NCBI GenBank assembly: GCA_000719105.1 | Contig: JODX01000010.1 | Location: forward strand, 230,814-294,813 | Reading direction: 5' to 3' | Source: Streptomyces sclerotialus | GTDB taxonomy: Bacteria; Actinomycetota; Actinomycetes; Streptomycetales; Streptomycetaceae | Length of the DNA stretch: 64,000 nucleotides | In this document: piece after piece, positions 1 to 64,000 of the stretch | How the letters are laid out: each line of letters opens with the position of its first letter | Position numbering within the stretch: the stretch's first letter is position 1 | Program-made: the position numbers and the translations under genes | The notes under the pieces: generated by a model | Told to the model about the DNA's origin: nothing | Seen by the model: the letters and a program-made list of their open reading frames with translations, nothing else | Database searches by the model: none

Positions 1-282
1 ATCCTGGACCGCACTCCGTCCGAGCACTGGGAGATCGTGAAGATCTCCCTCCCCGCCGACCTCGCGCGCTACGTCGTCGAGAAGGGCTCCATCACCGTCG
101 ACGGCATCAGCCTCACGGTCGTCGACGCGGGCGCCGGCCACTTCACCGTCAGCCTCATCCCGACCACGCTCGCCCTGACCACGCTCGGGAACAAGCAGAG
201 CGGCGATCTTGTCAATCTCGAGGTCGACATCATCGCCAAGTACGTCGAGCGGATGCTCGCGGGGCAGGGGGCGGCACAGTGA
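1..282 (+). CDS. ribE: Riboflavin synthase alpha subunit, 3' part only
   Basis: This is the C-terminal 93 residues of riboflavin synthase; the 5' part lies before the window. The enzyme dismutates two 6,7-dimethyl-8-ribityllumazines to riboflavin and a pyrimidine that returns to RibH. The motif [16 protein letters not shown] is the family's repeated lumazine-binding barrel signature, and the tail KYVERMLAG is the usual C-terminal helix. The stop overlaps the next start (GTGA at 279-282). ribBA and ribH follow in the same operon, which supports the call. Confidence 0.93.
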
Positions 283-923
283 ACTGGCTCAACTTCGAGG
301 CGTTCATGCTCTTCGGCCAGCACATCAAGTGGTCGGACATGATCGGCAACGTGATCGGCCTGATCGGCCTGGCGCTCGGCTGGCGGCGCTCCCTCTGGAG
401 CTGGCCCGTCCAGTTCCTCTCCGGCGCCATCCTCTTCGCCGCCTTCGCCACCGCCCACCTCTCCGGCAGCGCCGGCAAGCAGATCGTCGTCATGGCCGTC
501 GCCGTCTACGGCTGGTGGCAGTGGAACCGCGGCAGGGGCCAGGCGCAGGACGGCGGTATCGCCGTACGGTTCGCCACCTGGCGCGAGCGCGCGGTGCTGG
601 CCGCGGCCGCCGCCGTCGGCACCGTCGCGGTCGCCACCCTCTTCAAGGCCTACCCGTCCCTGTCCTGGGACCCCTGGCCGGACGCCTACATATTCGTCGG
701 CACGGTCGTCGCCATGTACGCCCAGGCGCGCGGCATGGTCGAGTTCTGGTTCGCCTGGCTGCTCGTCGACCTGGTCGGCGTGCCCCTCAACTTCGCCAAC
801 GGCTTCGCCTTCTCCGGCTTCGTCTACGTCCTCTACGGCGCGCTCGTCCTGTGGGGCCTGCGCGACTGGTGGCTGCGCTCCCGCCGGGGCCCGCGACCCG
901 TCCTGGAAGGAGCCCCCGCATGA
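279..923 (+). CDS. pnuC: PnuC-family nicotinamide riboside or vitamin transporter
   Basis: A 214-residue membrane protein with about seven hydrophobic segments, starting at the GTG that overlaps the ribE stop. The motifs [14 protein letters not shown] and YGWWQWNRG, rich in Trp and Gly, are typical of PnuC-like facilitators that move nicotinamide riboside down a gradient coupled to intracellular phosphorylation. Its place between ribE and ribBA could mean that the substrate here is a flavin precursor rather than nicotinamide riboside; substrate identity is inferred only. It ends in an ATGA overlap with ribBA at 920-923, so translation of the three genes is probably coupled. Confidence 0.82.
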
Positions 924-2290
924 CCGCCCGCACCGCCCGCCCGTCGCCCGCGCCGCCCCGGGAGCACACGCCCGGCACCCTGCCCGAGGAGCCCGCCGTC
1001 AAGCCCTCGATGCGGGTCCTCTACAGCGCCGACAGCATGGACGGCCTCACGCTCGACCCGGTCGAGCAGGCCGTCGCCGACATCGCGGCCGGCCGCCCCG
1101 TCGTGGTCGTCGACGACGAGGACCGCGAGAACGAGGGCGACCTCGTCATCGCCGCCGAGAAGGCCACCCCCGAGATCGTCGCCTTCATGATGAGCGAGTG
1201 CCGGGGCCTGATCTGCGCGCCCATGGAGGGCGACGAGCTGGACCGGCTCGAGCTGCCGCAGATGGTCACCGACAACACCGAGTCGATGCGGACGGCGTTC
1301 ACCGTGTCGGTCGACGCCTCCGGCACCCACGGCGTCACCACCGGCATCTCGGCGTCCGACCGCGCCACCACCCTCCAGCTCCTGGCGAGCGGCCGGGCGC
1401 AGCCGGGCGACCTGGTCCGTCCCGGACACATCTTCCCGCTGCGCGCCCAGCCCGGCGGCGTCCTCGTCCGCAACGGCCACACCGAGGCCGCCGTCGACCT
1501 CGCCCGGCTCGCCGGGCTGCGTCCCGCGGGGGCCATCGTCGAGATCGCCGGTGAGGACGGGCGCATGCTGCGCCTGCCCGAGCTGGTCGCCTTCGCCCGC
1601 AAGCACGGCCTGACGATCATCTCCATCGAGGACCTGATCGCCTACCGCCGGACCTCCGAGCCCACCGTCCGCCGCGAGGCCAGGACCCACCTGCCCACCG
1701 CCTTCGGCGAGTTCACCGCGTACGGCTACCGCTCCACCGTCGACGGCGTCGAGCACGTCGCCCTCGTGTACGGCGAGATCGGCGACGGCGAGGACGTCCT
1801 CGCCCGCGTCCACTCCGAGTGCCTGACCGGCGACGTCTTCCACTCGCTGCGCTGCGACTGCGGCCCGCAGCTCCAGACCTCGCTGGAGCGCATCGCGGCC
1901 GAGGGCCGGGGCGTGCTCGTCTACCTGCGCGGCCACGAGGGACGCGGCATCGGTCTGCTCTCCAAGCTGCGCGCGTACGAGCTCCAGGAGCGCGGCCGCG
2001 ACACCCTCGACGCCAACCTGGAGCTCGGCCTGCCCGCCGACGCCCGGGACTACGCCGCGGGCGCGCAGATCCTCGAGGACCTCGGCGTACGCAGCCTGCG
2101 GCTGATGACCAACAACCCGGAGAAGACCGAGGCACTCACCCGCCACGGCCTGGAGATCACCGGCAGGGAGCCGATGCCCGTCCAGGCCGGCGAACACAAC
2201 CTCCGCTACCTGCGCACCAAGCGGGACCGGATGGGGCACGACCTGCCCTGGCTGGACACGGGCACCGTGTCCACCTGCGGCAACCAGTGA
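920..2290 (+). CDS. ribBA: Bifunctional DHBP synthase / GTP cyclohydrolase II
   Basis: A 456-residue fusion carrying both entry reactions of riboflavin synthesis. The N-terminal half is 3,4-dihydroxy-2-butanone-4-phosphate synthase: the acidic loop [11 protein letters not shown], then RPGHIFPL and [13 protein letters not shown] line the active site. The C-terminal half is GTP cyclohydrolase [20 protein letters not shown] supplies the three zinc cysteines and [10 protein letters not shown] follows. The ATG at 920 overlaps the pnuC stop, which fixes the start although the frame is open far upstream. The first ~45 residues are proline-rich and not part of the catalytic domain. All visible metal ligands are intact, so both halves are probably active. 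Confidence 0.95.
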
Positions 2291-2336
2291 CGAAAACGGC
2301 AAGCAGCGGCAGACCCACAACACACCCAGGAGAGAC

Positions 2337-2822
2337 GTGAGCGGCAAGGGCGCACCCGAACTGTCCGTACGCAACTGCGGCGACCTGCGCGTCGCGGTCA
2401 TCGCGGCCCAGTGGCACGAGAAGGTCATGGACGGCCTCGTCGAAGGGGCCCTGCGCGCCCTGCACGAGCTGGGCATCGACGAGCCGACCCTGCTGAGGGT
2501 CCCCGGCAGCTTCGAGCTCCCCGTCGTCGCCAAGGTCCTCGCGGGCCGCGGCTACGACGCGATCGTCGCCCTCGGCGTGGTCATCCGCGGCGGCACCCCC
2601 CACTTCGACTACGTCTGCCAGGGCGTCACCCAGGGTCTCACCCAGGTCTCCGTGGACACCGGGGTCCCCGTCGGCTTCGGCGTGCTCACCTGCGACACCG
2701 AGGAGCAGGCCCTGGACCGCGCGGGTCTGCCTGGCTCCGTCGAGGACAAGGGGCACGAGGCGGTGACCGCGGCCGTCGCCACCGCCGCCACCCTGCGTTC
2801 GGTATCCGAGCCCTGGCGCTGA
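2337..2822 (+). CDS. ribH: 6,7-dimethyl-8-ribityllumazine synthase
   Basis: A 161-residue lumazine synthase, the penultimate step of riboflavin synthesis. It condenses 5-amino-6-ribitylaminouracil with DHBP to give the RibE substrate and usually forms pentamers or 60-mer capsids. Visible family motifs are RVPGSFELP in the N-terminal half, [16 protein letters not shown] (substrate pocket, catalytic His in the loop) and [16 protein letters not shown]. The start is the GTG behind an AGGAGAG ribosome site. There are 46 bases between the ribBA stop and this start, and it is clearly in the same operon. Confidence 0.96.
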
Positions 2823-2856
2823 GACGGCCGCCGGTACGCGTAGGGTAGGGCTCACC

Positions 2857-3129
2857 ATGTCCAATAAGACGTTCGAGGAGCTCTTCACCGAGCTCCAGCA
2901 CAAGGCGACCCACGGCGACCCCGCCACCTCGCGCACCGCCGAACTGGTGGGCAAAGGCGTCCATGCCATCGGCAAGAAGGTCGTCGAGGAGGCCGCCGAG
3001 GTCTGGATGGCCGCCGAGTACGAGGGCAAGGACGCCGCCGCCGAGGAGATCTCCCAGCTGCTCTACCACGTCCAGGTGATGATGGTCGCGCGCGGGATCT
3101 CCCTCGACGACGTCTACGCCCACCTGTAA
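2857..3129 (+). CDS. hisE: Phosphoribosyl-ATP pyrophosphohydrolase
   Basis: A 90-residue stand-alone HisE, second step of histidine synthesis, removing pyrophosphate from PR-ATP. The all-alpha MazG-like fold is shown by [19 protein letters not shown] and [18 protein letters not shown], whose glutamates bind magnesium. It lies 34 bases after ribH and 53 before hisG. The pairing of hisE and hisG away from the other his genes, behind rib genes, is the known streptomycete arrangement and suggests that both PRPP/GTP-consuming pathways share a transcript. Confidence 0.94.
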
Positions 3130-3182
3130 GAGCCCGTTCCCCATACACCCCTCACCTCCCTCACGCGAAGGAAGCCTCATCC

Positions 3183-4040
3183 ATGCTGCGCATCGCCGTC
3201 CCCAACAAGGGTTCACTGTCCGGCCCTGCGGCGGAGATGCTGCATGAGGCCGGCTACCAGCAGCGCCGCGAGTCCAAGGAACTGCGCATCGTCGACCCGG
3301 TGAACGAGGTGGAGTTCTTCTACCTCCGCCCCCGCGACATCGCGATCTACGTCTCCTCCGGCCGCCTCGACATCGGCATCACCGGCCGCGACCTGCTGAT
3401 CGACTCCGGTGCCGAGGCCGAGGAGATCCTCCCCCTCGGCTTCGCCCGCTCCACCTTCCGCTACGCCGCCAAGCCGGGCACGGCGAAGGGCGTCGAGGAC
3501 CTCGCCGGCATGACGGTCGCCACCTCCTACGAGGGCATCGTCGCGGGACACCTCGCCGACAACGGCATCGACGCCTCCGTCGTCCACCTGGACGGTGCCG
3601 TCGAGACCGCCATCGAGCTGGGCGTCGCCGAGGTCATCGCCGACGTCGTGGAGACCGGCACCTCGCTGCGCAACGCGGGCCTGGAGGTCTTCGGCGAGCC
3701 GATCATGAAGTCGGAGGCGGTCGTGATCCGCCGCACCGGCGCGGACACCGAGGAGGACGCCGAGTCGAAGGTCCAGCAGTTCCTGCGCCGCCTCCAGGGC
3801 GTCCTGGTGGCCCGGACGTACGTGATGATGGACTACGACTGCCGCGTCGAGCAGCTGGAGAAGGCCGTCGCGCTCACCCCGGGCCTGGAGTCGCCGACCG
3901 TCTCCCCGCTGCACAACGAGGGCTGGGTCGCCGTCCGCGCGATGGTCCCGGCCAAGGACGCCCAGCGGATCATGGACGATCTGTACGAGATCGGCGCCCG
4001 GGCCATCCTGACCACGGCCATCCACGCCTGCCGTCTCTGA
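3183..4040 (+). CDS. hisG: ATP phosphoribosyltransferase, long form
   Basis: A 285-residue HisG, which joins ATP to PRPP in the committed step of histidine synthesis. Its length and C-terminal region (YDCRVEQLEKAVALTPGLES and GWVAVRAMVPAKDAQRIMDD) match the long form with an ACT-like allosteric domain that binds histidine, so no HisZ partner is needed. The N-terminal half has LRIAVPNKGSLSGPA and RLDIGITGRDLL, and the PRPP-binding segment VIADVVETGTSLR. ATG start at 3183, closely following hisE. Confidence 0.95.
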   Translation: MLRIAVPNKGSLSGPAAEMLHEAGYQQRRESKELRIVDPVNEVEFFYLRPRDIAIYVSSGRLDIGITGRDLLIDSGAEAEEILPLGFARSTFRYAAKPGTAKGVEDLAGMTVATSYEGIVAGHLADNGIDASVVHLDGAVETAIELGVAEVIADVVETGTSLRNAGLEVFGEPIMKSEAVVIRRTGADTEEDAESKVQQFLRRLQGVLVARTYVMMDYDCRVEQLEKAVALTPGLESPTVSPLHNEGWVAVRAMVPAKDAQRIMDDLYEIGARAILTTAIHACRL

Positions 4041-4065
4041 GTCCGAGGTCCGAGGAACCGTACCG

Positions 4066-4521
4066 ATGTCGGATCTGCCTGTTCTTCCCGTCACGTTCCG
4101 GCCGGGCCGCACCCGGGCCGTCCTGCACACCGCGGGCGTCGCGATCTTCGTGGTGATCACGGCGGTCGCGATGCTCCTGGAGACGCTCGGCCCGGGGGAG
4201 CGCGCCAGCTTCGTCTTCACCGGGGCGCTGCTCTGGGGCGTGCTGTTCCTGCTCGCCCGGCCCAAGGTCGTCGCCGAGGAGTCCGGGGTGACCGTCGTGA
4301 ACATCGCGAGCAGGCGACACCTGGACTGGGCGGAGATCCTCCAGGTGAACCTGCGTCCCGGCGACCCCTGGGTCTTCCTCGACCTCAGCGACGGCACCAG
4401 CCTGCCCGCGCTCGGCATCCAGCCGGGCATCTCCAAGCAGCACGCGATCCGGGACGCGCGGGCGCTGCGCGCACTGGTCGAGGCGCGGGGGACCAGCGAC
4501 CGGGAACCGCGCCAGGGCTGA
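4066..4521 (+). CDS. Membrane-anchored PH-domain protein
   Basis: A 151-residue protein with two hydrophobic segments near residues 23-40 and 48-64. They are followed by a small beta-rich domain (VVAEESGVTVVNIASRRHLD, then WAEILQVNLRPGDPWVFLDL) that reads like the bacterial PH domain of YdbS/DUF2581-type proteins. It starts 25 bases after hisG and is probably the last gene of the rib-his transcript. Its role is unknown; it does not look like a histidine enzyme. The domain assignment is by eye. Confidence 0.7.
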   Translation: MSDLPVLPVTFRPGRTRAVLHTAGVAIFVVITAVAMLLETLGPGERASFVFTGALLWGVLFLLARPKVVAEESGVTVVNIASRRHLDWAEILQVNLRPGDPWVFLDLSDGTSLPALGIQPGISKQHAIRDARALRALVEARGTSDREPRQG

Positions 4522-4532
4522 GCCCGCCGGGA

Positions 4533-4559
4533 ATCTCTCCGATCTCTCCGATCTCTCCG
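4533..4559. repeat. Three perfect 9-bp tandem repeats
   Basis: The unit ATCTCTCCG occurs three times without change directly after the PH-domain gene, followed by degenerate copies to about 4595. The rest of the 326-base gap (4522-4847) holds an A/T-rich patch TTGATTAATC near 4648, a possible promoter element for the next operon. No gene is seen in it. Confidence 0.8.
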
Positions 4560-4847
4560 GGAATCTCCGGGCATGTCTCTGGGGATCTGTCCGGGGTTGT
4601 TCACAGCCGCTTCAGGGCCTGTGCCCCTGCCGTACGGACCGCCGTCTTGATTAATCTGGTGACGGAGGCGTTCCGCACGCCGCCGCCCCTGCCGTACCCG
4701 CCCCACGGTGCGCGGGGGTCCCAGCCAGCCCCTGCTACCCGAGGAGTGACACCCCCCGGCGATGGACGGATCGTCCTGCAGTACCTGCGCCGCCCCCGGT
4801 CGACATAGCACGGACCCCGTCCGTGACCCGGCTCCGGCGGCGGCATC

Positions 4848-6320
4848 ATGACCACCTCCCTGCTGCTCCTCGGCGCGGCATTCCTGCTGATCCTCGCCAA
4901 CGGCTTCTTCGTGGCGGCGGAGTTCGGGCTTGTGACGGTCGAACGGCCGGACGCCGAGCGGGCCGCCGCGGAGGGCGACCGCCGGGCCCGCAGGGTGGTC
5001 GGCGCCCTCAAGGAGCTGTCGTTCCAGCTCTCCGGCACCCAGCTCGGCATCACCCTCACCTCGCTCGTCGTCGGCATGCTGGCCGAACCGGCGCTCGCCC
5101 AGGTGCTGCGCGGCCCGTTCACCGGGGTCGGCATACCGGAGGGCGCGGTGTCCGGAGCGGCCGTGGCCGTCGGCATGCTGCTGGCCTCGGCCGTGCAGAT
5201 GGTGATCGGCGAGCTCGTGCCCAAGAACTGGGCGGTGTCCCGGCCGCTGCAGGTCGCCCGCTTCGTGGCCGGCCCGCAGTACGTCTTCTCGCGGCTGTTC
5301 CGGCCCGTGATCGCCGGGCTCAACACGGTCGCCAACCGGCTGGTACGCGCCCTCGGCGTGGAACCCGCCGAGGAGCTGGCCTCCGCCCGCACCCCCGGTG
5401 AACTGGTCTCCCTCGCCCGGCACTCCGCCCGGGCGGGCGCGCTGGAACAGGACACGGCGGACCTCTTCGTCCGCACCCTGTCCCTGGGCGGGCTGACCGC
5501 CCACCATGTGATGACCCCGCGCGTGAAGGTGAGCGCGCTGCAGTCGTCCGCCACCGCCGAGGACGTGGTCAACCTCACCCGTGCCACCGGCCTGTCCCGG
5601 TTCCCCGTCTACCGGGACCGCATCGACGAGATCGTCGGCATGGTCCACCTCAAGGATGCCCTCGCGGTCCCCGCGCACGAACGGCTGCGCACCCCCGTGG
5701 GCAGGATCGCGCAGACACCGCTCCTGGTCCCCGGGACGCTGCCCGTCCAGCCGCTGCTGGCCCGGCTGCGCAGCGAACAGCCCATCGCGGTCGTGGTCGA
5801 CGAGTACGGCGGCACCGCCGGTGTGGTGACCCTGGAGGACATCGTCGAGGAGCTGGTCGGCGAGGTGCGCGACGAGCACGACGGACAGGACCTGCCCGAA
5901 CTCCTCCCCGCCCCGCCCGAGAACGGCCGGCCCGCGTGGGACGTGGACGGCGGCTGCCGTGTCGACGCCCTGCGGCGCATCGGTCTGGCCGCGCCCGAGG
6001 GGCCGTACGAGACCGTGGCGGGTCTCGTCGCCGATCTGCTGGACCGCATCCCGGCCCCCGGCGACGCGGTGGACCTCCCGGGCTGGCGGCTGACGGTACG
6101 GCAGGTCGGTCACTACCGGGCGGAGCGCGTACGGCTGGTACGCACCGAACCGGCGGCGGAGACCGTGCCCGCTCCGGAGCCCGCCCTCGTCCCGGAGCCC
6201 GCCCTCGTGCCGGAGCCCGCTCCCGTCCCGAAGCCCACTCCCGCGGTTCCCGTGTCCGCCCCTGCCGTCGAGGCAGGCGCGGACGCGGGCGCCGCCCCTG
6301 TCGCGGAGGTCGCCCGGTGA
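4848..6320 (+). CDS. Hemolysin C / CNNM-type membrane protein with CBS pair
   Basis: A 490-residue HCC family protein. An N-terminal CNNM (DUF21) membrane domain covers about residues 1-200 (ILANGFFVAAEFGLVTVER, GELVPKNWAVSRP). A CBS pair covers about 215-345 (TGLSRFPVYRDRIDEIVGMV; VVVDEYGGTAGVVTLEDIVE), followed by a CorC/HlyC transporter-associated domain ending near 425. Such proteins are linked to magnesium or cobalt efflux; the 'hemolysin' name is historical. The last ~60 residues are low-complexity, with proline/valine repeats of the type EPALVPEPALVPEPAP. The stop overlaps the next start (GTGA at 6317). Confidence 0.88.
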   Translation: MTTSLLLLGAAFLLILANGFFVAAEFGLVTVERPDAERAAAEGDRRARRVVGALKELSFQLSGTQLGITLTSLVVGMLAEPALAQVLRGPFTGVGIPEGAVSGAAVAVGMLLASAVQMVIGELVPKNWAVSRPLQVARFVAGPQYVFSRLFRPVIAGLNTVANRLVRALGVEPAEELASARTPGELVSLARHSARAGALEQDTADLFVRTLSLGGLTAHHVMTPRVKVSALQSSATAEDVVNLTRATGLSRFPVYRDRIDEIVGMVHLKDALAVPAHERLRTPVGRIAQTPLLVPGTLPVQPLLARLRSEQPIAVVVDEYGGTAGVVTLEDIVEELVGEVRDEHDGQDLPELLPAPPENGRPAWDVDGGCRVDALRRIGLAAPEGPYETVAGLVADLLDRIPAPGDAVDLPGWRLTVRQVGHYRAERVRLVRTEPAAETVPAPEPALVPEPALVPEPAPVPKPTPAVPVSAPAVEAGADAGAAPVAEVAR

Positions 6321-7408
6321 GCGTGCTGCAACTGCTGCTCGCGCTGCTGCTCGTCCTGGCCAACGGGTTCTTCGTGGGCGCCGAATTCGCTCTCGTCTCC
6401 GTGCGCCGCAGTCAGATCGAGCCCCTGGGGACCGCGCGGGCGCGGCAGGTGCTGTACGGGCTGGAGCGGCTGCCGCGGATGATGGCGGCGGCCCAGTTCG
6501 GCATCACCGTCTGTTCGCTGACGCTGGGCGCGGTGGCCGAGCCGACCGTGGCGCGGCTGCTGGAACCGGTGTTCGAGGCGATCCATCTGCCGCACGGCGT
6601 CGTCCATCCCCTGGGATATGTGATCGCGCTCGCCGTGGTCGTCTTCCTCCACCTCGTCATCGGCGAGATGGTGCCGAAGAACCTGGCGATGGCGGCCCCC
6701 GAGAGGACGGCGCTGTGGCTCGGCCCGGGGCTCGTCGCGTTCGCGCGGCTGTGCGGGCCGGTGACGGTCGCGCTGGGCGCCTGTGCCCGGGTGGTACTCA
6801 GGATCTTCCGGGTCGAGCCCAAGGACGAGGTCGAGGCGGTCTACACCAGTGAGCAGCTCAACCGCCTGGTCGGGGACTCCGGCCAGGCGGGTCTGCTGGA
6901 CCCGGAGGCGCAGGAGCGGCTGGAGGACGCCCTGGAGCTGGGCACCCGCCCGGTCGCCGACGTCCTGCTGGACCGGGAGGCGCTGGTCACGGTGGGGCCG
7001 GCGGTGACCCCGGCCGAGGTCGTGGAGCTCACCGCGCGCACGGGGTACTCCCGCTTCCCGGTGGTCGCGGATGACGGCGCCTTCCTGGGCCGCTACCTCC
7101 ACGTCAAGGACGTCCTCGACCTGGAGGACCCGGACGGCGCCGTCCCACCGCAGACATGGCGCCCCATGACCACCCTCGCCGCCGACCTTCCGCTGGACGA
7201 CGCCCTCACCGTCATGCGCCGTGCGGCCACCCACCTCGCCCAGGTGGCCGACGCCGCGGGCCGGGTCGTGGGCCTGGTCGCCCTGGAGGACGTACTGGAA
7301 CTGCTGGTGGGAGAGGTCCGCGACCCGGCACACCGGCAGGTGCCGCCGGCCCGGAGCGCGGAACCGCACGGCAGCGGAACACCGGAGGACGCGGTGCTGA
7401 CCGGCTGA
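6317..7408 (+). CDS. Second HCC-family CBS membrane protein
   Basis: A 363-residue paralogue of the upstream gene, starting at a GTG that overlaps its stop. The frame is open further upstream, but that part is the shadow of the previous gene. It has the same CNNM core (LVLANGFFVGAEFALVSVRR, HLVIGEMVPKNLAM) and a CBS pair (RTGYSRFPVVADDGAFLGRY; GRVVGLVALEDVLELLVGEV). It ends without the CorC/HlyC C-terminal domain that its neighbour has, which suggests that the two act as a heteromeric pair. Tandem HCC genes are common in actinobacteria. Confidence 0.87.
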   Translation: MSVLQLLLALLLVLANGFFVGAEFALVSVRRSQIEPLGTARARQVLYGLERLPRMMAAAQFGITVCSLTLGAVAEPTVARLLEPVFEAIHLPHGVVHPLGYVIALAVVVFLHLVIGEMVPKNLAMAAPERTALWLGPGLVAFARLCGPVTVALGACARVVLRIFRVEPKDEVEAVYTSEQLNRLVGDSGQAGLLDPEAQERLEDALELGTRPVADVLLDREALVTVGPAVTPAEVVELTARTGYSRFPVVADDGAFLGRYLHVKDVLDLEDPDGAVPPQTWRPMTTLAADLPLDDALTVMRRAATHLAQVADAAGRVVGLVALEDVLELLVGEVRDPAHRQVPPARSAEPHGSGTPEDAVLTG

Positions 7409-7409
7409 C

Positions 7410-7446
7410 GGACGGCATCCGCCGGATGGACGGCATCCGCCGGATG
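7410..7446. terminator. Two tandem copies of a palindromic unit between convergent genes
   Basis: An 18-bp direct repeat occurs twice in the 51 bases between converging genes. Each copy holds the palindrome CATCCGCCGGATG (7416-7428 and 7434-7446). Either copy, or the two together, can fold into a hairpin. No U-run is visible. A bidirectional terminator is the simplest reading, inferred from position. Confidence 0.5.
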
Positions 7447-7459
7447 GCCCGGATCCCCG

Positions 7460-9328
7460 TCACATGGCCGAAGGATCCTGCGGCGCCCGCCCGGACAGCA
7501 CCTCCCCGTACGCCTGCATCAGGTCCGGCAGCCGCAGGGTCGACAGGTCGTCCCGCGTCGGCAGGCTCGGGTAGCCCGTCAGCCGCAGGTCACGGTAGGC
7601 GCAGCTCTTCTCGTACAGCGTCCGCAGGAACCGCCCGTTGCCCAGCTCGTCGATCCAGCCCTGCTCCACCACATGGCCGCTGATGGAGCGGAGCTCGTCC
7701 AGCGCCTCCTCGTCCCAGACGTCACCGTTCTCCGCGGCCAGCACCTCGCCGATCGAGGTGAGTTCGAGGGGGCGGTACGAGGGGAAGTCGACGCGGGTGG
7801 TGAAGCGGGAGGACAGGCCGGGGTTCGCGGCCAGCAGGCGGTCCATGCCCTCCGGGTAGCCCGCGAGGATCACGACGAGGTGGTCGCGGTTGTCCTCCGC
7901 GCGCTTCAGCAGCACCTGGAGGGCCTCGTCGCCGTACGCGTCCCCCTTGCCGTAGCCGGAGTTGGACAGCGCGTACGCCTCGTCCACGAAGAGGACGCCG
8001 CCGATCGCCGAGTCGATCAGCTCGTTGGCCTTCACCGCGGTCTGGCCCAGGTACTCGCCGACCAGATCGGCGCGCTGTGCCTCCACGAGGTGGTCGCCGC
8101 CCAGCAGTCCCAGCGCGTAGAAGACGCGGCCGAGGATCCGGGCGACCGTGGTCTTGCCGGTGCCGGAGGGCCCCGAGAAGACGAAGTGGCGCTTGGGCGG
8201 CTGGACGGGCAGCCCCTGGCCCGCCCGCAGCCGCGCCATGTTCAGCTGCGCCGAGAGCGCCTTGACCTGGCGTTTCACCGGCTCCAGGCCCACCATCCGC
8301 TCCAGCTGCGCGAGCGCCTCCTCCAGCAGGGCTGGATCGGTGGGCCCCGCGGGCAGCGGCTGTGCCGGCCCCGCGGAGGCCTTCTCGCGCACCACGGTGT
8401 CGCCCGTCTCCGGCGGCAGTCCGCCCGGCGGCGGCAGGTCCGGTTCGATCTTCAGGTCGCGCTCCTCGAAGCCGAAGAGCGGGTCCACCCCGTCCGGTCC
8501 CTCCAGGAGGTCCGGCCCGCCTCCGCTCAGGGTGAGCGCCGCGAGGTCGGCCGCCTCGTCGTACCCGTCCCCCTCGGCGATCGCCGCGAGCCGGGCGGAG
8601 GTGTCCATGAAGGCCGGGTCCACCCGGTGCACGGCCCGGTACAGGGGCAGCGCCGCCGCGGACCGGCCGGTGCCCTCGTGGGCACGGGCCAGCCAGTACC
8701 GCAGCTCCTTGCGCTGCGGCTGCTCGCTGCGGCAGCGCATCAGCGCGGCCGACAGCAGCGGTTCCGCCTGGCCGTACGTCTCCAGCCGGACCCGGGCCAT
8801 GCCGCCGAACAGCCCGGCCTCGATGCCCAGCATCGGGTCGTCGACCAGCGGGTCGGTGTGCCGGACGAGCTGCTCCCAGTCCTTGACGAGGTAGGCGCGG
8901 CAGGCGTGCAGGAAGCGGACCTGGGCGTCGGTGTCCACGGGCGGCAGCCCCGCGAGGGCCCGGTCCAGCTCGGGCACGTGCCGGCCGTCCAGCCAGTGCG
9001 AGGCGTGCGCCAGCAGCAGGTCGCGCGGGCTCTCCAGCACCGGCTGCACCCACCAGCCCAGCCAGTACCAGGAGTTGAGGGTGCGCCGGTGGCGGGCGCG
9101 CTGCTCACCGAAGCGGTCCCGGTGGCGGAACATTCTGAGCAGCGCGGTGGTCGTGTCGACCCGCAGGGCGTGCAGTCCGAGCCAGCCGTCGGCCATCCCG
9201 GGATCCATCCGCACCGCGGCGCGGAACTCCTCCTCCGCCTGCGGATAGGCGCCCATCGTGTAGGCGTCCACGCCTCGCACCCAGGCGAGGTCGGCAGGAG
9301 CCTCGGGGCCCCGCGTGCCGAAGTCCAT
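7460..9328 (-). CDS. EccA/CbxX-type AAA ATPase with N-terminal TPR region
   Basis: A 622-residue protein. The N-terminal ~330 residues are helical TPR-like (YTMGAYPQAEEEFRAAVRMD, LPLYRAVHRVDPAF). The C-terminal part is a CbxX/CfqX AAA+ domain: Walker A FSGPSGTGKTTVARILGRVF, Walker B GVLFVDEAYAL, arginine-finger region LSSRFTTRVDFPSY. This order is that of EccA, the cytosolic chaperone ATPase of type VII secretion. The start was moved to the ATG at 9328 because it has a GGGGGA ribosome site; the open frame runs further only because of base composition. No EccB/C/D/E or WXG100 gene is nearby, so a link to secretion is unproven. Confidence 0.85.
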   Translation of the reverse strand: MDFGTRGPEAPADLAWVRGVDAYTMGAYPQAEEEFRAAVRMDPGMADGWLGLHALRVDTTTALLRMFRHRDRFGEQRARHRRTLNSWYWLGWWVQPVLESPRDLLLAHASHWLDGRHVPELDRALAGLPPVDTDAQVRFLHACRAYLVKDWEQLVRHTDPLVDDPMLGIEAGLFGGMARVRLETYGQAEPLLSAALMRCRSEQPQRKELRYWLARAHEGTGRSAAALPLYRAVHRVDPAFMDTSARLAAIAEGDGYDEAADLAALTLSGGGPDLLEGPDGVDPLFGFEERDLKIEPDLPPPGGLPPETGDTVVREKASAGPAQPLPAGPTDPALLEEALAQLERMVGLEPVKRQVKALSAQLNMARLRAGQGLPVQPPKRHFVFSGPSGTGKTTVARILGRVFYALGLLGGDHLVEAQRADLVGEYLGQTAVKANELIDSAIGGVLFVDEAYALSNSGYGKGDAYGDEALQVLLKRAEDNRDHLVVILAGYPEGMDRLLAANPGLSSRFTTRVDFPSYRPLELTSIGEVLAAENGDVWDEEALDELRSISGHVVEQGWIDELGNGRFLRTLYEKSCAYRDLRLTGYPSLPTRDDLSTLRLPDLMQAYGEVLSGRAPQDPSAM

Positions 9329-9619
9329 CACGTCCCCCACAAACCGTGCCCCCGTCGGTATGCCATCGACTGTGACCGACCAGTGCCGTCGGCAGCGTTC
9401 GTTGAACCGTCGTGCTGCGGACGGGAGTTGCAGCGGTGCGCTCAAGCAGCCGTCCGAAGGTCGCACCGAGGGCATCGTACCTGCGGGGGAGTCGCCCGCC
9501 GAAGGGTGCCGCACGGCCCGTTGTGCGAGGTGGGAGCGGACGGCGTGCACTGCGTTCGGTGACCGAGGGTGAACGAATTGTGCCCTGGAAGTGCTGCCGG
9601 GAAGGGATCGAGGGCAGAA

Positions 9620-9657
9620 CGAAGCCCCCGATCACGGGGGAACAACCGGGGGCTTCG
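9620..9657 (-). terminator. Hairpin downstream of the kinase-like gene
   Basis: Perfect 11-bp arms CGAAGCCCCCG (9620-9630) and CGGGGGCTTCG (9647-9657). It lies 114 bases after the end of the kinase-like gene on the minus strand and 290 before the AAA gene start. The remaining part of the gap 9329-9770 holds no convincing gene or RNA; the AAA gene promoter must lie in 9330-9600. Confidence 0.7.
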
Positions 9658-9770
9658 CGTCTGCGGCGGCTCCAAATGGCCGCACATTGAGAACGTAAGT
9701 CCTGTACGGCCCCCCGGTCAAGCCGAGTCGAAGCACTGGGGGAAGTTCTGACGCAAGGGTCTTCACAAGT

Positions 9771-10604
9771 TCAGCACACCGCGGAGGGGCCGTCACGGTG
9801 CGTGAGGAAGAGGGGGGTATCAGGGGCACCACTCGGCCCGGACAGTACCTCGTATCCCTCGGAAAACTGCCGCACCAGAAGATCGGCGAACGGCCGCGAG
9901 GGGTCCTCGGCGAAGTGCCGGCGCTCGGCGACGACCCACTCGGCCCAGAAGTCCCGCTGGGTCTCCCCGTCCCGCGACCGCCCGCGCGCCCAGGCCTCGC
10001 CCCGCGGCAGTTCCATCCACAGCAGCCGCGCCAGATACGGCCGCAGGCCGCGGCGGCCTGCGCCGACCCCCTCGACGAGCACCACGGGAGCCGGGGGCAG
10101 CGTCCGGGCGGGCCCGGAACCGCGCGCGGTCCAGTCGTACGGGAGGTAGCGCGCGCTCTCGCCGCGGGTGAACGGCTCGATCACCTGTTCAAACAGTCGT
10201 CCGGTCCAGGCGAAGAGCTCCTCGTGGGTGGCGATGTCGTCGAGGTGGAGCACGGGCGCGCCGTCGAGGGCGGCGGACAGCCGTGCGGCGAAGGTGGTCT
10301 TCCCGGAGCCCGCGTGCCCGTCGACGCCGATCAGACGGACCGGTCCGCAGGAGGGCGGCAGGCGGCGCAGACGGGCGGCGAGCTGGTGGATGGCGGTTCC
10401 CGGGGCGGTGCGGAGATCGGTACGGAGGGCGGTGCGGTCGCCGACTCTACCGAGGGAGCCGCCGGCGCCGATGCCGCCCCATGGTGCGCCAGTGGTCCCG
10501 ACCAATATTGGTGGGCGCGGCGCGTGCGGGGTGCTGGCAGAAGTCGGGGTACGACATTCATAGTTGGCGCACAGCCGTCGCCCGAACCCCGCCTTCCGGA
10601 CCAC
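9771..10604 (-). CDS. Uridine-kinase-like P-loop protein (start uncertain)
   Basis: A nucleoside/uridine kinase-like P-loop protein. Walker A is GVDGHAGSGKTTFAARL, the lid/base region is APVLHLDDIATHEELFAWTG, and a phosphate-site strand is PVVLVEGVGAGRRGL. Such proteins phosphorylate uridine or other small alcohols, but specificity cannot be read here. The annotated end at 10604 is the only GTG/ATG in frame. The first ~54 codons have poor third-position G/C (TAT GAA TGT CGT, CCA CCA ATA TTG) and contain a palindrome, so real translation probably begins nearer 10500-10420, possibly at a TTG (10505). It faces the next gene divergently. Confidence 0.72.
   Translation of the reverse strand: MVRKAGFGRRLCANYECRTPTSASTPHAPRPPILVGTTGAPWGGIGAGGSLGRVGDRTALRTDLRTAPGTAIHQLAARLRRLPPSCGPVRLIGVDGHAGSGKTTFAARLSAALDGAPVLHLDDIATHEELFAWTGRLFEQVIEPFTRGESARYLPYDWTARGSGPARTLPPAPVVLVEGVGAGRRGLRPYLARLLWMELPRGEAWARGRSRDGETQRDFWAEWVVAERRHFAEDPSRPFADLLVRQFSEGYEVLSGPSGAPDTPLFLTHRDGPSAVC
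10501..10512. promoter_or_regulatory. Perfect A/T-rich palindrome between divergent genes
   Basis: ACCAATATTGGT is a perfect 12-bp palindrome in otherwise GC-rich DNA, 108 bases before the C39 peptidase start and inside the doubtful 5' extension of the kinase-like frame. It reads as an operator or promoter centre. This is inferred from symmetry and composition only. Confidence 0.4.
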
Positions 10605-10620
10605 TGGGGGTCACTCACCC

Positions 10621-12018
10621 ATGAGCAAAACCGCACCGCTGTCCCGCAGAACCGTTCTTGCCGCGGCCGTCGCCGCGGCCGCTGCCGGAGTCGCGGGTCC
10701 CGCCGCGGCCGCCGGCCGCCCCCTGCAGGTCTCCGCTCTCCCCCGGGAGGTGCCGGGGCGCGGCCCCGCCGGCAGGAGCGGCAGCCCCACGGTGGACAAC
10801 CACGCCTGGACCTCGTACGAGGACTGGCGGGGCGGAGCCGCGCAGGGGACGCGTCCGGCAGCGGGCACCCGCCCCGGCCTGGTGATCGACCGCGCGGCCG
10901 GCACCACCGCCTACGCCGACCCGCACACCGGCACCACCTCCACCTGGGAGTACGCCGTCTGGACGTCCCCCGCCCACAAGCTCACCGTCCCCGCCACCGA
11001 GGTCATCGCCTCCTGGAACGCGCACACCCCGGCCGGCACCTGGCTCCAGGCCGAGCTGCGGGGCACGTACTCCGACGGCACCGAGACGCCCTGGTACGTG
11101 CTGGCCCGGTGGGCGGCCGGCGACGGGGACATCAAGCGCACCTCCGTCGACGGCCAGGGCGACGGCAGGAGCAGTGTCTGGACGGACACCGTCGCTATCG
11201 GCAACCCGGCCTCGGGGCTGCGGCTCACCGCGTACCGGCTGCGGCTGACCCTGTACCGGCGGCCCGGCAGCGGACTCACCCCCACCGTGTGGCGGGCCGG
11301 CGCGATGGGCTCCGACGTGCCCGACCGCTTCACCGTCCCCGCCTCCGCTCCCGGACTCGCCAAGGAACTGGTCGTCCCGCGCTACTCGCAGGAGATCCAC
11401 AAGGGCCAGTACCCGGAGTACGACAACGGCGGCGAGGCCTGGTGCAGCCCCACCTCCTCGCAGATGATCATCGAGTACTGGGGGCGGCGCCCGACCGCGC
11501 AGGACCTGGCCTGGGTCAACCCGGCGTACGCGGACCCGCAGGTGTGCCACGCGGCCCGGTTCACCTACGACCACCAGTACGGCGGCTGCGGCAACTGGCC
11601 CTTCAACGCCGCGTACGCCGCCACGTACCAGGACCTCGGCGCGGTCGTGACCCGGCTCCGCTCGCTCACCGACGCGGAGACGCTGATCGCGGCCGGTATC
11701 CCGGTGATCACCTCGATGTCGTTCCTCGCCTCGGAGCTGACCGGCGCGGGCTACGGCACGGCCGGCCATCTGATGACCGTGATCGGTTTCACGTCCGGCG
11801 GCGACGTGATCTCCAACGACCCGGCGTCGCCGACCAACCAGGCGGTGCGCCGGGTCTACCGCCGGCGCGAGTTCGAGAACATCTGGCTGCGGACCAAGCG
11901 GTACAACGCCTCCGGCAAGGCCGTCTCCGGCCCGGGCGGGGTCTCCTACCTGTACTTCCCGGCACAACCGACCTCCCGGCAGCGCAAGGCGCTGGCGCAG
12001 GTGGGCGTGGTGTGCTGA
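10621..12018 (+). CDS. Tat-exported C39-like cysteine peptidase
   Basis: A 465-residue exported protein. Residues 1-33 form a twin-arginine signal (SRRTVLAAAVAAAAAGVAG). The C-terminal half is a Peptidase_C39_2-like papain fold: the catalytic Cys lies in GGEAWCSPTSSQMIIEYWG (about residue 280), the His in GTAGHLMTVIGF, and the partner Asn/Asp in GDVISNDPASP. The N-terminal ~240 residues are a beta-rich region (HTGTTSTWEYAVWTSP) seen in streptomycete members. It probably cleaves peptides or wall-linked substrates outside the cell; the substrate is unknown. ATG at 10621 is chosen because it starts a clean Tat signal. Confidence 0.82.
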   Translation: MSKTAPLSRRTVLAAAVAAAAAGVAGPAAAAGRPLQVSALPREVPGRGPAGRSGSPTVDNHAWTSYEDWRGGAAQGTRPAAGTRPGLVIDRAAGTTAYADPHTGTTSTWEYAVWTSPAHKLTVPATEVIASWNAHTPAGTWLQAELRGTYSDGTETPWYVLARWAAGDGDIKRTSVDGQGDGRSSVWTDTVAIGNPASGLRLTAYRLRLTLYRRPGSGLTPTVWRAGAMGSDVPDRFTVPASAPGLAKELVVPRYSQEIHKGQYPEYDNGGEAWCSPTSSQMIIEYWGRRPTAQDLAWVNPAYADPQVCHAARFTYDHQYGGCGNWPFNAAYAATYQDLGAVVTRLRSLTDAETLIAAGIPVITSMSFLASELTGAGYGTAGHLMTVIGFTSGGDVISNDPASPTNQAVRRVYRRREFENIWLRTKRYNASGKAVSGPGGVSYLYFPAQPTSRQRKALAQVGVVC

Positions 12019-12039
12019 CTCCCGGCGTCGCGCAGGCCC

Positions 12040-12081
12040 GTACGGCCCCCGGAGGTCCACCCGGACCTCCGGGGGCCGTAC
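12040..12081 (+). terminator. Perfect 19-bp hairpin terminator
   Basis: Arms 12040-12058 and 12063-12081 are exact complements (GTACGGCCCCCGGAGGTCC and its reverse) with a 4-base loop. It lies 21 bases after the C39 peptidase stop. Confidence 0.85.
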
Positions 12082-12176
12082 CGTGTGACCAAGCTCTCCG
12101 CGGCAACCGCCCCATTCGGTGGCAAGGTGGACGGATAAGTGGGGGGATCCACCGCACGACGAGAGCAGCGAGCAGC

Positions 12177-12329
12177 ATGACCGCGACATCCGCCACCGCA
12201 GACCGGACCCGTACCCGTGCCCGTACCGGCGGTCCCGAGGACGACGGCCCCAAGATCTTCGAGCACATCATGGGCTGGACCCTCGTCGTGGTCCTGGCGA
12301 TGCTGGTCACCCAGCTCGGCCTGCTGTGA
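12177..12329 (+). CDS. Small single-pass membrane protein
   Basis: A 50-residue protein: a charged, Arg/Thr-rich N-terminus (residues 1-25), then a single hydrophobic helix WTLVVVLAMLVTQLGLL at the C-terminus, preceded by KIFEHIMG. The ATG at 12177 is used; the frame is open far upstream as a shadow of the peptidase gene. Function unknown. It stands alone between a strong terminator and a TetR gene. Confidence 0.68.
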   Translation: MTATSATADRTRTRARTGGPEDDGPKIFEHIMGWTLVVVLAMLVTQLGLL

Positions 12330-12429
12330 ACCGGGCCGGCCGACCTGTCGAACCGTAGTCGAACAAGCGGGTGGCCCCGGTCTGCCATACTGCCGATGTC
12401 CCGCCGGCAGTTGGAGACTTGGGCCGACA

Positions 12430-13089
12430 TTGACTGGTAGTCCACAGGGCGCGAACGGGCGAACGGGGACGCGCGGAACCGGCCGCTCCCTGGCCCGCCG
12501 CGCCGAACTCATCGCCATCGGGCGGAAGCTGTTCGCCGACACCTCCTACGACGCCCTGTCGATGGACGACATCGCGCGCCAGGCACACGTCGCCAAAGGG
12601 CTGATCTACTACTACTTCAAGTCCAAGCGCGGCTACTACCTCGCGATCGTCGAGGACTCGGTGGCCGACCTCGTCACCCTGGCGGCGAGCGGCCGCGAGG
12701 TGCCGCCCGTGGAGCGGGTGCAGCGCACCGTCGACGGTTATCTGCGCTACGCCGAGAACAACCAGGAGGCGTACCGCACCATCGTCAGCGGCGGCGTCGG
12801 CTTCGACACCCAGGTCCAGGCCATCCGCGACGAGGTGCGCGAGGCGATCGTCGCGACCATCGCCGAGGGGGCGTACGGCCGGCGGGACATAGCTGCGCTG
12901 CCCCGCATGGGTCTCCTCGGGTGGGTGTGCGGTGTCGAGGGCACCACTCTGGACTGGATCGACCGCCCCGCGCTGTCCCGCGAGGACATGCGCGAGCTGC
13001 TGGTGAAGACGCTGGGCGGCACGATGCGCGCCATCGAGGAACTCGAACCGGCGTACCTCGCTCCGCATCCCGCACGCCGCGACGCGTAG
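12430..13089 (+). CDS. TetR/AcrR-family transcription regulator
   Basis: About 219 residues. The DNA-binding helix-turn-helix is clear: LFADTSYDALSMDDIARQAH followed by VAKGLIYYYFKSKRGYYLAI. The C-terminal ligand domain has a TetR_C-type region with YRTIVSGGVGFDTQVQAI. A TTG at 12430 is taken as the start because coding character begins there and no ATG or GTG lies between it and the HTH; this is a weak point. The next gene on the same strand is an acyl-CoA dehydrogenase, so a fatty-acyl-CoA effector is a reasonable inference. Confidence 0.85.
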   Translation: MTGSPQGANGRTGTRGTGRSLARRAELIAIGRKLFADTSYDALSMDDIARQAHVAKGLIYYYFKSKRGYYLAIVEDSVADLVTLAASGREVPPVERVQRTVDGYLRYAENNQEAYRTIVSGGVGFDTQVQAIRDEVREAIVATIAEGAYGRRDIAALPRMGLLGWVCGVEGTTLDWIDRPALSREDMRELLVKTLGGTMRAIEELEPAYLAPHPARRDA

Positions 13090-13211
13090 CGGGCGAGGTC
13101 GCGGCCGGGTGGCCGGTCACCCTCGGGCTGGCGTGACATGAGCATGTCAATTCAGGGAGTGGATCGGTGCGGCCCGGCCCGGCAGGTGGAGACGGTTCTC
13201 GAAATGTGTCC

Positions 13212-13227
13212 TAATGAACGGTCGTTA
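13212..13227. promoter_or_regulatory. Candidate TetR operator before the acyl-CoA dehydrogenase
   Basis: TAATGAACGGTCGTTA is an imperfect palindrome (12 of 16 positions agree with its complement), lying between the TetR gene and the dehydrogenase gene. Actinobacterial fatty-acid TetR regulators often bind AACGGTCGTT-like dyads; the link to this regulator is inferred. Confidence 0.45.
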
Positions 13228-13396
13228 ACCGGTGACGCGCCGAACGGAATCGGGCATACTCCAACCGCCATCGCCGCTGACCAGCATCTTCCGTGACCCG
13301 GAAGGGTGTTGGCGGTTGTGGCCCGTGAGACCGGTGGCGCATCCCAACCGCGATGCGCGTCCGCCGGGAATGCCCCGACAGGGAGGAAGCGTCGCC

Positions 13397-14605
13397 ATGA
13401 CCGACCGCGCCGTGCCGCCGGTGGACCGTCAGCTGCCCACGGACGAGGCCCGTGCTCTGATCTCCCTCGTCCGGGAGATCGCCCAGCGGGAGATCACCCC
13501 GCACGCGTCCGACGAGGAGGAGGCCGGCCGCTTCCCCCGCCGGCTCTTCGCGCTGCTCTCCGAGTCGGGCCTGCTCGGTCTGCCGTACGGCGCCGAGTAC
13601 GGCGGGGGCGACCAGCCCTACGAGGTGTACCTCCAGGTCCTGGAGGAACTGGCGGCGGCGCGCCTCACCGTGGGCCTCGGCGTCAGCGTCCACACCTTGT
13701 CCTGTCACGCGCTCGCGACCTACGGCACCAAGCGGCAGCGGATCGAGTATCTGCCCGCCATGCTCGGCGGTGGCCTGCTCGGCGCGTACTGCCTGTCGGA
13801 GCCGGCCTCGGGCTCGGACGCGGCGTCCCTGCGTACGAAGGCGGTGCGGGACGATGGGGGCCCCTCCCGCTCGAGCGAAGCCGAGAGCGAGGGGCACTGG
13901 GTGCTGAACGGTACGAAGGCCTGGATCACGCACGGCGGGATCGCCGACTTCTACACCGTCATGGCGCGCACCGGTGCCGAGGGCCCCCGGGGCATCACGG
14001 CCTTCCTGGTCCCCGGCGACACTCCGGGGCTGAGCGCCGCGGCGCCCGAGAGGAAGATGGGCATGAAGGGCTCGCCCACCGCGCAGGTCCACTTCGACAA
14101 CCTGCGGATCTCCGACGACCGGCGGATCGGTGAGGAGGGGCAGGGCTTCGCCATCGCCCTGTCCGCACTCGACTCCGGGCGGCTCGGCATCGCGGCCTGC
14201 GCGATCGGCCTGGCGCAGGCGGCGCTCGACGAGGCGGTCGCGTACGCCACCGGGCGGCGGCAGTTCGGGCGCCCCATCTCCGACTTCCAGGGGCTGCGCT
14301 TCCTGCTGGCCGACATGGCGACGCAGCTCGAGGCGGGCCGGGCCCTGTATCTGGCCGCGGCACGGCTGCGGGACGCGGGCCTGCCGTTCTCCAAGCAGGC
14401 GGCCATGGCGAAACTGCACTGCACCGACACCGCGATGAAGGTCACCACCGACGCCGTCCAGGTCCTCGGCGGGTACGGCTACACCGCGGACTTCCCGGCC
14501 GAGCGGTACATGCGCGAGGCCAAGGTGCTGCAGATCGTCGAGGGCACCAACCAGATTCAGCGGATGGTCATCGCCCGTCACCTGGCGGGTGCCGAGTCGC
14601 GCTGA
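13397..14605 (+). CDS. Acyl-CoA dehydrogenase with an in-frame repeat insertion
   Basis: A 402-residue FAD enzyme that oxidises acyl-CoA to enoyl-CoA. Family features: YCLSEPASGSDAASLRTKAV (FAD/substrate segment), WVLNGTKAWITHGG, and the C-terminal motifs QVLGGYGYTADFPAERYMRE and EGTNQIQRMVIARHL. The catalytic Glu position appears to be in the C-terminal EGTNQIQ loop. The start is ATG 13397, behind GGGAGGAAG. Between the two FAD motifs lies an extra stretch GGPSRSSEAESEG, encoded by a palindromic repeat (13855-13894) that members of the family normally lack. The site is a surface beta-turn, so the enzyme may still fold. Confidence 0.93.
   Translation: MTDRAVPPVDRQLPTDEARALISLVREIAQREITPHASDEEEAGRFPRRLFALLSESGLLGLPYGAEYGGGDQPYEVYLQVLEELAAARLTVGLGVSVHTLSCHALATYGTKRQRIEYLPAMLGGGLLGAYCLSEPASGSDAASLRTKAVRDDGGPSRSSEAESEGHWVLNGTKAWITHGGIADFYTVMARTGAEGPRGITAFLVPGDTPGLSAAAPERKMGMKGSPTAQVHFDNLRISDDRRIGEEGQGFAIALSALDSGRLGIAACAIGLAQAALDEAVAYATGRRQFGRPISDFQGLRFLLADMATQLEAGRALYLAAARLRDAGLPFSKQAAMAKLHCTDTAMKVTTDAVQVLGGYGYTADFPAERYMREAKVLQIVEGTNQIQRMVIARHLAGAESR
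13855..13894 (+). repeat. Streptomycete palindromic repeat inserted inside a coding region
   Basis: The 40-bp segment begins TGGGGGCCCCTCCCGCTCG and ends GCCGAGAGCGAGGGG. Its outer CCCCTC/GAGGGG arms are complementary and its core is CTCGAGCG. From memory, closely similar elements are scattered through Streptomyces genomes, mostly between genes. Here one sits within the acyl-CoA dehydrogenase frame and adds about 13 residues without breaking it. Confidence 0.7.
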
Positions 14606-14858
14606 GGGCACCGGCGCCGAACGGGTCCGGGGACGCCGTGCGGGCGTCGACGTCCTGCGGGGGCGCCGCGAGCCGGGCCCATTCCGGATCGTGGTGCCCC
14701 GGCAGCGTACGGCCGCGTTCCGCCCAGTTGCGCATCATGGCGCGGTAGATGGGCGGGTCCTGGGGCGGCTGGCCCGGCCGCCGCGCGACCGTTCCCGCGG
14801 ACGGCGCCGGGACGGTGATGTGGAGGGGACGCCGGGTCACTGAAGAGGTGGGGGTCAT
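14568..14858 (-). CDS. Small hypothetical protein overlapping the dehydrogenase 3' end
   Basis: A 96-residue protein with strong third-position G/C. It has a helical core PPIYRAMMRNWAERGRTLPG followed by HHDPEWARLAA, a pattern found in short streptomycete proteins of unknown function. The stop at 14568 lies 38 bases inside the convergent acyl-CoA dehydrogenase gene. The ribosome site is weak. From its 5' end to the next gene (14859-15050) nothing is seen. Confidence 0.58.
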   Translation of the reverse strand: MTPTSSVTRRPLHITVPAPSAGTVARRPGQPPQDPPIYRAMMRNWAERGRTLPGHHDPEWARLAAPPQDVDARTASPDPFGAGALSATRHPPGDGR

Positions 14859-15050
14859 ACCGGGACAACGCTCGTATCGGTGACGCGGTCACCGGCCCTT
14901 GGATTCGGGCCTGTGTTCGCGGTGGTGCGGTGGGAACCGGCGCCGGCGCCCGGGGACCCGGACGCATCGTGTCCGCACCACGGCGGGCGCGTGCCGCGGT
15001 GCGGGGCGGTCACCGGGCGGGGCTCGCGGGCCGAGCGGACTCCGCGGCCG

Positions 15051-15473
15051 TCAGGCGGCCCGGCGCAACACCGGCATCCGCATCGGGCGCGATCCCGGGC
15101 CGCCGACGTGCGAGAAGGGCTGGGTCCGCCAGTCGAGCCCCTGCGGAAGCGTCAGCAGGACGGCGGTGTCGCGCTCCCTGGGGGTCGTGGACTCGTCCGC
15201 AGGTCGTGCGTCGGCCGCCGCGCGGCCCGTGCCGGCGCAGACCGTGAGCCCGAACGGGTTCCACGGCGAGGCGCACAGCGCGTGCTCGGGCAGGATGTCC
15301 TCGTCCGGCAGGAGCGCGATGGGCTGCGCGCAGGCCGGGCAGATGACCCGGTACATCTCGAAGGTGTCGTACGCGTCGAACTCGTCGTCGGGTTCGACGC
15401 CCTCCGGCGCGGGCTCGACGACCGGCTGCGGGCGCTTGGGCGCGGTACGACCAGGGCGCTTAAGACTCTGCAT
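15051..15473 (-). CDS. Hypothetical protein with a CxxC zinc-finger-like pair
   Basis: A 140-residue soluble protein of unknown function. The centre has MYRVICPACAQPIALLPDED, then EHALCASPWNPFGLTVCAG; the cysteines could bind zinc. An acidic tract (EPDDEFDAYDTFEMY) lies just before. A GGGGGAG ribosome site lies seven bases before the ATG at 15473. It is divergent from the Lrp-type regulator. Confidence 0.7.
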   Translation of the reverse strand: MQSLKRPGRTAPKRPQPVVEPAPEGVEPDDEFDAYDTFEMYRVICPACAQPIALLPDEDILPEHALCASPWNPFGLTVCAGTGRAAADARPADESTTPRERDTAVLLTLPQGLDWRTQPFSHVGGPGSRPMRMPVLRRAA

Positions 15474-15701
15474 GGGTTACTCCCCCTCGGGCTGGGCCGT
15501 GAAGGCACTGCGGCCTCGACCACAGCAACCACTTCCCGTCCACTTCACGCCGTAATCACGGGAACATCACGAAGCCTGTTCGGGCACTGTGGCGTTCGTC
15601 ACATGCCGGATGCGAATGACCGGTGCGGAGGTCAGGGCGCCCCGACGCCCCGCGGGCAGCAGCACGGGGAGCTCTCGGACGCATCACGAACCGGGCATGA
15701 C

Positions 15702-15712
15702 CTGCGTCGCAG
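15702..15712. promoter_or_regulatory. Palindrome in the Lrp-type regulator's promoter region
   Basis: CTGCGTCGCAG is an 11-bp perfect dyad about 40 bases before the regulator start. Lrp/AsnC proteins commonly bind such sites for autoregulation. The rest of the gap 15474-15753 holds no gene. Confidence 0.35.
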
Positions 15713-15753
15713 ATGTATCCGGGTAGATCGGCGGCCCTGTAGGTTCTTGCGCC

Positions 15754-16194
15754 ATGGAGGAGCTGGATCGACAGATCGTGCAGCTGCTCGTCGAGGACGG
15801 GCGGATGAGTTACACAGACCTGGGCAAGGCGACGGGCCTGTCCACGTCCGCCGTGCACCAGCGGGTGCGCCGGCTGGAACAGCGCGGCGTCATCCGCGGA
15901 TACGCAGCGGTGGTCGACCCGGAGGCCGTCGGGCTGCCGCTGACCGCGTTCATCTCGGTGAAACCGTTCGACCCCAGCGCCCCCGACGACATCGCCGAAC
16001 GCCTCGCCGGCGTCCCGGAGATCGAGGCGTGCCACAGCGTCGCGGGCGACGAGAACTACATCCTCAAGGTCCGCGTCGCCACCCCGCACGAGCTGGAGGA
16101 ACTGCTGGCCCGGCTGCGGTCGCTGGCGGGCGTGTCGACGCGTACGACGGTGGTGCTGTCGACGCCGTACGAGGCCAGGCCGCCGCGCATCTAG
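15754..16194 (+). CDS. Lrp/AsnC-family transcription regulator
   Basis: A 146-residue feast/famine regulator. The N-terminal winged helix is MEELDRQIVQLLVEDGRMSY with recognition helix GLSTSAVHQRVRRLEQRGVI. The C-terminal RAM domain has AERLAGVPEIEACHSVAGDE and the ligand loop ENYILKVRVATP. Length and motifs are typical of the family, which senses amino acids. The target is unknown; the downstream amidohydrolase is separated by a terminator. Confidence 0.92.
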   Translation: MEELDRQIVQLLVEDGRMSYTDLGKATGLSTSAVHQRVRRLEQRGVIRGYAAVVDPEAVGLPLTAFISVKPFDPSAPDDIAERLAGVPEIEACHSVAGDENYILKVRVATPHELEELLARLRSLAGVSTRTTVVLSTPYEARPPRI

Positions 16195-16220
16195 CCCTTC
16201 CGGCAACACGGCCCCGTGGC

Positions 16221-16246
16221 TGCCGGGCCCTGTCGAGGGCCCGGCA
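16221..16246 (+). terminator. Perfect 11-bp hairpin after the Lrp-type gene
   Basis: TGCCGGGCCCT and AGGGCCCGGCA are exact complements around a GTCG loop, 27 bases after the stop. Confidence 0.8.
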
Positions 16247-16317
16247 CGGTGGCGCACCTATGCGGTTCCGGCCGCCCCGCGCGCGGGGCACCGCGTGCGA
16301 GGCGCGAGACTGTTGCC

Positions 16318-17931
16318 ATGAGTGAGAGCACCACCTCGTCGGACACCGTGCTGCTGCGCGGTGGAGAAGTCCACAGCCCCGCCGATCCCTTCGCCACCGC
16401 CATGGTGGTGGAGCACGGCCGGATTGCCTGGGTCGGCTCCGAGGGCGCCGCCGACGCCTTCGCGGACGGCGCCGACGAGGTGATCGACCTGGACGGGGCC
16501 CTGGTCACCCCGGCGTTCACCGACGCGCATGTGCACACCACGGCCACGGGCCTCGCGCTGACCGGCCTCGACCTGTCCGGCGCCTCCTCCCTGGAGACCA
16601 CCCTCGCGCGCGTGCGCGCGTTCGCCGCGGCCCGCCCGGCGGACCGGGTGCTCCTCGGGCACGGCTGGGACGCCTCCCGCTGGCCGGGCGGCCGTCCGCC
16701 CACGCGCGCGGAGCTCGACGAGGCCACCGGCGGCCGCCCGCTCTACCTGAGCCGGATCGACGTGCACTCGGCGGTCGTCACCAGTGCCCTGCTCGACCTG
16801 GTCCCCGGCGGCACCGGCTTCCCTGACGGCCCGCTGACGGGCGACGCCCACCACGCCGTACGCGCCACCGCGCTGGGCGCCGTCACCCCCGCCCAGCGCA
16901 CCGAGGCGCAGCGCGCCGCGCTCGCCCACGCCGCCTCCCTCGGCATCGGCACCGTCCACGAGTGCGGCGGCCCGGAGATCTCCTCGGAGGACGACTTCAC
17001 GGCCCTGCTGCGGCTCGCCGCCGAGGAGCCCGGCCCCCGGGTCGTCGGCTACTGGGCCGAACAGGGCGAGGAGGGCGTGGCGAGGGCCCGCGCACTGGGC
17101 GCGATCGGCGCCGCGGGCGACCTTTTCGTCGACGGCGCCCTCGGCTCGCACACCGCCTGCCTGCACGAGCCGTACACCGACGCCGCCCACACCGGCACCG
17201 CCCACCTGGACGCCGCGGCCGTGGCCGCCCATGTCGTCGCCTGCACCGAGGCGGGTCTCCAGGCCGGCTTCCACGCCATCGGGGACGCCGCCGTCAGCAC
17301 CGTGGTCGAGGGCGTGCGGGCCGCCGCCGACAAGGTCGGCCTCGCCCGTGTCCGCGCCGCCCGGCACCGCGTCGAGCACGCCGAGATGCTCACCCCGGAG
17401 ACCGTTGCAGCCTTCGCCGAGCTGGGCCTCACCGCCTCCGTGCAGCCCGCCTTCGACGCCCTGTGGGGCGGCGAGGACGGCATGTACGCCCGGCGGCTGG
17501 GTGCCGAACGGGCCCGTACGCTCAACCCGTTCGCGGCCCTGCTGCGCGCCGGCGTCCCCCTCACCTTCGGCTCCGACAGCCCCGTCACCCCCCTGGATCC
17601 GTGGGGCACGGTCCGCGCGGCGGCCTTCCACCGCACCCCGGAGCACCGGGTGTCCGTGCGTGCCGCGTTCACCGCGCACACCCGTGGCGGCTGGCGGGCG
17701 ATCGGCCGGGACGACGCGGGTGCGCTGGTGCCGGGCGCGCCCGCGGACTACGCCGTGTGGCGCACCGATGCGCTCGTGGTCCAGGCGCCCGACGACCGGG
17801 TCGCCCGCTGGTCGACCGATGCCCGTTCGGGCACCCCGGGGCTGCCCGATCTGAGCCCCGGCAAGGACCTGCCGCTCTGTCTGCGCACCGTGGTGGGCGG
17901 GCGAACGGTGTTCGTGCGGCAGGGCGAGTGA
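16318..17931 (+). CDS. YtcJ-like metal-dependent amidohydrolase
   Basis: A 537-residue amidohydrolase (Amidohydro_3 type). Metal ligands are visible as TDAHVHTT (HxH, about residue 78), GFHAIGDAAV and HRVEHAEM (His sites), and FGSDSPVTPLDPW (Asp). The N- and C-terminal strands LLRGGEVHSPAD and DYAVWRTDALVVQ form the small composite beta-domain. ATG 16318 is chosen as the first start with a normal family N-terminus. Substrates of this class range from imides to formamides, so none is assigned. Confidence 0.88.
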   Translation: MSESTTSSDTVLLRGGEVHSPADPFATAMVVEHGRIAWVGSEGAADAFADGADEVIDLDGALVTPAFTDAHVHTTATGLALTGLDLSGASSLETTLARVRAFAAARPADRVLLGHGWDASRWPGGRPPTRAELDEATGGRPLYLSRIDVHSAVVTSALLDLVPGGTGFPDGPLTGDAHHAVRATALGAVTPAQRTEAQRAALAHAASLGIGTVHECGGPEISSEDDFTALLRLAAEEPGPRVVGYWAEQGEEGVARARALGAIGAAGDLFVDGALGSHTACLHEPYTDAAHTGTAHLDAAAVAAHVVACTEAGLQAGFHAIGDAAVSTVVEGVRAAADKVGLARVRAARHRVEHAEMLTPETVAAFAELGLTASVQPAFDALWGGEDGMYARRLGAERARTLNPFAALLRAGVPLTFGSDSPVTPLDPWGTVRAAAFHRTPEHRVSVRAAFTAHTRGGWRAIGRDDAGALVPGAPADYAVWRTDALVVQAPDDRVARWSTDARSGTPGLPDLSPGKDLPLCLRTVVGGRTVFVRQGE

Positions 17932-18059
17932 TCTCCCGGCCGGGCGACCGCTGACGGCCGGCCGCGCGTGGCCGACACCCCCGTACGCACGTGCTGCCAC
18001 TCCGGCGCAGGACGCGCACACTATGGTGGTCCCCTGCGTACGGAGATGAAGGGGCAGCA

Positions 18060-18878
18060 GTGAACGACGGCGACGGGACCCTTGCGGCACAGGCCCAGGG
18101 GAGGCGGTTCGGCCCGCTCGGCACGGCCTTGGTGATCATTCCGACCTACAACGAGGCGGAGAACATCAAGAAGATCGTCGGCCGGGTGCGGGCGGCGGTG
18201 CCCGAGGCGCACGTCCTGGTGGCCGACGACAACAGCCCCGACGGCACGGGCAAGCTCGCCGACGAGCTGGCCGCCGAGGACGAGCACGTCCAGGTGCTGC
18301 ACCGCAAGGGCAAGGAAGGGCTCGGCGCCGCCTACCTCGCGGGCTTCCGCTGGGGCATGGAGCACGGCTACGGCGTCCTGATCGAGATGGACGCCGACGG
18401 CTCGCACCAGCCCGAGGAACTGCCCCGGCTGCTCACCGCGCTGAAGGGCGCCGACCTCGTCCTCGGCTCCCGCTGGGTGCCGGGCGGCCGGGTGGTCAAC
18501 TGGCCCCGGTCCCGCGAGTTCATCTCCCGCGGCGGCAGCCTCTACTCGCGCGTCCTGCTCGACGTGCCGATCCGTGACGTCACCGGCGGCTTCCGCGCCT
18601 TCCGCCGGGAGACCCTCCAGGGCCTCGGCCTCGACGAGGTCGCCTCCCAGGGCTACTGCTTCCAGGTCGACCTCGCCCGCCGGGCGATCAAGGCGGGCTA
18701 CCACGTCGTCGAGGTGCCCATCACCTTCGTCGAACGGGAGCTGGGCGACTCCAAGATGAGCCGCGACATCCTGGTGGAGGCCCTGTGGCGGGTCACCGCG
18801 TGGGGAGTCGGGGAGCGGGTCGGCAAGGCGCTGAACCGGGCGAAGCCGGCCCAGGCGGAGCCCGGGAGCGGTACCTGA
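18060..18878 (+). CDS. ppm1: Polyprenol monophosphomannose synthase
   Basis: A 272-residue GT2 enzyme that transfers mannose from GDP-mannose to polyprenyl phosphate, the donor for protein O-mannosylation and lipoglycans. Motifs: VIIPTYNEAENIKKIV (nucleotide fold), VADDNSPDGTGKLAD, IEMDADGSHQPEELP (DxD-type metal site) and GSRWVPGGRVVNWP. It lacks a membrane or acyltransferase part, as in streptomycetes, where Ppm1 is a single-domain protein. GTG start at 18060. It should supply Pmt-type mannosyltransferases encoded elsewhere. Confidence 0.93.
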   Translation: MNDGDGTLAAQAQGRRFGPLGTALVIIPTYNEAENIKKIVGRVRAAVPEAHVLVADDNSPDGTGKLADELAAEDEHVQVLHRKGKEGLGAAYLAGFRWGMEHGYGVLIEMDADGSHQPEELPRLLTALKGADLVLGSRWVPGGRVVNWPRSREFISRGGSLYSRVLLDVPIRDVTGGFRAFRRETLQGLGLDEVASQGYCFQVDLARRAIKAGYHVVEVPITFVERELGDSKMSRDILVEALWRVTAWGVGERVGKALNRAKPAQAEPGSGT

Positions 18879-18924
18879 TCGGCCCCTTATGCCGCGCTGA
18901 GCCCACTCCGGGCACACTGGAGAC

Positions 18925-19509
18925 ATGACGACTGGCGCTCCGACCCCCACGTCCCCCGCACGACCGAGGCGCTCCCGGCTGCGCACCTTCCTGCCGCTGG
19001 GCCTCGCCGCGTGGCTGGTGCTGGAGATCTGGCTGCTCTCGCTGGTCGCCGGCGCGGCCGGCGGACTCACGGTCTTCCTGCTGCTGGTCGCCGGGTTCCT
19101 GCTGGGCTCCGCGGTGGTCAAGCGGGCCGGGCGCCGCGCCTTCCGCAATCTGACCGAGACCCTGCAGCAGCGGCAGTCCGGCACGGTCCCCCCGAGCGGC
19201 AGGAGCGACGGCAACGGCTTCCTGATGCTGGGCGGCTTGCTGCTGATGCTGCCGGGCATGATTTCGGACGCGGTGGGCCTGGTGCTGCTCGTCCCGCCGG
19301 TCCAGAAGGCCCTCGGCCGCTACACCGAGCGCACTTTTGAGCGCAAGCTCCGGGAGGCGGCCCACGGCGGCTTCGGCGGCGCCTTCCAGCAGGCCCGCAT
19401 CCACCGCCCGGACGGCAAGGTCGTCCAGGGCGAGGTGATCAGGGACGACGCCGAGGACACCGGCACCCCGCACCCCCCGCGGGACGCGCACCCGCCGCTG
19501 AACCGCTGA
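18925..19509 (+). CDS. fxsA: FxsA-family membrane protein
   Basis: A 194-residue protein. After a short basic N-terminus (RPRRSRLRTFLPLGL) come hydrophobic helices WLVLEIWLLSLVAGAAGG and TVFLLLVAGFLLGSAVVK, then GGLLLMLPGMISDAVGLVLL, the FxsA hallmark. The C-terminal ~70 residues are hydrophilic. FxsA is an inner-membrane protein best known for suppressing phage F exclusion of T7 in E. coli; its cell function is unclear. It follows ppm1 by 46 bases, probably in the same transcript. Confidence 0.88.
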   Translation: MTTGAPTPTSPARPRRSRLRTFLPLGLAAWLVLEIWLLSLVAGAAGGLTVFLLLVAGFLLGSAVVKRAGRRAFRNLTETLQQRQSGTVPPSGRSDGNGFLMLGGLLLMLPGMISDAVGLVLLVPPVQKALGRYTERTFERKLREAAHGGFGGAFQQARIHRPDGKVVQGEVIRDDAEDTGTPHPPRDAHPPLNR

Positions 19510-19581
19510 GCGGACGGCCGCTGACCGGGCGGCCACTGAGCGGACGGGCCGCTTCCGGCGACACACACGGAACCGCACGAA

Positions 19582-19629
19582 AAGACCGCGGGTGCCGTAC
19601 GTGCATTCACGTACGGCACCCGCGGTCTT
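19582..19629. terminator. 22-bp perfect stem, bidirectional terminator for fxsA and rbpA
   Basis: Arms 19582-19603 and 19608-19629 are exact complements around a CATT loop. On the minus strand the stem is followed by four U residues, which favours rbpA termination. It lies between convergent genes, 72 bases after fxsA and 40 after the rbpA stop. Confidence 0.9.
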
Positions 19630-19669
19630 CGACTGCGCTGTGCTCGCGGCCGCTCGGTCCCCGAAGGGA

Positions 19670-20044
19670 CTACGCGGACTTGCGGCTGTCCCGCGGATGA
19701 ACCGCGATGTTCATCGCACCGGAGCGGAGGACGGCCAGACGCTCCTCGAGGACCTCTTCGAGCTCCTCGCGCGTGCGTCGCTCCATCAGCATGTCCCAGT
19801 GCGTACGCGCGGGCTTGGCCTTCTTCTCCTCTGGGCCGTCGCCGTCCACCAGGAGCGCTGGGGCCCCGCAGACCTTGCACTCCCACTCCGGCGGAATCTC
19901 CGCCTCGACCGAGAAGGGCATCTCGAAGCGGTGCCCCTTCTCGCATGCGTACTCCACGGCCTGGCGCGGAGCCAGGTCGATGCCGCGGTCCGTCTCGTAG
20001 CTGGTCACCACGAGGCGCGTGCCGCGAAGAGCTCGCTCACTCAT
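19670..20044 (-). CDS. rbpA: RNA polymerase-binding protein RbpA
   Basis: A 124-residue RNA polymerase accessory factor that stabilises the holoenzyme with group I/II sigma factors and supports rifampicin tolerance. The core barrel is RQAVEYACEKGHRFEMPFSV with PPEWECKVCGAPALL, where the cysteines form the zinc site seen in streptomycete RbpA. It is followed by the basic linker KKAKPARTHWDMLMERR and sigma-interaction helix EELEEVLEERLAVLRSG. The ATG at 20044 has a GGGAGG ribosome site. The upstream region carries a sigma-R-type promoter. Confidence 0.97.
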   Translation of the reverse strand: MSERALRGTRLVVTSYETDRGIDLAPRQAVEYACEKGHRFEMPFSVEAEIPPEWECKVCGAPALLVDGDGPEEKKAKPARTHWDMLMERRTREELEEVLEERLAVLRSGAMNIAVHPRDSRKSA

Positions 20045-20105
20045 GAATCGTGCCTCCCGGGCTTGTCGCCCACAGGACAGGTGTCGCTGTCGTCGTCATC
20101 CGGTC

Positions 20106-20132
20106 AACGTCCGGTCGGCGGTAAAGATTCCC
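20106..20132 (-). promoter_or_regulatory. Sigma-R-type promoter of rbpA
   Basis: On the minus strand GGGAAT (20132-20127) is followed after exactly 18 bases by GTT (20108-20106). This is the sigma-R consensus GGGAAT-N18-GTT used for disulphide-stress genes, and rbpA is a known sigma-R target in S. coelicolor. Transcription should begin near 20100, giving a leader of about 55 bases. Confidence 0.8.
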
Positions 20133-20205
20133 GTCTCGAGTCCGTTCCGGGTCATGCGTCGCCGTCGTAGCCGCCCTTGTTGTACCCACCGACGCCCGGT
20201 TTGTC

Positions 20206-20223
20206 ACATCTGATAGCAGATGT
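20206..20223. promoter_or_regulatory. Inverted repeat upstream of rbpA
   Basis: ACATCTG and CAGATGT flank an ATAG spacer, about 75 bases upstream of the sigma-R promoter and in a relatively A/T-rich patch. It may be an operator or a second promoter region; no partner is known. The rest of 20045-20309 shows no gene. Confidence 0.35.
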
Positions 20224-20309
20224 CACACAGCGTTTCGTCATCTTTGACGCGCAGTAACGGTCCGCCTGGCAGGCCAAACGCGTACACTACCGCCCTTTCG
20301 CCTCGGGCG

Positions 20310-21653
20310 CTAAATCCTTTCGGGCACCGGATTGCCCGCGTCGCCGATCGCCCGCCGGACGGGTACCCGTGCGAGCAGAGCGAATCCCAGGACGAAGAAG
20401 ATCACCAGAGAAATGATCGCATCGCGGTAGCTCCCGGTCAGCTGGTAGGTCAGACCGAACAGAAGCGGGCCCAGCCAGCTCATGCCGCGGTCGCTCAGCT
20501 CGTACGCCGAGAAGTACTCGGCCTCCTTGCCCGGCGGTACCAGATGCGAGAACAGCGAGCGGGACAGCGCCTGGCTGCCCCCGAGGACCAGGCCGATCCC
20601 GGCGGCCAGCACGAAGAACCAGACGGGCGCGCCCGCCGGCAGGAAGTACCCGGCGGCCAGCGTCAGCGTCCACGCGACCAGCGAGCCCAGAATCGTACGT
20701 TTCGCGCCGTACCGCCTGGCCAGCCGGCCCATGCCCAGCGCCCCGGCCACCGCCAGCACCTGCACCAGCAGCACCGCCACGATGAGCGTGGACTGTCCGA
20801 GCCCCAGCTCCTCGGAGCCGTAGACGGAGGCCTGCGAGATGACCGTCTGGATGCCGTCGTTGTAGACGAGGTAGGCGAGCAGGAAGGCCAGCGTGAGCGG
20901 GTGGCGTCGCATGTCGCGGACCGTTGCCGCGATCTGGCGCAGCCCGGGGGCGGTGACCTGGCCGGCCGGCACCCGGCGGTCGCGCAGGCGCCTGAGCGGT
21001 ACGAGGGTGAAGGCGCCCCACCACAGCCCGGCCGAGGCCAGGCAGATGCGCACCGCCGTGCTCTCCGAGACGCCGAAGGAGTCGTGCCCCGTGTACAGGA
21101 CCAGGTTCACCACGAGGACCAGCGAGCCGGCCGCATACCCGAAGGCCCAGCCCCGTGAGGAGACCGCGTCGCGCTCCTCGGGCGGAGCGATCTGAGGCAG
21201 GTAGGAGTTGTAGAGCATCATCGCGACCGACTGGGCGGCGTTGGCGACGATCAGCAGCAGTCCGCCCAGGAGGTAGCGTTCGCCGTCCAGGAAAAACATG
21301 CCGGCCGTCGCCGCGGCCCCCGTATAGGCGGCCGCCGCGAGCAGCGGCTTCTTGCGGCCCTTCCGGTCGGCGGCCGCGCCCACCAGGGGCATGACCAGGA
21401 CGGCGACGATCACCGACAGGGACACCGAGTACGCGAAGAAGGAGCCCGCGCGGACCGGGATGCCCAGGGGGTGCACGAAGCCGTCGGCGTCCGCCGCCGC
21501 CTCGGCGACCGACGTGAGGTACGGGCCGAGGAACACCGTCAGGACGCTCGTCGAGTAGACCGAGCACGCCCAGTCGTAGATGTACCAGCCGCGCTGTTCG
21601 CGCCGCCGTTCGGCGGCCTCGCCGGCGCCCGCCCGCAGGGTGTCCGTGCCCAC
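20310..21653 (-). CDS. MFS transporter of the UMF1/Atg22 type
   Basis: A 447-residue transporter with about 12 hydrophobic helices. The N-terminus has GWYIYDWACSVYSTSVLTVF, the hallmark YDWA segment of the UMF1/Atg22-like family, and helix 7 has LLAYLVYNDGIQTVISQAS, the second family hallmark. LPPG-type linkers and SYLPQIAPPEERDAVSSRGW are also typical. The GTG at 21653 was chosen because it has a GAGGG site and removes an atypical Arg/His-rich extension. Substrates of bacterial members are unknown; Atg22 exports amino acids from vacuoles. Confidence 0.85.
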   Translation of the reverse strand: MGTDTLRAGAGEAAERRREQRGWYIYDWACSVYSTSVLTVFLGPYLTSVAEAAADADGFVHPLGIPVRAGSFFAYSVSLSVIVAVLVMPLVGAAADRKGRKKPLLAAAAYTGAAATAGMFFLDGERYLLGGLLLIVANAAQSVAMMLYNSYLPQIAPPEERDAVSSRGWAFGYAAGSLVLVVNLVLYTGHDSFGVSESTAVRICLASAGLWWGAFTLVPLRRLRDRRVPAGQVTAPGLRQIAATVRDMRRHPLTLAFLLAYLVYNDGIQTVISQASVYGSEELGLGQSTLIVAVLLVQVLAVAGALGMGRLARRYGAKRTILGSLVAWTLTLAAGYFLPAGAPVWFFVLAAGIGLVLGGSQALSRSLFSHLVPPGKEAEYFSAYELSDRGMSWLGPLLFGLTYQLTGSYRDAIISLVIFFVLGFALLARVPVRRAIGDAGNPVPERI

Positions 21654-21712
21654 CCGTGCCCTCGCTTCCCCGTGTCCCCGTGACCGAGCCGTGCGAGGGG
21701 GATCGTGGGTGA

Positions 21713-22483
21713 TCAGACCCAGGTGCCCCGCTCCTGGAGGACCTCGCGCAGCGTGTCGATGTGATCGGTCATGATGCCATCTACACCGAGATCCAGGAGC
21801 CGGTGCATCCGCTCCGGTTCGTTCACGGTCCACACGTGGACCTGCAGCCCGCGCGCGTGGGCGGCACGGACGAACCTGCGGTCGACCACGGGCACGCCCG
21901 ACTGGGACACGGGCACCTGCGCGGCGACCGCCGAGCGGCGCAGCGCGGCCGGCAGCCCCCAGGAGCGCAGCCGCAGCCCCAGGACGCCGCCGGTGCCGTA
22001 CGAGGTCGCGAGCCGGGGGCCGGCCAGACGCTGGGCGCGGGCGACGCGCGGCTCCGAGAACGAGCCGACGCAGACCCGGTTCCAGGCCCTGGTGCGCGCG
22101 ATCAGGTTCAGCAGCGGATGGAGGGCGGCCTCCGCCTTCACGTCGACGTTCCAGCGCACCTCGGGGAAGGACTCCAGCAGTTCCTCGAAGAGGGCGATCG
22201 GTTCGACGCCCGCCACGCGCGCGTGGCGCACGTCCTTCCAGTGGAGGTCGGCGATGCGGCCCGACCCGTCGGTGACCCGGTCGAGGGTCGCGTCGTGGAA
22301 GGCGACGAGCTTCCCGTCGGCCGTGGCGTGCACGTCGGTCTCCATGTACCGGTAGCCCGCCTCGGCCGCGCGCCGGAACTGCGCGGCGGTGTTCTCCAGG
22401 CCGTCGGCCGCCCCGCCCCGGTGGGCGAAGGCGATCGGGCCGGGGTGGTCGAGGTACGGGTGGCGCGTGGGGGTCGTCGTCAT
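21713..22483 (-). CDS. Glycerophosphodiester phosphodiesterase
   Basis: A 256-residue cytosolic GDPD that hydrolyses glycerophosphodiesters to glycerol-3-phosphate and an alcohol. Catalytic features: PIAFAHRGGAADGLENTAA (His-Arg, Glu) and ETDVHATADGKLVAFHD (Asp and second His). Later motifs are RWNVDVKAE and VHVWTVNEPERMHRLLD, and DLGVDGIMTDHIDTL closes the barrel. No signal peptide is present. The ATG at 22483 lies two bases after the YczE-type gene's stop, so both likely share a transcript. Confidence 0.92.
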   Translation of the reverse strand: MTTTPTRHPYLDHPGPIAFAHRGGAADGLENTAAQFRRAAEAGYRYMETDVHATADGKLVAFHDATLDRVTDGSGRIADLHWKDVRHARVAGVEPIALFEELLESFPEVRWNVDVKAEAALHPLLNLIARTRAWNRVCVGSFSEPRVARAQRLAGPRLATSYGTGGVLGLRLRSWGLPAALRRSAVAAQVPVSQSGVPVVDRRFVRAAHARGLQVHVWTVNEPERMHRLLDLGVDGIMTDHIDTLREVLQERGTWV

Positions 22484-22485
22484 GC

Positions 22486-23172
22486 TCACCCGCGCAGTAT
22501 GGCCCGCTCCGGTGACCCGGAGACGACGACGGTGCTGCCGCCCGCCGAGGGAACGGCGAACAGGCGCAGGAAGAACTGGGCGAGCGGACCGATCGACACC
22601 GCGTACAGCAGCGTCCCGACGCCGACGGTGCCGCCGAGGGCGAAGCCCGTCACCACGACCGTCACCTCGAGGGCCGTGCGCACCAGGCGCACCGACAGTC
22701 CCGTGCGCTGGTGCAGCCCCGTCATCAGGCCGTCCCGCGGGCCCGGCCCGAACCGTGCCGCGATGTACAGGCCGGTGGCCGCGCCGTTCAGGACGATGCC
22801 CGCGACCAGCGCCGCGCCACGGAGCGCCCAGGTGCGGGCGTCGGGCACCACGGCCAGGGTCGCGTCCATCGCCGCGCCGATCACCAGGACGTTGGAGACC
22901 GTGCCGAGGCCCGGACGCTGGCGCAGCGGGATCCACAGCAGCAGCACCGCCGCGCCCACGACGGTCAGCACCACGCCCATCGACAGTCCCGTGCGCTCCG
23001 CGAGGCCCTGGTGCAGCACGTTCCACGGCTCCAGCCCCAGTCCCGACCTGACCAGCAGCGCCGAACTCGCGCCGTACAGCGCGAGACCGCCGTACAACTG
23101 CGCCAATCGCCGTGTGAGATGCCCGTGCGTGGACAAGACGTGCCCCCTGGTAGTGGTAGTGGCCTGACACAT
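22486..23172 (-). CDS. YczE/YyaS-type membrane protein
   Basis: A 228-residue protein with about five helices, related to YczE (DUF6198 type). Motifs are LYGGLALYGASSALLVRSGL, GLEPWNVLHQGLAERTGLSM and GPGPRDGLMTGLHQRTGLSV, an internal repeat of the form G-x-P-x-D/W-x-x-x-x-G-L. Function is unproven; YczE is needed for surfactin production in Bacillus. It is divergent from a MocR regulator, the same neighbour seen for YczE in Bacillus, which suggests regulator and target. Confidence 0.8.
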   Translation of the reverse strand: MCQATTTTRGHVLSTHGHLTRRLAQLYGGLALYGASSALLVRSGLGLEPWNVLHQGLAERTGLSMGVVLTVVGAAVLLLWIPLRQRPGLGTVSNVLVIGAAMDATLAVVPDARTWALRGAALVAGIVLNGAATGLYIAARFGPGPRDGLMTGLHQRTGLSVRLVRTALEVTVVVTGFALGGTVGVGTLLYAVSIGPLAQFFLRLFAVPSAGGSTVVVSGSPERAILRG

Positions 23173-23188
23173 GACACCCTGTGGCTCG

Positions 23189-23204
23189 GGAACGAACGCG
23201 TTCC
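23189..23204. promoter_or_regulatory. Inverted repeat between YczE and MocR genes
   Basis: GGAACG and CGTTCC flank AACG in the 64-base divergent gap. MocR proteins usually bind repeats in this location to control both the neighbour and themselves. Candidate operator only. Confidence 0.45.
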
Positions 23205-23236
23205 AGGGCCAATCCGGGGAAGGTGGACTGATTCAC

Positions 23237-24736
23237 ATGGCACAGTGGACCTCGGCCGTGGGGGCGGCCCAGCTCGCCCGGCTGCTCAACTCCCAGCAGG
23301 AGCGTCCCGCGGGCCCCGGCACCCGCCGGCCGCCCGCCTACCGCGCGCTCGCGGACGGCATCCGGCTGCTCGTGCTGGAGGGCCGGGTCCCGGTCGCCGC
23401 CCGGCTGCCCGCCGAACGGGAGCTCGCGCTCGCCCTGTCCGTCAGCCGTACGACGGTCGCGGCGGCCTACGAGGCCCTGCGCGCCGAGGGATTCCTGGAG
23501 TCGCGGCGGGGGGCGGGCAGCTGGACCGCTGTTCCGGCCGGTAACCCGCTGCCCGCGCGCGGGCTGGAGCCGCTGCCGCCGGAGACCCTGGGCTCCGTGA
23601 TCGACCTCGGCTGCGCGGCCCTGCCCGCCCCCGAGCCCTGGCTCACCCGGGCCGTGCAGGGCGCCCTGGAGGAGCTGCCCCCGTACGCGCACACGCACGG
23701 CGACTACCCGGCCGGGCTGCCCGCGCTGCGCGCGATGCTCGCCGACCGCTACACCGCGCGCGGGATCCCCACCATGCCCGAGCAGATCATGGTCACCACC
23801 GGCGCGATGGGCGCGATCGACGCCATCTGCCATCTGTTCGGCGGGCGCGGGGAACGCATCGCCGTCGAGTCGCCCAGTTACGCCAACATCCTCCAGCTGA
23901 TGCGTGAGGCGGGCGCCCGGCTGGTGCCCGTCGCGATGGCCGAGGACCTCGCCGGGTGGGACCTGGACCGCTGGCGGCAGGTGCTGCGCGACGCGGCGCC
24001 CCGGCTCGCGTACGTGGTGGCCGACTTCCACAACCCGACCGGCGCGCTCGCCGACGAGGACCAGCGGCGCCGCCTCGTCGACGCGGCCCGCGCCGCCGGG
24101 ACCGTGCTCATCGCCGACGAGACCATGAGCGAGCTGCACCTGGACGAGGACGTGGACATGCCCCGGCGGATGTGCGGCTTCGACCCGGCCGGCTCGACCG
24201 TGATCACGGTCGGCTCGGCGAGCAAGGCGTTCTGGGCGGGCATGCGGATCGGCTGGGTGCGCGCCGCGCCGGACGTGATCCGCAGCCTGGTCGCGGCCCG
24301 CGCGTACGCCGACCTCGGCACCCCGGTGCTGGAGCAGCTGGCGGTCAACTGGCTGATGAGCAGCGGCGGGTGGGAGCAGGCCGTGGCCGTGCGCCGGGGC
24401 CAGGCCCGGGAGAACCGGGACGCGCTCGTCGCCGCCGTGCGCCGCGAGCTGCCCGACTGGGAGTTCGCGGTGCCCCGGGGCGGGCTCACCCTGTGGGTGC
24501 GCACCGGGGGCCTGTCGGGCTCGCGGCTCGCCGAGGCGGGGGAGCGGGTCGGTGTGCGGGTGCCCTCGGGGCCCCGCTTCGGGGTGGACGGCGCCTTCGA
24601 GGGGTACGTCCGGCTGCCGTTCACGGTGGGCGGCGCGGTGGCCGACGAGGCGGCCGTACGGCTCGCGGCGGCGGCGCACCTGGTGCGGACGGGCGCCTCC
24701 GCGGGGGCGGAGGCGCCGCGGACGTTCGTGGCGTGA
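23237..24736 (+). CDS. MocR/PdxR-type GntR-aminotransferase regulator
   Basis: A 499-residue fusion. The N-terminal GntR winged helix (PPAYRALADGIRLLVLEGRV; LALALSVSRTTVAAAYEALR) is followed by a fold-type I aminotransferase domain. The PLP lysine is in TVGSASKAFWAGMRIGWVR, with the usual VADFHNPTGALADEDQRRRL and IADETMSELHLDED segments. PLP or an amino acid is the likely effector. ATG 23237 is taken because the YczE-type gene starts divergently at 23172. It probably controls that neighbour. Confidence 0.9.
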   Translation: MAQWTSAVGAAQLARLLNSQQERPAGPGTRRPPAYRALADGIRLLVLEGRVPVAARLPAERELALALSVSRTTVAAAYEALRAEGFLESRRGAGSWTAVPAGNPLPARGLEPLPPETLGSVIDLGCAALPAPEPWLTRAVQGALEELPPYAHTHGDYPAGLPALRAMLADRYTARGIPTMPEQIMVTTGAMGAIDAICHLFGGRGERIAVESPSYANILQLMREAGARLVPVAMAEDLAGWDLDRWRQVLRDAAPRLAYVVADFHNPTGALADEDQRRRLVDAARAAGTVLIADETMSELHLDEDVDMPRRMCGFDPAGSTVITVGSASKAFWAGMRIGWVRAAPDVIRSLVAARAYADLGTPVLEQLAVNWLMSSGGWEQAVAVRRGQARENRDALVAAVRRELPDWEFAVPRGGLTLWVRTGGLSGSRLAEAGERVGVRVPSGPRFGVDGAFEGYVRLPFTVGGAVADEAAVRLAAAAHLVRTGASAGAEAPRTFVA

Positions 24737-24774
24737 GACAGGCGGGACCCGCGTCGGCATGAGCGGCCGGGGCG

Positions 24775-24792
24775 CCGGCGGCGCGCCGCCGG
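24775..24792. terminator. 18-bp perfect GC palindrome between convergent genes
   Basis: CCGGCGGCGCGCCGCCGG is fully self-complementary and lies just before the stop of the FtsK-like gene on the opposite strand, 39 bases after the MocR stop. It lacks an unpaired loop or U-run, so it is only a likely terminator. Confidence 0.5.
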
Positions 24793-24793
24793 A

Positions 24794-26542
24794 TCAGCCC
24801 TCGGCCACCGTCACCTCGGGGGCGATCGTGCCGGACGTCGGTGGAACCGGTGCCGGAGAGACCGCCGGCCCGGGTGGTGCGGGCGGTGCCTGTGGGGGCG
24901 CCGGGGGCTCCTCGGGCGGTGCGGTGTGTGTCTCCTGCCGTACGGGGTCCGCCGGCACGAGGTCCTTCTCCGCCGGCAGCCCGTCCGGCCGCGGTACCGC
25001 CGGGGCGTCCTCCGGCACCCCCGCGTCGGCCGGATCCGTCGGTTCCGGCAGCAGGTCCAGCACCGCCTGCCGGTGGGTGTCGCTCGTGGCGTCGTCGAAC
25101 GGGTCCGGAGTGGCCGGGACCTGAAGACGGTGCACCGGCCCCGTGCCGAGGCGGGCGTACCCGCGGCCGGGCGGGACGTCCGAGGCGGGAGTGGTCCGCG
25201 GACGCGCGCCCAGTACCGCCTCCAGCTGCTCAGGGGAGGCCGGGCCGAGCACCACACGCGCGCGCGTGTGCTGACGTACCGCGTCGGAGAGGGCGTCCAG
25301 TCCGTCGAACTGCTCGGCCACGACGAGCGTGACGTTCGCCGGACGGCCGTGCCGCAGCGGCACCTGGAGCAAGGACTGCGGGTCCCGGCCGCCGTCGGCG
25401 GCGGCCAGGTGACCGAGTGCGCCCGGCCGGTCCAGCAGGATCCACAGGGGGCGCCGGGTGTCGTCCGGCGGCGCATGGCCCGCCTGACGTGCGCGGTTGG
25501 CGGCGATCAGCCGGCGCTCCGTCTCGTGCGCCGCCCACTCGAGGCTTGCCAGGGCGCCCGCCAGACCGCACTCCACGGCCAGCACGCCGGGCCGGCCGGT
25601 CAGGCAGGCGTACTCGCCGGTGCCGCCGCCGTCGACGATCACCACATCGCCGTACCGCAGGGCCTGGAGCGCCACCGAGCGCAGCAGCGTCGACGTGCCG
25701 CTGCCCGGCTGCCCCACGGCGAGCAGATGCGGTTCCGTGGAGCGCGGGCCCGTGCGCCAGAGGACCGGCGGCACGTCCCGCTGCTCCCCGTCGTGGTCGA
25801 GCGGCAGCGTGCGCCGTACGCCGGTCGCGTCGGTGAAGCCGAGCACCGTCTCGCCCGGTGCGGTGACGAAGCGCTGGGCCGTGATGTCGGTGGCGAGCGG
25901 GTCGAGGAGTGTCACCGTGAGCTGGTTGCCCTCCTCGTCCCAGTCGAAGTGGTACTCGCGGCCGCGGCCGGCCTTGGCGTGCAGCAGATGCTCGATCCGC
26001 GCGCGCGACTCGGGCTCGCCGTCCGTGAAGTACGCGGGGTAACGGATCTCCAGGTGGCGGACCCGGCCGGTGTCGTCGAAGCCGTACGCGCTGAACGCCT
26101 TGTTCCAGTCGCCGTCGTGGGCGTAGAGGGGCTCCGGGTCGCCGGTGGCCGTGAAGTACGGCACCAGGGCCTCGTACAGCGACTGGAGGCGCTGTGCCTG
26201 CGTCTCGTCGGGGCCGTCGGGCGGCGACGCGGTGGGCTCGCGGCCGTGCCAGGCCGCCGCCGCCATCAGCCCGGCGACGGCGAGCAGTGGTCCGTACGGC
26301 ACCAGGGCGACGACCAGGACCACCGACGCCGCCAGGAAGAACAGCGAACTGCGCCTGTCCTTCGGGGTGTCGGCCCACTTGCGCCGTCCGGCGGCGGCCA
26401 GCCGGCGCAGTCCACGGGTGATCGTGATCAGTGGGTGCAGGACGTCGGTGGCACCGTCGGCCGCCGTCCGGGCCAGCTCCCGGCTCCGGACGAGGTGCGT
26501 ACGGCCGTTGACCAGAATGCGGGGGAGGGGACGCCGGACCAC
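24794..26542 (-). CDS. FtsK/SpoIIIE-like membrane protein with degenerate ATPase motifs
   Basis: A 582-residue protein. One or two hydrophobic helices (SLFFLAASVVLVVALVPYG; LLAVAGLMAAAAW) lie near residues 65-105. A P-loop-like domain (about 265-465) resembles FtsK/TraB translocases, and a Pro-rich C-terminal tail follows. The Walker A position reads GQPGSGTSTLL, with Thr (residue 283) in place of Lys, and the Walker B reads WILLDRPGA, with Arg in place of Glu. If read correctly, ATP hydrolysis is unlikely. GTG start with a GGAGA site. It is downstream of a 64-residue membrane protein on the same strand. Confidence 0.72.
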   Translation of the reverse strand: MVRRPLPRILVNGRTHLVRSRELARTAADGATDVLHPLITITRGLRRLAAAGRRKWADTPKDRRSSLFFLAASVVLVVALVPYGPLLAVAGLMAAAAWHGREPTASPPDGPDETQAQRLQSLYEALVPYFTATGDPEPLYAHDGDWNKAFSAYGFDDTGRVRHLEIRYPAYFTDGEPESRARIEHLLHAKAGRGREYHFDWDEEGNQLTVTLLDPLATDITAQRFVTAPGETVLGFTDATGVRRTLPLDHDGEQRDVPPVLWRTGPRSTEPHLLAVGQPGSGTSTLLRSVALQALRYGDVVIVDGGGTGEYACLTGRPGVLAVECGLAGALASLEWAAHETERRLIAANRARQAGHAPPDDTRRPLWILLDRPGALGHLAAADGGRDPQSLLQVPLRHGRPANVTLVVAEQFDGLDALSDAVRQHTRARVVLGPASPEQLEAVLGARPRTTPASDVPPGRGYARLGTGPVHRLQVPATPDPFDDATSDTHRQAVLDLLPEPTDPADAGVPEDAPAVPRPDGLPAEKDLVPADPVRQETHTAPPEEPPAPPQAPPAPPGPAVSPAPVPPTSGTIAPEVTVAEG

Positions 26543-26583
26543 TGCGGTCTCCTACGGATGGGTGCGGACGGGGGGAGCGGGCT

Positions 26584-26778
26584 TCAGAAGTTGATCCCGC
26601 CGAGGAGGCCCGCGAGGCTCTCGCCGCCTGCTTTGATGCTCGGCGCGATGGCCGTACTGGCGAGGTAGAAGCCGAACAGCGTGGCCACGATGGCGTGCGA
26701 GGCCTTCAGTCCGTCCTTGCGGAAGAAGAGGAAGACGATGATGCCGAGCAGGACGACGCCCGAGATGGAAAAGATCAT
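26584..26778 (-). CDS. Small two-helix membrane protein beside FtsK-like gene
   Basis: A 64-residue protein of two hydrophobic helices: SISGVVLLGIIVFLFFRKDG and then SHAIVATLFGFYLASTAIAP, ending SIKAGGESLAGLLGGINF. Its ATG at 26778 has an AGGAGAG site. Similar short proteins lie next to TraB/FtsK-type genes in actinomycete integrative elements, as I recall. It is co-directional with the degenerate translocase-like gene, starting 42 bases before it. Confidence 0.75.
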   Translation of the reverse strand: MIFSISGVVLLGIIVFLFFRKDGLKASHAIVATLFGFYLASTAIAPSIKAGGESLAGLLGGINF

Positions 26779-27103
26779 TTGTGCTCTCCTGGTCGATGGG
26801 GACAGTCACCATGAGTTCTTCCAGGGTCACAGGATGTATCTATACGACAAAAGGTGCAAATGGGTGATTGTCGGACGGTTTCACCTGGTCGGTGGAGTCG
26901 ACCTTGGCCCCGTCTGACCAGCGCTGTTGCGCTCGGCAGGGTCTGCTGTGATCTTTGCCTCGGGCACCCCCGGGCATGTGCGTCCGACGCCCAGTACCCT
27001 GGCGATTCACCCGGACGGCGGCACCGGAACGCCGCCGTCCGCACCCACCACGTCATCCCCGAGCTCACCCGAGCTCGACTGCTCGCTGAGAGGCGGTCCG
27101 GCC

Positions 27104-27496
27104 ATGAGTGAAGCCCCCGACCCGGAGGTCGTGGAGCTCGCGACCAAGATCTTCGACCTGGCGCGCCGCGGCCGCACGGAGGAGCTCGTGGCGTACGTCG
27201 ACGCGGGCGTTCCGGCCAACCTCACCAACGACCGGGGGGACACCCTCGTGATGCTCGCGGCCTACCACGGTCACGCGGAGGCCGTACGCGCCCTGCTGGC
27301 CCGCGGCGCCGAGGCCGACCGTGCCAACGACCGAGGCCAGACGCCGCTCGCGGGCGCGGTCTTCAAGGGGGAGCGGGAGGTCGTCCAGGCCCTCGTCGAC
27401 GGCGGCGCGGATCCGCTCGCCGGCACTCCGTCGGCCGTCGACACGGCCCGGATGTTCGGCAAGACGGAACTCCTGGATCTGTTCGGCGCACACTGA
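27104..27496 (+). CDS. Ankyrin-repeat protein
   Basis: A 130-residue soluble protein made of about three ankyrin repeats: GRTEELVAYVDAGVPANLTN, then DRGDTLVMLAAYHGHAEAVR (with ALLARGAEADRAN) and GQTPLAGAVFKGEREVVQAL. Bacterial ankyrins bind proteins; the partner is unknown. ATG 27104 follows a short GC-rich leader. The 325-base region 26779-27103 holds divergent promoters, with an A/T-rich patch (TATAGAT on the minus strand near 26835) that could serve the membrane pair. Confidence 0.82.
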   Translation: MSEAPDPEVVELATKIFDLARRGRTEELVAYVDAGVPANLTNDRGDTLVMLAAYHGHAEAVRALLARGAEADRANDRGQTPLAGAVFKGEREVVQALVDGGADPLAGTPSAVDTARMFGKTELLDLFGAH

Positions 27497-27692
27497 TCCG
27501 AGCGTTCTGACCAGCAAAAACACGGAAGACGGGGGAGGCGGTGCAGGGCCGCCGGAAATTTCGGTCGCGGCAGGAAGAACCGCCGGGTCATCATGACGTC
27601 GTGATTCACGGACGCGAGGGCTGGGCAGGTGTTGCCGCACCGCGCGGGCCGTGACGCGGTCCGCGAGGGCCACAGACGAGAGGCAGAGGAAG

Positions 27693-27752
27693 ATGGGCTA
27701 CAGCAAGCAGAAGACGGCGGGCGCTCCGACGTGTTGTCACGCGGCCAGGTAG
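27693..27752 (+). CDS. 19-codon leader peptide with a Cys-Cys pair
   Basis: ATG at 27693 behind AGAGGAAG encodes MGYSKQKTAGAPTCCHAAR and stops at TAG 27750. Both cysteines use TGT, the rare codon in high-GC genomes, whereas nearly every other codon ends in G or C. The stop is 45 bases before the start of the HEAT-like gene. A tiny frame with its own ribosome site, a paired rare codon and a position just before a gene is the layout of a translational leader. It is too short for usual gene callers. Cysteine-responsive leaders are known in mycobacteria; a cysteine link here is inference. Confidence 0.6.
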   Translation: MGYSKQKTAGAPTCCHAAR

Positions 27753-27797
27753 TGCGAATCCCCGGTTGCGTCGACGCTTGATGTGAGGCTGTTTCCC

Positions 27798-29216
27798 ATG
27801 TTCGAACCGGTCATAGCGCCCAGCGGTACGCTGCTCGGCCTGTTGCAGCGGGGCCGCGGCGACGGCACGCTGCACGCGCTCACCGCCCCGCGGGCCGAGG
27901 CGCTCGCGGCCCTCGACCACTGCGTGCTGAGCGACCCCCGCCACGACTGGCAGCTGGAGAACCGCTCGCTGTATTACGCCCGGCTCTACCTCGACCTGCA
28001 CGGCGGACTCGAAGAGATCGAGCGGCACCTCTTCGCCCCCGAGGACGTCCTGGACACGTGCGAATCGCGCACCGGGCTCGCCCTCGCGGTCCTCGGGCAC
28101 CTCGCCTCGTACGGCCGGCGGGACGCCCTGGACCTGCTCCGCAGGTACGCCGCCGCGGGCACCAACTGGGCCTGGGCCCTCGACGAACTCGCCCTCAGGG
28201 ACGACGACGCCGGTCTGCGCGCCCTCGCCGCACCCGTCCTCGCACGCTTCGCCACCGACGCCGAGGGCGAGGCCGAGCTGGCCGCCGCCGTCCGCGACGC
28301 CTTCGAGCCCCGCCCCTGGCGGCTCTGGGCCGAGGATTCCCGCGCACCGATCGCCACGCGCGTGCGTGCCGCCCAGGAGGCCGGCTGCTTCGACCGCTGG
28401 CAGCGGCAGATGACGTCCTCCGGCCCTCGTCCGGGGTGGAGTGTGCGGGCCGTCCTCGAATGGGCCCGGCAGGGCCTGGAGCGCGGCGCCGCCCTGCACG
28501 TCCCGGCCGCCCGCTGCCTCATGGCCGTCGCCGGGCCCGAGGACCGACCCGAGATCGTCGCCGCCGCGCGCGGCGGCGACGACGGCGCCCGCTGCACCGC
28601 CCTGCGCTACCTCGCCGACGGCAACGATCCCGACGCCCTCGAGCTGATCGAGGGCGCCGTGGCCGACGGTTCGTCGGCCGTCGTCGACGCCGCCGTCGAC
28701 GCCTTCGAGCGGATGCGCAGCGTCGCCGCCGTGGAGCGCGCACGCCGCTGGGCGCACCGGCCGGACGTGCTCGGCACCGCCGCCGGACGGGTGCTGGCCT
28801 GCCGGGGCGGTACCCAGGACAGCGATCTGGTGCTGGCCGCGCTCCGCGAGGCCGTACGGGGAGAGGGCCCCGACGCGCCCACCCTGTGGACGCTCGTCGA
28901 CGGCGCCGGACGCCTCGGCATCGTCTGCGCCGCACCCGTGCTGCGCCATGTCTACCGCGAGACCGCCTCCTCCCATCTCCGCGGCCGCGCCGCCCGGGCC
29001 CTCGCCGCCACCGATCCGTCCTTCCCGTCCGGCTTCGCCGTCGAGTGCCTCTGGGACTGCGAGGAGTCCACGCGCGAGGTCGCCGCACGGAACGCCGAGA
29101 CCGGTGACGCGCGCGTGGTCGACCAGTTGCGCCGGCTCGCCGCCGACCCCGCCGAGGAGGCCGAGGTGCAGACGGCCGTCCGCAGCCGGATCGGACCCGA
29201 CATGCCCGCAGTGTGA
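27798..29216 (+). CDS. HEAT-like helical-repeat protein
   Basis: A 472-residue alpha-helical protein, probably a HEAT-type solenoid. Helical units recur through the protein, for example SSAVVDAAVDAFERMRSVAA, HLRGRAARALAATDPSFPSG and EESTREVAARNAETGD. No catalytic motif is seen. ATG 27798 is used with the TGAGG ribosome site nine bases before it; a GTG at 27783 is an alternative. A 19-codon leader ORF lies immediately upstream. The 286 bases between the ankyrin gene and this gene contain that leader and little else. It probably binds a partner protein; none is known. Confidence 0.75.
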   Translation: MFEPVIAPSGTLLGLLQRGRGDGTLHALTAPRAEALAALDHCVLSDPRHDWQLENRSLYYARLYLDLHGGLEEIERHLFAPEDVLDTCESRTGLALAVLGHLASYGRRDALDLLRRYAAAGTNWAWALDELALRDDDAGLRALAAPVLARFATDAEGEAELAAAVRDAFEPRPWRLWAEDSRAPIATRVRAAQEAGCFDRWQRQMTSSGPRPGWSVRAVLEWARQGLERGAALHVPAARCLMAVAGPEDRPEIVAAARGGDDGARCTALRYLADGNDPDALELIEGAVADGSSAVVDAAVDAFERMRSVAAVERARRWAHRPDVLGTAAGRVLACRGGTQDSDLVLAALREAVRGEGPDAPTLWTLVDGAGRLGIVCAAPVLRHVYRETASSHLRGRAARALAATDPSFPSGFAVECLWDCEESTREVAARNAETGDARVVDQLRRLAADPAEEAEVQTAVRSRIGPDMPAV

Positions 29217-29367
29217 ACGGCCGGATGGACAACCGCATGAACACCGGGTGACCCGGGGGGAAGGCCCGCGGAGCGGAAGGGGCGCGGAGCGCAACGCTCA
29301 TGGGACGTTCCCCGCCCGGAAAGATCCACGTTGACGCGTCCACGTCCAACGCCACGACAACACCCGT

Positions 29368-30501
29368 ATGCGTGTCGTCATCGTGACCGAGTCCTTCCCG
29401 CCCGATGTGAACGGCGTGGCCCACTGCGCCCTGCAGACCGCACGGCACCTCGCCGAGCGCGGTCACGCCCCGCTCGTCGTCGCCCCGGCGACCGCCGCCG
29501 GCACCGCGGGCACCGCGCTCGATGCCACGGCGCCGTGCCCCGTCGTCCGTGTCCCCTCCCTCCCGCTCCCGGGCTACCCCCAGGTCCGGGTCGCCCTCCC
29601 CAGCCGGCGCGTCGCCGCGGCGCTCACCGAGCACCGCGCCGACCTCGTCCACCTGGCCGGCCCCTTCGTCCTCGGCGTGCGCGGCATGGCGGCCGCCGCC
29701 CGCCTCGGCATCCCCGCCGTCGCCGTCTACCAGACCGACCTCGCCGGATACGCCCGCACCTACATGGGCGCCGGGGAGGCCGCCGCCTGGCGGCGCATCC
29801 GCTCCGTGCACACCGCCGCCGACCGCACCCTCGCGCCGTCCAGCGCGGCCCTGCACGACCTGGAGGCGCACGGGGTGCCCCGGGTCCGGCTCTGGCCGCG
29901 CGGTGTGGACACCGGCCGCTTCCGCCCCGGGCACCGGGACGCGGCGCTGCGGCGCGGCCTGGCGCCGAACGGTGAACTCCTCGTCGGCTACGTCGGCCGG
30001 CTCGCCCCCGAGAAGCAGGTGGACCTGCTCGCGGGGGTGTGCGGGATGGACGGCGTACGGGTCGTCGTCGTGGGCGACGGGCCCAGCGAGCCGGGACTGC
30101 GCGAGACGCTGCCGGGGGCCGTCTTCCTGGGCCGCCGCACCGGCGACGACCTCGCGCGCGTCTTCGCCTCGCTGGACGTCTTCGTGCACACCGGGCCCTT
30201 CGAGACCTTCTGCCAGACGGTGCAGGAGGCCATGGCGAGCGGGGTGCCCGTCGTCGCGCCCGCCGCCGGCGGCCCGCTGGACCTGGTGGCCCACGGACGG
30301 ACCGGCCTGCTCGTCCCGCCGGGCGACGCGGCCGCCGTAAGGGACGCCGTGTGGTCCCTGGCCGCCGATCCGCGGCTGCGCGCGGCCTTCGGGGCCGCCG
30401 GGCGTGCGGCCGTCGAGGGGCGCACCTGGGAGGCCGTGGGGGACCTGCTCGTCGGGCACTACACGGAGGTCCTGGCGGGGCGGACGGTGGTGGCGGCATG
30501 A
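29368..30501 (+). CDS. GT4 glycosyltransferase, MgtA/mannosyltransferase-like
   Basis: A 377-residue GT-B enzyme. The N-terminus VIVTESFPPDVNGVAHCAL and the helix AVAVYQTDLAGYARTYMG resemble GDP-mannose-dependent lipid alpha-mannosyltransferases of actinobacteria. The donor site is in LLVGYVGRLAPEKQVDLLAG and the EX7E-type segment FETFCQTVQEAMASGVPVVA. It is the first of three coupled genes (ATGA overlap at 30498), probably for a mannolipid or phosphatidylinositol mannoside. The acceptor is inferred only. Confidence 0.85.
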   Translation: MRVVIVTESFPPDVNGVAHCALQTARHLAERGHAPLVVAPATAAGTAGTALDATAPCPVVRVPSLPLPGYPQVRVALPSRRVAAALTEHRADLVHLAGPFVLGVRGMAAAARLGIPAVAVYQTDLAGYARTYMGAGEAAAWRRIRSVHTAADRTLAPSSAALHDLEAHGVPRVRLWPRGVDTGRFRPGHRDAALRRGLAPNGELLVGYVGRLAPEKQVDLLAGVCGMDGVRVVVVGDGPSEPGLRETLPGAVFLGRRTGDDLARVFASLDVFVHTGPFETFCQTVQEAMASGVPVVAPAAGGPLDLVAHGRTGLLVPPGDAAAVRDAVWSLAADPRLRAAFGAAGRAAVEGRTWEAVGDLLVGHYTEVLAGRTVVAA

Positions 30502-31757
30502 ACGGACGCGCGCGTGGGAGCGGTGGTGGGGCCGGACCCCTGCTGCCCGGTGCGCCGACCGGCACGCAGGCGGCGGGGGCGTCGCCGCCGGACGGCCGCG
30601 GCGCGGGCCTGCGGATCGTGCGGCTCGCCAACTTCGTGGCGCCCGCGTCCGGCGGACTGCGTACCGCACTGCGGGAACTGGGCAAGGGGTACGCGACGGC
30701 CGGGCACGAACCGGTCCTCGTCGTGCCCGGCGAGCGGCACACCGACGAGGAGACCGAGCAGGGCAGGGTCGTCACCCTGCCGGGACCGCTGCTGCCCGGC
30801 ACCGGCGGCTACCGCGTCCTCACGGACCGGCGGCGCGTCGCCGGACTGCTCCAGTCGCTCGCACCCGACCGCCTGGAGGTCTCCGACCGCACCACCCTGC
30901 GCTGGACCGGGCGGTGGGCCCGGCGGGCCCGGGTCCCCGCGGTCATGGTCTCCCACGAGACCGCCGACGGGGTGCTGCGCACCTGGGGACTGCCCGAGGG
31001 ACCGGCCCGGCGGGCCGCCGACGCCCTCAACGTCCGTACGGCGCACTCCTACGCGCGCGTGGTGTGCACCACCGAGTTCGCCGAGCGCGAGTTCCTGCGG
31101 ATCGGGGCGCGCAACGTCGTCCGGGCGCCGCTCGGTGTCGACCTCGCCGGAAGGCATCCCGCGCTGCGGGACGCGGGGCTGCGTGCCCGGCACGCGCGCG
31201 TGGGCGACGCGCTGCTGGTGATGTGCTCCCGGCTGTCCGTGGAGAAGCGGCCCGGCACGGCGCTCGACGCGCTGGAGGCGCTGCTGCGGCGCGGCCGGCG
31301 TGCGGTGCTGGTCGTCGCCGGGGACGGGCCGTTGCGCGGGCGCCTGGAACAGCGGGCGCACCGGCTGCCCGTGACGTTCCTCGGGCACCTGGACGACCGT
31401 GCCGCACTGGGCGCACTCCAGGCCTCGGCCGACGTGTGCCTGGCCCCGGGGCCCGCGGAGACGTTCGGGCTCGCCGCGCTGGAGGCGATGGCCTGCGGCA
31501 CGCCGGTGGTGGCCAGCGCCTCGTCCGCGCTGCCGGAGGTCGTCGGAGCCGCCGGGGCCACCGCGTCGGACAGCGGGGAGGCGTTCGCCGACGCGGTGGA
31601 GCTGCTGCTCGGGCGCCCGGAGCACGAGCGCCGGGAGGCCGCACGCGCGCGTGCGGAGCTCTTCGGTTGGCGGACCGCCGTCGACGCCTTCCTCACGGTG
31701 CACGACGCCCCCGTACGGCTGCCGGTGCGGGAGGGCGCGGGGGAGGGTGTGCGATGA
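30498..31757 (+). CDS. GT4 glycosyltransferase
   Basis: A 419-residue GT-B enzyme, with a disordered Gly-rich N-terminus of ~35 residues. Motifs are IVRLANFVAPASGGLRTALR, LEVSDRTTLRWTGRWAR, LLVMCSRLSVEKRPGTALDA and ETFGLAALEAMACGTPVVAS (the EX7E donor site). Its ATG overlaps the stop of the first glycosyltransferase and its stop overlaps the SGNH gene, so the three are translationally coupled. Linkage and donor sugar are not readable. Confidence 0.84.
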   Translation: MNGRARGSGGGAGPLLPGAPTGTQAAGASPPDGRGAGLRIVRLANFVAPASGGLRTALRELGKGYATAGHEPVLVVPGERHTDEETEQGRVVTLPGPLLPGTGGYRVLTDRRRVAGLLQSLAPDRLEVSDRTTLRWTGRWARRARVPAVMVSHETADGVLRTWGLPEGPARRAADALNVRTAHSYARVVCTTEFAEREFLRIGARNVVRAPLGVDLAGRHPALRDAGLRARHARVGDALLVMCSRLSVEKRPGTALDALEALLRRGRRAVLVVAGDGPLRGRLEQRAHRLPVTFLGHLDDRAALGALQASADVCLAPGPAETFGLAALEAMACGTPVVASASSALPEVVGAAGATASDSGEAFADAVELLLGRPEHERREAARARAELFGWRTAVDAFLTVHDAPVRLPVREGAGEGVR

Positions 31758-32599
31758 AGGAGCGGAGGTTCGTGGCGCTCGGCGACTCGCTGACCGAGGG
31801 GGTCGGTGATCCCCTAGGGACCGGCTGGCGCGGCTGGGCCGCCCTCCTCGCCGAAGGGCTCGGGCCCGGCGTGAGGTTCACCAACCTCGCCGTCAGCGGC
31901 GCCCAGACCCTCGACGTCCTCCAGCGGCAGACCCCCGCCGCGCTGGCCCTGGGCCCGGACGTCGTCTCCGTGGTCGTGGGCGTCAACGACACCTTGCGTC
32001 GCACCTTCGACATCCGTGCCGTCGCCGCCCGCCTGGACGAGGTGTACGGGGCCTTCCGCGCGCGGGACGCGGTTCTGCTCACCGCCTGCCTGCCCGACCC
32101 CGGCGTACTGCTCGGGCTGCCCGGCGCGCTGGCCAGGCCGCTCGCCCGGCGGCAGCAGGGGGTCAACGCAGTGGTCCACGCGCTGTCCGAACGGTACGGG
32201 GCGGTCCACCTGCACGCCTGCGAGGGCGCGTGGGTGACGGACCGCACGATGTGGAGCGCCGACCGGCTGCACCCCGGGGAGCGCGGCCACCGGCAGCTCG
32301 CACTGCGCTTCCACGCGCTGCTGGCCGAGGCGGGCATCGCGAGCGGTGCCGCGCCCGGTGCTGAGCCCCGGCTGCCCGGGCCCTCCCGGTCGGCCGCCCT
32401 GTGGTGGCTGGCCACGCGGGGCACCGGCTGGGTCGCCCGGCGGTGCACCGACCTGCTGCCGCAGCTCCTCGCCCTCGCCGCCGCCGAGGTCCGCCACCAG
32501 GCCCGCGGCACGAGTGCCCGGCTGGACCTCGGCGCCGCCCGCGCCGTGGCGTCGGCGCTGGCCGGGCTGACGGGCGGGGAACAGGTGGACGCCGCTTGA
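31754..32599 (+). CDS. SGNH/GDSL-family hydrolase
   Basis: A 281-residue hydrolase of the SGNH superfamily. Block I is FVALGDSLTEGVGDP (catalytic Ser), block III is VVVGVNDTLRR (Gly/Asn) and block V is WSADRLHPGERGHRQLA (Asp and His). There is no signal peptide. ATG 31754 overlaps the upstream stop. In this operon it may remove or add an acyl group on the glycolipid made by the two GTs; that is inference. The last ~90 residues contain amphipathic helices beyond the catalytic domain. Confidence 0.88.
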   Translation: MKERRFVALGDSLTEGVGDPLGTGWRGWAALLAEGLGPGVRFTNLAVSGAQTLDVLQRQTPAALALGPDVVSVVVGVNDTLRRTFDIRAVAARLDEVYGAFRARDAVLLTACLPDPGVLLGLPGALARPLARRQQGVNAVVHALSERYGAVHLHACEGAWVTDRTMWSADRLHPGERGHRQLALRFHALLAEAGIASGAAPGAEPRLPGPSRSAALWWLATRGTGWVARRCTDLLPQLLALAAAEVRHQARGTSARLDLGAARAVASALAGLTGGEQVDAA

Positions 32600-32696
32600 G
32601 CAGCGGGAGTGGGCGAGCGGGTGCAGCGGGGTGCCCGACGTCGTACGGCCCCGGCCGGCCGCCGTTCCGGCCCGGGCGGCCCGCAGCCCCGGGGTT

Positions 32697-33569
32697 TCAG
32701 CCCTGATGCCGTACGGCCACGAACCGCACCGGCGTTCCGGGCGCGGCCTGGGCCGCGGCGGGCAGGTCGGCCGGGTGGACCACCGCGATCACCGGATAGC
32801 CGCCGGTCGTCGGATGGTCGGCGAGGAAGACCACCGGGCGGCCGTCCGGCGGGACCTGGACGCCGCCCAGCACCATGCCCTCACTGGGCAGTTCGCCCGC
32901 GACCGCCCGCTCCAGGGCGGGACCCTCCGTGCGCAGGCCGATGCGGTTGCTCGCGGCCGACACGGTGTACGGGTGCGACGTGAAGGTGCGCAGGGCGGCC
33001 GCCGTGAACCAGTCGTCGCGCGGGCCCCGGGTCACCCGCAGCACGAGTGCGGCGGGCGGGGCGGGATGCGGGACGACGTCCACGCGCGCGCGTGGCGCCG
33101 CCGGCGGGCCGAGGGGCAGTACGGTGCCGTCGGTCAGCGGGGCGGGCCCCAGCCCGGACAGGAGGTCGGTCGAGCGGCTGCCCAGCACCGGTTCGACGGC
33201 CACGCCACCGGAGACGGCGAGATAGCCGCGGACCCCTGAGCGGACGGGCCCCAGGTCGAGCAGCGCCCCTCCGGGCACCCGCAGCGCAGCGCCCCAGGCC
33301 GCCGGGCGTCCGTCCACGGTGACCGGACAGGGCGCGCCCCCGACGGCCACGGTCACGGTCGAACGCGGCCGCACCGAACAGCCGTTGAGCGTGGTCTCCA
33401 GAACGGCGGCGTCCGCGTGATTGCCCACCAGACGGTTGACCAGTGCGGCGGCGGGCGCGTCCAGGACCCCGGAGCGGGGCACGCCGAGGTGGGCATGGCC
33501 GGGCCGCCCCCGGTCCTGGACGGTCGTGAGGGCACCGGCGCGCACGACCACGAGGGCACCGTCGGTCAT
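32697..33569 (-). CDS. pxpC: 5-oxoprolinase subunit C / biotin-dependent carboxyltransferase-like (KipA)
   Basis: A 290-residue cyclophilin-like protein. Motifs are ALTTVQDRGRPGHAHLGVPR at the N-terminus, GNHADAAVLETTLNG and DHPTTGGYPVIAVVHPADLP, all typical of PxpC/KipA. With PxpB and PxpA it opens 5-oxoproline to glutamate using ATP. Its ATG overlaps the stop of pxpB (33566-33569), so subunits are coupled. No pxpA gene is in the window. Confidence 0.92.
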   Translation of the reverse strand: MTDGALVVVRAGALTTVQDRGRPGHAHLGVPRSGVLDAPAAALVNRLVGNHADAAVLETTLNGCSVRPRSTVTVAVGGAPCPVTVDGRPAAWGAALRVPGGALLDLGPVRSGVRGYLAVSGGVAVEPVLGSRSTDLLSGLGPAPLTDGTVLPLGPPAAPRARVDVVPHPAPPAALVLRVTRGPRDDWFTAAALRTFTSHPYTVSAASNRIGLRTEGPALERAVAGELPSEGMVLGGVQVPPDGRPVVFLADHPTTGGYPVIAVVHPADLPAAAQAAPGTPVRFVAVRHQG

Positions 33570-34183
33570 GGCGCCCCCATCGGGATGAAGCGGACGCGGA
33601 CGCCCGGTCTCAGCAGGGCCGCCGGGTCGCGGGTGTGGTCCCACAGCACCGCGTCGGTCCTGCCGATCAGCTGCCAGCCGCCGGGGGAGGAGCGCGGATA
33701 CACGCCCGTGTACGGGCCCGCCAGGCCGACCGAGCCCGCCGGGACGGCCGTCCGCGGGGTCGCCCGGCGCGGGACCTCGCGGGGCAGCCCGGTCAGATAG
33801 CCGAATCCGGGTGCGAATCCGCAGAACGCGACCCGGAACACGGCCGCCGCGTGGATGCGGGCCACCTCGTCCTCCGCCACGCCCCAATGAGCGGCGACGT
33901 CCGCCAGGTCGGGTCCGTCGTAGTGCACACGGATCTCGACGATGTCCTCCGCGCGCGCGGGTACGGGCGGCACCTCCCAGGAGGCGAGCCGCCCGGCCAG
34001 GCGGGAGGGGGCGTCCAGGCCGTCGAGGAGGACGGTCCGGGCGGCGGGGACGATCTCGGTGGCGGTGAACTCGCCCGTGGCGCGGCGGCGCAGCAGTTCG
34101 GCGTGGAGCGCCTGGGCCTCCTCGCCGGACGCCACCTCGATCAGCAGCGCATGGTCCCCGACCGGCAGTGCCCTCATGTGCAC
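33566..34183 (-). CDS. pxpB: 5-oxoprolinase subunit B / KipI-like
   Basis: A 205-residue protein. The C-terminal carboxyltransferase subdomain has FRVAFCGFAPGFGYLTGLPR and PAGSVGLAGPYTGVYPRSSP with GGWQLIG, the strong KipI/PxpB signature. Its role with PxpC is in 5-oxoproline cleavage. The start is the ATG at 34183, though 34177 is also in frame. It follows the DUF1445 gene by only 14 bases. Confidence 0.92.
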   Translation of the reverse strand: MHMRALPVGDHALLIEVASGEEAQALHAELLRRRATGEFTATEIVPAARTVLLDGLDAPSRLAGRLASWEVPPVPARAEDIVEIRVHYDGPDLADVAAHWGVAEDEVARIHAAAVFRVAFCGFAPGFGYLTGLPREVPRRATPRTAVPAGSVGLAGPYTGVYPRSSPGGWQLIGRTDAVLWDHTRDPAALLRPGVRVRFIPMGAP

Positions 34184-34197
34184 GCCTCCATGTGGTG

Positions 34198-34995
34198 TCA
34201 GGCCACCCGGTACTGCTCGTCCCGGGCGTCCGTGAGGAACATCTCGCCCGGGGCGTGGGTGAGGGCGAACGGCGGTCGCGAGGCCGTCACCACCGCCTGG
34301 GGTGTCACCCCGCAGGCCCAGAACACCGGGATGTCGTCCGGTTCGGTGTCCACCGGGTCACCGAAGTCCGGGCGGGACAGGTCCGCGATGCCGAGGCCCG
34401 ACGGCTCGCCGCAGTGCACCGGGCTGCCGTGCACGGCCGGAAGCAGACTGGTCTCCCGGATGGCGGTCGCCACATGCTGCGGCGGCACCGGCCGCATCGA
34501 CACCACCATGGGGCCGCGCAGCCGCCCCGCGGGACGGCACTGACGGCTCGTGACGTACATCGGCACGTTGCGTCCCTGCTCGACGTGGCGCAGCGGGACG
34601 CCGTTCTCGGCGAGTGCCCACTCGAAGGTGAAACTGCACCCGATCAGGAAGGACACCAGGTCCTCGCGCCAGACGTCGGTCACGTCCGTGGGCTCGGCCA
34701 CCAGCTCGCCGTTCTCCCACACCCGGTAGCCCGGCAGATCGGTGCGCAGGTCCGCACCCGGCGCGAGCGGGGTGGCCCAGGAACCGGCGTCCGTGACGTC
34801 CAGCACCGGGCACGGCTTGGGATTGCGCTGGCAGAACAGCAGCATCTCGTACGCCCAGTCGGCCGGTACCGAGATCAGGTTCGCCTGGGTGTACCCGGCC
34901 GCGATGCCGGCGGTGGGACCGGTGAGGCCCGCACGGAACCGTGCACGGGCCTCGTTCGCGGTCCACGCGCGCGCGTTCTCCTGGTCGAACGTCAT
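34198..34995 (-). CDS. DUF1445 putative hydro-lyase
   Basis: A 265-residue protein of the DUF1445/PSPTO_5379-like hydro-lyase family. Typical segments are [40 protein letters not shown], and [20 protein letters not shown]; the end [13 protein letters not shown] is also conserved. Related proteins convert D-glutamate-like acids to cyclic forms, which fits the neighbouring oxoprolinase genes. The ATG at 34995 has an AAGGA site six bases upstream. A GTG at 35136 overlapping the MFS stop is the alternative; it would add 47 low-complexity residues from a repeat tract. Confidence 0.85.
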
Positions 34996-35000
34996 GGGAC

Positions 35001-35128
35001 GGTCCTTCGGGAGGTCCTTCGGAGGGCCCTTCGGGAGGTCTTCGGGAAGGTCTTTCGGGAGGCCGAGGTCTTTGGGGTTCAGGTCCGCGGGGCGGTCCTG
35101 GGCGGTGGTGCGTTCCTGGGCGGTGGTG
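35001..35128. repeat. Two tandem-repeat tracts between MFS and DUF1445 genes
   Basis: 35001-35077 holds about six degenerate 11-17-bp units based on GGTCCTTCGGGA, which on the minus strand supply AAGGACC ribosome-site-like motifs. 35093-35110 and 35111-35128 are an 18-bp pair differing at one position. The minus-strand frame is open across both and codes for Lys/Asp/Leu/Pro-rich and Thr/Ala/Gln-rich repeats. Confidence 0.75.
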
Positions 35129-35132
35129 CGGT

Positions 35133-36452
35133 TCACACGAGCTCCTTCCCTCGCGTCTCCGGAAGCCCGAGCAGCGCGACCGCCGCCAGGCCGTAGCCGA
35201 TCGCGCCGAAGACCAGCGCGCCGCCCACGCCCCAGCTGCCGGCCAGGAAGCCGACCATGGTGGGGAAGACGGCGCCCACGGCGCGGCCGGCGTTGTACGT
35301 GAATCCCTGCCCGGTGCCGCGCACGGCCACCGGGTACAGCTCGCTGAGGTACGAGCCGAAGCCGCTGAAGATCGCCGACATGCAGAACCCGAGCGGGAAC
35401 ATGAGTGCCAGGAGCAGGCCGTTGGCGCCGCTCGGGAGGTTCGTGTACGCCACGATGCACACCGCCGACAGGACCGCGAAGAGCCAGATGTTGCGCCGGC
35501 GGCCCAGCCGGTCGGTGAGGTACCCACCGGTGACGTAGCCGGCGAACGCCCCGGAGATCTGGAGCGCGAGGTAGCCGCCGGTGCCGACCACCGACAGGTC
35601 GCGCTCCGTCTTCAGATACGTGGGTACCCAGGTGGCCAGCGTGTAGTAGCCGCCCTGGACACCGGTGGAGAGCAGTGTCGCGAAGAGCGTGGTGCGTAGC
35701 AGGCCCGGCGCGTTGGCCGTGCCCCGCCTGAAGACGGCCGCGAAGGACCCCTTCTGGCTGCTCCTCACGCGCGCGGCGGCCGCTTCCGGAGCGTCCTCGA
35801 CCGTGCGGCGCACCCACACGACGAGCAGCGCGGGCAGCGCGCCGGTCCAGAACATCACCCGCCAGGCGATGTCCTCGTCGAGGAGCTGGAAGACCAGCGT
35901 GTAGACGATGACGGCCAGCCCCCAGCCGACGGCCCAGGAGCTCTGGATCGCGCCGAGCGTACGGCCCCGGTGCTTGGCGCTCGCGTACTCGGCGACCAGG
36001 ATCGCGCCGACCGCCCACTCACCGCCGAAGCCAAGGCCCTGCACGGCCCGGAAGACCAGCAGCGTTTCGTAGTTCGGAGCAAATCCGCAGGCCACCGTGC
36101 CGACCGCGTACACGGCCACGGTGAGCATCAGTGCCTTCACCCGTCCGATCCGGTCCGCGAGCACGCCCGCGGCCGCGCCGCCGACCGCCGAGACGACCAG
36201 GGTGACCGTGGTGATCAGGCCGGTCTGCCCGCTGTCCAGACCGAAGTAGGCGGCCAGTGCCACCATGCTCAGCGGCAGCGTGAAGTAGTCGTAGGAGTCC
36301 AGGGCGTAGCCGCCGAACGCGCCGGCGAAGGCACGGCGGCCGCGCGGGCCGAGGGCCCGCAGCCAGCCGAACGCGCCGTCGTCGGCGCCCTGTCCGCCCA
36401 CTTGGGGCGGGGTGTCGGCCGTCGGGGTCCGAGAGGAGGGTTTCGTGCTCAT
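35133..36452 (-). CDS. MFS transporter, sugar/carboxylate-type
   Basis: A 439-residue transporter with ~12 helices and MFS signatures [16 protein letters not shown] and [14 protein letters not shown]. Other motifs are [18 protein letters not shown] (helix 4) and [20 protein letters not shown] (helix 9-10 loop). It resembles acid-metabolite:H+ symporters (AAHS/MHS types). Together with DUF1445 and PxpBC it suggests uptake of pyroglutamate or a related acid. The ATG at 36452 has a GAGG site. It is divergent from a GntR regulator. Confidence 0.86.
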
Positions 36453-36574
36453 GGGCACCTCGCATGGGAGGACGGAGGGTGCGTGGGTGATGAGCCGTGC
36501 CGTGCGGAAGCGGAAGTGACGCCTACGGGCGCGAGCCGGTCCGGGGCCGTTCCGGCGCCTTCCCAGCAAGGTAG

Positions 36575-36593
36575 AGGATCGTTGAACGATCCT
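36575..36593. promoter_or_regulatory. Perfect 19-bp palindrome, likely GntR operator
   Basis: AGGATCGTTGAACGATCCT is an exact palindrome around a single central G, lying between the divergent MFS and GntR genes (122 bases from the MFS start, 39 from the GntR start). Its size and symmetry fit FadR/FCD-type operators. The rest of the gap 36453-36632 shows no gene. Confidence 0.72.
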
Positions 36594-36632
36594 TCAATAC
36601 CTATGTTGTTTCGTTCTTGCGTCTGCGCTTAG

Positions 36633-37352
36633 ATGCCGGGCATGGCAGAACTGACGGGACTGGCCGACGACCGGGCACTGCTGGGCCGGACCAGCACGGC
36701 GGAGCGAGTCTCGGACATCCTCAGAAGCCGGATCGCCGAGGGCTTCTTCCCGCCCGGCACCCGGCTGTCCGAGGACAGCATCGGCGGGGCGCTCGGTGTC
36801 TCCCGCAACACGCTGCGCGAGGCGTTCCGCCTGCTCACCCATGAACGGCTGCTCGTGCACGAGCTCAACCGCGGGGTCTTCGTCCGGGTGCTGACCGTGG
36901 AGGACGTCGAGGACATCTTCCGCACCCGCAGCCTCGTCGAGTGCGCGGTCGTCCGAGGGCTCGGCGAGCCCCCGTACGCCGTGGAGGGCCTCGCCAAGGC
37001 CGTCGCGGAAGGGCAGCGGTCGGCCCGTGAGGGCGACTGGAAGGGCGTGTCCACGGCCAACATCCACTTCCACCGGGAGCTGGTCGGCCTCGCGGGCAGC
37101 GAGCGCACCGACGAGCTGATGCGCAGCGTCTTCGCCGAACTCCGGCTCGCCTTCCACGTGGTGGACGACCCGCGCCGCCTCCACGAGCCGTATCTCGCCC
37201 GCAACCGCCAGCTCCTCCAGACCCTCCAGGCGGGCGACCGCGACGGCGCGGAGCGACTGCTCGCGGTCTACCTCGACGACTCGCTGAGGGGGCTGGTCGA
37301 GGTGTACGGGCGACGGGTGGCCGACGCGGGGCAGGGGATCGGGATCGTCTGA
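36633..37352 (+). CDS. GntR-family regulator, FCD (FadR-like) subgroup
   Basis: A 239-residue regulator. The winged helix is RVSDILRSRIAEGFFPPGTR with recognition part GALGVSRNTLREAFRLLTHE, and the FCD domain has EDIFRTRSLVECAVVRGLGE, HFHRELVGLAGSERTDELMR and EPYLARNRQLLQTLQAGDRD (metal-binding histidine in HFH). It probably represses the divergent MFS/DUF1445/PxpBC operon in response to a carboxylate. ATG 36633; a second ATG at 36642 is possible. Confidence 0.92.
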   Translation: MPGMAELTGLADDRALLGRTSTAERVSDILRSRIAEGFFPPGTRLSEDSIGGALGVSRNTLREAFRLLTHERLLVHELNRGVFVRVLTVEDVEDIFRTRSLVECAVVRGLGEPPYAVEGLAKAVAEGQRSAREGDWKGVSTANIHFHRELVGLAGSERTDELMRSVFAELRLAFHVVDDPRRLHEPYLARNRQLLQTLQAGDRDGAERLLAVYLDDSLRGLVEVYGRRVADAGQGIGIV

Positions 37353-37502
37353 GGGCAGGATCGTCTGAGGGGCGGGCGCCCGTTCCCGGGCCGGTACGAG
37401 GGCCGTCGGCAGCCTGGCATCCGATTCTCCGTCGGGCCTGGCGAGCAGGGGGCCCGGCGCTCGTTTGGGTCGTTGTCAGAGCGAGGACCTAATCTGTGCA
37501 CC

Positions 37503-39020
37503 GTGACTTCGCCTGCATCGACGGACAGCGTTCCGCCCCAGCTCAGCGCGGGGCCGCGCCCCGCGCCGGGCCCGGCCGCCGACGAGGGACTGGCACGGCG
37601 GCTGCGCGCGCTCGCCTGCACCGCGCCGCTGCACGACCTCGACGCGCGCAAGGCCAATCTCGCGGGTGAGTACTCGGTGTACGGCATGGCGGAGGTCGCC
37701 CTCGCCGCCATCGACCTGGTCACGCTGAACATGGACTTCGACACGGGCGCCGACCACGAGCAGATCGTCGCCCGGCTCGTCCCGCGCATCGCCGCACAGG
37801 CCCCGCAGCGCCCCGTCGCCGAGCACGAGCGGGTGGCCCGCTGGGTGTTGGAGAACCTGATCAACGTCGGCAGCGTGGACCGCGGCTTCCGGGCGGTGTA
37901 CGGCACCTTCGCGTCCGACGGCACCTATGTGCGGCGCGACTACGACTTCAAGCTGATCGAGGAGGTCCCCGGCTACGGGGGCGGCGTCTACCTCCGGACC
38001 ACCGACGAGGCCGTCAACGTCCTCGTGGGTGCCCTCGACACCGATGTCACCAGCGCGCAGATCGCCGCCGAGGTCAAGCTGGAGGTGCTGATCAGCCGCG
38101 GTCGGCTGGCCGACGCCCAGCTCGCCGCCGAACAGGCCCGCTACCGCACCGTGCAGTACTCGGAGACGCTCAGGAAGGCCCTGGACGCCACCCGCCGCAA
38201 CGTCCGCGCGGTGGACTGGCTCCAGGCCGTCCCGGACATGATCGCCGAGGCCCTCGACCACGTGGCGGACCGCTACCGCCACGAGAACGCGATCCTCACC
38301 AACATCCGCAAGGCCCGCGACGAGTCCGAGGACCCCGAGCACAAGCGGCGCGCCGCCGAGCTGGTCGACATCGTCAAGGACTGCATCCGCCGGCACACCC
38401 AGCTGCAGTCCCGGCTGCTGGAGGCCGGCCCGCTCTTCCGCGCCGAACAGGACCGCCAGGCCTTCGGCACGCCCCTGACCACGTCGGGCATCGACCTGTA
38501 CGGGCACCTGGTCGCGCCCGTCCTCCCGCTGCCCCTTCAGGAGGCGGTCCGTGTGACGGACGCGTTCTTCGCGCGCGGGACCGGGTTCCGTACGCGGGCC
38601 TCCGTGCGCGTCGGGGATCTCGTCGACCTGCTGCTGACACCGCCCGTGGAGCGCGAGCACCTGGGCGCCGAGATGCCCGAGCCGGACCTGATCGCCACCC
38701 CGGACGACAGCCGGTTCAGCGAGGAGCAGCTGGCCGTCGCCACCGAGCTGCTCGATCTGCCCGCGGACGCGCCCCGCCGGCTCTCCGGCCTGCTCGCCGA
38801 GGCCCGCCGCCAGGATCCCGAACTGCCGTACCTGGTCGCCCTGCTGGCCGTGCACGCGGCCAGCCCGCCGGTCGGCACCGCCTACCGGCAGGGCGAGGAG
38901 AAGCTGCTGTTCGCCGTGGACGACGGGACGGAGCTGGACGACCCGGAGTTCGGGGGCGCGGACCTGATCGTGGGCACGGCGCTGCTGGACGCGGTGGGAA
39001 TGGCGGCGGACAGATCATGA
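37503..39020 (+). CDS. Kleisin-like subunit of an SMC-type complex (MksF/JetA-like)
   Basis: A 505-residue mostly helical protein, first of three genes. A winged-helix-like N-terminus (residues ~30-130: MAEVALAAIDLVTLNMDFDT) precedes a helical region YLRTTDEAVNVLVGALDTDV and IAAEVKLEVLISRGRLADAQ with LAAEQARYRTVQYSETLRKA, the sort of linker that kleisins use to bridge SMC heads. The C-terminus is helical (SEEQLAVATELLDLPADAPR). The order and size match MukF/MksF/JetA. Assignment is by architecture, not by a recognised domain. GTG start 37503; the gap before it holds nothing but a small direct repeat. Confidence 0.6.
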   Translation: MTSPASTDSVPPQLSAGPRPAPGPAADEGLARRLRALACTAPLHDLDARKANLAGEYSVYGMAEVALAAIDLVTLNMDFDTGADHEQIVARLVPRIAAQAPQRPVAEHERVARWVLENLINVGSVDRGFRAVYGTFASDGTYVRRDYDFKLIEEVPGYGGGVYLRTTDEAVNVLVGALDTDVTSAQIAAEVKLEVLISRGRLADAQLAAEQARYRTVQYSETLRKALDATRRNVRAVDWLQAVPDMIAEALDHVADRYRHENAILTNIRKARDESEDPEHKRRAAELVDIVKDCIRRHTQLQSRLLEAGPLFRAEQDRQAFGTPLTTSGIDLYGHLVAPVLPLPLQEAVRVTDAFFARGTGFRTRASVRVGDLVDLLLTPPVEREHLGAEMPEPDLIATPDDSRFSEEQLAVATELLDLPADAPRRLSGLLAEARRQDPELPYLVALLAVHAASPPVGTAYRQGEEKLLFAVDDGTELDDPEFGGADLIVGTALLDAVGMAADRS

Positions 39021-39123
39021 CCGCTCCGCCGCCGGGCCGGGGACCCGCGGCTTCCCTGCCCTTTCCCGCCGTACAACAGCCCGTACCGCCGCACCCCGAA
39101 CGATCGAACAAGGAGCCCCAGCC

Positions 39124-40002
39124 GTGACCGAGCACGTCGAGTGGAGTGAGCCGGAGGCCGTCGCCGCTCCGGCGTCCGCCGCCGTCACCCCCGCCGACGC
39201 CGCCGACGCGGCGCGGCTCGTCGCCTTCGGCCTCCAGCCCAGGCTGCAGCCCGCGCGCGACCAGGAGTACGGGGAGCTGCTGCGGCGCTACCGGGAGGAC
39301 CCGCCGTTCGCGCGGCTCGCCGACGCCGTGGCCACCGGGCTGGGGCTGGTCGTCCTGGAGGTGTCCCCGCGCGCGGGCATGGCCGTGACGGCCGCCGAGG
39401 ACTCCGTGTTCGCCGTACGCATGAGCGACTACGCGCGTCGTACGTCGTCCGACGCGGGCGACCGGTTCCTGCACGGGCTGGCCCATCTCGCCGTCGCGGC
39501 CCTGGCGTTTCCCCGCCCCGAGGACCTCGCCGACGACGGGTACATCGGGCGCGTGTCGGTCAACGGCGTCGACTCCTTCGTACGGCAGGCCTGCCGCAGG
39601 CTGGAGGAGCGCGCCGAGGAGCAGGGCGAGAACACCGACCCGGCGACCGACGCGCCCGGACTGGAGGCCGCCTGGCGGATCTGGGTCAGACGCAGCGCCA
39701 CCGGGGCGACCAAGGACGCACGCAGACTGGCCGGTTCGACCACCGGCATAGTCGGCAAGGCCGTCGCGTTCCTCACCGACTCCGGGTTCCTGCAGCGCAC
39801 GGGCGACGACAACGGCGGCACCTACCGCACGACCGCCCGCTACCAGCTCCAGGTGCGCGACATGGCGGGCAGCGCCGCCATGGCCGAGCTGCTGGAGCTG
39901 GGCGTCGTCCCGGTGACCGACGGCACGGCCACACTGCTGCCCGCCGAGGACACCGACGACCTGGAGCTGGTGGCCGACGCCGGGCTGCCGTTCCACTCCT
40001 GA
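39124..40002 (+). CDS. KITE/MksE-JetB-like subunit
   Basis: A 292-residue protein. The middle (GDRFLHGLAHLAVAALAFPR, SVNGVDSFVRQACRRLEERA) is helical, and the C-terminal part STTGIVGKAVAFLTDSGFLQ followed by GTYRTTARYQLQVRDMAG reads as a winged helix. That is the KITE layout of MukE, MksE and JetB, which bind the kleisin. It starts at a GTG with an AAGGAG site, 103 bases after the kleisin-like gene, and 72 bases before the SMC-like gene. Confidence 0.58.
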   Translation: MTEHVEWSEPEAVAAPASAAVTPADAADAARLVAFGLQPRLQPARDQEYGELLRRYREDPPFARLADAVATGLGLVVLEVSPRAGMAVTAAEDSVFAVRMSDYARRTSSDAGDRFLHGLAHLAVAALAFPRPEDLADDGYIGRVSVNGVDSFVRQACRRLEERAEEQGENTDPATDAPGLEAAWRIWVRRSATGATKDARRLAGSTTGIVGKAVAFLTDSGFLQRTGDDNGGTYRTTARYQLQVRDMAGSAAMAELLELGVVPVTDGTATLLPAEDTDDLELVADAGLPFHS

Positions 40003-40074
40003 CGCTCCTGACCGAGCTCTCCGCCCGGTCCGCCACCGAACCACCGTCACGACCGACCGCGAAAGTCCGCCGCC

Positions 40075-43000
40075 ATGTACGAGCTGTCCCGGGTCCGCCT
40101 CTACTCCATCGGTCCGGCCGGTGCGCGCTACGCCGACACCGTGCTGGACCTGCGGGGTGTGGGCGAGCCCGTGCCCGACCCCGCGCCGCAGCAGGCGGAG
40201 TTCTTCGAGGAGGAGCCCGTCGGGCCGCCGCGCCGCCCGGCGCCCGCCGGCGTGCTCTTCCTGGAGAACGGCGGCGGCAAGTCCGTCCTCCTGAAACTGA
40301 TCTTCTCGGTGATGCTCCCCGGCCACCGCAACACCCTCGGCGGTGCCAGCTCCGGCGTGCTGCGCAAGTTCCTGCTCGCCGACGACTGCGGGCACGTGGC
40401 GCTGGAGTGGCAGCACACGCTGACCGGTGAGTGCGTCGTGGTCGGCAAGGCCAGCGAGTGGCGCGGACGGCAGGTCTCCAACGACCCGCGGAAGTTCGCC
40501 GAGGCCTGGTACTCCTTCCGGCCCGGCCCCGGACTCAGCCTGGACAACCTGCCGGTCGCCGAGTCCACCGCCGTACGACCGTCCGTCGAGGGCGTCTCCG
40601 GGGCGCGCGGACGGCGCCGCACGATGAAGGGCTTCCGGGACGCGCTGACGGAGGCGGGCAAGACGTACCCGCACCTGGAGGTGCACTGGGAGGAGATCCA
40701 CGACCGCTGGAACGAGCACCTCACCGACCTCGGCCTCGATCCCGAACTCTTCCGTTACCAGCGGGAGATGAACGCCGACGAGGGCGAGGCCGCCGGCCTG
40801 TTCGCGGTCAAGAAGGACTCCGACTTCACCGACCTGCTGCTGCGCGCCGTCACCGACACCCGCGACACCGACGGTCTCGCCGACCTGGTCGGCGGCTTCG
40901 GCAACAAGCTGGGCCGGCGCGCCGAGCTGATCGCCGAGCGGGACTTCACGGCCGGTTCCGTGGACCTGCTCGGCCGGATCGTGGACGCCGCCGAGGCACG
41001 GCAGCGGGCCCGTGACATCCACGCCGCCGCCGAGCGCCGCACCCGCACGCTGGCCCGCAGGCTGTCCGCCCGGGCCGGACAGGAGCGGGAGCGGGGCGCC
41101 GACCTCGCCCAGCGGGTCACCGCCGCCGCGCACGCCGTCACGGAGGCCGAGAGCGCCCGCGAGCGCAGCGCCCTCGTCGCGGCGGAACTCGCCTACCGGC
41201 ACGCCTCCCTCGCACTCTCCGCCGCCGAGAAGTCCGCCGCCGCTCAGAAGCGCGAACTCGCCGACGCACGCACCCTGCACTCCGCCTGGCAGGCCGCCGA
41301 GGCCGTGCTGCGTCACCGCGCCGCCGCCGACCGCGTCGCGCGCGTGGCCGTCGCGATCCAGGGGGCCGAGCGGGACGCCGCCCCCGCGCTCGCCGCCCGC
41401 GCCAAGGCCGCCGTCGATCTCGTACGCGCCCTGCAGAGCGCCGCCGGGAGCGCCGAGGCCCTCGCCAACGAGGGGGACGAGCGGTCCGCCGCGCTCCAGG
41501 AGGCCGGCGAGACCGCGTACCGGGACTCCACGGCCGCCGCCACCGACGCGCAGCGCGCCCGCAGCGAGGCCGGGCACCTGCGGCAGCGGCTCGCCGAGGT
41601 CGAGCAGGAGACCGCCGAGGCGGTACGGGCGGGCTGGCTCGACGACAGCGCGCCCGACGCCGACCCGGCGCGGGCCGCGCTCGCCGCCAGTGACGCGGAG
41701 AAGACGGCCGTCGCCGCCTGGGACACCGCGCGCGAGGCCTCCCGCCGCGCCTCCGAGCATGCCCGGGAGGCCGCCTCCGCCGAGTCGCGCGCCGAGCTGA
41801 CCGCGGCCCGCGCGGCGGACGCGGCCACGGCGGCCGAGCGCGCGTACGAGGCCGAGCGCCGCACGGCCGAGGCACTGGCGGCGGAGGAGCGGCTCGCAGA
41901 GCTGCTGAGCCTGCCGAGCGCCTCCGGTGGGGTGCCGGCGCCGAGGCGCGGCGACGCCGACGGCGGCAGCGAGGGCGGCACCGAGGCCGCGAGCGGAACC
42001 CAGGACGGCGCGGCCGGGAAGACTGGTCGCGGCGCGGCCCCCCGCGACCTCGCCGACGGCCCCCTCACCCCGGAAGAACTGGACCGCTGCGCCGACGCAT
42101 TGCGCGAGCTGCTCGACGAGAACGTCACCGCCGCCGAACGGCACCTCTTCGAACTGCGCACCGCGGCAGCCGACGACGCCCGGATCCTCGGCGCCCTCGG
42201 TGACGGCGGACTGCTCCCGCCCGGCCCGGACGTGCTCGCCACCGTGGAGTTCCTCGGCGAGCACGGCATCCCCGCCCTTCCCGGCTGGCGCTACCTCGCC
42301 CAGGCGGTCGACCCGGCCGACCACGCGCGCGTGCTCGCGGCGCGGCCCGAGCTGGTCGACGGCGTGATCATCACTGACCCGGACAGCCACGCCCGGGCCC
42401 GTGACGCCCTCTCCGGCGCCGCGCTGCTGCCCCGCTCCACGGTGGCCGTGGGCACCGCCGCCGCGCTGCTCGCGCCCACCCCGGCCCCGGACGCCGGCGA
42501 CACCGGCGTCTTCCTCGTCCCGCCGAACCCGGCCATGCACGACGAGCACGCCGCCGACGAGGAGCGGCAGGCCCTGCGCGCGCGGGCGACCGAGCGCGAC
42601 GAGGAGATCCGCACGCTCGCCGCGCGCCTCGGCAAGGACCGCGAGCTGGCGGCACGGCTCGCCTCGTGGCGCACGGGCTGCCCGGCGGGACGGCTCACCG
42701 AGCTCGCCGAGGCCGCCCGCGGGACACGCGCGTTCGCCGAGGAGGCCGAGGCCGAGCTCGCCGAGGCGCGCACCGTACGGGCCGAGGCCGAGGAGGCCGC
42801 CGCCGAGGCCGCCCAGGTGCGCGACGAACGCCAGGAGACCGCACAGCGGGCCCGGCGCGCCGCCGACGCCCTCGCCGGACTCGCCTTCCGCCTGCGGGAA
42901 CGCGCCGCCTGGCAGGTCAGGCTGCGGGAACTCGCCGACGAGGCCGCCGAGTCGGAGGCCCGCGCCCAGACCTGCCTGGAGCGGGCCCGCGCCGCCGACG

Positions 43001-44778
43001 AGGACCGCCGTGCCGCCCAGCGCGCCGCCGACGACGCCCGCCGCACGGCCCGCGCCCTGCGTGCCGAGCGCGCCGAGATCGCGGGCGCCCCCGACGACGT
43101 ACCCGAGGACGGCTCCCAGGCGCCCGAGGCGTCGCTCCCCGCCCTCCGTGAGGCCTACCGGGCCGCCTCCCAGGTGTACGAGAAGGTCGGTGTCGGTGCC
43201 GATCTGCGCGCCGAACAGGCCCGCGCCGAGAGCGACGAGAGCGCGGCCCGCACCGAGCTCGACCGGCTCAGCAACAAGGTCCGCAACCGCGCCGAGCAGC
43301 TCCTCCAGTCCCCCGACGGCTCCGACGGGCCCTCCCGGCAGGCCGCCGCCGCGCGCGCGGAGGAGCTCGTACAGCTCCTCGAGACCCGGATGTCCACCGC
43401 GAGCGAGCAGCTCGGGCGGCTGCGCGGCGAGGCCGAGCGGCTCGCCCCCGGGGACGGCGAGGAGGCGCACACCGAGCTGCCCGCGGAACTGTTCCCGGTC
43501 GGCGCCGACCACGCCCAGTCCCTGCTGCGCACCGCCACCGCCGAACTCGCCTCCCGCACCGAGGCGCTGGACCAGGCCCGCGAGACCCACGCCGGCCTGC
43601 TCGAGGCCCACCGTGCCGCCGAGGACGCGGCCGGCGGCTTCGACGAGACGGCCACCCTCCTCCGCGACCTGCTGCGCGAGCACGCCACGGCCGATGAGCA
43701 GGAGGCTTCCGAGCCGTACCCCGGCAGCCTGGAGGAGGCGCGCAAGGCCGCCGCCGAGGCCCGTCGCTCGCTGCGCGGCTGCTCCGCCGACCTGTCCGCC
43801 GCCGAGGCCGCCGTACGCGAGGCGAGCGACATCCTCGTCCGGCACGCCAACGCAACGCGCTACGAGCAGGTCCGCACCCCGGCCCGCCAGCAGATCCGCG
43901 AACTGCCCGCGTCCGCGCTGCCCGAGCACGCGCAGAAGTGGGCGGACGCCTTCGCGCCCCGCCTGCGGGTCCTCACCGACGAGCTGGAGCAGCTCGAGCG
44001 CAACCGGGACTCGATCGTGGACCGGCTGCGCGGGCTCGTGGAGTCGGCCCTCGCCACGCTGCGGTCCGCGCAGCGGCTGTCACGGCTGCCGGAGGGCCTG
44101 GGAGAGTGGTCGGGGCAGGAGTTCCTGCGTATCCGCTTCGAGGAACCCGACCAGGCCACCCTCGTCGAACGGCTCGGCGAGGTCATCGACGAGGCCACCC
44201 GCGCGGCCGTGAGGAAGAACTTCGACCTGCGGCGCGACGGCGTGTCCCTGCTGCTGCGCGGGGTCGCCGCGGCTCTGCGCCCGAAGGGCGTCGCCGTGGA
44301 GATCCTCAAGCCGGACGCCGTGCTGCGCGCGGAGCGGGTGCCCGTCGGGCAGATGGGCGACGTGTTCTCCGGCGGACAGCTGCTGACCGCGGCGATCGCG
44401 CTGTACTGCACGATGGCGGCGCTGCGCTCCAACGACCGGGGCCGCGACAAGCACCGGCACGCGGGCACCCTGTTCCTCGACAACCCCATCGGACGCGCCA
44501 ACGCCACGTATCTGCTGGAACTCCAGCGGGCCGTGTCGGACGCCCTCGGTGTGCAGCTGCTGTACACCACCGGCCTGTTCGACACGACGGCGCTCGCCGA
44601 GTTCCCGCTGGTCATCCGGCTGCGCAACGACGCCGACCTGCGGGCCGGCCTGAAGTACATCAGCGTGGAGGAGCACCTCCGCCCGGGGCTTCCGCAGCCG
44701 CCCCAGGCGGGGGAGGCGGTGCACAGCAAGATCACGGCGACACGGATGTACAAACGGCCCGCGCCGACGGCCGGTTGA
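40075..44778 (+). CDS. SMC-like coiled-coil ATPase (MukB/MksB/JetC-like)
   Basis: A 1567-residue protein with an SMC layout. N-terminal head: Walker A-like ENGGGKSVLLKLIF (Lys69, Ser70). About residues 330-690: Ala/Glu/Arg-rich coiled coil. About 690-850: a compact region without coil (ILGALGDGGLLPPGPDVL; ELVDGVIITDPDSHARARDA), a candidate hinge. Then a second long coiled coil to ~1390. C-terminal head: ABC signature FSGGQLLTAAIALYCTMAAL (Ser1432) and Walker B TLFLDNPIGRANATYL (Asp1469), with Asn1470 where the catalytic Glu normally is. It is longer than MukB or JetC. Weak ribosome site before ATG 40075. No Toprim nuclease (JetD/MksG) follows. Confidence 0.75.
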   Translation: MYELSRVRLYSIGPAGARYADTVLDLRGVGEPVPDPAPQQAEFFEEEPVGPPRRPAPAGVLFLENGGGKSVLLKLIFSVMLPGHRNTLGGASSGVLRKFLLADDCGHVALEWQHTLTGECVVVGKASEWRGRQVSNDPRKFAEAWYSFRPGPGLSLDNLPVAESTAVRPSVEGVSGARGRRRTMKGFRDALTEAGKTYPHLEVHWEEIHDRWNEHLTDLGLDPELFRYQREMNADEGEAAGLFAVKKDSDFTDLLLRAVTDTRDTDGLADLVGGFGNKLGRRAELIAERDFTAGSVDLLGRIVDAAEARQRARDIHAAAERRTRTLARRLSARAGQERERGADLAQRVTAAAHAVTEAESARERSALVAAELAYRHASLALSAAEKSAAAQKRELADARTLHSAWQAAEAVLRHRAAADRVARVAVAIQGAERDAAPALAARAKAAVDLVRALQSAAGSAEALANEGDERSAALQEAGETAYRDSTAAATDAQRARSEAGHLRQRLAEVEQETAEAVRAGWLDDSAPDADPARAALAASDAEKTAVAAWDTAREASRRASEHAREAASAESRAELTAARAADAATAAERAYEAERRTAEALAAEERLAELLSLPSASGGVPAPRRGDADGGSEGGTEAASGTQDGAAGKTGRGAAPRDLADGPLTPEELDRCADALRELLDENVTAAERHLFELRTAAADDARILGALGDGGLLPPGPDVLATVEFLGEHGIPALPGWRYLAQAVDPADHARVLAARPELVDGVIITDPDSHARARDALSGAALLPRSTVAVGTAAALLAPTPAPDAGDTGVFLVPPNPAMHDEHAADEERQALRARATERDEEIRTLAARLGKDRELAARLASWRTGCPAGRLTELAEAARGTRAFAEEAEAELAEARTVRAEAEEAAAEAAQVRDERQETAQRARRAADALAGLAFRLRERAAWQVRLRELADEAAESEARAQTCLERARAADEDRRAAQRAADDARRTARALRAERAEIAGAPDDVPEDGSQAPEASLPALREAYRAASQVYEKVGVGADLRAEQARAESDESAARTELDRLSNKVRNRAEQLLQSPDGSDGPSRQAAAARAEELVQLLETRMSTASEQLGRLRGEAERLAPGDGEEAHTELPAELFPVGADHAQSLLRTATAELASRTEALDQARETHAGLLEAHRAAEDAAGGFDETATLLRDLLREHATADEQEASEPYPGSLEEARKAAAEARRSLRGCSADLSAAEAAVREASDILVRHANATRYEQVRTPARQQIRELPASALPEHAQKWADAFAPRLRVLTDELEQLERNRDSIVDRLRGLVESALATLRSAQRLSRLPEGLGEWSGQEFLRIRFEEPDQATLVERLGEVIDEATRAAVRKNFDLRRDGVSLLLRGVAAALRPKGVAVEILKPDAVLRAERVPVGQMGDVFSGGQLLTAAIALYCTMAALRSNDRGRDKHRHAGTLFLDNPIGRANATYLLELQRAVSDALGVQLLYTTGLFDTTALAEFPLVIRLRNDADLRAGLKYISVEEHLRPGLPQPPQAGEAVHSKITATRMYKRPAPTAG

Positions 44779-44871
44779 CCGGACCCGCGGGCGCCGTCGG
44801 GGACCCGGCCCGCGCACTGCGGGCGCAGGGCTTCGACGGCCTACCGCAGACCGTCGGGGACCGGCTTTCCC

Positions 44872-45516
44872 CTACGGGTGCGACAGTTGGCCTGCCGCAC
44901 CCTGCTGCCGACGTATGCGCCGCTGGGAGCGCTGTGCGACCCGGGCCTGCCGCCGGGCCGCACGGAGTTCCCGGCGCAGCGCGCGGGCCGTGCTGCTCGG
45001 GGCCGACACCACGCCGTTCCGCTGGTTCCACACCTGCCGGGTGACCCATACGTCCAGCACGCCCCAGGTCGCCACCACCGTGCTGGCCACGCTGCTGAGC
45101 ACCATGGGGAAGGCGAGCCAGGAACCGGCCAGCGTGCACAGGAAGGCCACCATCGCCTGGATCAGCGTGACGGCGGCGATCAGCACCGCGCGCACGGCCG
45201 CCGTCCGTACCGGGTCCGGCATCCGCCGCCTCCGCGCGGGCTCCTCGACCCACAGCGGCCGGTAGTACGGCTGCTCCTCCTGCGCGGCGCGCCCTCCGTC
45301 CGACGCGGGACGGTCCGCAGCGCCGGCCCCGCCTCTCGTCGCGGGACTCGCCCTGCCGTGGTCCGTCGCTGCGCGGGCCGCCGTTCCGGGAGGCGCGCCG
45401 CCGCCATTGGCCGGTTCGCGGCTTGCGCCGCCCCGGTCCGTCCCGAACCGCCGGTCCTGTTCAGCCGCGGGCGCCGCCACGCCGTCGAGCGCCCCGCTCC
45501 ACTCCGCCGTGCTCAT
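44872..45516 (-). CDS. Two-helix membrane protein of unknown function
   Basis: A 214-residue protein. An N-terminal hydrophilic, Gly/Ala/Arg-rich region of ~100 residues is followed by two hydrophobic helices, AVRAVLIAAVTLIQAMVAFL and then SWLAFPMVLSSVASTVVATW. The C-terminus is strongly basic (RALRRELRAARRQARVAQRS). The ATG at 45516 has a GGGGAG site ten bases upstream; earlier starts lack one. It converges on the SMC-like gene. The 418-base gap to the conservon holds divergent promoters and no gene. Confidence 0.68.
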   Translation of the reverse strand: MSTAEWSGALDGVAAPAAEQDRRFGTDRGGASREPANGGGAPPGTAARAATDHGRASPATRGGAGAADRPASDGGRAAQEEQPYYRPLWVEEPARRRRMPDPVRTAAVRAVLIAAVTLIQAMVAFLCTLAGSWLAFPMVLSSVASTVVATWGVLDVWVTRQVWNQRNGVVSAPSSTARALRRELRAARRQARVAQRSQRRIRRQQGAAGQLSHP

Positions 45517-45934
45517 CAACTCGTCACTCCCCACCGCCGGCAGCCGACCCACTCCGGGAGCAGGAGTCCCGGTATCCCTCTGGCTGCCCGGCATGCGCAC
45601 TTTTACGCCGCCTGAGTGCGGCTTACGGCGCCTGAAGCCGTTTCCGCCCCCGCTTCCTGTACAGAAGGACGCACGACGTCCGGCGATGATTCCCGACACG
45701 CGGAGAAAACAGGTCAACCGGCGAACTTCACAGCCGGGAACGCGACCGCTCCGGTGCCGAACGGCAGGAGGCAATCTCCCCCAATGAACGGACAACTCAC
45801 CCTGTCCGGTTCCCTGCTCGGAGGGCGTGCGCGTGAACTGCTCTTCGAGTTACCTGTGTTCCGGTAGTAGGCTCACGCCGTTTGTTGACGCACATGTGCC
45901 CCACGGTGCGGGTGGGGCCGAGCTGGGGGAGGCC

Positions 45935-48808
45935 ATGCCCTTTCGCGGGAAGTCCATCCGCAGGAGGATCGTGGCGCTGCTGCTCGTGCCCCTGCTGTCC
46001 CTGACCGCGATCTGGGGCTACGCCACGGTGCTCACGGTCCGCGACGCCAGTCGGCTCTTCGAGGTGTCGTCCGTCGTCGAGAAGATCGGTTTCCCGGCGG
46101 AGGACGCCATCCGGGTGCTCCAGGACGAGCGCCGCCAGACCCTGGTCTACCTCGCCGATCCCCGCGCGTCCGACGCGCTCACCGCACTGCGGCGCAGCCA
46201 GGCCGCCACCGACAAGGCCGTGGCCGGGTTCCGCAGGAGCGCCGCGGACGGCGAGGTGCGCGACGAGATGGGCGAGGGCGCCGCCACCCGCCTCACCTCG
46301 CTCCTGGACGCCCTCGACGGCCTGCCGTCCCTGCGCAGCAGCGTCGAGGAGGGCACGGTGAACGTCTCCCAGGCCCTCGACCTCTACGACGGCCTGGTGG
46401 ATCCCGCGTTCTCGCTGCTGGTCAACCTCCAGACCCTCGACAACGTGGAACTGGACAAGCAGGGCCGCGCCCTCGTCAACGTCGCCCGCGCGCGCGAGCT
46501 GCTCTCCCGGGAGGACGCCCTCCTCAGCTCCGCCCTGGTCTCCGGCCGGCTCACCCACGACCAGATCCGCGCGGTGTCCGACCTCGTGGCCCAGCGCACT
46601 CTGATGTACGAGGTCAACCTGCCGCTGCTGCCCGCGGCGGAACGCGAACGCTACGAGCGCTACTGGAAGAACGCGGGCACCACACCCCTGCGCGCCGCCG
46701 AGCAGACCGTCGTCGACTCCGAGCCCGGCGCGCCCACCGGCGTCACCGCGAAGGCCTGGGACACGGCGGCCGGACAGGTCCTCGACGAACTCGCCGACCT
46801 GGGCGCCGAGGCGGGCGACCGCTTCCAGGAGCGCGTCGCGCCCCTCCTCGTCGCCGTCATCGTCAAGGCGGCCGTCCCGGGCGTCCTCGGCCTCGCCGCC
46901 GTCCTGGTCTCGCTGTACCTGTCCGTGCGCATCGGCCGGACCCACGTACGCGATCTGAGCCGGCTGCGCCAGGAGGCGCACGAGGCGGCCGAGGTCCGGC
47001 TGCCCAGCGTGCTGCGCCGGCTGTCCGCGGGCGAGAAGGTCGACGTGGAGACCGAGGCCCCGCGCCTTACGTACGACAGGACCGAGATCGGCGCCGTCGG
47101 CCAGGCCGTCAACACCCTGCAGCACGCCGCCGTCGAAGCGGCCGTCAAACAGTCCGAACTGCGCGACGGCATCTCCGAGGTGTTCGTCAACCTCGCCCGC
47201 CGCAGCCAGGTCCTGCTCCACAAGCAGCTCACCCTGCTCGACACCATGGAGCGCCGCACCGAGGACACCGACGAACTCGCCGACCTGTTCCGCCTCGACC
47301 ACCTGACCACGCGCATGCGCCGCCACGCCGAAGGCCTCGTCATCCTCTCCGGTGCCGCGCCCTCCCGGCAGTGGCGCAAGCCCGTCCAGCTCATGGACGT
47401 CGTACGGGCCGCCGTCGCCGAGGTCGAGGACTACGAGCGCATCGAGGTCCGCCGGCTGCCCCGGGTCGCCGTCACGGGTCCGGCGGTCGCCGACCTGACC
47501 CACCTCGTGGCCGAACTCCTGGAGAACGCCACGGTGTTCTCCCCGCCGCACACGGCCGTCCAGGTGCTGGGCGAGCGCGTCGCCAACGGCTTCACCCTCG
47601 AGATCCACGACCGCGGGCTCGGCATGTCGGCCGAGACGCTGCTCGACGCCAATCTGCGGCTCGCGGAGACCCGCGAGTTCGAGCTGTCCGACACCGACCG
47701 GCTCGGCCTGTTCGTGGTCAGCCGGCTCGCCCAACGGCAGAACGTCCGCGTCTCCCTGCAGCCCTCCCCGTACGGCGGCACCACGGCCGTCGTCTTCATC
47801 CCGGACGCGCTGCTCACGGACGACGTCCCCGACACCAACGGTGTCGGCTTCCGGCTCGACCGTGCGCACTCCGGCAAGAAGGCCGAGACCGAGGCGGAGC
47901 GCCGGACGGCGCTCGCCGAGGTGCCGGTCCGGCTCCCCGGCCTGCCGCCGTCGCTGCTGGACGGCCCGGTCGAACTGGAGGCGCCCGTCGGCCCCGACGC
48001 GCCCGCGGACCCGCGCGCGACGACGGACCGGGACGGCGCCCTCGGCCGCATCGCGGGCATCCTGGGCGCCCTCGGCAACGAGGACGGCGCGCGCGGCGGT
48101 CTCATCGCCTCGCACCGCGACGCCCCCGGCGGCCGCGGTGAGCGGCACCGGCAGCCCCACGACGGCCGGGGCGACCCGGCCCGGCCCGCCCGCCCGGCGG
48201 AGGACGCGGACACCGACGGCCCCGGCGGGCCGGTGCCGCTGCCCCGGCGCCGGACGCCCAAGCTCGTCAGCTCGCGCGGCCGCCCCGTGAGGGGAAGGGC
48301 TCCGCGCGGGGACGAGGAGCTCCCTCAGGGCCACGGACCGGCGGTGCCCGGGACCGAGGACCCGAAGCCGCTGCCGGCGCGCCGAGGGAAAGCCGAACGG
48401 CCCGCGCGCGGGTCCGCCGACCGCCCCGTGGCCGCCACCCGCGGCGGGGACGGACCGCCCGAACTCCCGCAGCGTCGTCGTACGGCCCCGTACGCCGGCA
48501 GCTCCGGGGACACCCCGCGCGCGGAGGCCGGACCGGGCGAGGCAGAATCGGGAACCGGCGCGCTGCCGCGCCGCGTCCGGCAGGCCAGCCTGGCCCCGCA
48601 GTTGAGGGACGACCGGGCATCGCACACGGAACGCGACGGAGCCGCCCGCAGGGAAGAGGCGGCCCTCGCCGACCGCGACGCCGAAGAGGTACGCAGCCGC
48701 ATGGCCTCGCTCCAGCGGGGCTGGCAGCGCGGCCGCGAGGAGAACGCCGTGGGCGACAGGGCCCAGGACGGCTCAGCACGAGGAACGGACAAGGGGGACG
48801 GTCGATGA
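45935..48808 (+). CDS. cvnA: Conservon sensor-kinase-like protein CvnA
   Basis: A 957-residue membrane kinase-like protein. A first helix (IVALLLVPLLSLTAIWGYAT) precedes a ~280-residue extracellular nitrate/nitrite-sensing-type (NIT) domain, and a second helix (VPGVLGLAAVLVSLYLSVRI) leads to a HAMP-like linker. An HATPase domain follows (AELLENATVFSPPHTAV, IHDRGLGMSAETL, LGLFVVSRLAQRQNVRVSL), then a disordered ~270-residue tail. It lacks an obvious H-box histidine. The ATG at 45935 has a GGGGAGG site. With the next three genes it forms a conservon, a membrane signalling complex like a GPCR module. Confidence 0.9.
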   Translation: MPFRGKSIRRRIVALLLVPLLSLTAIWGYATVLTVRDASRLFEVSSVVEKIGFPAEDAIRVLQDERRQTLVYLADPRASDALTALRRSQAATDKAVAGFRRSAADGEVRDEMGEGAATRLTSLLDALDGLPSLRSSVEEGTVNVSQALDLYDGLVDPAFSLLVNLQTLDNVELDKQGRALVNVARARELLSREDALLSSALVSGRLTHDQIRAVSDLVAQRTLMYEVNLPLLPAAERERYERYWKNAGTTPLRAAEQTVVDSEPGAPTGVTAKAWDTAAGQVLDELADLGAEAGDRFQERVAPLLVAVIVKAAVPGVLGLAAVLVSLYLSVRIGRTHVRDLSRLRQEAHEAAEVRLPSVLRRLSAGEKVDVETEAPRLTYDRTEIGAVGQAVNTLQHAAVEAAVKQSELRDGISEVFVNLARRSQVLLHKQLTLLDTMERRTEDTDELADLFRLDHLTTRMRRHAEGLVILSGAAPSRQWRKPVQLMDVVRAAVAEVEDYERIEVRRLPRVAVTGPAVADLTHLVAELLENATVFSPPHTAVQVLGERVANGFTLEIHDRGLGMSAETLLDANLRLAETREFELSDTDRLGLFVVSRLAQRQNVRVSLQPSPYGGTTAVVFIPDALLTDDVPDTNGVGFRLDRAHSGKKAETEAERRTALAEVPVRLPGLPPSLLDGPVELEAPVGPDAPADPRATTDRDGALGRIAGILGALGNEDGARGGLIASHRDAPGGRGERHRQPHDGRGDPARPARPAEDADTDGPGGPVPLPRRRTPKLVSSRGRPVRGRAPRGDEELPQGHGPAVPGTEDPKPLPARRGKAERPARGSADRPVAATRGGDGPPELPQRRRTAPYAGSSGDTPRAEAGPGEAESGTGALPRRVRQASLAPQLRDDRASHTERDGAARREEAALADRDAEEVRSRMASLQRGWQRGREENAVGDRAQDGSARGTDKGDGR

Positions 48809-49233
48809 CCGCACCGAAGGTACCGGGGCACACCACCGGCACGGAGATCAAGGAGCTCAACTGGCTCCTCGACGACCTGGTGGAACGCGTCGCCAGCATC
48901 CGCAAGGCGCTCGTGCTCTCCAGCGACGGACTGCCCACCGGTGTGTCCGAGGACCTGACCCGCGAGGACAGCGAGCACCTGGCCGCCGTCTCCTCCGGCT
49001 TCCACAGCCTCGCCAAGGGCGTAGGGCGCCACTTCGACGCGGGCAGTGTCCGGCAGACGGTCGTCGAACTCGACGACGCCTTCCTGTTCGTCACGGCCGC
49101 CGGCGACGGCAGCTGCCTGGCCGTTCTGGCGGACGCCGACTCCGACGTCGGGCAGGTCGCCTACGAGATGACGCTCCTGGTCAAGCGCGTCGGAGTACAT
49201 CTGGGCGCCGCTCCGCGCACCGATGTCCCCTAA
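48805..49233 (+). CDS. cvnB: Conservon roadblock/LC7 protein CvnB
   Basis: A 142-residue roadblock/LC7 domain: ELNWLLDDLVERVASIRKAL, SSDGLPTGVSEDLTREDSEH, then DDAFLFVTAAGDGSCLAVLA and EMTLLVKRVGVHLG. Such domains regulate small GTPases, here probably CvnD. The ATGA overlap with cvnA (48805-48808) shows translational coupling. Confidence 0.93.
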   Translation: MTAPKVPGHTTGTEIKELNWLLDDLVERVASIRKALVLSSDGLPTGVSEDLTREDSEHLAAVSSGFHSLAKGVGRHFDAGSVRQTVVELDDAFLFVTAAGDGSCLAVLADADSDVGQVAYEMTLLVKRVGVHLGAAPRTDVP

Positions 49234-49252
49234 AGGCGGGTAGTGGAATGAC

Positions 49253-49648
49253 ATGAGCGGAGACGGTCAGGGGAACAGCCACTGGTTCGATGACGAGGCC
49301 GGACCGGTGGTGCGCCCGTACGCGATGACGCGGGGCCGCACCAGCCATGCGGTCCAGCACCGTCTCGACCTCATCGCGCTGGTCGTGGCGGAACCGCACA
49401 CGGACGATCCGGAGGCGGACAACTCGCTGTCCCCGGAGCACCTGAGCATCGTCGGCCTCTGCCACGACAGCCCGCAGTCGGTGGCCGAACTGGCCGCGGA
49501 ACTCGACCTGCCCGTCGGAGTGGTACGCGTCCTCGTGGGCGACCTCGTGGACCAGGAACTGGTCCACGTGACCCGTCCCGTACCTCCCGCGGAGCTGGTG
49601 GACGAGAGCATCCTGCGCGACGTGATCAACGGCCTGCGGGCACTCTGA
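49253..49648 (+). CDS. cvnC: Conservon DUF742 protein CvnC
   Basis: A 131-residue DUF742 protein: WFDDEAGPVVRPYAMTRGRT at the N-terminus, LSPEHLSIVGLCHDSPQSVA and a winged-helix-like middle ELAAELDLPVGVVRVLVGDL. The third component of a conservon; its biochemical role is unknown, though it interacts with the others. ATG 49253, 19 bases after cvnB. Confidence 0.92.
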   Translation: MSGDGQGNSHWFDDEAGPVVRPYAMTRGRTSHAVQHRLDLIALVVAEPHTDDPEADNSLSPEHLSIVGLCHDSPQSVAELAAELDLPVGVVRVLVGDLVDQELVHVTRPVPPAELVDESILRDVINGLRAL

Positions 49649-49671
49649 CGCACACACAGAGAGAGAAACCG

Positions 49672-50277
49672 ATGATCTTCGGGCGTTCAGAACGCGGCAA
49701 GCCGCCGGTCGAGCCCGTCACGCTCAAGATCCTGGTGGCCGGCGGTTTCGGCGTGGGCAAGACGACCTGCGTCGGCACGGTCAGCGAGATCAGACCGCTG
49801 CGCACCGAGGAGGTGCTCACCGAGGCGGGCCGCCCGGTCGACGACCTCAGCGGAGTGGAGCACAAGCACACCACCACCGTCGCGATGGACTTCGGGCGCA
49901 TCACGCTCCGCGAGGACCTCGTGCTGTACCTCTTCGGCACCCCTGGGCAGCACCGCTTCTGGTTCCTGTGGGACGAGCTCGCCAGTGGCGCTCTCGGAGC
50001 GGTCGTGCTCGTCGACACCCGCCGTCTGGAGGACTGCTTCGCCGCCGTCGACTACTTCGAGCGGCGCTCCATCCCCTTCGTGGTGGCCGTCAACTGCTTC
50101 GAGGGAGCGGCCCGTCACCCCGCCGAGGACGTCCGCCGGGCCCTCGACCTCGACCCCGACGTGCCGGTCGTCCTGTGCGACGCGCGCGAGCGGGAGTCCG
50201 TCAAGGAGGTCCTCGTCGCGGTCGTGGGGCACGCCATGACGTACGCGGCCGGACGCGAGCCGAGCACCACCGGCTGA
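49672..50277 (+). CDS. cvnD: Conservon small GTPase CvnD
   Basis: A 201-residue Ras-like GTPase (MglA/Rab type). P-loop ILVAGGFGVGKTTCVGTVSE; switch region FGRITLREDLVLYLFGTPGQ (the DxxG equivalent is GTPGQ, with Gln); base motif VVAVNCFEGAARHP replaces NKxD with NCFE. It is the output of the conservon. No P450 gene (cvnE) follows; the operon ends at a hairpin before glpK on the other strand. Confidence 0.93.
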   Translation: MIFGRSERGKPPVEPVTLKILVAGGFGVGKTTCVGTVSEIRPLRTEEVLTEAGRPVDDLSGVEHKHTTTVAMDFGRITLREDLVLYLFGTPGQHRFWFLWDELASGALGAVVLVDTRRLEDCFAAVDYFERRSIPFVVAVNCFEGAARHPAEDVRRALDLDPDVPVVLCDARERESVKEVLVAVVGHAMTYAAGREPSTTG

Positions 50278-50288
50278 CCCGGGCGAAC

Positions 50289-50323
50289 GGCCCGTACGCC
50301 CGGACCACGGGGACGTACGGGCC
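50289..50323. terminator. Hairpin between convergent cvnD and glpK
   Basis: GGCCCGTACG (50289-50298) and CGTACGGGCC (50314-50323) are exact complements, 11 bases after cvnD. A second palindrome, ACACGCGCGCGCGTGT, lies at 50336-50351. Confidence 0.7.
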
Positions 50324-50366
50324 GGGCACGCGAGAACACGCGCGCGCGTGTGAGTGGCGTGCGTCC

Positions 50367-51887
50367 TCAGCCGGTACCGTCCTCGTGCCAGCCGAAGCTC
50401 CTCTCCACCGCCCTGCGCCAGTTGCGGTACTCGCGGTCACGGACGGACGGCTCCATGGACGGCGTCCACTCGGCGTCCTGCTGCCAGTGCGACTTGAGCT
50501 CGTCGAGGTCGTGCCACACACCGGTGGCGAGCCCGGCCGCGTACGCGGCGCCCAGACAGGTGGTCTCCGAGACCTTCGGGCGGACCACCGGCACGTCGAG
50601 GACGTCCGCCTGGTGCTGCATCAGCAGGCCGTTCCCGGTCATGCCGCCGTCGACCTTGAGGGTGCTGATCCGCACCCCGGAGTCCTGGTACATGGCGTCC
50701 ACGACCTCACGCGTCTGCCAGCTCGTCGCCTCCAGCACCGCGCGCGCGAGATGCGCCTTGGTGACGTATCGCGTCAGCCCGCAGACGACACCGCGCGCAT
50801 CGGACCGCCAATAGGGCGCGAACAGGCCGGAGAACGCGGGGACGATGTACGCGCCGCCGTTGTCGTCGACGCTCGCCGCCAGCGACTCGATCTCGTCGGC
50901 GCTGCGGATGATGCCGAGCTGGTCGCGGAACCACTGCACCAGGGCACCCGTGATCGCGATCGAGCCCTCCAGGCAGTACACGGGAGCCTCGTCGCCGATC
51001 TTGTACCCCATGGTGGTGAGCAGCCCGCTCTTCGACGGCACGGGCCGGTTGCCCGTGTTGAGCAGCAGGAAGCTGCCGGTGCCGTACGTGTTCTTCGCCG
51101 TCCCCACGTCGTAGCAGGCCTGCCCGAACACCGCAGCCTGCTGATCGCCGAGCGCCGACGCGACCGGGACGCCCGCGAGCCGGCCGACCGCGGTGCCGTA
51201 CACCTCCGCGGACGACCTGATCTCCGGCAGGACCGCCTCCGGCACGTTCATCGCCGTGAGGATGGAGGGGTCCCACTGGAGGCTCTCCAGGTTCATCAGC
51301 ATGGTGCGTGAGGCGTTGGTGACGTCGGTGACGTGCCGTCCGCCGTCGGTTCCGCCGGTGAGGTTCCAGATCAGCCAGGAGTCGATGGTGCCGAAGGCGA
51401 TCTCGCCGCGCTCGGCGCGTGCCCTGAGGCCCGGCACGTTGTCCAGCAGCCAGGCCGCCTTCGGCCCGGAGAAGTAGCTCGCCAACGGCAGACCGGTGCG
51501 CTCGCGGAAACGGTCCTGCCCGTCCGCGCCGCCCAGCTCGCCGCAGAGTGCGGACGTACGGGTGTCCTGCCAGACGATCGCGTTGTGCACGGGCTTGCCC
51601 GTGGCGCGGTCCCACAGGACCGTCGTCTCCCGCTGGTTGGTGATGCCGAGCGCGCTGAGCCGGTCGGCGGTCAGGCCCGCCTTGGCGAGCGCCCCCGCGA
51701 CCACCGCCTGCACCTTCGACCAGATCTCGGTGGCGTCGTGCTCCACCCAGCCCGGCTTCGGGAAGATCTGGCGGTGCTCGCGCTGGTCGACGGCGACGAT
51801 CGCGCCGTCCTGGTCGAAGATCATGCAGCGGCTCGAGGTGGTGCCCTGGTCGATGGCGGCGACGTACTTCTGAGCTGTGTCCGGCAT
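50367..51887 (-). CDS. glpK: Glycerol kinase
   Basis: A 506-residue kinase that phosphorylates glycerol to glycerol-3-phosphate with ATP. Motifs: [20 protein letters not shown] (phosphate 1), [53 protein letters not shown] and [20 protein letters not shown] near the C-terminus. Length is normal. It follows glpF (51 bases apart, same strand), so uptake and trapping are co-expressed. No glpD or GylR/GlpR gene is in the window. Confidence 0.97.
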
Positions 51888-51938
51888 GACGTCCCCTTAC
51901 GTCAGTTACGTCGCATGCGTCAGAGGGCTGCGCATGCG

Positions 51939-52688
51939 TCAGAAGGCTGCGTTGTAGATGAGGCCCGCGAGCGCCCCGCCGATCAACGGGCCGACGACCG
52001 GGACCCAGGCGTATCCCCAGTCGGAGCTGCCCTTGTGCGGGATCGGCAGGAACGTGTGCACGATGCGCGGGCCGAGGTCGCGCGCCGGGTTGATGGCGTA
52101 GCCGGTGGGCCCGCCGAGGGAGAGCCCGATGCCGACGACCAGCAGGGACACGACCAGCACCTGGGTGCCGGACTCGCCGAGGCCCTTGACCAGCCGGAAG
52201 GCGAGGATCGGCAGCACCAGGGCCACCGTTGCGACGGTCTCGGTCATGAGGTTGGCGACCGGGTTCCGGATCTCCGGGATGGTGGAGAAGATGCCGAGGG
52301 TCGGCACCGGCTCGTCCATCGTCCCCTCCGTGGTGCCGACCTCGCGGACGTTGGCCCGGAACTGGGCGAAATAGACCAGGTACGCGAGAACCGCGCCCAG
52401 CATGGCGCCGACCATCTGCCCCAGCAGATAGACCCAGACCTTGTCCCACACCCCGGTGTCCACGGCGATCCCGAGGGTGACGGCCGGGTTGAGGTGGCCG
52501 CCCGACAGGGGAGCGGCGGTGTACGCGCCCGCCAGCACACCGAGGCCCCAGCCGAACGCGATGACGATCCAGCCGGCGGCCCTCGCCTTCGAGTACCTGA
52601 GGGTGACGGCGGCGCACACACCCGCGCCGAAGAGGATCAGGATCGCCGTACCGATGACCTCACCGACGAAGATGTCTCCGTTGCTCAT
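51939..52688 (-). CDS. glpF: Glycerol facilitator (aquaglyceroporin)
   Basis: A 249-residue MIP channel. Two NPA boxes are present: [15 protein letters not shown] and [14 protein letters not shown] (the residue after the second NPA is Arg-Asp, the GlpF signature). There are six hydrophobic helices and two half-helices. ATG 52688 follows an AGGAG site. It conducts glycerol for the adjacent GlpK. Confidence 0.95.
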
Positions 52689-52938
52689 GGCGGCTCCTAG
52701 GACCTGGGCCCTGGGCCGGGACGATCGCCTCCGGCCCTTTCGTGCGGGGTGCCTTGCCGCGGCTGCTCCAGGTCGGCCGGAGGCAGGAAAGGTGCCGCGC
52801 CCCGCCCGGCGTCCGTGACGAGCGTGCCGTCGCAGCCGGATCGCCAGTGGGGGACGGCCCGTTGCGCGGATGACGCGGGCGGGGGACGGCACCCGGGCGG
52901 TGCGGTGCACAAAGCCACCTGAATACGGCGATGCCGAC

Positions 52939-52955
52939 TGACACCGGAAGTGTCA
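52939..52955. promoter_or_regulatory. Candidate operator upstream of glpF
   Basis: TGACACCGGAAGTGTCA has perfect 6-bp arms around CGGAA, about 250 bases before glpF in a 405-base gap (52689-53093). It may be the binding site of a distant regulator of the gly operon. No gene is seen in the gap. Confidence 0.4.
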
Positions 52956-53093
52956 ACCTCTGCCCAAGGAGCGTCAAGGACGCGGACGGCAACGGTTGGG
53001 GGTGGCACGAGGGCGAGGGCCGCGAGTGGCCGACGGGGCGAGGAAGCCGGTCCGGAAGGCTCCGACAAGCGCAGGCCTCGCCGACACACCTCC

Positions 53094-54194
53094 TCAGGGA
53101 CTGATCCGGTAGAACCGCCACAGGTCGTGCTCGACGTCCAGCACCTCGACCGCGCCGTACCCGGCCTCGCGCGCGTACACGCGCAGCGTGTCCGGCCGCA
53201 GCACCGTCCCCGCCTCCACCCGGGCGCCCTCCGCGCGCGTGGCGGGCAGACAGTGCAGCACGCTGAACGCGTAGTTGAGGCGGTCCAGTTCCGGCCCCGG
53301 AGCGGTGAACTCCTCGCTCACCTTCTCGTCCGCGACGAGCACGGCTCCCGAAGAGGCCAGGATCCCGCGCACGGACCCGAGTGCCCCCACCGGGTCGGCC
53401 ATGTCGTGCAGCGCCTCGAACACCGTGACCAGGTCCACGGGACCGTCCGTACGAACCCCTGCGGCATCGGTACGGGCGAACGACACCCGCCCGCCGAGAC
53501 CGGCCCCCAGGGCGTTGCGCCGCGCCTGCTCGACGGAGGCGGCGTCCAGATCGACGCCGATGAGCCGCGCGGCGGGGAAGGCACGGGCCAGGGCGATCGT
53601 CGACCAGCCCAGACCGCAGCCCAGGTCCAGCACCCGGGCGTCCGGCGCATCGGTGAGCCGCCGGTACAGGTCCGGCAGGGCGGCCACCCAGGAACGCACC
53701 GTCTCCGGCTGGTACATCGGCCGGTTCAGCCCCGCGATGCCCTCACGGGTGCCCTGTCCGTACCGCTCGTACGGCACGCCCGCGCCCGTACCGTAGGCCG
53801 CCGTCACCTCGGGCAGGACCGAGGCGATCGAGACGACGAACTGCGGGCCCGTCGCCAGGTACAGCGGGTCGTCGCGGTCCACGAGCACGCGCCGGTGCTC
53901 CGCGGGGAGCTCGAAACGCCGCTCGTAGGCGTCATCGCCGGCGGGCGGCCCCGAGACCGTCAGGATTCCGGCCACGGCCTGCTGTTCCAGCCACTCGCGC
54001 GCGTAACGTGCGTGCACGCCCGCGGTCTTCGACAACTCGCCGGGCGTCATCGCGCCATGGGCGGCCAGCGCCTCGTACAGACCACGGCGCACCCCGACAT
54101 CCACGGCGAAGACCTCCAGCGCCGCACGCAGCCCGTTGAAGATCTCCTCGGCCAGCACCCCGGCGTCCGGAGCGCGCTCCGCTGCGCTGCCCAT
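53094..54194 (-). CDS. Class I SAM-dependent methyltransferase with N-terminal winged helix
   Basis: A 366-residue protein. The N-terminal winged-helix part (RRGLYEALAAHGAMTPGELS; ARYAREWLEQQAVAGILTVS) precedes a Rossmann methyltransferase: motif I VLDLGCGLGWSTIALARAFP, motif II ARLIGVDLDAASVEQARRNA, and post-I FARTDAAG. It is similar in layout to Rv2258c-like methyltransferases, whose substrates are unknown. ATG 54194 has a strong AGGAGGT site. It stands alone. Confidence 0.85.
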   Translation of the reverse strand: MGSAAERAPDAGVLAEEIFNGLRAALEVFAVDVGVRRGLYEALAAHGAMTPGELSKTAGVHARYAREWLEQQAVAGILTVSGPPAGDDAYERRFELPAEHRRVLVDRDDPLYLATGPQFVVSIASVLPEVTAAYGTGAGVPYERYGQGTREGIAGLNRPMYQPETVRSWVAALPDLYRRLTDAPDARVLDLGCGLGWSTIALARAFPAARLIGVDLDAASVEQARRNALGAGLGGRVSFARTDAAGVRTDGPVDLVTVFEALHDMADPVGALGSVRGILASSGAVLVADEKVSEEFTAPGPELDRLNYAFSVLHCLPATRAEGARVEAGTVLRPDTLRVYAREAGYGAVEVLDVEHDLWRFYRISP

Positions 54195-54368
54195 GATCCA
54201 GACCTCCTGTGCAGAGGGCCCGTCGGCATGACGGCTCGGTGCTGCCAACGTCCCACAGGGCCGTACGGCAGGCGAGGGGCGGGCGGCGGCCCCGGTCACC
54301 GTCGGACACGCCCCTCCGCGCGCGTGAACTCCTGCCGCTCCACCCCCTCGGCTGGTACATGAAAGGAC

Positions 54369-55178
54369 ATGACAACACTCGCGTCCCGGCTGCGCGCCCT
54401 GCTCGTCGCCGCCTCGTCCCTGCTCGCCCTGACCACGACGGCCGCACCCGCCGAGGCCGCACCCGAACCCAGGGCACCCGAGGACTTCGTCGCCCTGAGG
54501 AGCGTCGACCCGACGATCCTCCACGACATCCGGTACTTCACCCCGCACAACTTCGTCGGCGAGCGCGTCGACGGCTACCGGCAGCCGCTGTGCATCCTGA
54601 CCCGGCCCGCCGCCGAAGCCCTCCACAAGGCCCAGATCAAGCTCCTCAAGCGGGGCTACACCCTCAAGGTGTACGACTGCTACCGCCCGCAGCGCGCGGT
54701 GGACCACTTCGTCCGCTGGGCCGAGGACCTCGACGACCAGCGGATGAAGGCCGAGTTCTACCCCGATGTCGACAAGACCCGCCTGTTCGCCGACGGCTAC
54801 ATCGCGGAGAAGTCCGGCCACAGCCGCGGCTCCACGGTCGACCTGACCGTGGTGCGGCTGCCCGCGAGGCCGACCCGCCCGTACGTCCCCGCGGAGCCCC
54901 TCGTGCCCTGTTACGCACCACGGGGCGAGCGCTTCCCGGACAACTCCGTGGACATGGGCACGGGGTACGACTGCTTCGACACCCTCTCCCACACCGACGA
55001 CCCGCGCATCAGTGACACCCAGCGCGCCAACCGGCAGCTCCTGAAGGGAACCCTGGAGGCCGTGGGATTCGTGCACTACCCCGAGGAGTGGTGGCACTTC
55101 ACCTACCAGCCGGAGCCCCACCCGGACACCTACTTCGACTTCCCGGTGTCGAGGAAGTCCCTCGGGCGCGCCTCCTGA
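54369..55178 (+). CDS. Exported VanX-type D-Ala-D-Ala dipeptidase (M15)
   Basis: A 269-residue peptidase with a signal peptide (LLVAASSLLALTTTAAPAEA, cut near residue 31). The family motifs are LKVYDCYRPQRAVDHF, SGHSRGSTVDLTVV (zinc His and Asp of the SxHxxGxxxD box) and HYPEEWWHFTYQP (catalytic Glu and third zinc His). M15D enzymes split D-Ala-D-Ala. There is no vanHA or VanS/R here, and export argues for peptidoglycan-fragment scavenging rather than resistance. Confidence 0.9.
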   Translation: MTTLASRLRALLVAASSLLALTTTAAPAEAAPEPRAPEDFVALRSVDPTILHDIRYFTPHNFVGERVDGYRQPLCILTRPAAEALHKAQIKLLKRGYTLKVYDCYRPQRAVDHFVRWAEDLDDQRMKAEFYPDVDKTRLFADGYIAEKSGHSRGSTVDLTVVRLPARPTRPYVPAEPLVPCYAPRGERFPDNSVDMGTGYDCFDTLSHTDDPRISDTQRANRQLLKGTLEAVGFVHYPEEWWHFTYQPEPHPDTYFDFPVSRKSLGRAS

Positions 55179-55225
55179 GCCGCGCCCGGGAGACGTGCCC
55201 GACGTGATCGGCTACAGTCCGCCGC

Positions 55226-55777
55226 GTGTCCGCAACTCACCTCCCCACCGACAACTCCGCGCCGGGCAGCCACTGTTCGAGCTGCGGAGCGCCCTACGGT
55301 GAGGGCGTCTCCGGCTGGCCCCGCACCTGCCAGGCCTGCCACACGGTCGCCTACCGCAACCCGCTTCCCGTCGCGGTGGCACTGCACCCGGTGTACGACG
55401 CCCGAGGCACCGCACTGGTCGTCATCACCCGCACCATCGAGCCCGCGCGCGGGGGCATTGCCCTGCCCGGAGGGTTCATCGACCACCGGGAGGACTGGCG
55501 CAGCGCCGTGGTCCGCGAACTCAAGGAGGAGACGGGCATCGACGCCGCCGAGCACGACGTCCGCCTCGCCGACGCCATGAGCTCTCCCGACGGCCATCTG
55601 CTGCTCTTCGGGCTCCTCCCGGAGCGGCCGGCCGCGGAACTCCCCCCGTTCGCCGAGACGGACGAGACGGCGGCCCGGCACCTGCTGCGCAGGCCGGCCG
55701 AGCTCGTCTTCCCCCTGCACACCCTGGCCGTACGGGCCTTCTTCGAGGGCCGGTACGTCCGAGGCGGCGCCGGGTGA
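55226..55777 (+). CDS. Nudix hydrolase with zinc ribbon
   Basis: A 183-residue Nudix hydrolase. An N-terminal zinc ribbon (CSSCGAPYGEGVSG, then CQACHTVAYRNP) precedes a complete Nudix box, GGFIDHREDWRSAVVREL followed by KEETGI, matching GX5EX7REUXEEXGU. The zinc ribbon resembles that of NudC-like and NDP-sugar hydrolases. The substrate is not readable. GTG start at 55226. Confidence 0.9.
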   Translation: MSATHLPTDNSAPGSHCSSCGAPYGEGVSGWPRTCQACHTVAYRNPLPVAVALHPVYDARGTALVVITRTIEPARGGIALPGGFIDHREDWRSAVVRELKEETGIDAAEHDVRLADAMSSPDGHLLLFGLLPERPAAELPPFAETDETAARHLLRRPAELVFPLHTLAVRAFFEGRYVRGGAG

Positions 55778-55778
55778 G

Positions 55779-58145
55779 TCACTGCCGGGCGAGCCCGCGT
55801 ACCCGCACGGGATACGGGGGCTCGCCCGGCCCGTCGGGGCCGTCCCGCTCCACGAGCACCGTGCGCTTCCGCCACCGGGACACATAGCGCTCGATCTCCG
55901 GTTCGCCCCGGCCGTCGCCCCTGTCGGGCACCACGGCCCCGCTCCCCGTCCGCCCGCGCGCGGGCGCCCACACCTCGAGCTCCAGGCCGCCGTCGGCACC
56001 CCTGACCGGCAGGACGGCGCCCGCGCGCGCGAGCACCGGAACACGGGACAGCGGCGCCTCGACCAGCACCTGCCCCGGCCCCTCGTACGGCTCCTCGGTC
56101 ACCGTGTCGTACCACCGCCCCCGCGGCAGCTGCACCGCGCGCCGGTCCGCGGCCGGCCCCAGCACCGGTGCCACCAGCAGACAGTCACCGAGCAGAAAGG
56201 CGTCCTCGCAGTCGCGCAGCGCCCGGACTTCGGGAGCACCCCACCACAGCGGCCGCACATAGGGCGCCCCCGTACGGCATGCCAGATGCGCCAGCGTCAT
56301 GAAGTACGGCAGCAGGCGCCGCCGCTCCAGCAGCGCCCCGCGCGCGTGCGCCAGCACCTCCTCCCCGAACTCCCAGAGCTCCCCGCCTCCGGCACGGCAA
56401 CGCGCGTGCGTCCGGAACAGCGGCAGATACGCGCCCAGCTGGAGCCACCGCAGGTACAGCTCCGGCGACGGAACCCCGTCCGAACCACCCACATCGGGAC
56501 CCGAGAACGGCACTCCGCACAGCCCGAGACCCAGCACCAGGGACAGCGAGGCCCGCAGCCCCGGCCAGCCCGTCGCCACGTGCCCCGACCACGTGCCCCC
56601 GTAGCGCTGCATCCCGGCCCAGCCGGAGCGCGAGAGGAGGAACGGCCGCTCCCGTGGCCCGGCCGCGTGCAGGCCCTCGTACCCGGCCCGCGCCATGCAC
56701 AGCGCGTAGACGTTGTGCGCCTCACGATGGTCGCCGCCCCGGCCCTCCAGATCGTGCCGGGCCGACCGGGGCAGCGTGTTCTCCCCGAAGGCCGTGAACG
56801 ACATGGGCTCGTTCAGGTCGTGCCCGAACCCGGCGAAGCCCTGTGCCAGGCGCTCCGCGTATCGCTCGCCCCACCACGTGCGCACCCTCGCGCGCGTGAA
56901 GTCCGGGAAGACGGACTCCCCGGCCGGCACCAGGCCCCGCACGACCCGTCCCGCCGTGTCCCGCACGAAGGCGTCCTCGGCCGTGCCGCTGTCGTACACG
57001 GGGTCGCCCGGCTCCGCCCTGACCGCCGGCTCGACGGCCGACACCAGCCGGACCCCGTCCCGGCGCAGTTCCCCGGCGAGTACGGGCAGCTCCGCAAGGT
57101 GCTCCGCGCCGGCCGGGCCGGACCCATGGACGTCGTGGTGGCCGCCGGCGAGGTGGAGCGCGTCGAGCGGAAGGCCGTGCTCCCGGTGGCCCGCGACGAC
57201 CCGCCGCACCTCCTGTTCGCCCACGGAGCCCGACCGGACGTGATGGTGCCCCAGCGCCCACGCCGGCGGCAGCGCCGGTGCCCCGGTGAGCGCGGCCCAG
57301 GTGCGCAGCACACGCGCGGGAGTGCCCACCAGCACCCAGCAGCGTAGGGGGCCGCCGTCCATCCGCACCTCGGCCGTCCCCGCCCGGTCGTGCCCGGAAC
57401 CGGCGCCCTCCTCGCCCTCCCGCAGTGTCACCGTGCCGTCCCACGAGGTGTCGTGGAACACCAGATGCGTCCCCGCGTCGGCCACCACCATCTGCACCGG
57501 CATGGTGATGTGCAGCGGATCGTCACCGGGCACGAACGCCTGCCCGGGGCCGGTGTTCCACAACCGGTACGTCCCGTCCCGCAGCCGCGGCCCCGACGCC
57601 CGCCCGCCCAGCCCGAAGAACCGCGCGTCCGCGGCCACTTCGGCACGCTGCATCCAGCGCGCCACGCCCCCGCCGGCCGGCTCCCACCAGCGCGGCGGCA
57701 GATCCCGGCGCAGGGGCACCCCGCCCGGCGTCTGCACCTCGACCGCCCCGTGCCGTGACACGACGACCGTCACGCGCTTGGCCACCACCCGCCACGCACC
57801 GTCCGTGTCGGGCTCCAGGACGGCCCGCGGATCCGGTACCGGACACGGGCCCGCGAGAGCGTACGACGGCTCCGGCCCGGCCCCGTCCCAGCCCCAGAAG
57901 ACAGCGCCGTTCTCGGCCACGGTGACCCGCAGTTCGGACCGGGTGAACCGGACGGTCCCGCCCCCAGGACCCGGCTCCGCCCCCTGCACCACCCCGGGCA
58001 CCCGGGCACGTTCCGTGCCCCGCCCGGGCAACCCGGCGGCGTCCGTACGCCTCCGGCGCCATGCCGCCCGTACGGCACGCAGTCCCTGCGCAGCCCCCGC
58101 CGAACCGACCGACTTCACCGAACGCACCAGGTCACGAGCTTCCAT
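55779..58145 (-). CDS. Glycoside hydrolase family 31 with altered acid/base residue
   Basis: A 788-residue GH31-like protein. The beta-rich N-terminal region precedes the barrel: nucleophile segment FAGFGHDLNEPMSFTAFGE (Asp443), then LLSRSGWAGMQRYGGTWSGH and VATGWPGLRASLSLVLGLGL. The acid/base Asp that normally follows W-[ST]-G is His522 here, codon CAC at 56580-56582. Most members have GAC there. The protein may be inactive or may use another residue. ATG 58145 chosen over a GTG at 58154. It starts divergently from acetoacetyl-CoA synthetase. Confidence 0.82.
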   Translation of the reverse strand: MEARDLVRSVKSVGSAGAAQGLRAVRAAWRRRRTDAAGLPGRGTERARVPGVVQGAEPGPGGGTVRFTRSELRVTVAENGAVFWGWDGAGPEPSYALAGPCPVPDPRAVLEPDTDGAWRVVAKRVTVVVSRHGAVEVQTPGGVPLRRDLPPRWWEPAGGGVARWMQRAEVAADARFFGLGGRASGPRLRDGTYRLWNTGPGQAFVPGDDPLHITMPVQMVVADAGTHLVFHDTSWDGTVTLREGEEGAGSGHDRAGTAEVRMDGGPLRCWVLVGTPARVLRTWAALTGAPALPPAWALGHHHVRSGSVGEQEVRRVVAGHREHGLPLDALHLAGGHHDVHGSGPAGAEHLAELPVLAGELRRDGVRLVSAVEPAVRAEPGDPVYDSGTAEDAFVRDTAGRVVRGLVPAGESVFPDFTRARVRTWWGERYAERLAQGFAGFGHDLNEPMSFTAFGENTLPRSARHDLEGRGGDHREAHNVYALCMARAGYEGLHAAGPRERPFLLSRSGWAGMQRYGGTWSGHVATGWPGLRASLSLVLGLGLCGVPFSGPDVGGSDGVPSPELYLRWLQLGAYLPLFRTHARCRAGGGELWEFGEEVLAHARGALLERRRLLPYFMTLAHLACRTGAPYVRPLWWGAPEVRALRDCEDAFLLGDCLLVAPVLGPAADRRAVQLPRGRWYDTVTEEPYEGPGQVLVEAPLSRVPVLARAGAVLPVRGADGGLELEVWAPARGRTGSGAVVPDRGDGRGEPEIERYVSRWRKRTVLVERDGPDGPGEPPYPVRVRGLARQ

Positions 58146-58356
58146 GCTGCTCACCCTGCCACTGCCCCGCCCGCGGGCGTGAGCCGTTCAACTGTCGTTC
58201 ACCCGTGGTCCGAGCACATCTTCACGGGGCCGACCATATGCGGCGACCCCTGGTGCGGGAATCGATCACATGACATCGTCCTGTCAGCCGCGTCACGCGC
58301 ACACCCCAGCCCGTGCGCGCACACGCATACGCCGCGTACAGTCCGGGAGCCGCCCC

Positions 58357-60333
58357 ATGACCTCAGCGAACCCCTCGCCGCTCTGGCAGCCCGATCCGGA
58401 GGACATCGCCCGCGCCCAGATCACCCGGTTCCAGGCCTGGGCCGCCGACCACCACGGAGCACCGGCCGAGGGCGGCTACGCGGCCCTGCACCGCTGGTCC
58501 GTCGACCACCTGGACACCTTCTGGGAAGCCGTCACCGACTGGTTCGACGTACGGTTCTCCACCCCCTGCGCGCGCGTACTCGGCGACCGCTCCATGCCGG
58601 GGGCCGAGTGGTTCCCCGGAGCGACCCTCAACTACGCCGAACACGCCCTCCGAGCGGCCGACACGCGCGCCGGCGAACCGGCCCTGCTGTACGTCGACGA
58701 GACACACGAACCGCGCCCGGTGACCTGGTCCGAACTGCGCCGCCAGGTCGGCTCCCTCGCCGCCGAACTGCGTGCCCTCGGCGTACGCCCGGGAGACCGC
58801 GTCAGCGGCTACCTCCCGAACATCCCGCAGGCCGTCGTCGCCCTGCTCGCCACAGCAGCCGTCGGTGGCGTCTGGACGTCCTGTGCCCCCGACTTCGGCG
58901 CCCGCAGCGTCCTCGACCGCTTCCAGCAGGTCGAGCCCGTCGTGCTGTTCACCGTCGACGGCTACCGCTACGGCGGCAAGGCGCACGACCGCCGGGACAC
59001 CGTCGCCGAACTCCGCCGCGAACTGCCCACCCTGCGCGCCGTCGTCCACATCCCGCTGCTCGGCACGGAGGCGCCCGAGGGTGCCCTGGAGTGGTCGTCC
59101 CTGACATCGGCGGACGCGGACCCCGTGTTCGAGCAGGTCCCGTTCGGCCACCCCCTGTGGGTCCTGTACTCCTCCGGCACCACCGGCCTGCCCAAGGCCA
59201 TTGTCCACTCCCAGGGCGGCATTCTCGTCGAGCACCTCAAACAACTCGGCCTGCACTGCGACCTCGGCCCCGAAGACCGCTTCTTCTGGTACACGTCCAC
59301 CGGCTGGATGATGTGGAACTTCCTCGTATCCGGCCTGCTCACCGGCACCACGATCGTCCTGTACGACGGCAGTCCCGGCCACCCCGACACGGGCGCCCAG
59401 TGGCGCGTCGCCGAACGCACCGGCGCCACCCTCTTCGGCACCTCCGCCGCGTACGTCATGGCCTGCCGGAAGGTGGATGTCCACCCCGCACGCGACTACG
59501 ACCTCTCCCGCGTACGGTGCGTCGGCACCACGGGCTCCCCGCTGCCGCCCGACGGCTTCCGCTGGCTGCACGACGAGTTCGCGGAGAGCGGGGCGGACCT
59601 GTGGATCGCCTCCGTCAGCGGCGGCACCGACGTGTGCTCCTGCTTCGCGGGAGCCGTCCCCACTCTCCCCGTGCACATCGGCGAACTCCAGGCCCCCGGC
59701 CTCGGCACCGACCTGCAGTCCTGGGACCCGAGCGGCGAACCCCTCGTCGACGAGGTCGGCGAACTCGTGGTCACCAACCCCATGCCGTCCATGCCGATCC
59801 ACTTCTGGAACGACCCCGACGGCAGCCGCTACCACGACAGCTACTTCGACACCTACCCGGGAGTCTGGCGCCACGGCGACTGGATCACCGTCACCTCTCG
59901 CGGCTCCGTCGTCATCCACGGCCGCTCCGACTCCACGCTCAACCGCCAGGGCGTCCGCATGGGCTCGGCGGACATCTACGAAGCCGTCGAGCGCCTCCCC
60001 GAGATCAAGGAATCCCTCGTCATCGGCGTCGAACAGCCCGACGGCGGCTACTGGATGCCCTTGTTCGTCCACCTCACCCCGGGGGCCGTCCTGGACGAGG
60101 CCCTGCTGAACCGCATCAGGAACACGATCCGCGAGCAGCTCTCCCCACGCCACGTCCCCGACGAGATCATCCAGGCCCCGGGAGTTCCGCACACCCTCAC
60201 CGGCAAACGCATCGAGGTCCCGGTCAAACGCCTCCTCCAGGGCAGCCCGCTGGAGAAGGCCGTCAACCCGGGCTCCGTCGACAACCTCGACCTGCTCCAC
60301 TTCTACGAGGAGCTGGCGAGCAAACGCCGTTGA
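58357..60333 (+). CDS. Acetoacetyl-CoA synthetase
   Basis: A 658-residue ANL-superfamily ligase that activates acetoacetate with ATP and CoA. Motifs: LWVLYSSGTTGLPKAIVHSQ (P-loop), TSTGWMMWNFLVSGLLTG (family-specific), HGRSDSTLNRQGVRMGSADI (hinge and A8) and PHTLTGKRIEVPVKRLL (catalytic Lys). Its length and PGATLNYAEHALRAAD region point to acetoacetate rather than acetate. ATG 58357 has a GGGAG site. Confidence 0.92.
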   Translation: MTSANPSPLWQPDPEDIARAQITRFQAWAADHHGAPAEGGYAALHRWSVDHLDTFWEAVTDWFDVRFSTPCARVLGDRSMPGAEWFPGATLNYAEHALRAADTRAGEPALLYVDETHEPRPVTWSELRRQVGSLAAELRALGVRPGDRVSGYLPNIPQAVVALLATAAVGGVWTSCAPDFGARSVLDRFQQVEPVVLFTVDGYRYGGKAHDRRDTVAELRRELPTLRAVVHIPLLGTEAPEGALEWSSLTSADADPVFEQVPFGHPLWVLYSSGTTGLPKAIVHSQGGILVEHLKQLGLHCDLGPEDRFFWYTSTGWMMWNFLVSGLLTGTTIVLYDGSPGHPDTGAQWRVAERTGATLFGTSAAYVMACRKVDVHPARDYDLSRVRCVGTTGSPLPPDGFRWLHDEFAESGADLWIASVSGGTDVCSCFAGAVPTLPVHIGELQAPGLGTDLQSWDPSGEPLVDEVGELVVTNPMPSMPIHFWNDPDGSRYHDSYFDTYPGVWRHGDWITVTSRGSVVIHGRSDSTLNRQGVRMGSADIYEAVERLPEIKESLVIGVEQPDGGYWMPLFVHLTPGAVLDEALLNRIRNTIREQLSPRHVPDEIIQAPGVPHTLTGKRIEVPVKRLLQGSPLEKAVNPGSVDNLDLLHFYEELASKRR

Positions 60334-60422
60334 CCTGGCGTTTCCCCCTGTCCACCGGGCATTGTCAGTGCCGCTGGTTACTGTGAGTGAGCATTGATCG
60401 ACTGCTGCGCACAGGGGGACAC

Positions 60423-61319
60423 ATGCCGCAGACCCAGCACCCGACCATGCGACGCGTCCTGCGCCGCGAGATCGCCGGCACCATCGGCCTGCTGGCCGAC
60501 GAACACGACTTCACGGCGATGCGGCGCTACCGCACCTTCACCTTCGACGACCACACGGTCTACCTCCGACAGGTCGAGGCGCTGCTCAGGACCCTTGCCG
60601 CACAGGGCAGCCACACCACGGTCGCCCTCTTCGACCCCGAGGAGTACGCGGAATACTGCGCCGAGACCGGCCTGGAACCCGACACCCCGACCAGCCGCAC
60701 CCGCTACACCGCCGAGCTGGCCGCGACGGGTCCCAGCGTCCCCTACGAAGGCCAGCCCCTCGACGAACTCCTCCCCGACCTGGTCGACGAGGCGGTCCGG
60801 CAGGCCACCTGGCAGTACGCGGCCATGCTCCTGGCGGGCGTCGGCGCCTGCGCGTCCTGCGGCGAGGACATCGGGCGCGCCGCCTTCACCCAGGCATCCG
60901 CACTGCTCACCCGCATCCTCGACACCGCGGGGCCGGGCGAACGCCACCTCGTGTGCAGTGTCTCCACCACCAGCGAGCCCCTCACCGTCGCCCTGCGGAC
61001 CGAGGAGAGCCCCGCCGGCGAACGGCTCATGGACGAGACCGAAGCCCTCGAACTCGCCACGGTCCTGGCCCTGGGCCTGGCCACCCGGAGCGCCGGCGGC
61101 GTCATCATGCGCACCAGCAGGCCCGGCACCACCGACCGCGTCTACGGATGGCGCCTGTGCGGAGACGGCGTCGAGCCCCTCACCGCCGGCGAGGTGTTCG
61201 ACGCCTACTGCACGGACGCCCTGTCCGGAGACCTCGTCGCCCCGGAGTCGGACGTCGACTACTGCACCCCACCCGCCCTCGGAGACGACGGGCCGACGAA
61301 GGGCGGCCACACCCACTGA
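60423..61319 (+). CDS. Conserved hypothetical protein
   Basis: A 298-residue soluble protein with no recognised domain. The N-terminus has a helical core GTIGLLADEHDFTAMRRYRT and the middle has AAMLLAGVGACASCGEDIGR with a CxxC pair; the C-terminal third is acidic. ATG 60423 follows a GGGGGAC site and is preferred to the earlier GTG/ATG frame. It ends before a terminator facing ptsI. Role unknown. Confidence 0.7.
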   Translation: MPQTQHPTMRRVLRREIAGTIGLLADEHDFTAMRRYRTFTFDDHTVYLRQVEALLRTLAAQGSHTTVALFDPEEYAEYCAETGLEPDTPTSRTRYTAELAATGPSVPYEGQPLDELLPDLVDEAVRQATWQYAAMLLAGVGACASCGEDIGRAAFTQASALLTRILDTAGPGERHLVCSVSTTSEPLTVALRTEESPAGERLMDETEALELATVLALGLATRSAGGVIMRTSRPGTTDRVYGWRLCGDGVEPLTAGEVFDAYCTDALSGDLVAPESDVDYCTPPALGDDGPTKGGHTH

Positions 61320-61327
61320 GCAGAAAA

Positions 61328-61358
61328 GGGCGCTCCACCCATTCCGGGTGGAGCGCCC
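61328..61358. terminator. Perfect 13-bp hairpin between convergent genes
   Basis: GGGCGCTCCACCC and GGGTGGAGCGCCC pair around ATTCC. AAAA before the stem gives a U-run on the minus strand, so it suits ptsI best and also serves the plus-strand gene. Confidence 0.88.
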
Positions 61359-61388
61359 CTGGAGGCCGATCGACAGCTGGCTACCCGG

Positions 61389-63059
61389 CTACTCGCCGGA
61401 CAGCACCGCCTGAGCCGCGCTGCGCGCCTCCTCCGCGGTGTCCGCCGCCCGTGCGGCAGCCGCGGCACGCTCGCACTGGGCCAGCGTGTACTTCGCCAGC
61501 GTCGCCCGCACATACGGGATCGACGCCGCACCCATGGAAAGGGAGGTGACGCCCAGACCGGTCAGCACGCACGCCAGCAGCGGGTCCGACGCGGCCTCGC
61601 CGCAGACGCCACAGCTCTTGCCCTCGGCCTTCGCCGCCTCGGCGGACAGCGCCACCAGGTCGAGCAGCGCGGGCTGCCACGGGTCCTGCAGCCGCGACAC
61701 CGCGCCCACCTGCCGGTCCGCCGCGAACGTGTACTGCGCCAGGTCATTGGTCCCCAGCGACAGGAACTCGACCTCCTGCAGGATCGACCGCGCCCGCAGA
61801 GCGGCCGAGGGAATCTCCACCATCGCACCGAACTTCGCCTGCAGCCCGGCCTCCCGGCATGCCTCCGCGAAAGCCCTGGCATCGATCCGGTCCGCGACCA
61901 TCGGAGCCATCACCTCGAGGTGGACCGGCAGCCCCTCGGCGGCCTTCGCGAGCGCCGTCAGCTGCGTCCGCAGCACCTCCGGGTGGTCGAGGAGCGTCCG
62001 CAGACCACGCACACCCAGTGCCGGGTTCGGCTCGTCGGCCGGTGTCAGGAAGTCCAGCGGCTTGTCCGCTCCCGCGTCCAGCACCCGCACGACGACACGC
62101 CCCTCGGGGAACGCCTCCAGGACCTGCCGGTACGCCTCGATCTGCTTCTGCTCGGACGGTGCCTGCTCGCTGTCGTCGAGGAAGAGGAACTCGGTGCGGA
62201 ACAGACCCACACCCTCCGCCCCGGCCTCCACGGCGGCCGGTACGTCCGCCGGACCGCCCACATTGGCCAGCAACGGCACCTTGTGCCCGTCCGAGGTGGC
62301 ACCGGGACCGGACGACGCGGCCAGCACCGCCTTGCGCTCCGCCGCCGCGAATTCCAGTTCGGCCTTCTTCTCCGCGCTCGGATCCACGAAGATTTCGCCT
62401 GTGCTGCCGTCCACAGCGATCACCGTGCCCTCGGCCAGCTCACCGGCGCCCGGCAGCGCGACCACGGCCGGCACCCCGAGCGCCCGCGCCAGGATCGCGC
62501 TGTGGCTGGTGGGCCCACCCTCCTCGGTGACAAAACCGAGGACCAGCGTCGGATCGAGCAGCGCGGTGTCGGCCGGCGCCAGATCCCGGGCGATGAGCAC
62601 GTACGGCTCGTCACTGTCGGGCACACCTGGCATGGGCACACCGAGCAGCCGGGCGACGATGCGGTTCCGTACGTCGTCCAGGTCCGCCACCCGGCCGGCC
62701 AGGTACTCACCGGCTCCCGCGAGCAGGGCCCGGTACGCGGCGAACGCGTCGTACACCGCGCGCTCGGCCGTGCTGCCGACGGCGATGCGCCGCTCCACAT
62801 CGGCCATCAACTCCGGGTCCTGGGCCATCATGGCCTGGGCCTCGAGCACGGCCTGGGCCTCGCCACCCGCCAGATTGCCGCGCGCCATCAGATCGGCGGC
62901 AACGGCTTCGACTGCCTTACGGGCCCGACCCTGCTCGCGCTCCGCTTCGTCCGCGGGAATCTGCTTGGCGGGGGGCTCCAGCACCGCCGTGCCCATGTGC
63001 CGTACCTCGCCGATCGCCACGCCGTGACTCACGCCGACGCCTCGCAGCGTTGTTTCCAT
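61389..63059 (-). CDS. ptsI: PTS enzyme I
   Basis: A 556-residue phosphoenolpyruvate-protein phosphotransferase, which takes phosphate from PEP to HPr. The active His is in EEGGPTSHSAILARALGVPA; the PEP-binding barrel has EGVGLFRTEFLFLDDSEQAP, EFLSLGTNDLAQYTFAADRQ and CGVCGEAASDPLL. Normal length. It follows crr (78 bases), the known order in streptomycetes; HPr is encoded elsewhere. Confidence 0.97.
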   Translation of the reverse strand: METTLRGVGVSHGVAIGEVRHMGTAVLEPPAKQIPADEAEREQGRARKAVEAVAADLMARGNLAGGEAQAVLEAQAMMAQDPELMADVERRIAVGSTAERAVYDAFAAYRALLAGAGEYLAGRVADLDDVRNRIVARLLGVPMPGVPDSDEPYVLIARDLAPADTALLDPTLVLGFVTEEGGPTSHSAILARALGVPAVVALPGAGELAEGTVIAVDGSTGEIFVDPSAEKKAELEFAAAERKAVLAASSGPGATSDGHKVPLLANVGGPADVPAAVEAGAEGVGLFRTEFLFLDDSEQAPSEQKQIEAYRQVLEAFPEGRVVVRVLDAGADKPLDFLTPADEPNPALGVRGLRTLLDHPEVLRTQLTALAKAAEGLPVHLEVMAPMVADRIDARAFAEACREAGLQAKFGAMVEIPSAALRARSILQEVEFLSLGTNDLAQYTFAADRQVGAVSRLQDPWQPALLDLVALSAEAAKAEGKSCGVCGEAASDPLLACVLTGLGVTSLSMGAASIPYVRATLAKYTLAQCERAAAAARAADTAEEARSAAQAVLSGE

Positions 63060-63137
63060 CTCACCCGTCTCCGAATAGTGCGGCGGATCCCACCGCCGCG
63101 GTGGTCATCCAACTCGCCGCATCGAACGGCGCCGGGG

Positions 63138-63587
63138 TCACTGCCAGCCGAAGAGTTCGTCGCCGGCCCTCACATCGCCGTCCTCGCGGAGACCTGTGAG
63201 GGAGTCGGCCGTGGCCTCGAGGGCCACGACCGGGCAGACCGGAGACTTGCCCGCAGCCTCGACGGCGGCGGGGTTCCAGCGCACGACGGCCTGGCCACGC
63301 GTCACGGTGTCGCCCTTGTTGACGAGCAGCTCGAAGCCCTCGCCGTTGAGCTGCACCGTGTCGATGCCGAGGTGGGTGAGCACGCCGTGGCCGTCACTGT
63401 CGACGACGACGAAGGCATGCGGGTGGAGCGAGACGATGACGCCGTCGACGGGGGAAAGGGCCTCCGAGGCCTCCCTCACGGGGTCGATCGCCGTGCCGGG
63501 GCCTACCATCGCTCCCGAGAAGACGGGGTCGGGTACCGCGGCGAGTCCGATGGCCCGCCCTGCAAGGGGGGACGTCACGGTGGTCAT
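63138..63587 (-). CDS. crr: PTS enzyme IIA, Glc/Crr type
   Basis: A 149-residue stand-alone IIA of the glucose family. The phosphorylated His is in GHGVLTHLGIDTVQLNGEGF, and the preceding VDGVIVSLHPHAFVVVDSD holds the second conserved His. It accepts phosphate from HPr and serves a IIC/IIB permease located elsewhere, and may regulate other functions. ATG 63587 with a GGAGG site. Confidence 0.95.
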   Translation of the reverse strand: MTTVTSPLAGRAIGLAAVPDPVFSGAMVGPGTAIDPVREASEALSPVDGVIVSLHPHAFVVVDSDGHGVLTHLGIDTVQLNGEGFELLVNKGDTVTRGQAVVRWNPAAVEAAGKSPVCPVVALEATADSLTGLREDGDVRAGDELFGWQ

Positions 63588-64000
63588 GGGATGCCTCCCA
63601 GAGGAGATTCATATGGCCGTCACTGCCTGTCCCGGACGGCGCACTGTTGGGCAGCGTATGTCATATGAACTGGCGGTTCCGCATGAGACGTACCGGTTGA
63701 CGGCCGTAGGGCAGCGCCCAAACGATTTGCCTCTGCTCTGGACGCCCATGTACAGTCGGAGACCTGCACGGGGCGGAACGACGCGTCAAAGCGTCCCAGT
63801 CCGGCAGCATCCAACTTGTCAGACCTCATCTCAGGGTCGGCTTCTGCATGTCTGCAGGAGCGTGGTCAGAGAGACGGAAAAACACTGATAGAGTCGGAAA
63901 CACCGAAGGGAAGCGCCCGGAGGAAAGCCTGAGAGAGTCTCTCGGGTGAGTACAAAGGAAGCGTCCGTTCCTTGAGAACTCAACAGCGTGCCAAAAGTCA
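63588..64000 (+). promoter_or_regulatory. rRNA operon promoter and leader region
   Basis: The plus strand from ~63690 carries several promoters. One is clear: TTGCCT (63727-63732), 18-base spacer, TACAGT (63751-63756). Another -10-like element is TAGAGT at 63889-63894. The leader then has TTGAGAACTCAA (63972-63983) and an AAGGAA/TTCCTT hairpin (63955-63973), as in known Streptomyces pre-16S leaders. 16S itself starts beyond the window. The same stretch must also hold the crr-ptsI promoter on the minus strand. Confidence 0.85.

Follow-up and report, generated by a model that had tools for sequence, protein, structure and literature searches.

Type III Wadjet systems (JetABCD) are patchy accessory gene sets in which a kleisin (JetA), a KITE protein (JetB) and an SMC ATPase (JetC) are encoded in A-B-C order and accompanied by a Toprim nuclease, JetD. 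MukBEF has the same gene layout, and MksBEF of Pseudomonas aeruginosa, which we compared by description, is a precedent for a form without a nuclease. Among actinobacteria, the MksBEFG (EptABCD) systems of Corynebacterium glutamicum and mycobacteria also contain an SMC trio with a kleisin and a KITE protein; mycobacterial MksB is reportedly termed a condensin in the title of a 2024 paper. The C. glutamicum system, as described in two papers, includes the MksG nuclease and targets plasmids (PMC10123090, PMC7083940). Among open-licence papers, no report of a JetD-less Wadjet or of a Wadjet condensin in Streptomyces was found.

In the window, the whole 64 000-nt stretch of Streptomyces sclerotialus DNA that was analysed, three co-directional genes on the + strand encode proteins of 505, 292 and 1567 aa, and these open reading frames from the preliminary description were confirmed. 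The first gene, jetA (37503–39020, with a GTG start), matched the PADLOC JetA3 model with an E-value of 4.5e-186, and the third, jetC (40075–44778), matched the JetC3 model PDLC00588, labelled DUF3584 in PADLOC, with an E-value of 0 and 1415 bits. The second, jetB (39124–40002), had no match in the PADLOC search of the trio; by phmmer it was homologous to JetB in all nine JetD-bearing type III loci (60.9–250.3 bits), and its predicted structure had the tandem winged-helix fold of KITE proteins in a moderate Foldseek match, with MukE (3rpu_G) and JetB (8dk1_E) as top matches (probability 1.00, E-values of 2e-3 and 7.5e-3). The predicted fold of JetA was that of a MukF-like kleisin, MukF being its top Foldseek match, again a moderate one. 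Searches of the trio against Pfam and NCBIfam gave nothing usable and those against PDB sequences nothing related, so that the trio differs from MukBEF in having no match to any of its PDB chains at the sequence level. Where names were visible among the best 120 of 1129 JetA homologues, these were hypothetical, uncharacterised, membrane or DUF3375 proteins. The MukFEB/JetABC layout that had been proposed from the sequence is thus borne out by the PADLOC, phmmer and Foldseek assignments. Unrelated folds for the first two genes were looked for and did not appear, and the SMC gene did not prove to stand apart from its partners in most relatives: 78 of the 80 Streptomyces core loci hold all three genes, and the other two (L062 and L066) lack JetA and/or JetB owing to contig ends.

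JetC carries the same ATPase motifs as its Wadjet relatives. The Walker A motif ENGGGKS (40264–40284, + strand), the ABC signature VFSGGQ (44362–44379, + strand) and the Walker B region LFLDNPIG (44470–44493, + strand), all previously read from the window (the signature as FSGGQ), recur in 81 of 81 JetC sequences examined (the window and 80 Streptomyces loci). A canonical Walker B carries DE where JetC has LDNP; since LDNP is also found in JetC of JetD-bearing loci, an ATPase loss peculiar to the nuclease-free form was ruled out. A low-complexity linker directly before the presumed hinge (approximately 41908–42069, + strand) is longer in many, but not all, JetD-less JetC proteins, and it was rejected as diagnostic of them, being nearly missing in L174, L180, L186 and L188. 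Fusion of a nuclease to a subunit was also ruled out, because the protein lengths are close to those of JetD-bearing relatives and the extra pre-hinge sequence is of low complexity. Comparison of JetA and JetB with JetD-bearing relatives revealed scattered group-specific residues and no single clear JetD-docking motif that had been lost.

The absence of a nuclease gene near the trio, which distinguishes it from Wadjet type III and from C. glutamicum MksBEFG, was then seen well beyond this genome. A JetD HMM had no match in the window, in the surroundings of JetABC at any of the 80 Streptomyces core loci (all but L035 continue downstream for 1.2 kb or more, which makes 79), or at any of the 16 loci sampled from elsewhere in Streptomycetaceae (11 genera), one of which (L203) ends before JetC. 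In a leave-one-out test of sensitivity, the HMM recovered 9 of 9 JetD3 proteins with E-values of 4.3e-55 or better. Eight second copies were picked blind to JetD, of which seven had JetD and the eighth ended at a contig edge; as these JetD genes were found by the HMM itself, they serve as a contrast and not as a sensitivity test. In gene content, the trio is a nuclease-less three-gene set of the MukBEF/MksBEF type. A linked fourth gene of another kind was also ruled out: among the 25 largest neighbour-ORF clusters, the pxp-like upstream gene and the downstream genes occurred at no more than 11 of 15 loci from other genera and at none of nine loci from a second family with the JetD-less form, which we take to be probably Frankiaceae. 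In this second family, 5 of the 15 JetD-less loci (L170, L174, L176, L182 and L187) have less than 0.1 kb past JetC, or no JetC, and their lack of JetD is unproven.

JetA3 was detected in 294 of 297 Streptomycetaceae genomes and in 17 of 17 genera, and JetC3 in 100 of 101 Streptomyces genomes, including 97 of 97 good ones, with core and accessory copies counted alike. The genomes without JetA3 were G452, G573 and G500, the last of which is 71% complete and has JetC3; JetC3 was missing in G452, G573 and G079, the sole miss in Streptomyces. Together with the synteny, this near-universality upholds the earlier placement of the trio in core DNA. Even so, in 23 single-contig genomes the distance between the locus and the closer chromosome end had a median of 14.8% of chromosome length (range 3.8–34.6%), with positions taken by hand and most chromosome sizes rounded. 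Median identities to the window over the 80 loci were 93, 91 and 88% for the three proteins, compared with 61–85% for neighbouring genes (best tblastn segment). The dN/dS values of 0.06–0.23 in 15 comparisons of the JetD-less trio indicated purifying selection, as did those of 0.14–0.32 in six comparisons of JetD-bearing copies. In Streptomycetaceae, the trio is an operon that has become fixed and appears to be inherited vertically. A canonical Smc is present alongside it, retained and not replaced, which is a further difference from MukBEF.

In a phylogenetic tree, the 30 JetD-less Streptomycetaceae rows formed a clade with support of 100/100 that was sister, at 99/96, to 15 JetD-less rows of the second family, and the whole JetD-less clade was nested among JetD-bearing loci. 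A Streptomyces second copy ending at a contig edge (L183), once labelled as second-family, fell outside this clade and was left out of the counts. Most simply, these sequences suggest that JetD was lost one time in the ancestry of the JetD-less clade, presumably independently of P. aeruginosa MksBEF, because the kin of the trio are type III systems. The suggestion in the preliminary description of a housekeeping condensin for linear chromosomes agrees with the core distribution, but the JetD-less form is found in the second family too, one member of which (G137, which we take to be Frankia alni ACN14a) presumably has a circular chromosome, and this weakens the proposed link to linear ones.

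The trio also differs from Wadjet type III in having its own conserved promoter in Streptomycetaceae. At the jetA start, all 78 Streptomyces core loci holding jetA share a conserved 44-nt element, with a mean pairwise identity of 0.895 compared with 0.394 for the preceding 44 nt. In the window, this RecA-NDp-like promoter element (37462–37502, + strand) consists of a box, TTGTCAGAG (37473–37481), an 8-nt spacer and a −10 sequence, TAATCT (37490–37495), with the GTG start of jetA 7 nt further on, from which a leaderless jetA mRNA is predicted. The RecA-NDp/PafBC consensus of DNA-damage genes is tTGTCRgtg-8nt-TannnT (PMC5656591), and the jetA element fits all of its capital letters and its spacing, with the window box differing at one lower-case letter. 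The chance expectation of the pattern in the window was 0.00; across the 80 core loci (3.78 Mb, both strands) no further match was found where 10.9 were expected from base composition, although these counts are not independent because the flanks are homologous. A position weight matrix of the promoter outscored every one of 100 shuffles at 13 of the 16 loci from other genera, failing in L195, in L202 and in L201, whose start the domain trim had misplaced, and the bare pattern was absent in L194, L195, L197 and L201. The element was ruled out as coding sequence because the reading frame is not kept across loci, the distance from −10 to start being 7 nt at most of them but 8 nt at L188, L192 and L199. 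No LexA SOS box (GAAC-N4-GTTC-like) was matched in 37001–37600. The pattern is missing at 13 of the 15 JetD-less loci in the second family and present at 4 of 16 JetD-bearing ones, so damage control would be neither a general property of the nuclease-free form nor confined to it. The preliminary description had missed this promoter, which points to a role of the trio in DNA damage; judged by sequence comparison, a conserved RecA-NDp/PafBC-fitting element at the jetA start is what is new here.

The same pattern was also found elsewhere in S. sclerotialus. In 1.669 Mb of its genome there were 22 matches with a spacer of 8 nt and 1–7 matches with spacers of 5–7 and 9–11 nt. Ten other genes had the pattern with a start 5–9 nt downstream, four of which encode PcrA, RecD2, an AlkZ-like protein and DnaG, while the remaining six are not obviously repair genes; with a spacer of 7 nt, four matches likewise lay ahead of a start. 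A RecA-NDp promoter is reported upstream of the UV-inducible SCO6735 in S. coelicolor (PMC5087735). Another paper states that Streptomyces species encode pafBC homologues and that an initial search suggested no conservation of the M. smegmatis PafBC motif in S. venezuelae (PMC9380542). Being an SMC complex sets the trio apart from the known regulon, for which none was found reported in the literature consulted.

We propose, with a probability of roughly 0.58, that the trio is a domesticated, nuclease-free type III Wadjet acting as a damage-inducible SMC complex beside the canonical Smc, its action on DNA being deduced from kinship. This reading is favoured by the JetABC homology, the absence of JetD, the near-universality, the purifying selection, the intact ATPase motifs and the conserved promoter. 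A type III JetABC core would have shed JetD and then become fixed in Streptomycetaceae; ssDNA building up at damage would let PafBC recruit RNA polymerase to the jetA promoter, and newly made JetABC would load onto chromosomal DNA and spend ATP on extruding or holding loops. Working alongside the canonical Smc complex, it would keep damaged or broken DNA compacted and tethered so that recombination could repair it, with no cutting.

Alternatively, the trio could be a housekeeping condensin that is made constitutively, organises the chromosomes of multigenomic hyphae and spores in the manner of MukBEF and is not chiefly a damage protein. This would agree with its near-universal, syntenic and strongly conserved nature and has the Pseudomonas precedent; however, a single conserved element was seen immediately ahead of jetA, and it fits the damage consensus, and a canonical Smc is already present, so that we consider this reading unlikely. 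Many Streptomyces carry plasmids, which speaks against another one, namely that JetABC defends without cutting by entrapping and compacting circular extrachromosomal DNA, which would be silenced or blocked in the way that Smc5/6 acts on viral DNA, with ssDNA-PafBC induction marking invasion. In its favour are the descent from a plasmid-sensing system, the promoter motif shared with some JetD-bearing loci, and the participation of Smc5/6 in anti-viral immunity stated in one paper (PMC10586767). With the trio fixed and apparently vertical whereas JetD-bearing copies are patchy, we hold such defence to be about as improbable as the housekeeping condensin.

The separate effector of a defence module, as raised in the preliminary description, would make the trio an ordinary Wadjet whose nuclease, be it an unlinked JetD or a different enzyme, is supplied in trans. 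A JetD-type gene does exist in the S. sclerotialus genome (assembly 85% complete), where PF09983 and JetD3 searches led to the same single gene on contig C19, in a separate operon, and at an E-value of 0.01 JetD3 found some match in 17 of the 101 Streptomyces genomes. Yet 84 of the 101 have no JetD3 and 87 no PF09983 match, although 100 have JetC3, strong JetD3 matches adjoin their own JetABC in all nine genomes that have them, and none of the 25 largest neighbour-ORF clusters is common to both families. Of the eight genomes with weak JetD3 only, S. sclerotialus is the one whose match was read in context; six others have theirs on a different contig, or megabases away from their core JetC, and that of G028 could not be placed. 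Supply in trans is thus unsupported and very improbable. The loss of JetD might also suggest a decaying relic of a defence island, but the low dN/dS, the ATPase motifs kept in 81 of 81 JetC proteins and an identity exceeding that of neighbouring genes leave this reading already refuted at the sequence level.

If the proposed damage-inducible complex is real, it would bring an unstudied SMC complex into the core genome of the most familiar antibiotic producers. More tentatively, and with odds somewhat against it, this would be a second near-universal SMC complex of Streptomycetaceae, derived from immunity by nuclease loss and rewired to damage, a bacterial equivalent of Smc5/6 in function, called on when needed to capture, compact or tether DNA that is damaged and possibly also DNA that is foreign. 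Because defence-finding models also match the trio, partial matches might be wrongly tallied as immunity. A single genus containing JetABC both with JetD and without it would offer a natural experiment on how an immune SMC becomes a chromosome machine, and the proposed transition from Wadjet to condensin would become testable in laboratory Streptomyces, in which the trio may act as a chromosome-rescue machine.

An HMM built from nine JetD3 proteins (JetA3, JetC3 and JetD3 being the PADLOC type III Wadjet models), which recovered 9/9 of them in leave-one-out runs with E-values of 4.3e-55 or better, was used to search for the JetD nuclease. No JetD was found in the window carrying jetA (37503–39020), jetB (39124–40002) and jetC (40075–44778), all on the plus strand, in any of the 80 core loci of Streptomyces (of which 79 have 1.2 kb or more of downstream sequence) or in any of the 16 loci from 11 other Streptomycetaceae genera (15 with at least 1.2 kb downstream). 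The same HMM detected JetD in seven of eight second copies, picked blind to JetD status, and the eighth (L183) is cut by a contig end. Among 101 Streptomyces genomes, JetC3 was present in 100 with any copy counted, JetD_C (PF09983) in 14 and JetD3 (PDLC00594, E-value up to 0.01) in 17; the match was strong in nine, and in all nine the strong JetD3 adjoined its own JetABC, separate from the core copy. In one single-contig Streptomyces chromosome (G090:C1), a type III JetC-JetD pair was observed at each end (11107–16697 and 9222617–9228027), perhaps inside terminal inverted repeats, where JetA and JetB were read at the first end only (L109).

The sole JetD-type gene found in the present genome is on contig C19, where it leads an operon distinct from the trio that also contains a weak JetB1-like match. 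This separate, divergent Wadjet-like operon (L002:8411–15668, ∼32.4–39.7 kb of C19) begins with the JetD-type gene of ∼500 aa, followed by frames of 493 aa, 425 aa (the weak JetB1 match) and 1155 aa, and may be an undescribed Wadjet subtype because its PADLOC scores are low.

With any copy counted, JetA3 was detected in 294 of 297 Streptomycetaceae genomes (287 of the 288 good ones) and in 17/17 genera. A class-wide draw yielded JetA3 in 43 of 296 genomes and 5 of 114 genera, namely the genus of the window and four from one other family, which we take to be Frankiaceae and in which 19 of 35 genomes carried JetA3. All three genes were present in 78 of the 80 core loci, the remaining two being cut by contig ends. 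Median identity to the window over the 80 loci was 93, 91 and 88% for jetA, jetB and jetC, and 61–85% for the neighboring genes; dN/dS was 0.06–0.23 for the trio (15 comparisons) and 0.14–0.32 for JetD-bearing copies (6 comparisons). By its distribution in genome sequences, the trio is a core gene set of Streptomycetaceae.

In a JetA+JetB tree of 62 rows, in which several JetD-bearing rows were flagged as long branches and row L183 is mislabelled as second-family, the 30 JetD-less Streptomycetaceae rows formed a single clade (100/100). Its sister (99/96) was a clade (100/100) made up of the second family's 15 JetD-less rows, in five of which JetD absence is unproven because the contig or extracted stretch ends there, and the JetD-bearing rows were placed outside. 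The minimum number of JetD state changes on this tree was one, and JetD was probably lost a single time. The second-family trio (L171–L186) was observed in different conserved surroundings from those in Streptomycetaceae, with one ORF cluster preceding the trio and another lying ∼150 bp after it (antisense in L171) in 9/9 loci compared; neither cluster had a member among the Streptomycetaceae loci compared.

A 44-nt element whose last three bases are the jetA GTG was conserved in 78/78 Streptomyces loci with JetA, with a mean pairwise identity of 0.895 versus 0.394 in the preceding 44 nt. A weight matrix derived from this element outscored every one of 100 shuffles in 13 of the 16 loci from other genera, in 0/16 JetD-bearing loci and, marginally, in one of 15 second-family loci. 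The element core in the window, TTGTCAGAG-CGAGGACC-TAATCT with GTG 7 nt later, fits the consensus tTGTCRgtg-8nt-TannnT given for RecA-NDp, the PafBC-type DNA-damage promoter motif (quoted in PMC5656591). Given that the GTG is 7 nt past TAATCT, the jetA mRNA is probably leaderless. Across both strands of the 80 loci (3.78 Mb in all), the bare pattern TGTCR-N11-TANNNT had 78 matches, all at jetA, versus 10.9 expected from base composition; the loci are not independent draws because their flanks are homologous. It was also found upstream of jetA in 12 of 16 loci of other Streptomycetaceae genera, in two of 15 second-family loci, each with a candidate ATG 7–8 nt later, and in four of 16 JetD-bearing loci (L102, L106, L107 and L184). 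These last four suggest that some real type III Wadjets are damage- or ssDNA-inducible. Control by damage may have arisen before JetD was lost, or may have nothing to do with that loss.

As a positive control, 1.669 Mb of this genome, including the window and L002, was scanned. The 8-nt spacer pattern had 22 matches, 11 of them with the start of an ORF of at least 100 aa 5–9 nt downstream, while spacers of 5, 6, 7, 9, 10 and 11 nt gave 3, 3, 7, 4, 1 and 3 matches, of which 0, 0, 4, 0, 0 and 1 preceded such a start. The ten genes other than jetA encode an AlkZ-like glycosylase, RecD2, PcrA, DnaG, FolC, an MFS efflux pump, a SWIM protein, a HAD hydrolase and two ABC-ATPase proteins. The SWIM zinc-finger (L278:13076–14428) and HAD hydrolase (L219:1653–2315) genes, starting 7 and 6 nt after the pattern, are candidate unstudied damage-response genes. 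A second RecA-NDp-type site in the window, TTGTCAGTG-N8-TACTGT (60362–60384), is shortly followed by a plausible protein frame (60387–61319), the product of which had no Pfam or NCBIfam match.

The Walker B region of JetC3 (window 44470–44493) reads LDNP, common to JetD-bearing and JetD-less JetC3; the usual Walker B has a glutamate after the aspartate, which is missing from LDNP. In published work, PafBC activates damage genes via the RecA-NDp motif (PMC6789036) and is triggered by single-stranded DNA (PMC11804915), a UV-inducible gene of S. coelicolor is reported to be under RecA-NDp control (PMC5087735), and an initial search in S. venezuelae suggested that the mycobacterial PafBC motif was not conserved, such a pathway being left open (PMC9380542). 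P. aeruginosa MksBEF is a precedent for a Wadjet-like trio that acts on the chromosome without a nuclease (PMC10586767), and an actinobacterial defence survey describes Wadjet as enriched towards Streptomyces chromosome ends, with no occurrence of ‘JetD’ in its available part (PMC10482375). Searches of the open-licence literature listed no publication on a nuclease-free type III Wadjet relative that is core in a family and has a probable damage promoter.

Judged from sequence, by its composition, nuclease absence, fixation, selection and promoter match, the trio is a Wadjet related to type III that has no nuclease, belongs to the fixed core of one family and carries a probable damage promoter. 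By analogy with what is known of Wadjet and MukBEF, the kleisin JetA would close dimers of JetC to which JetB also binds, and these dimers would spend ATP on moving DNA loops or holding them; without JetD an encounter with damaged or circular DNA would lead to capture or compaction rather than cutting. Single-stranded DNA would activate PafBC and so raise expression of the trio. A canonical Smc is also encoded in this genome, and the trio would thus be an additional SMC complex.
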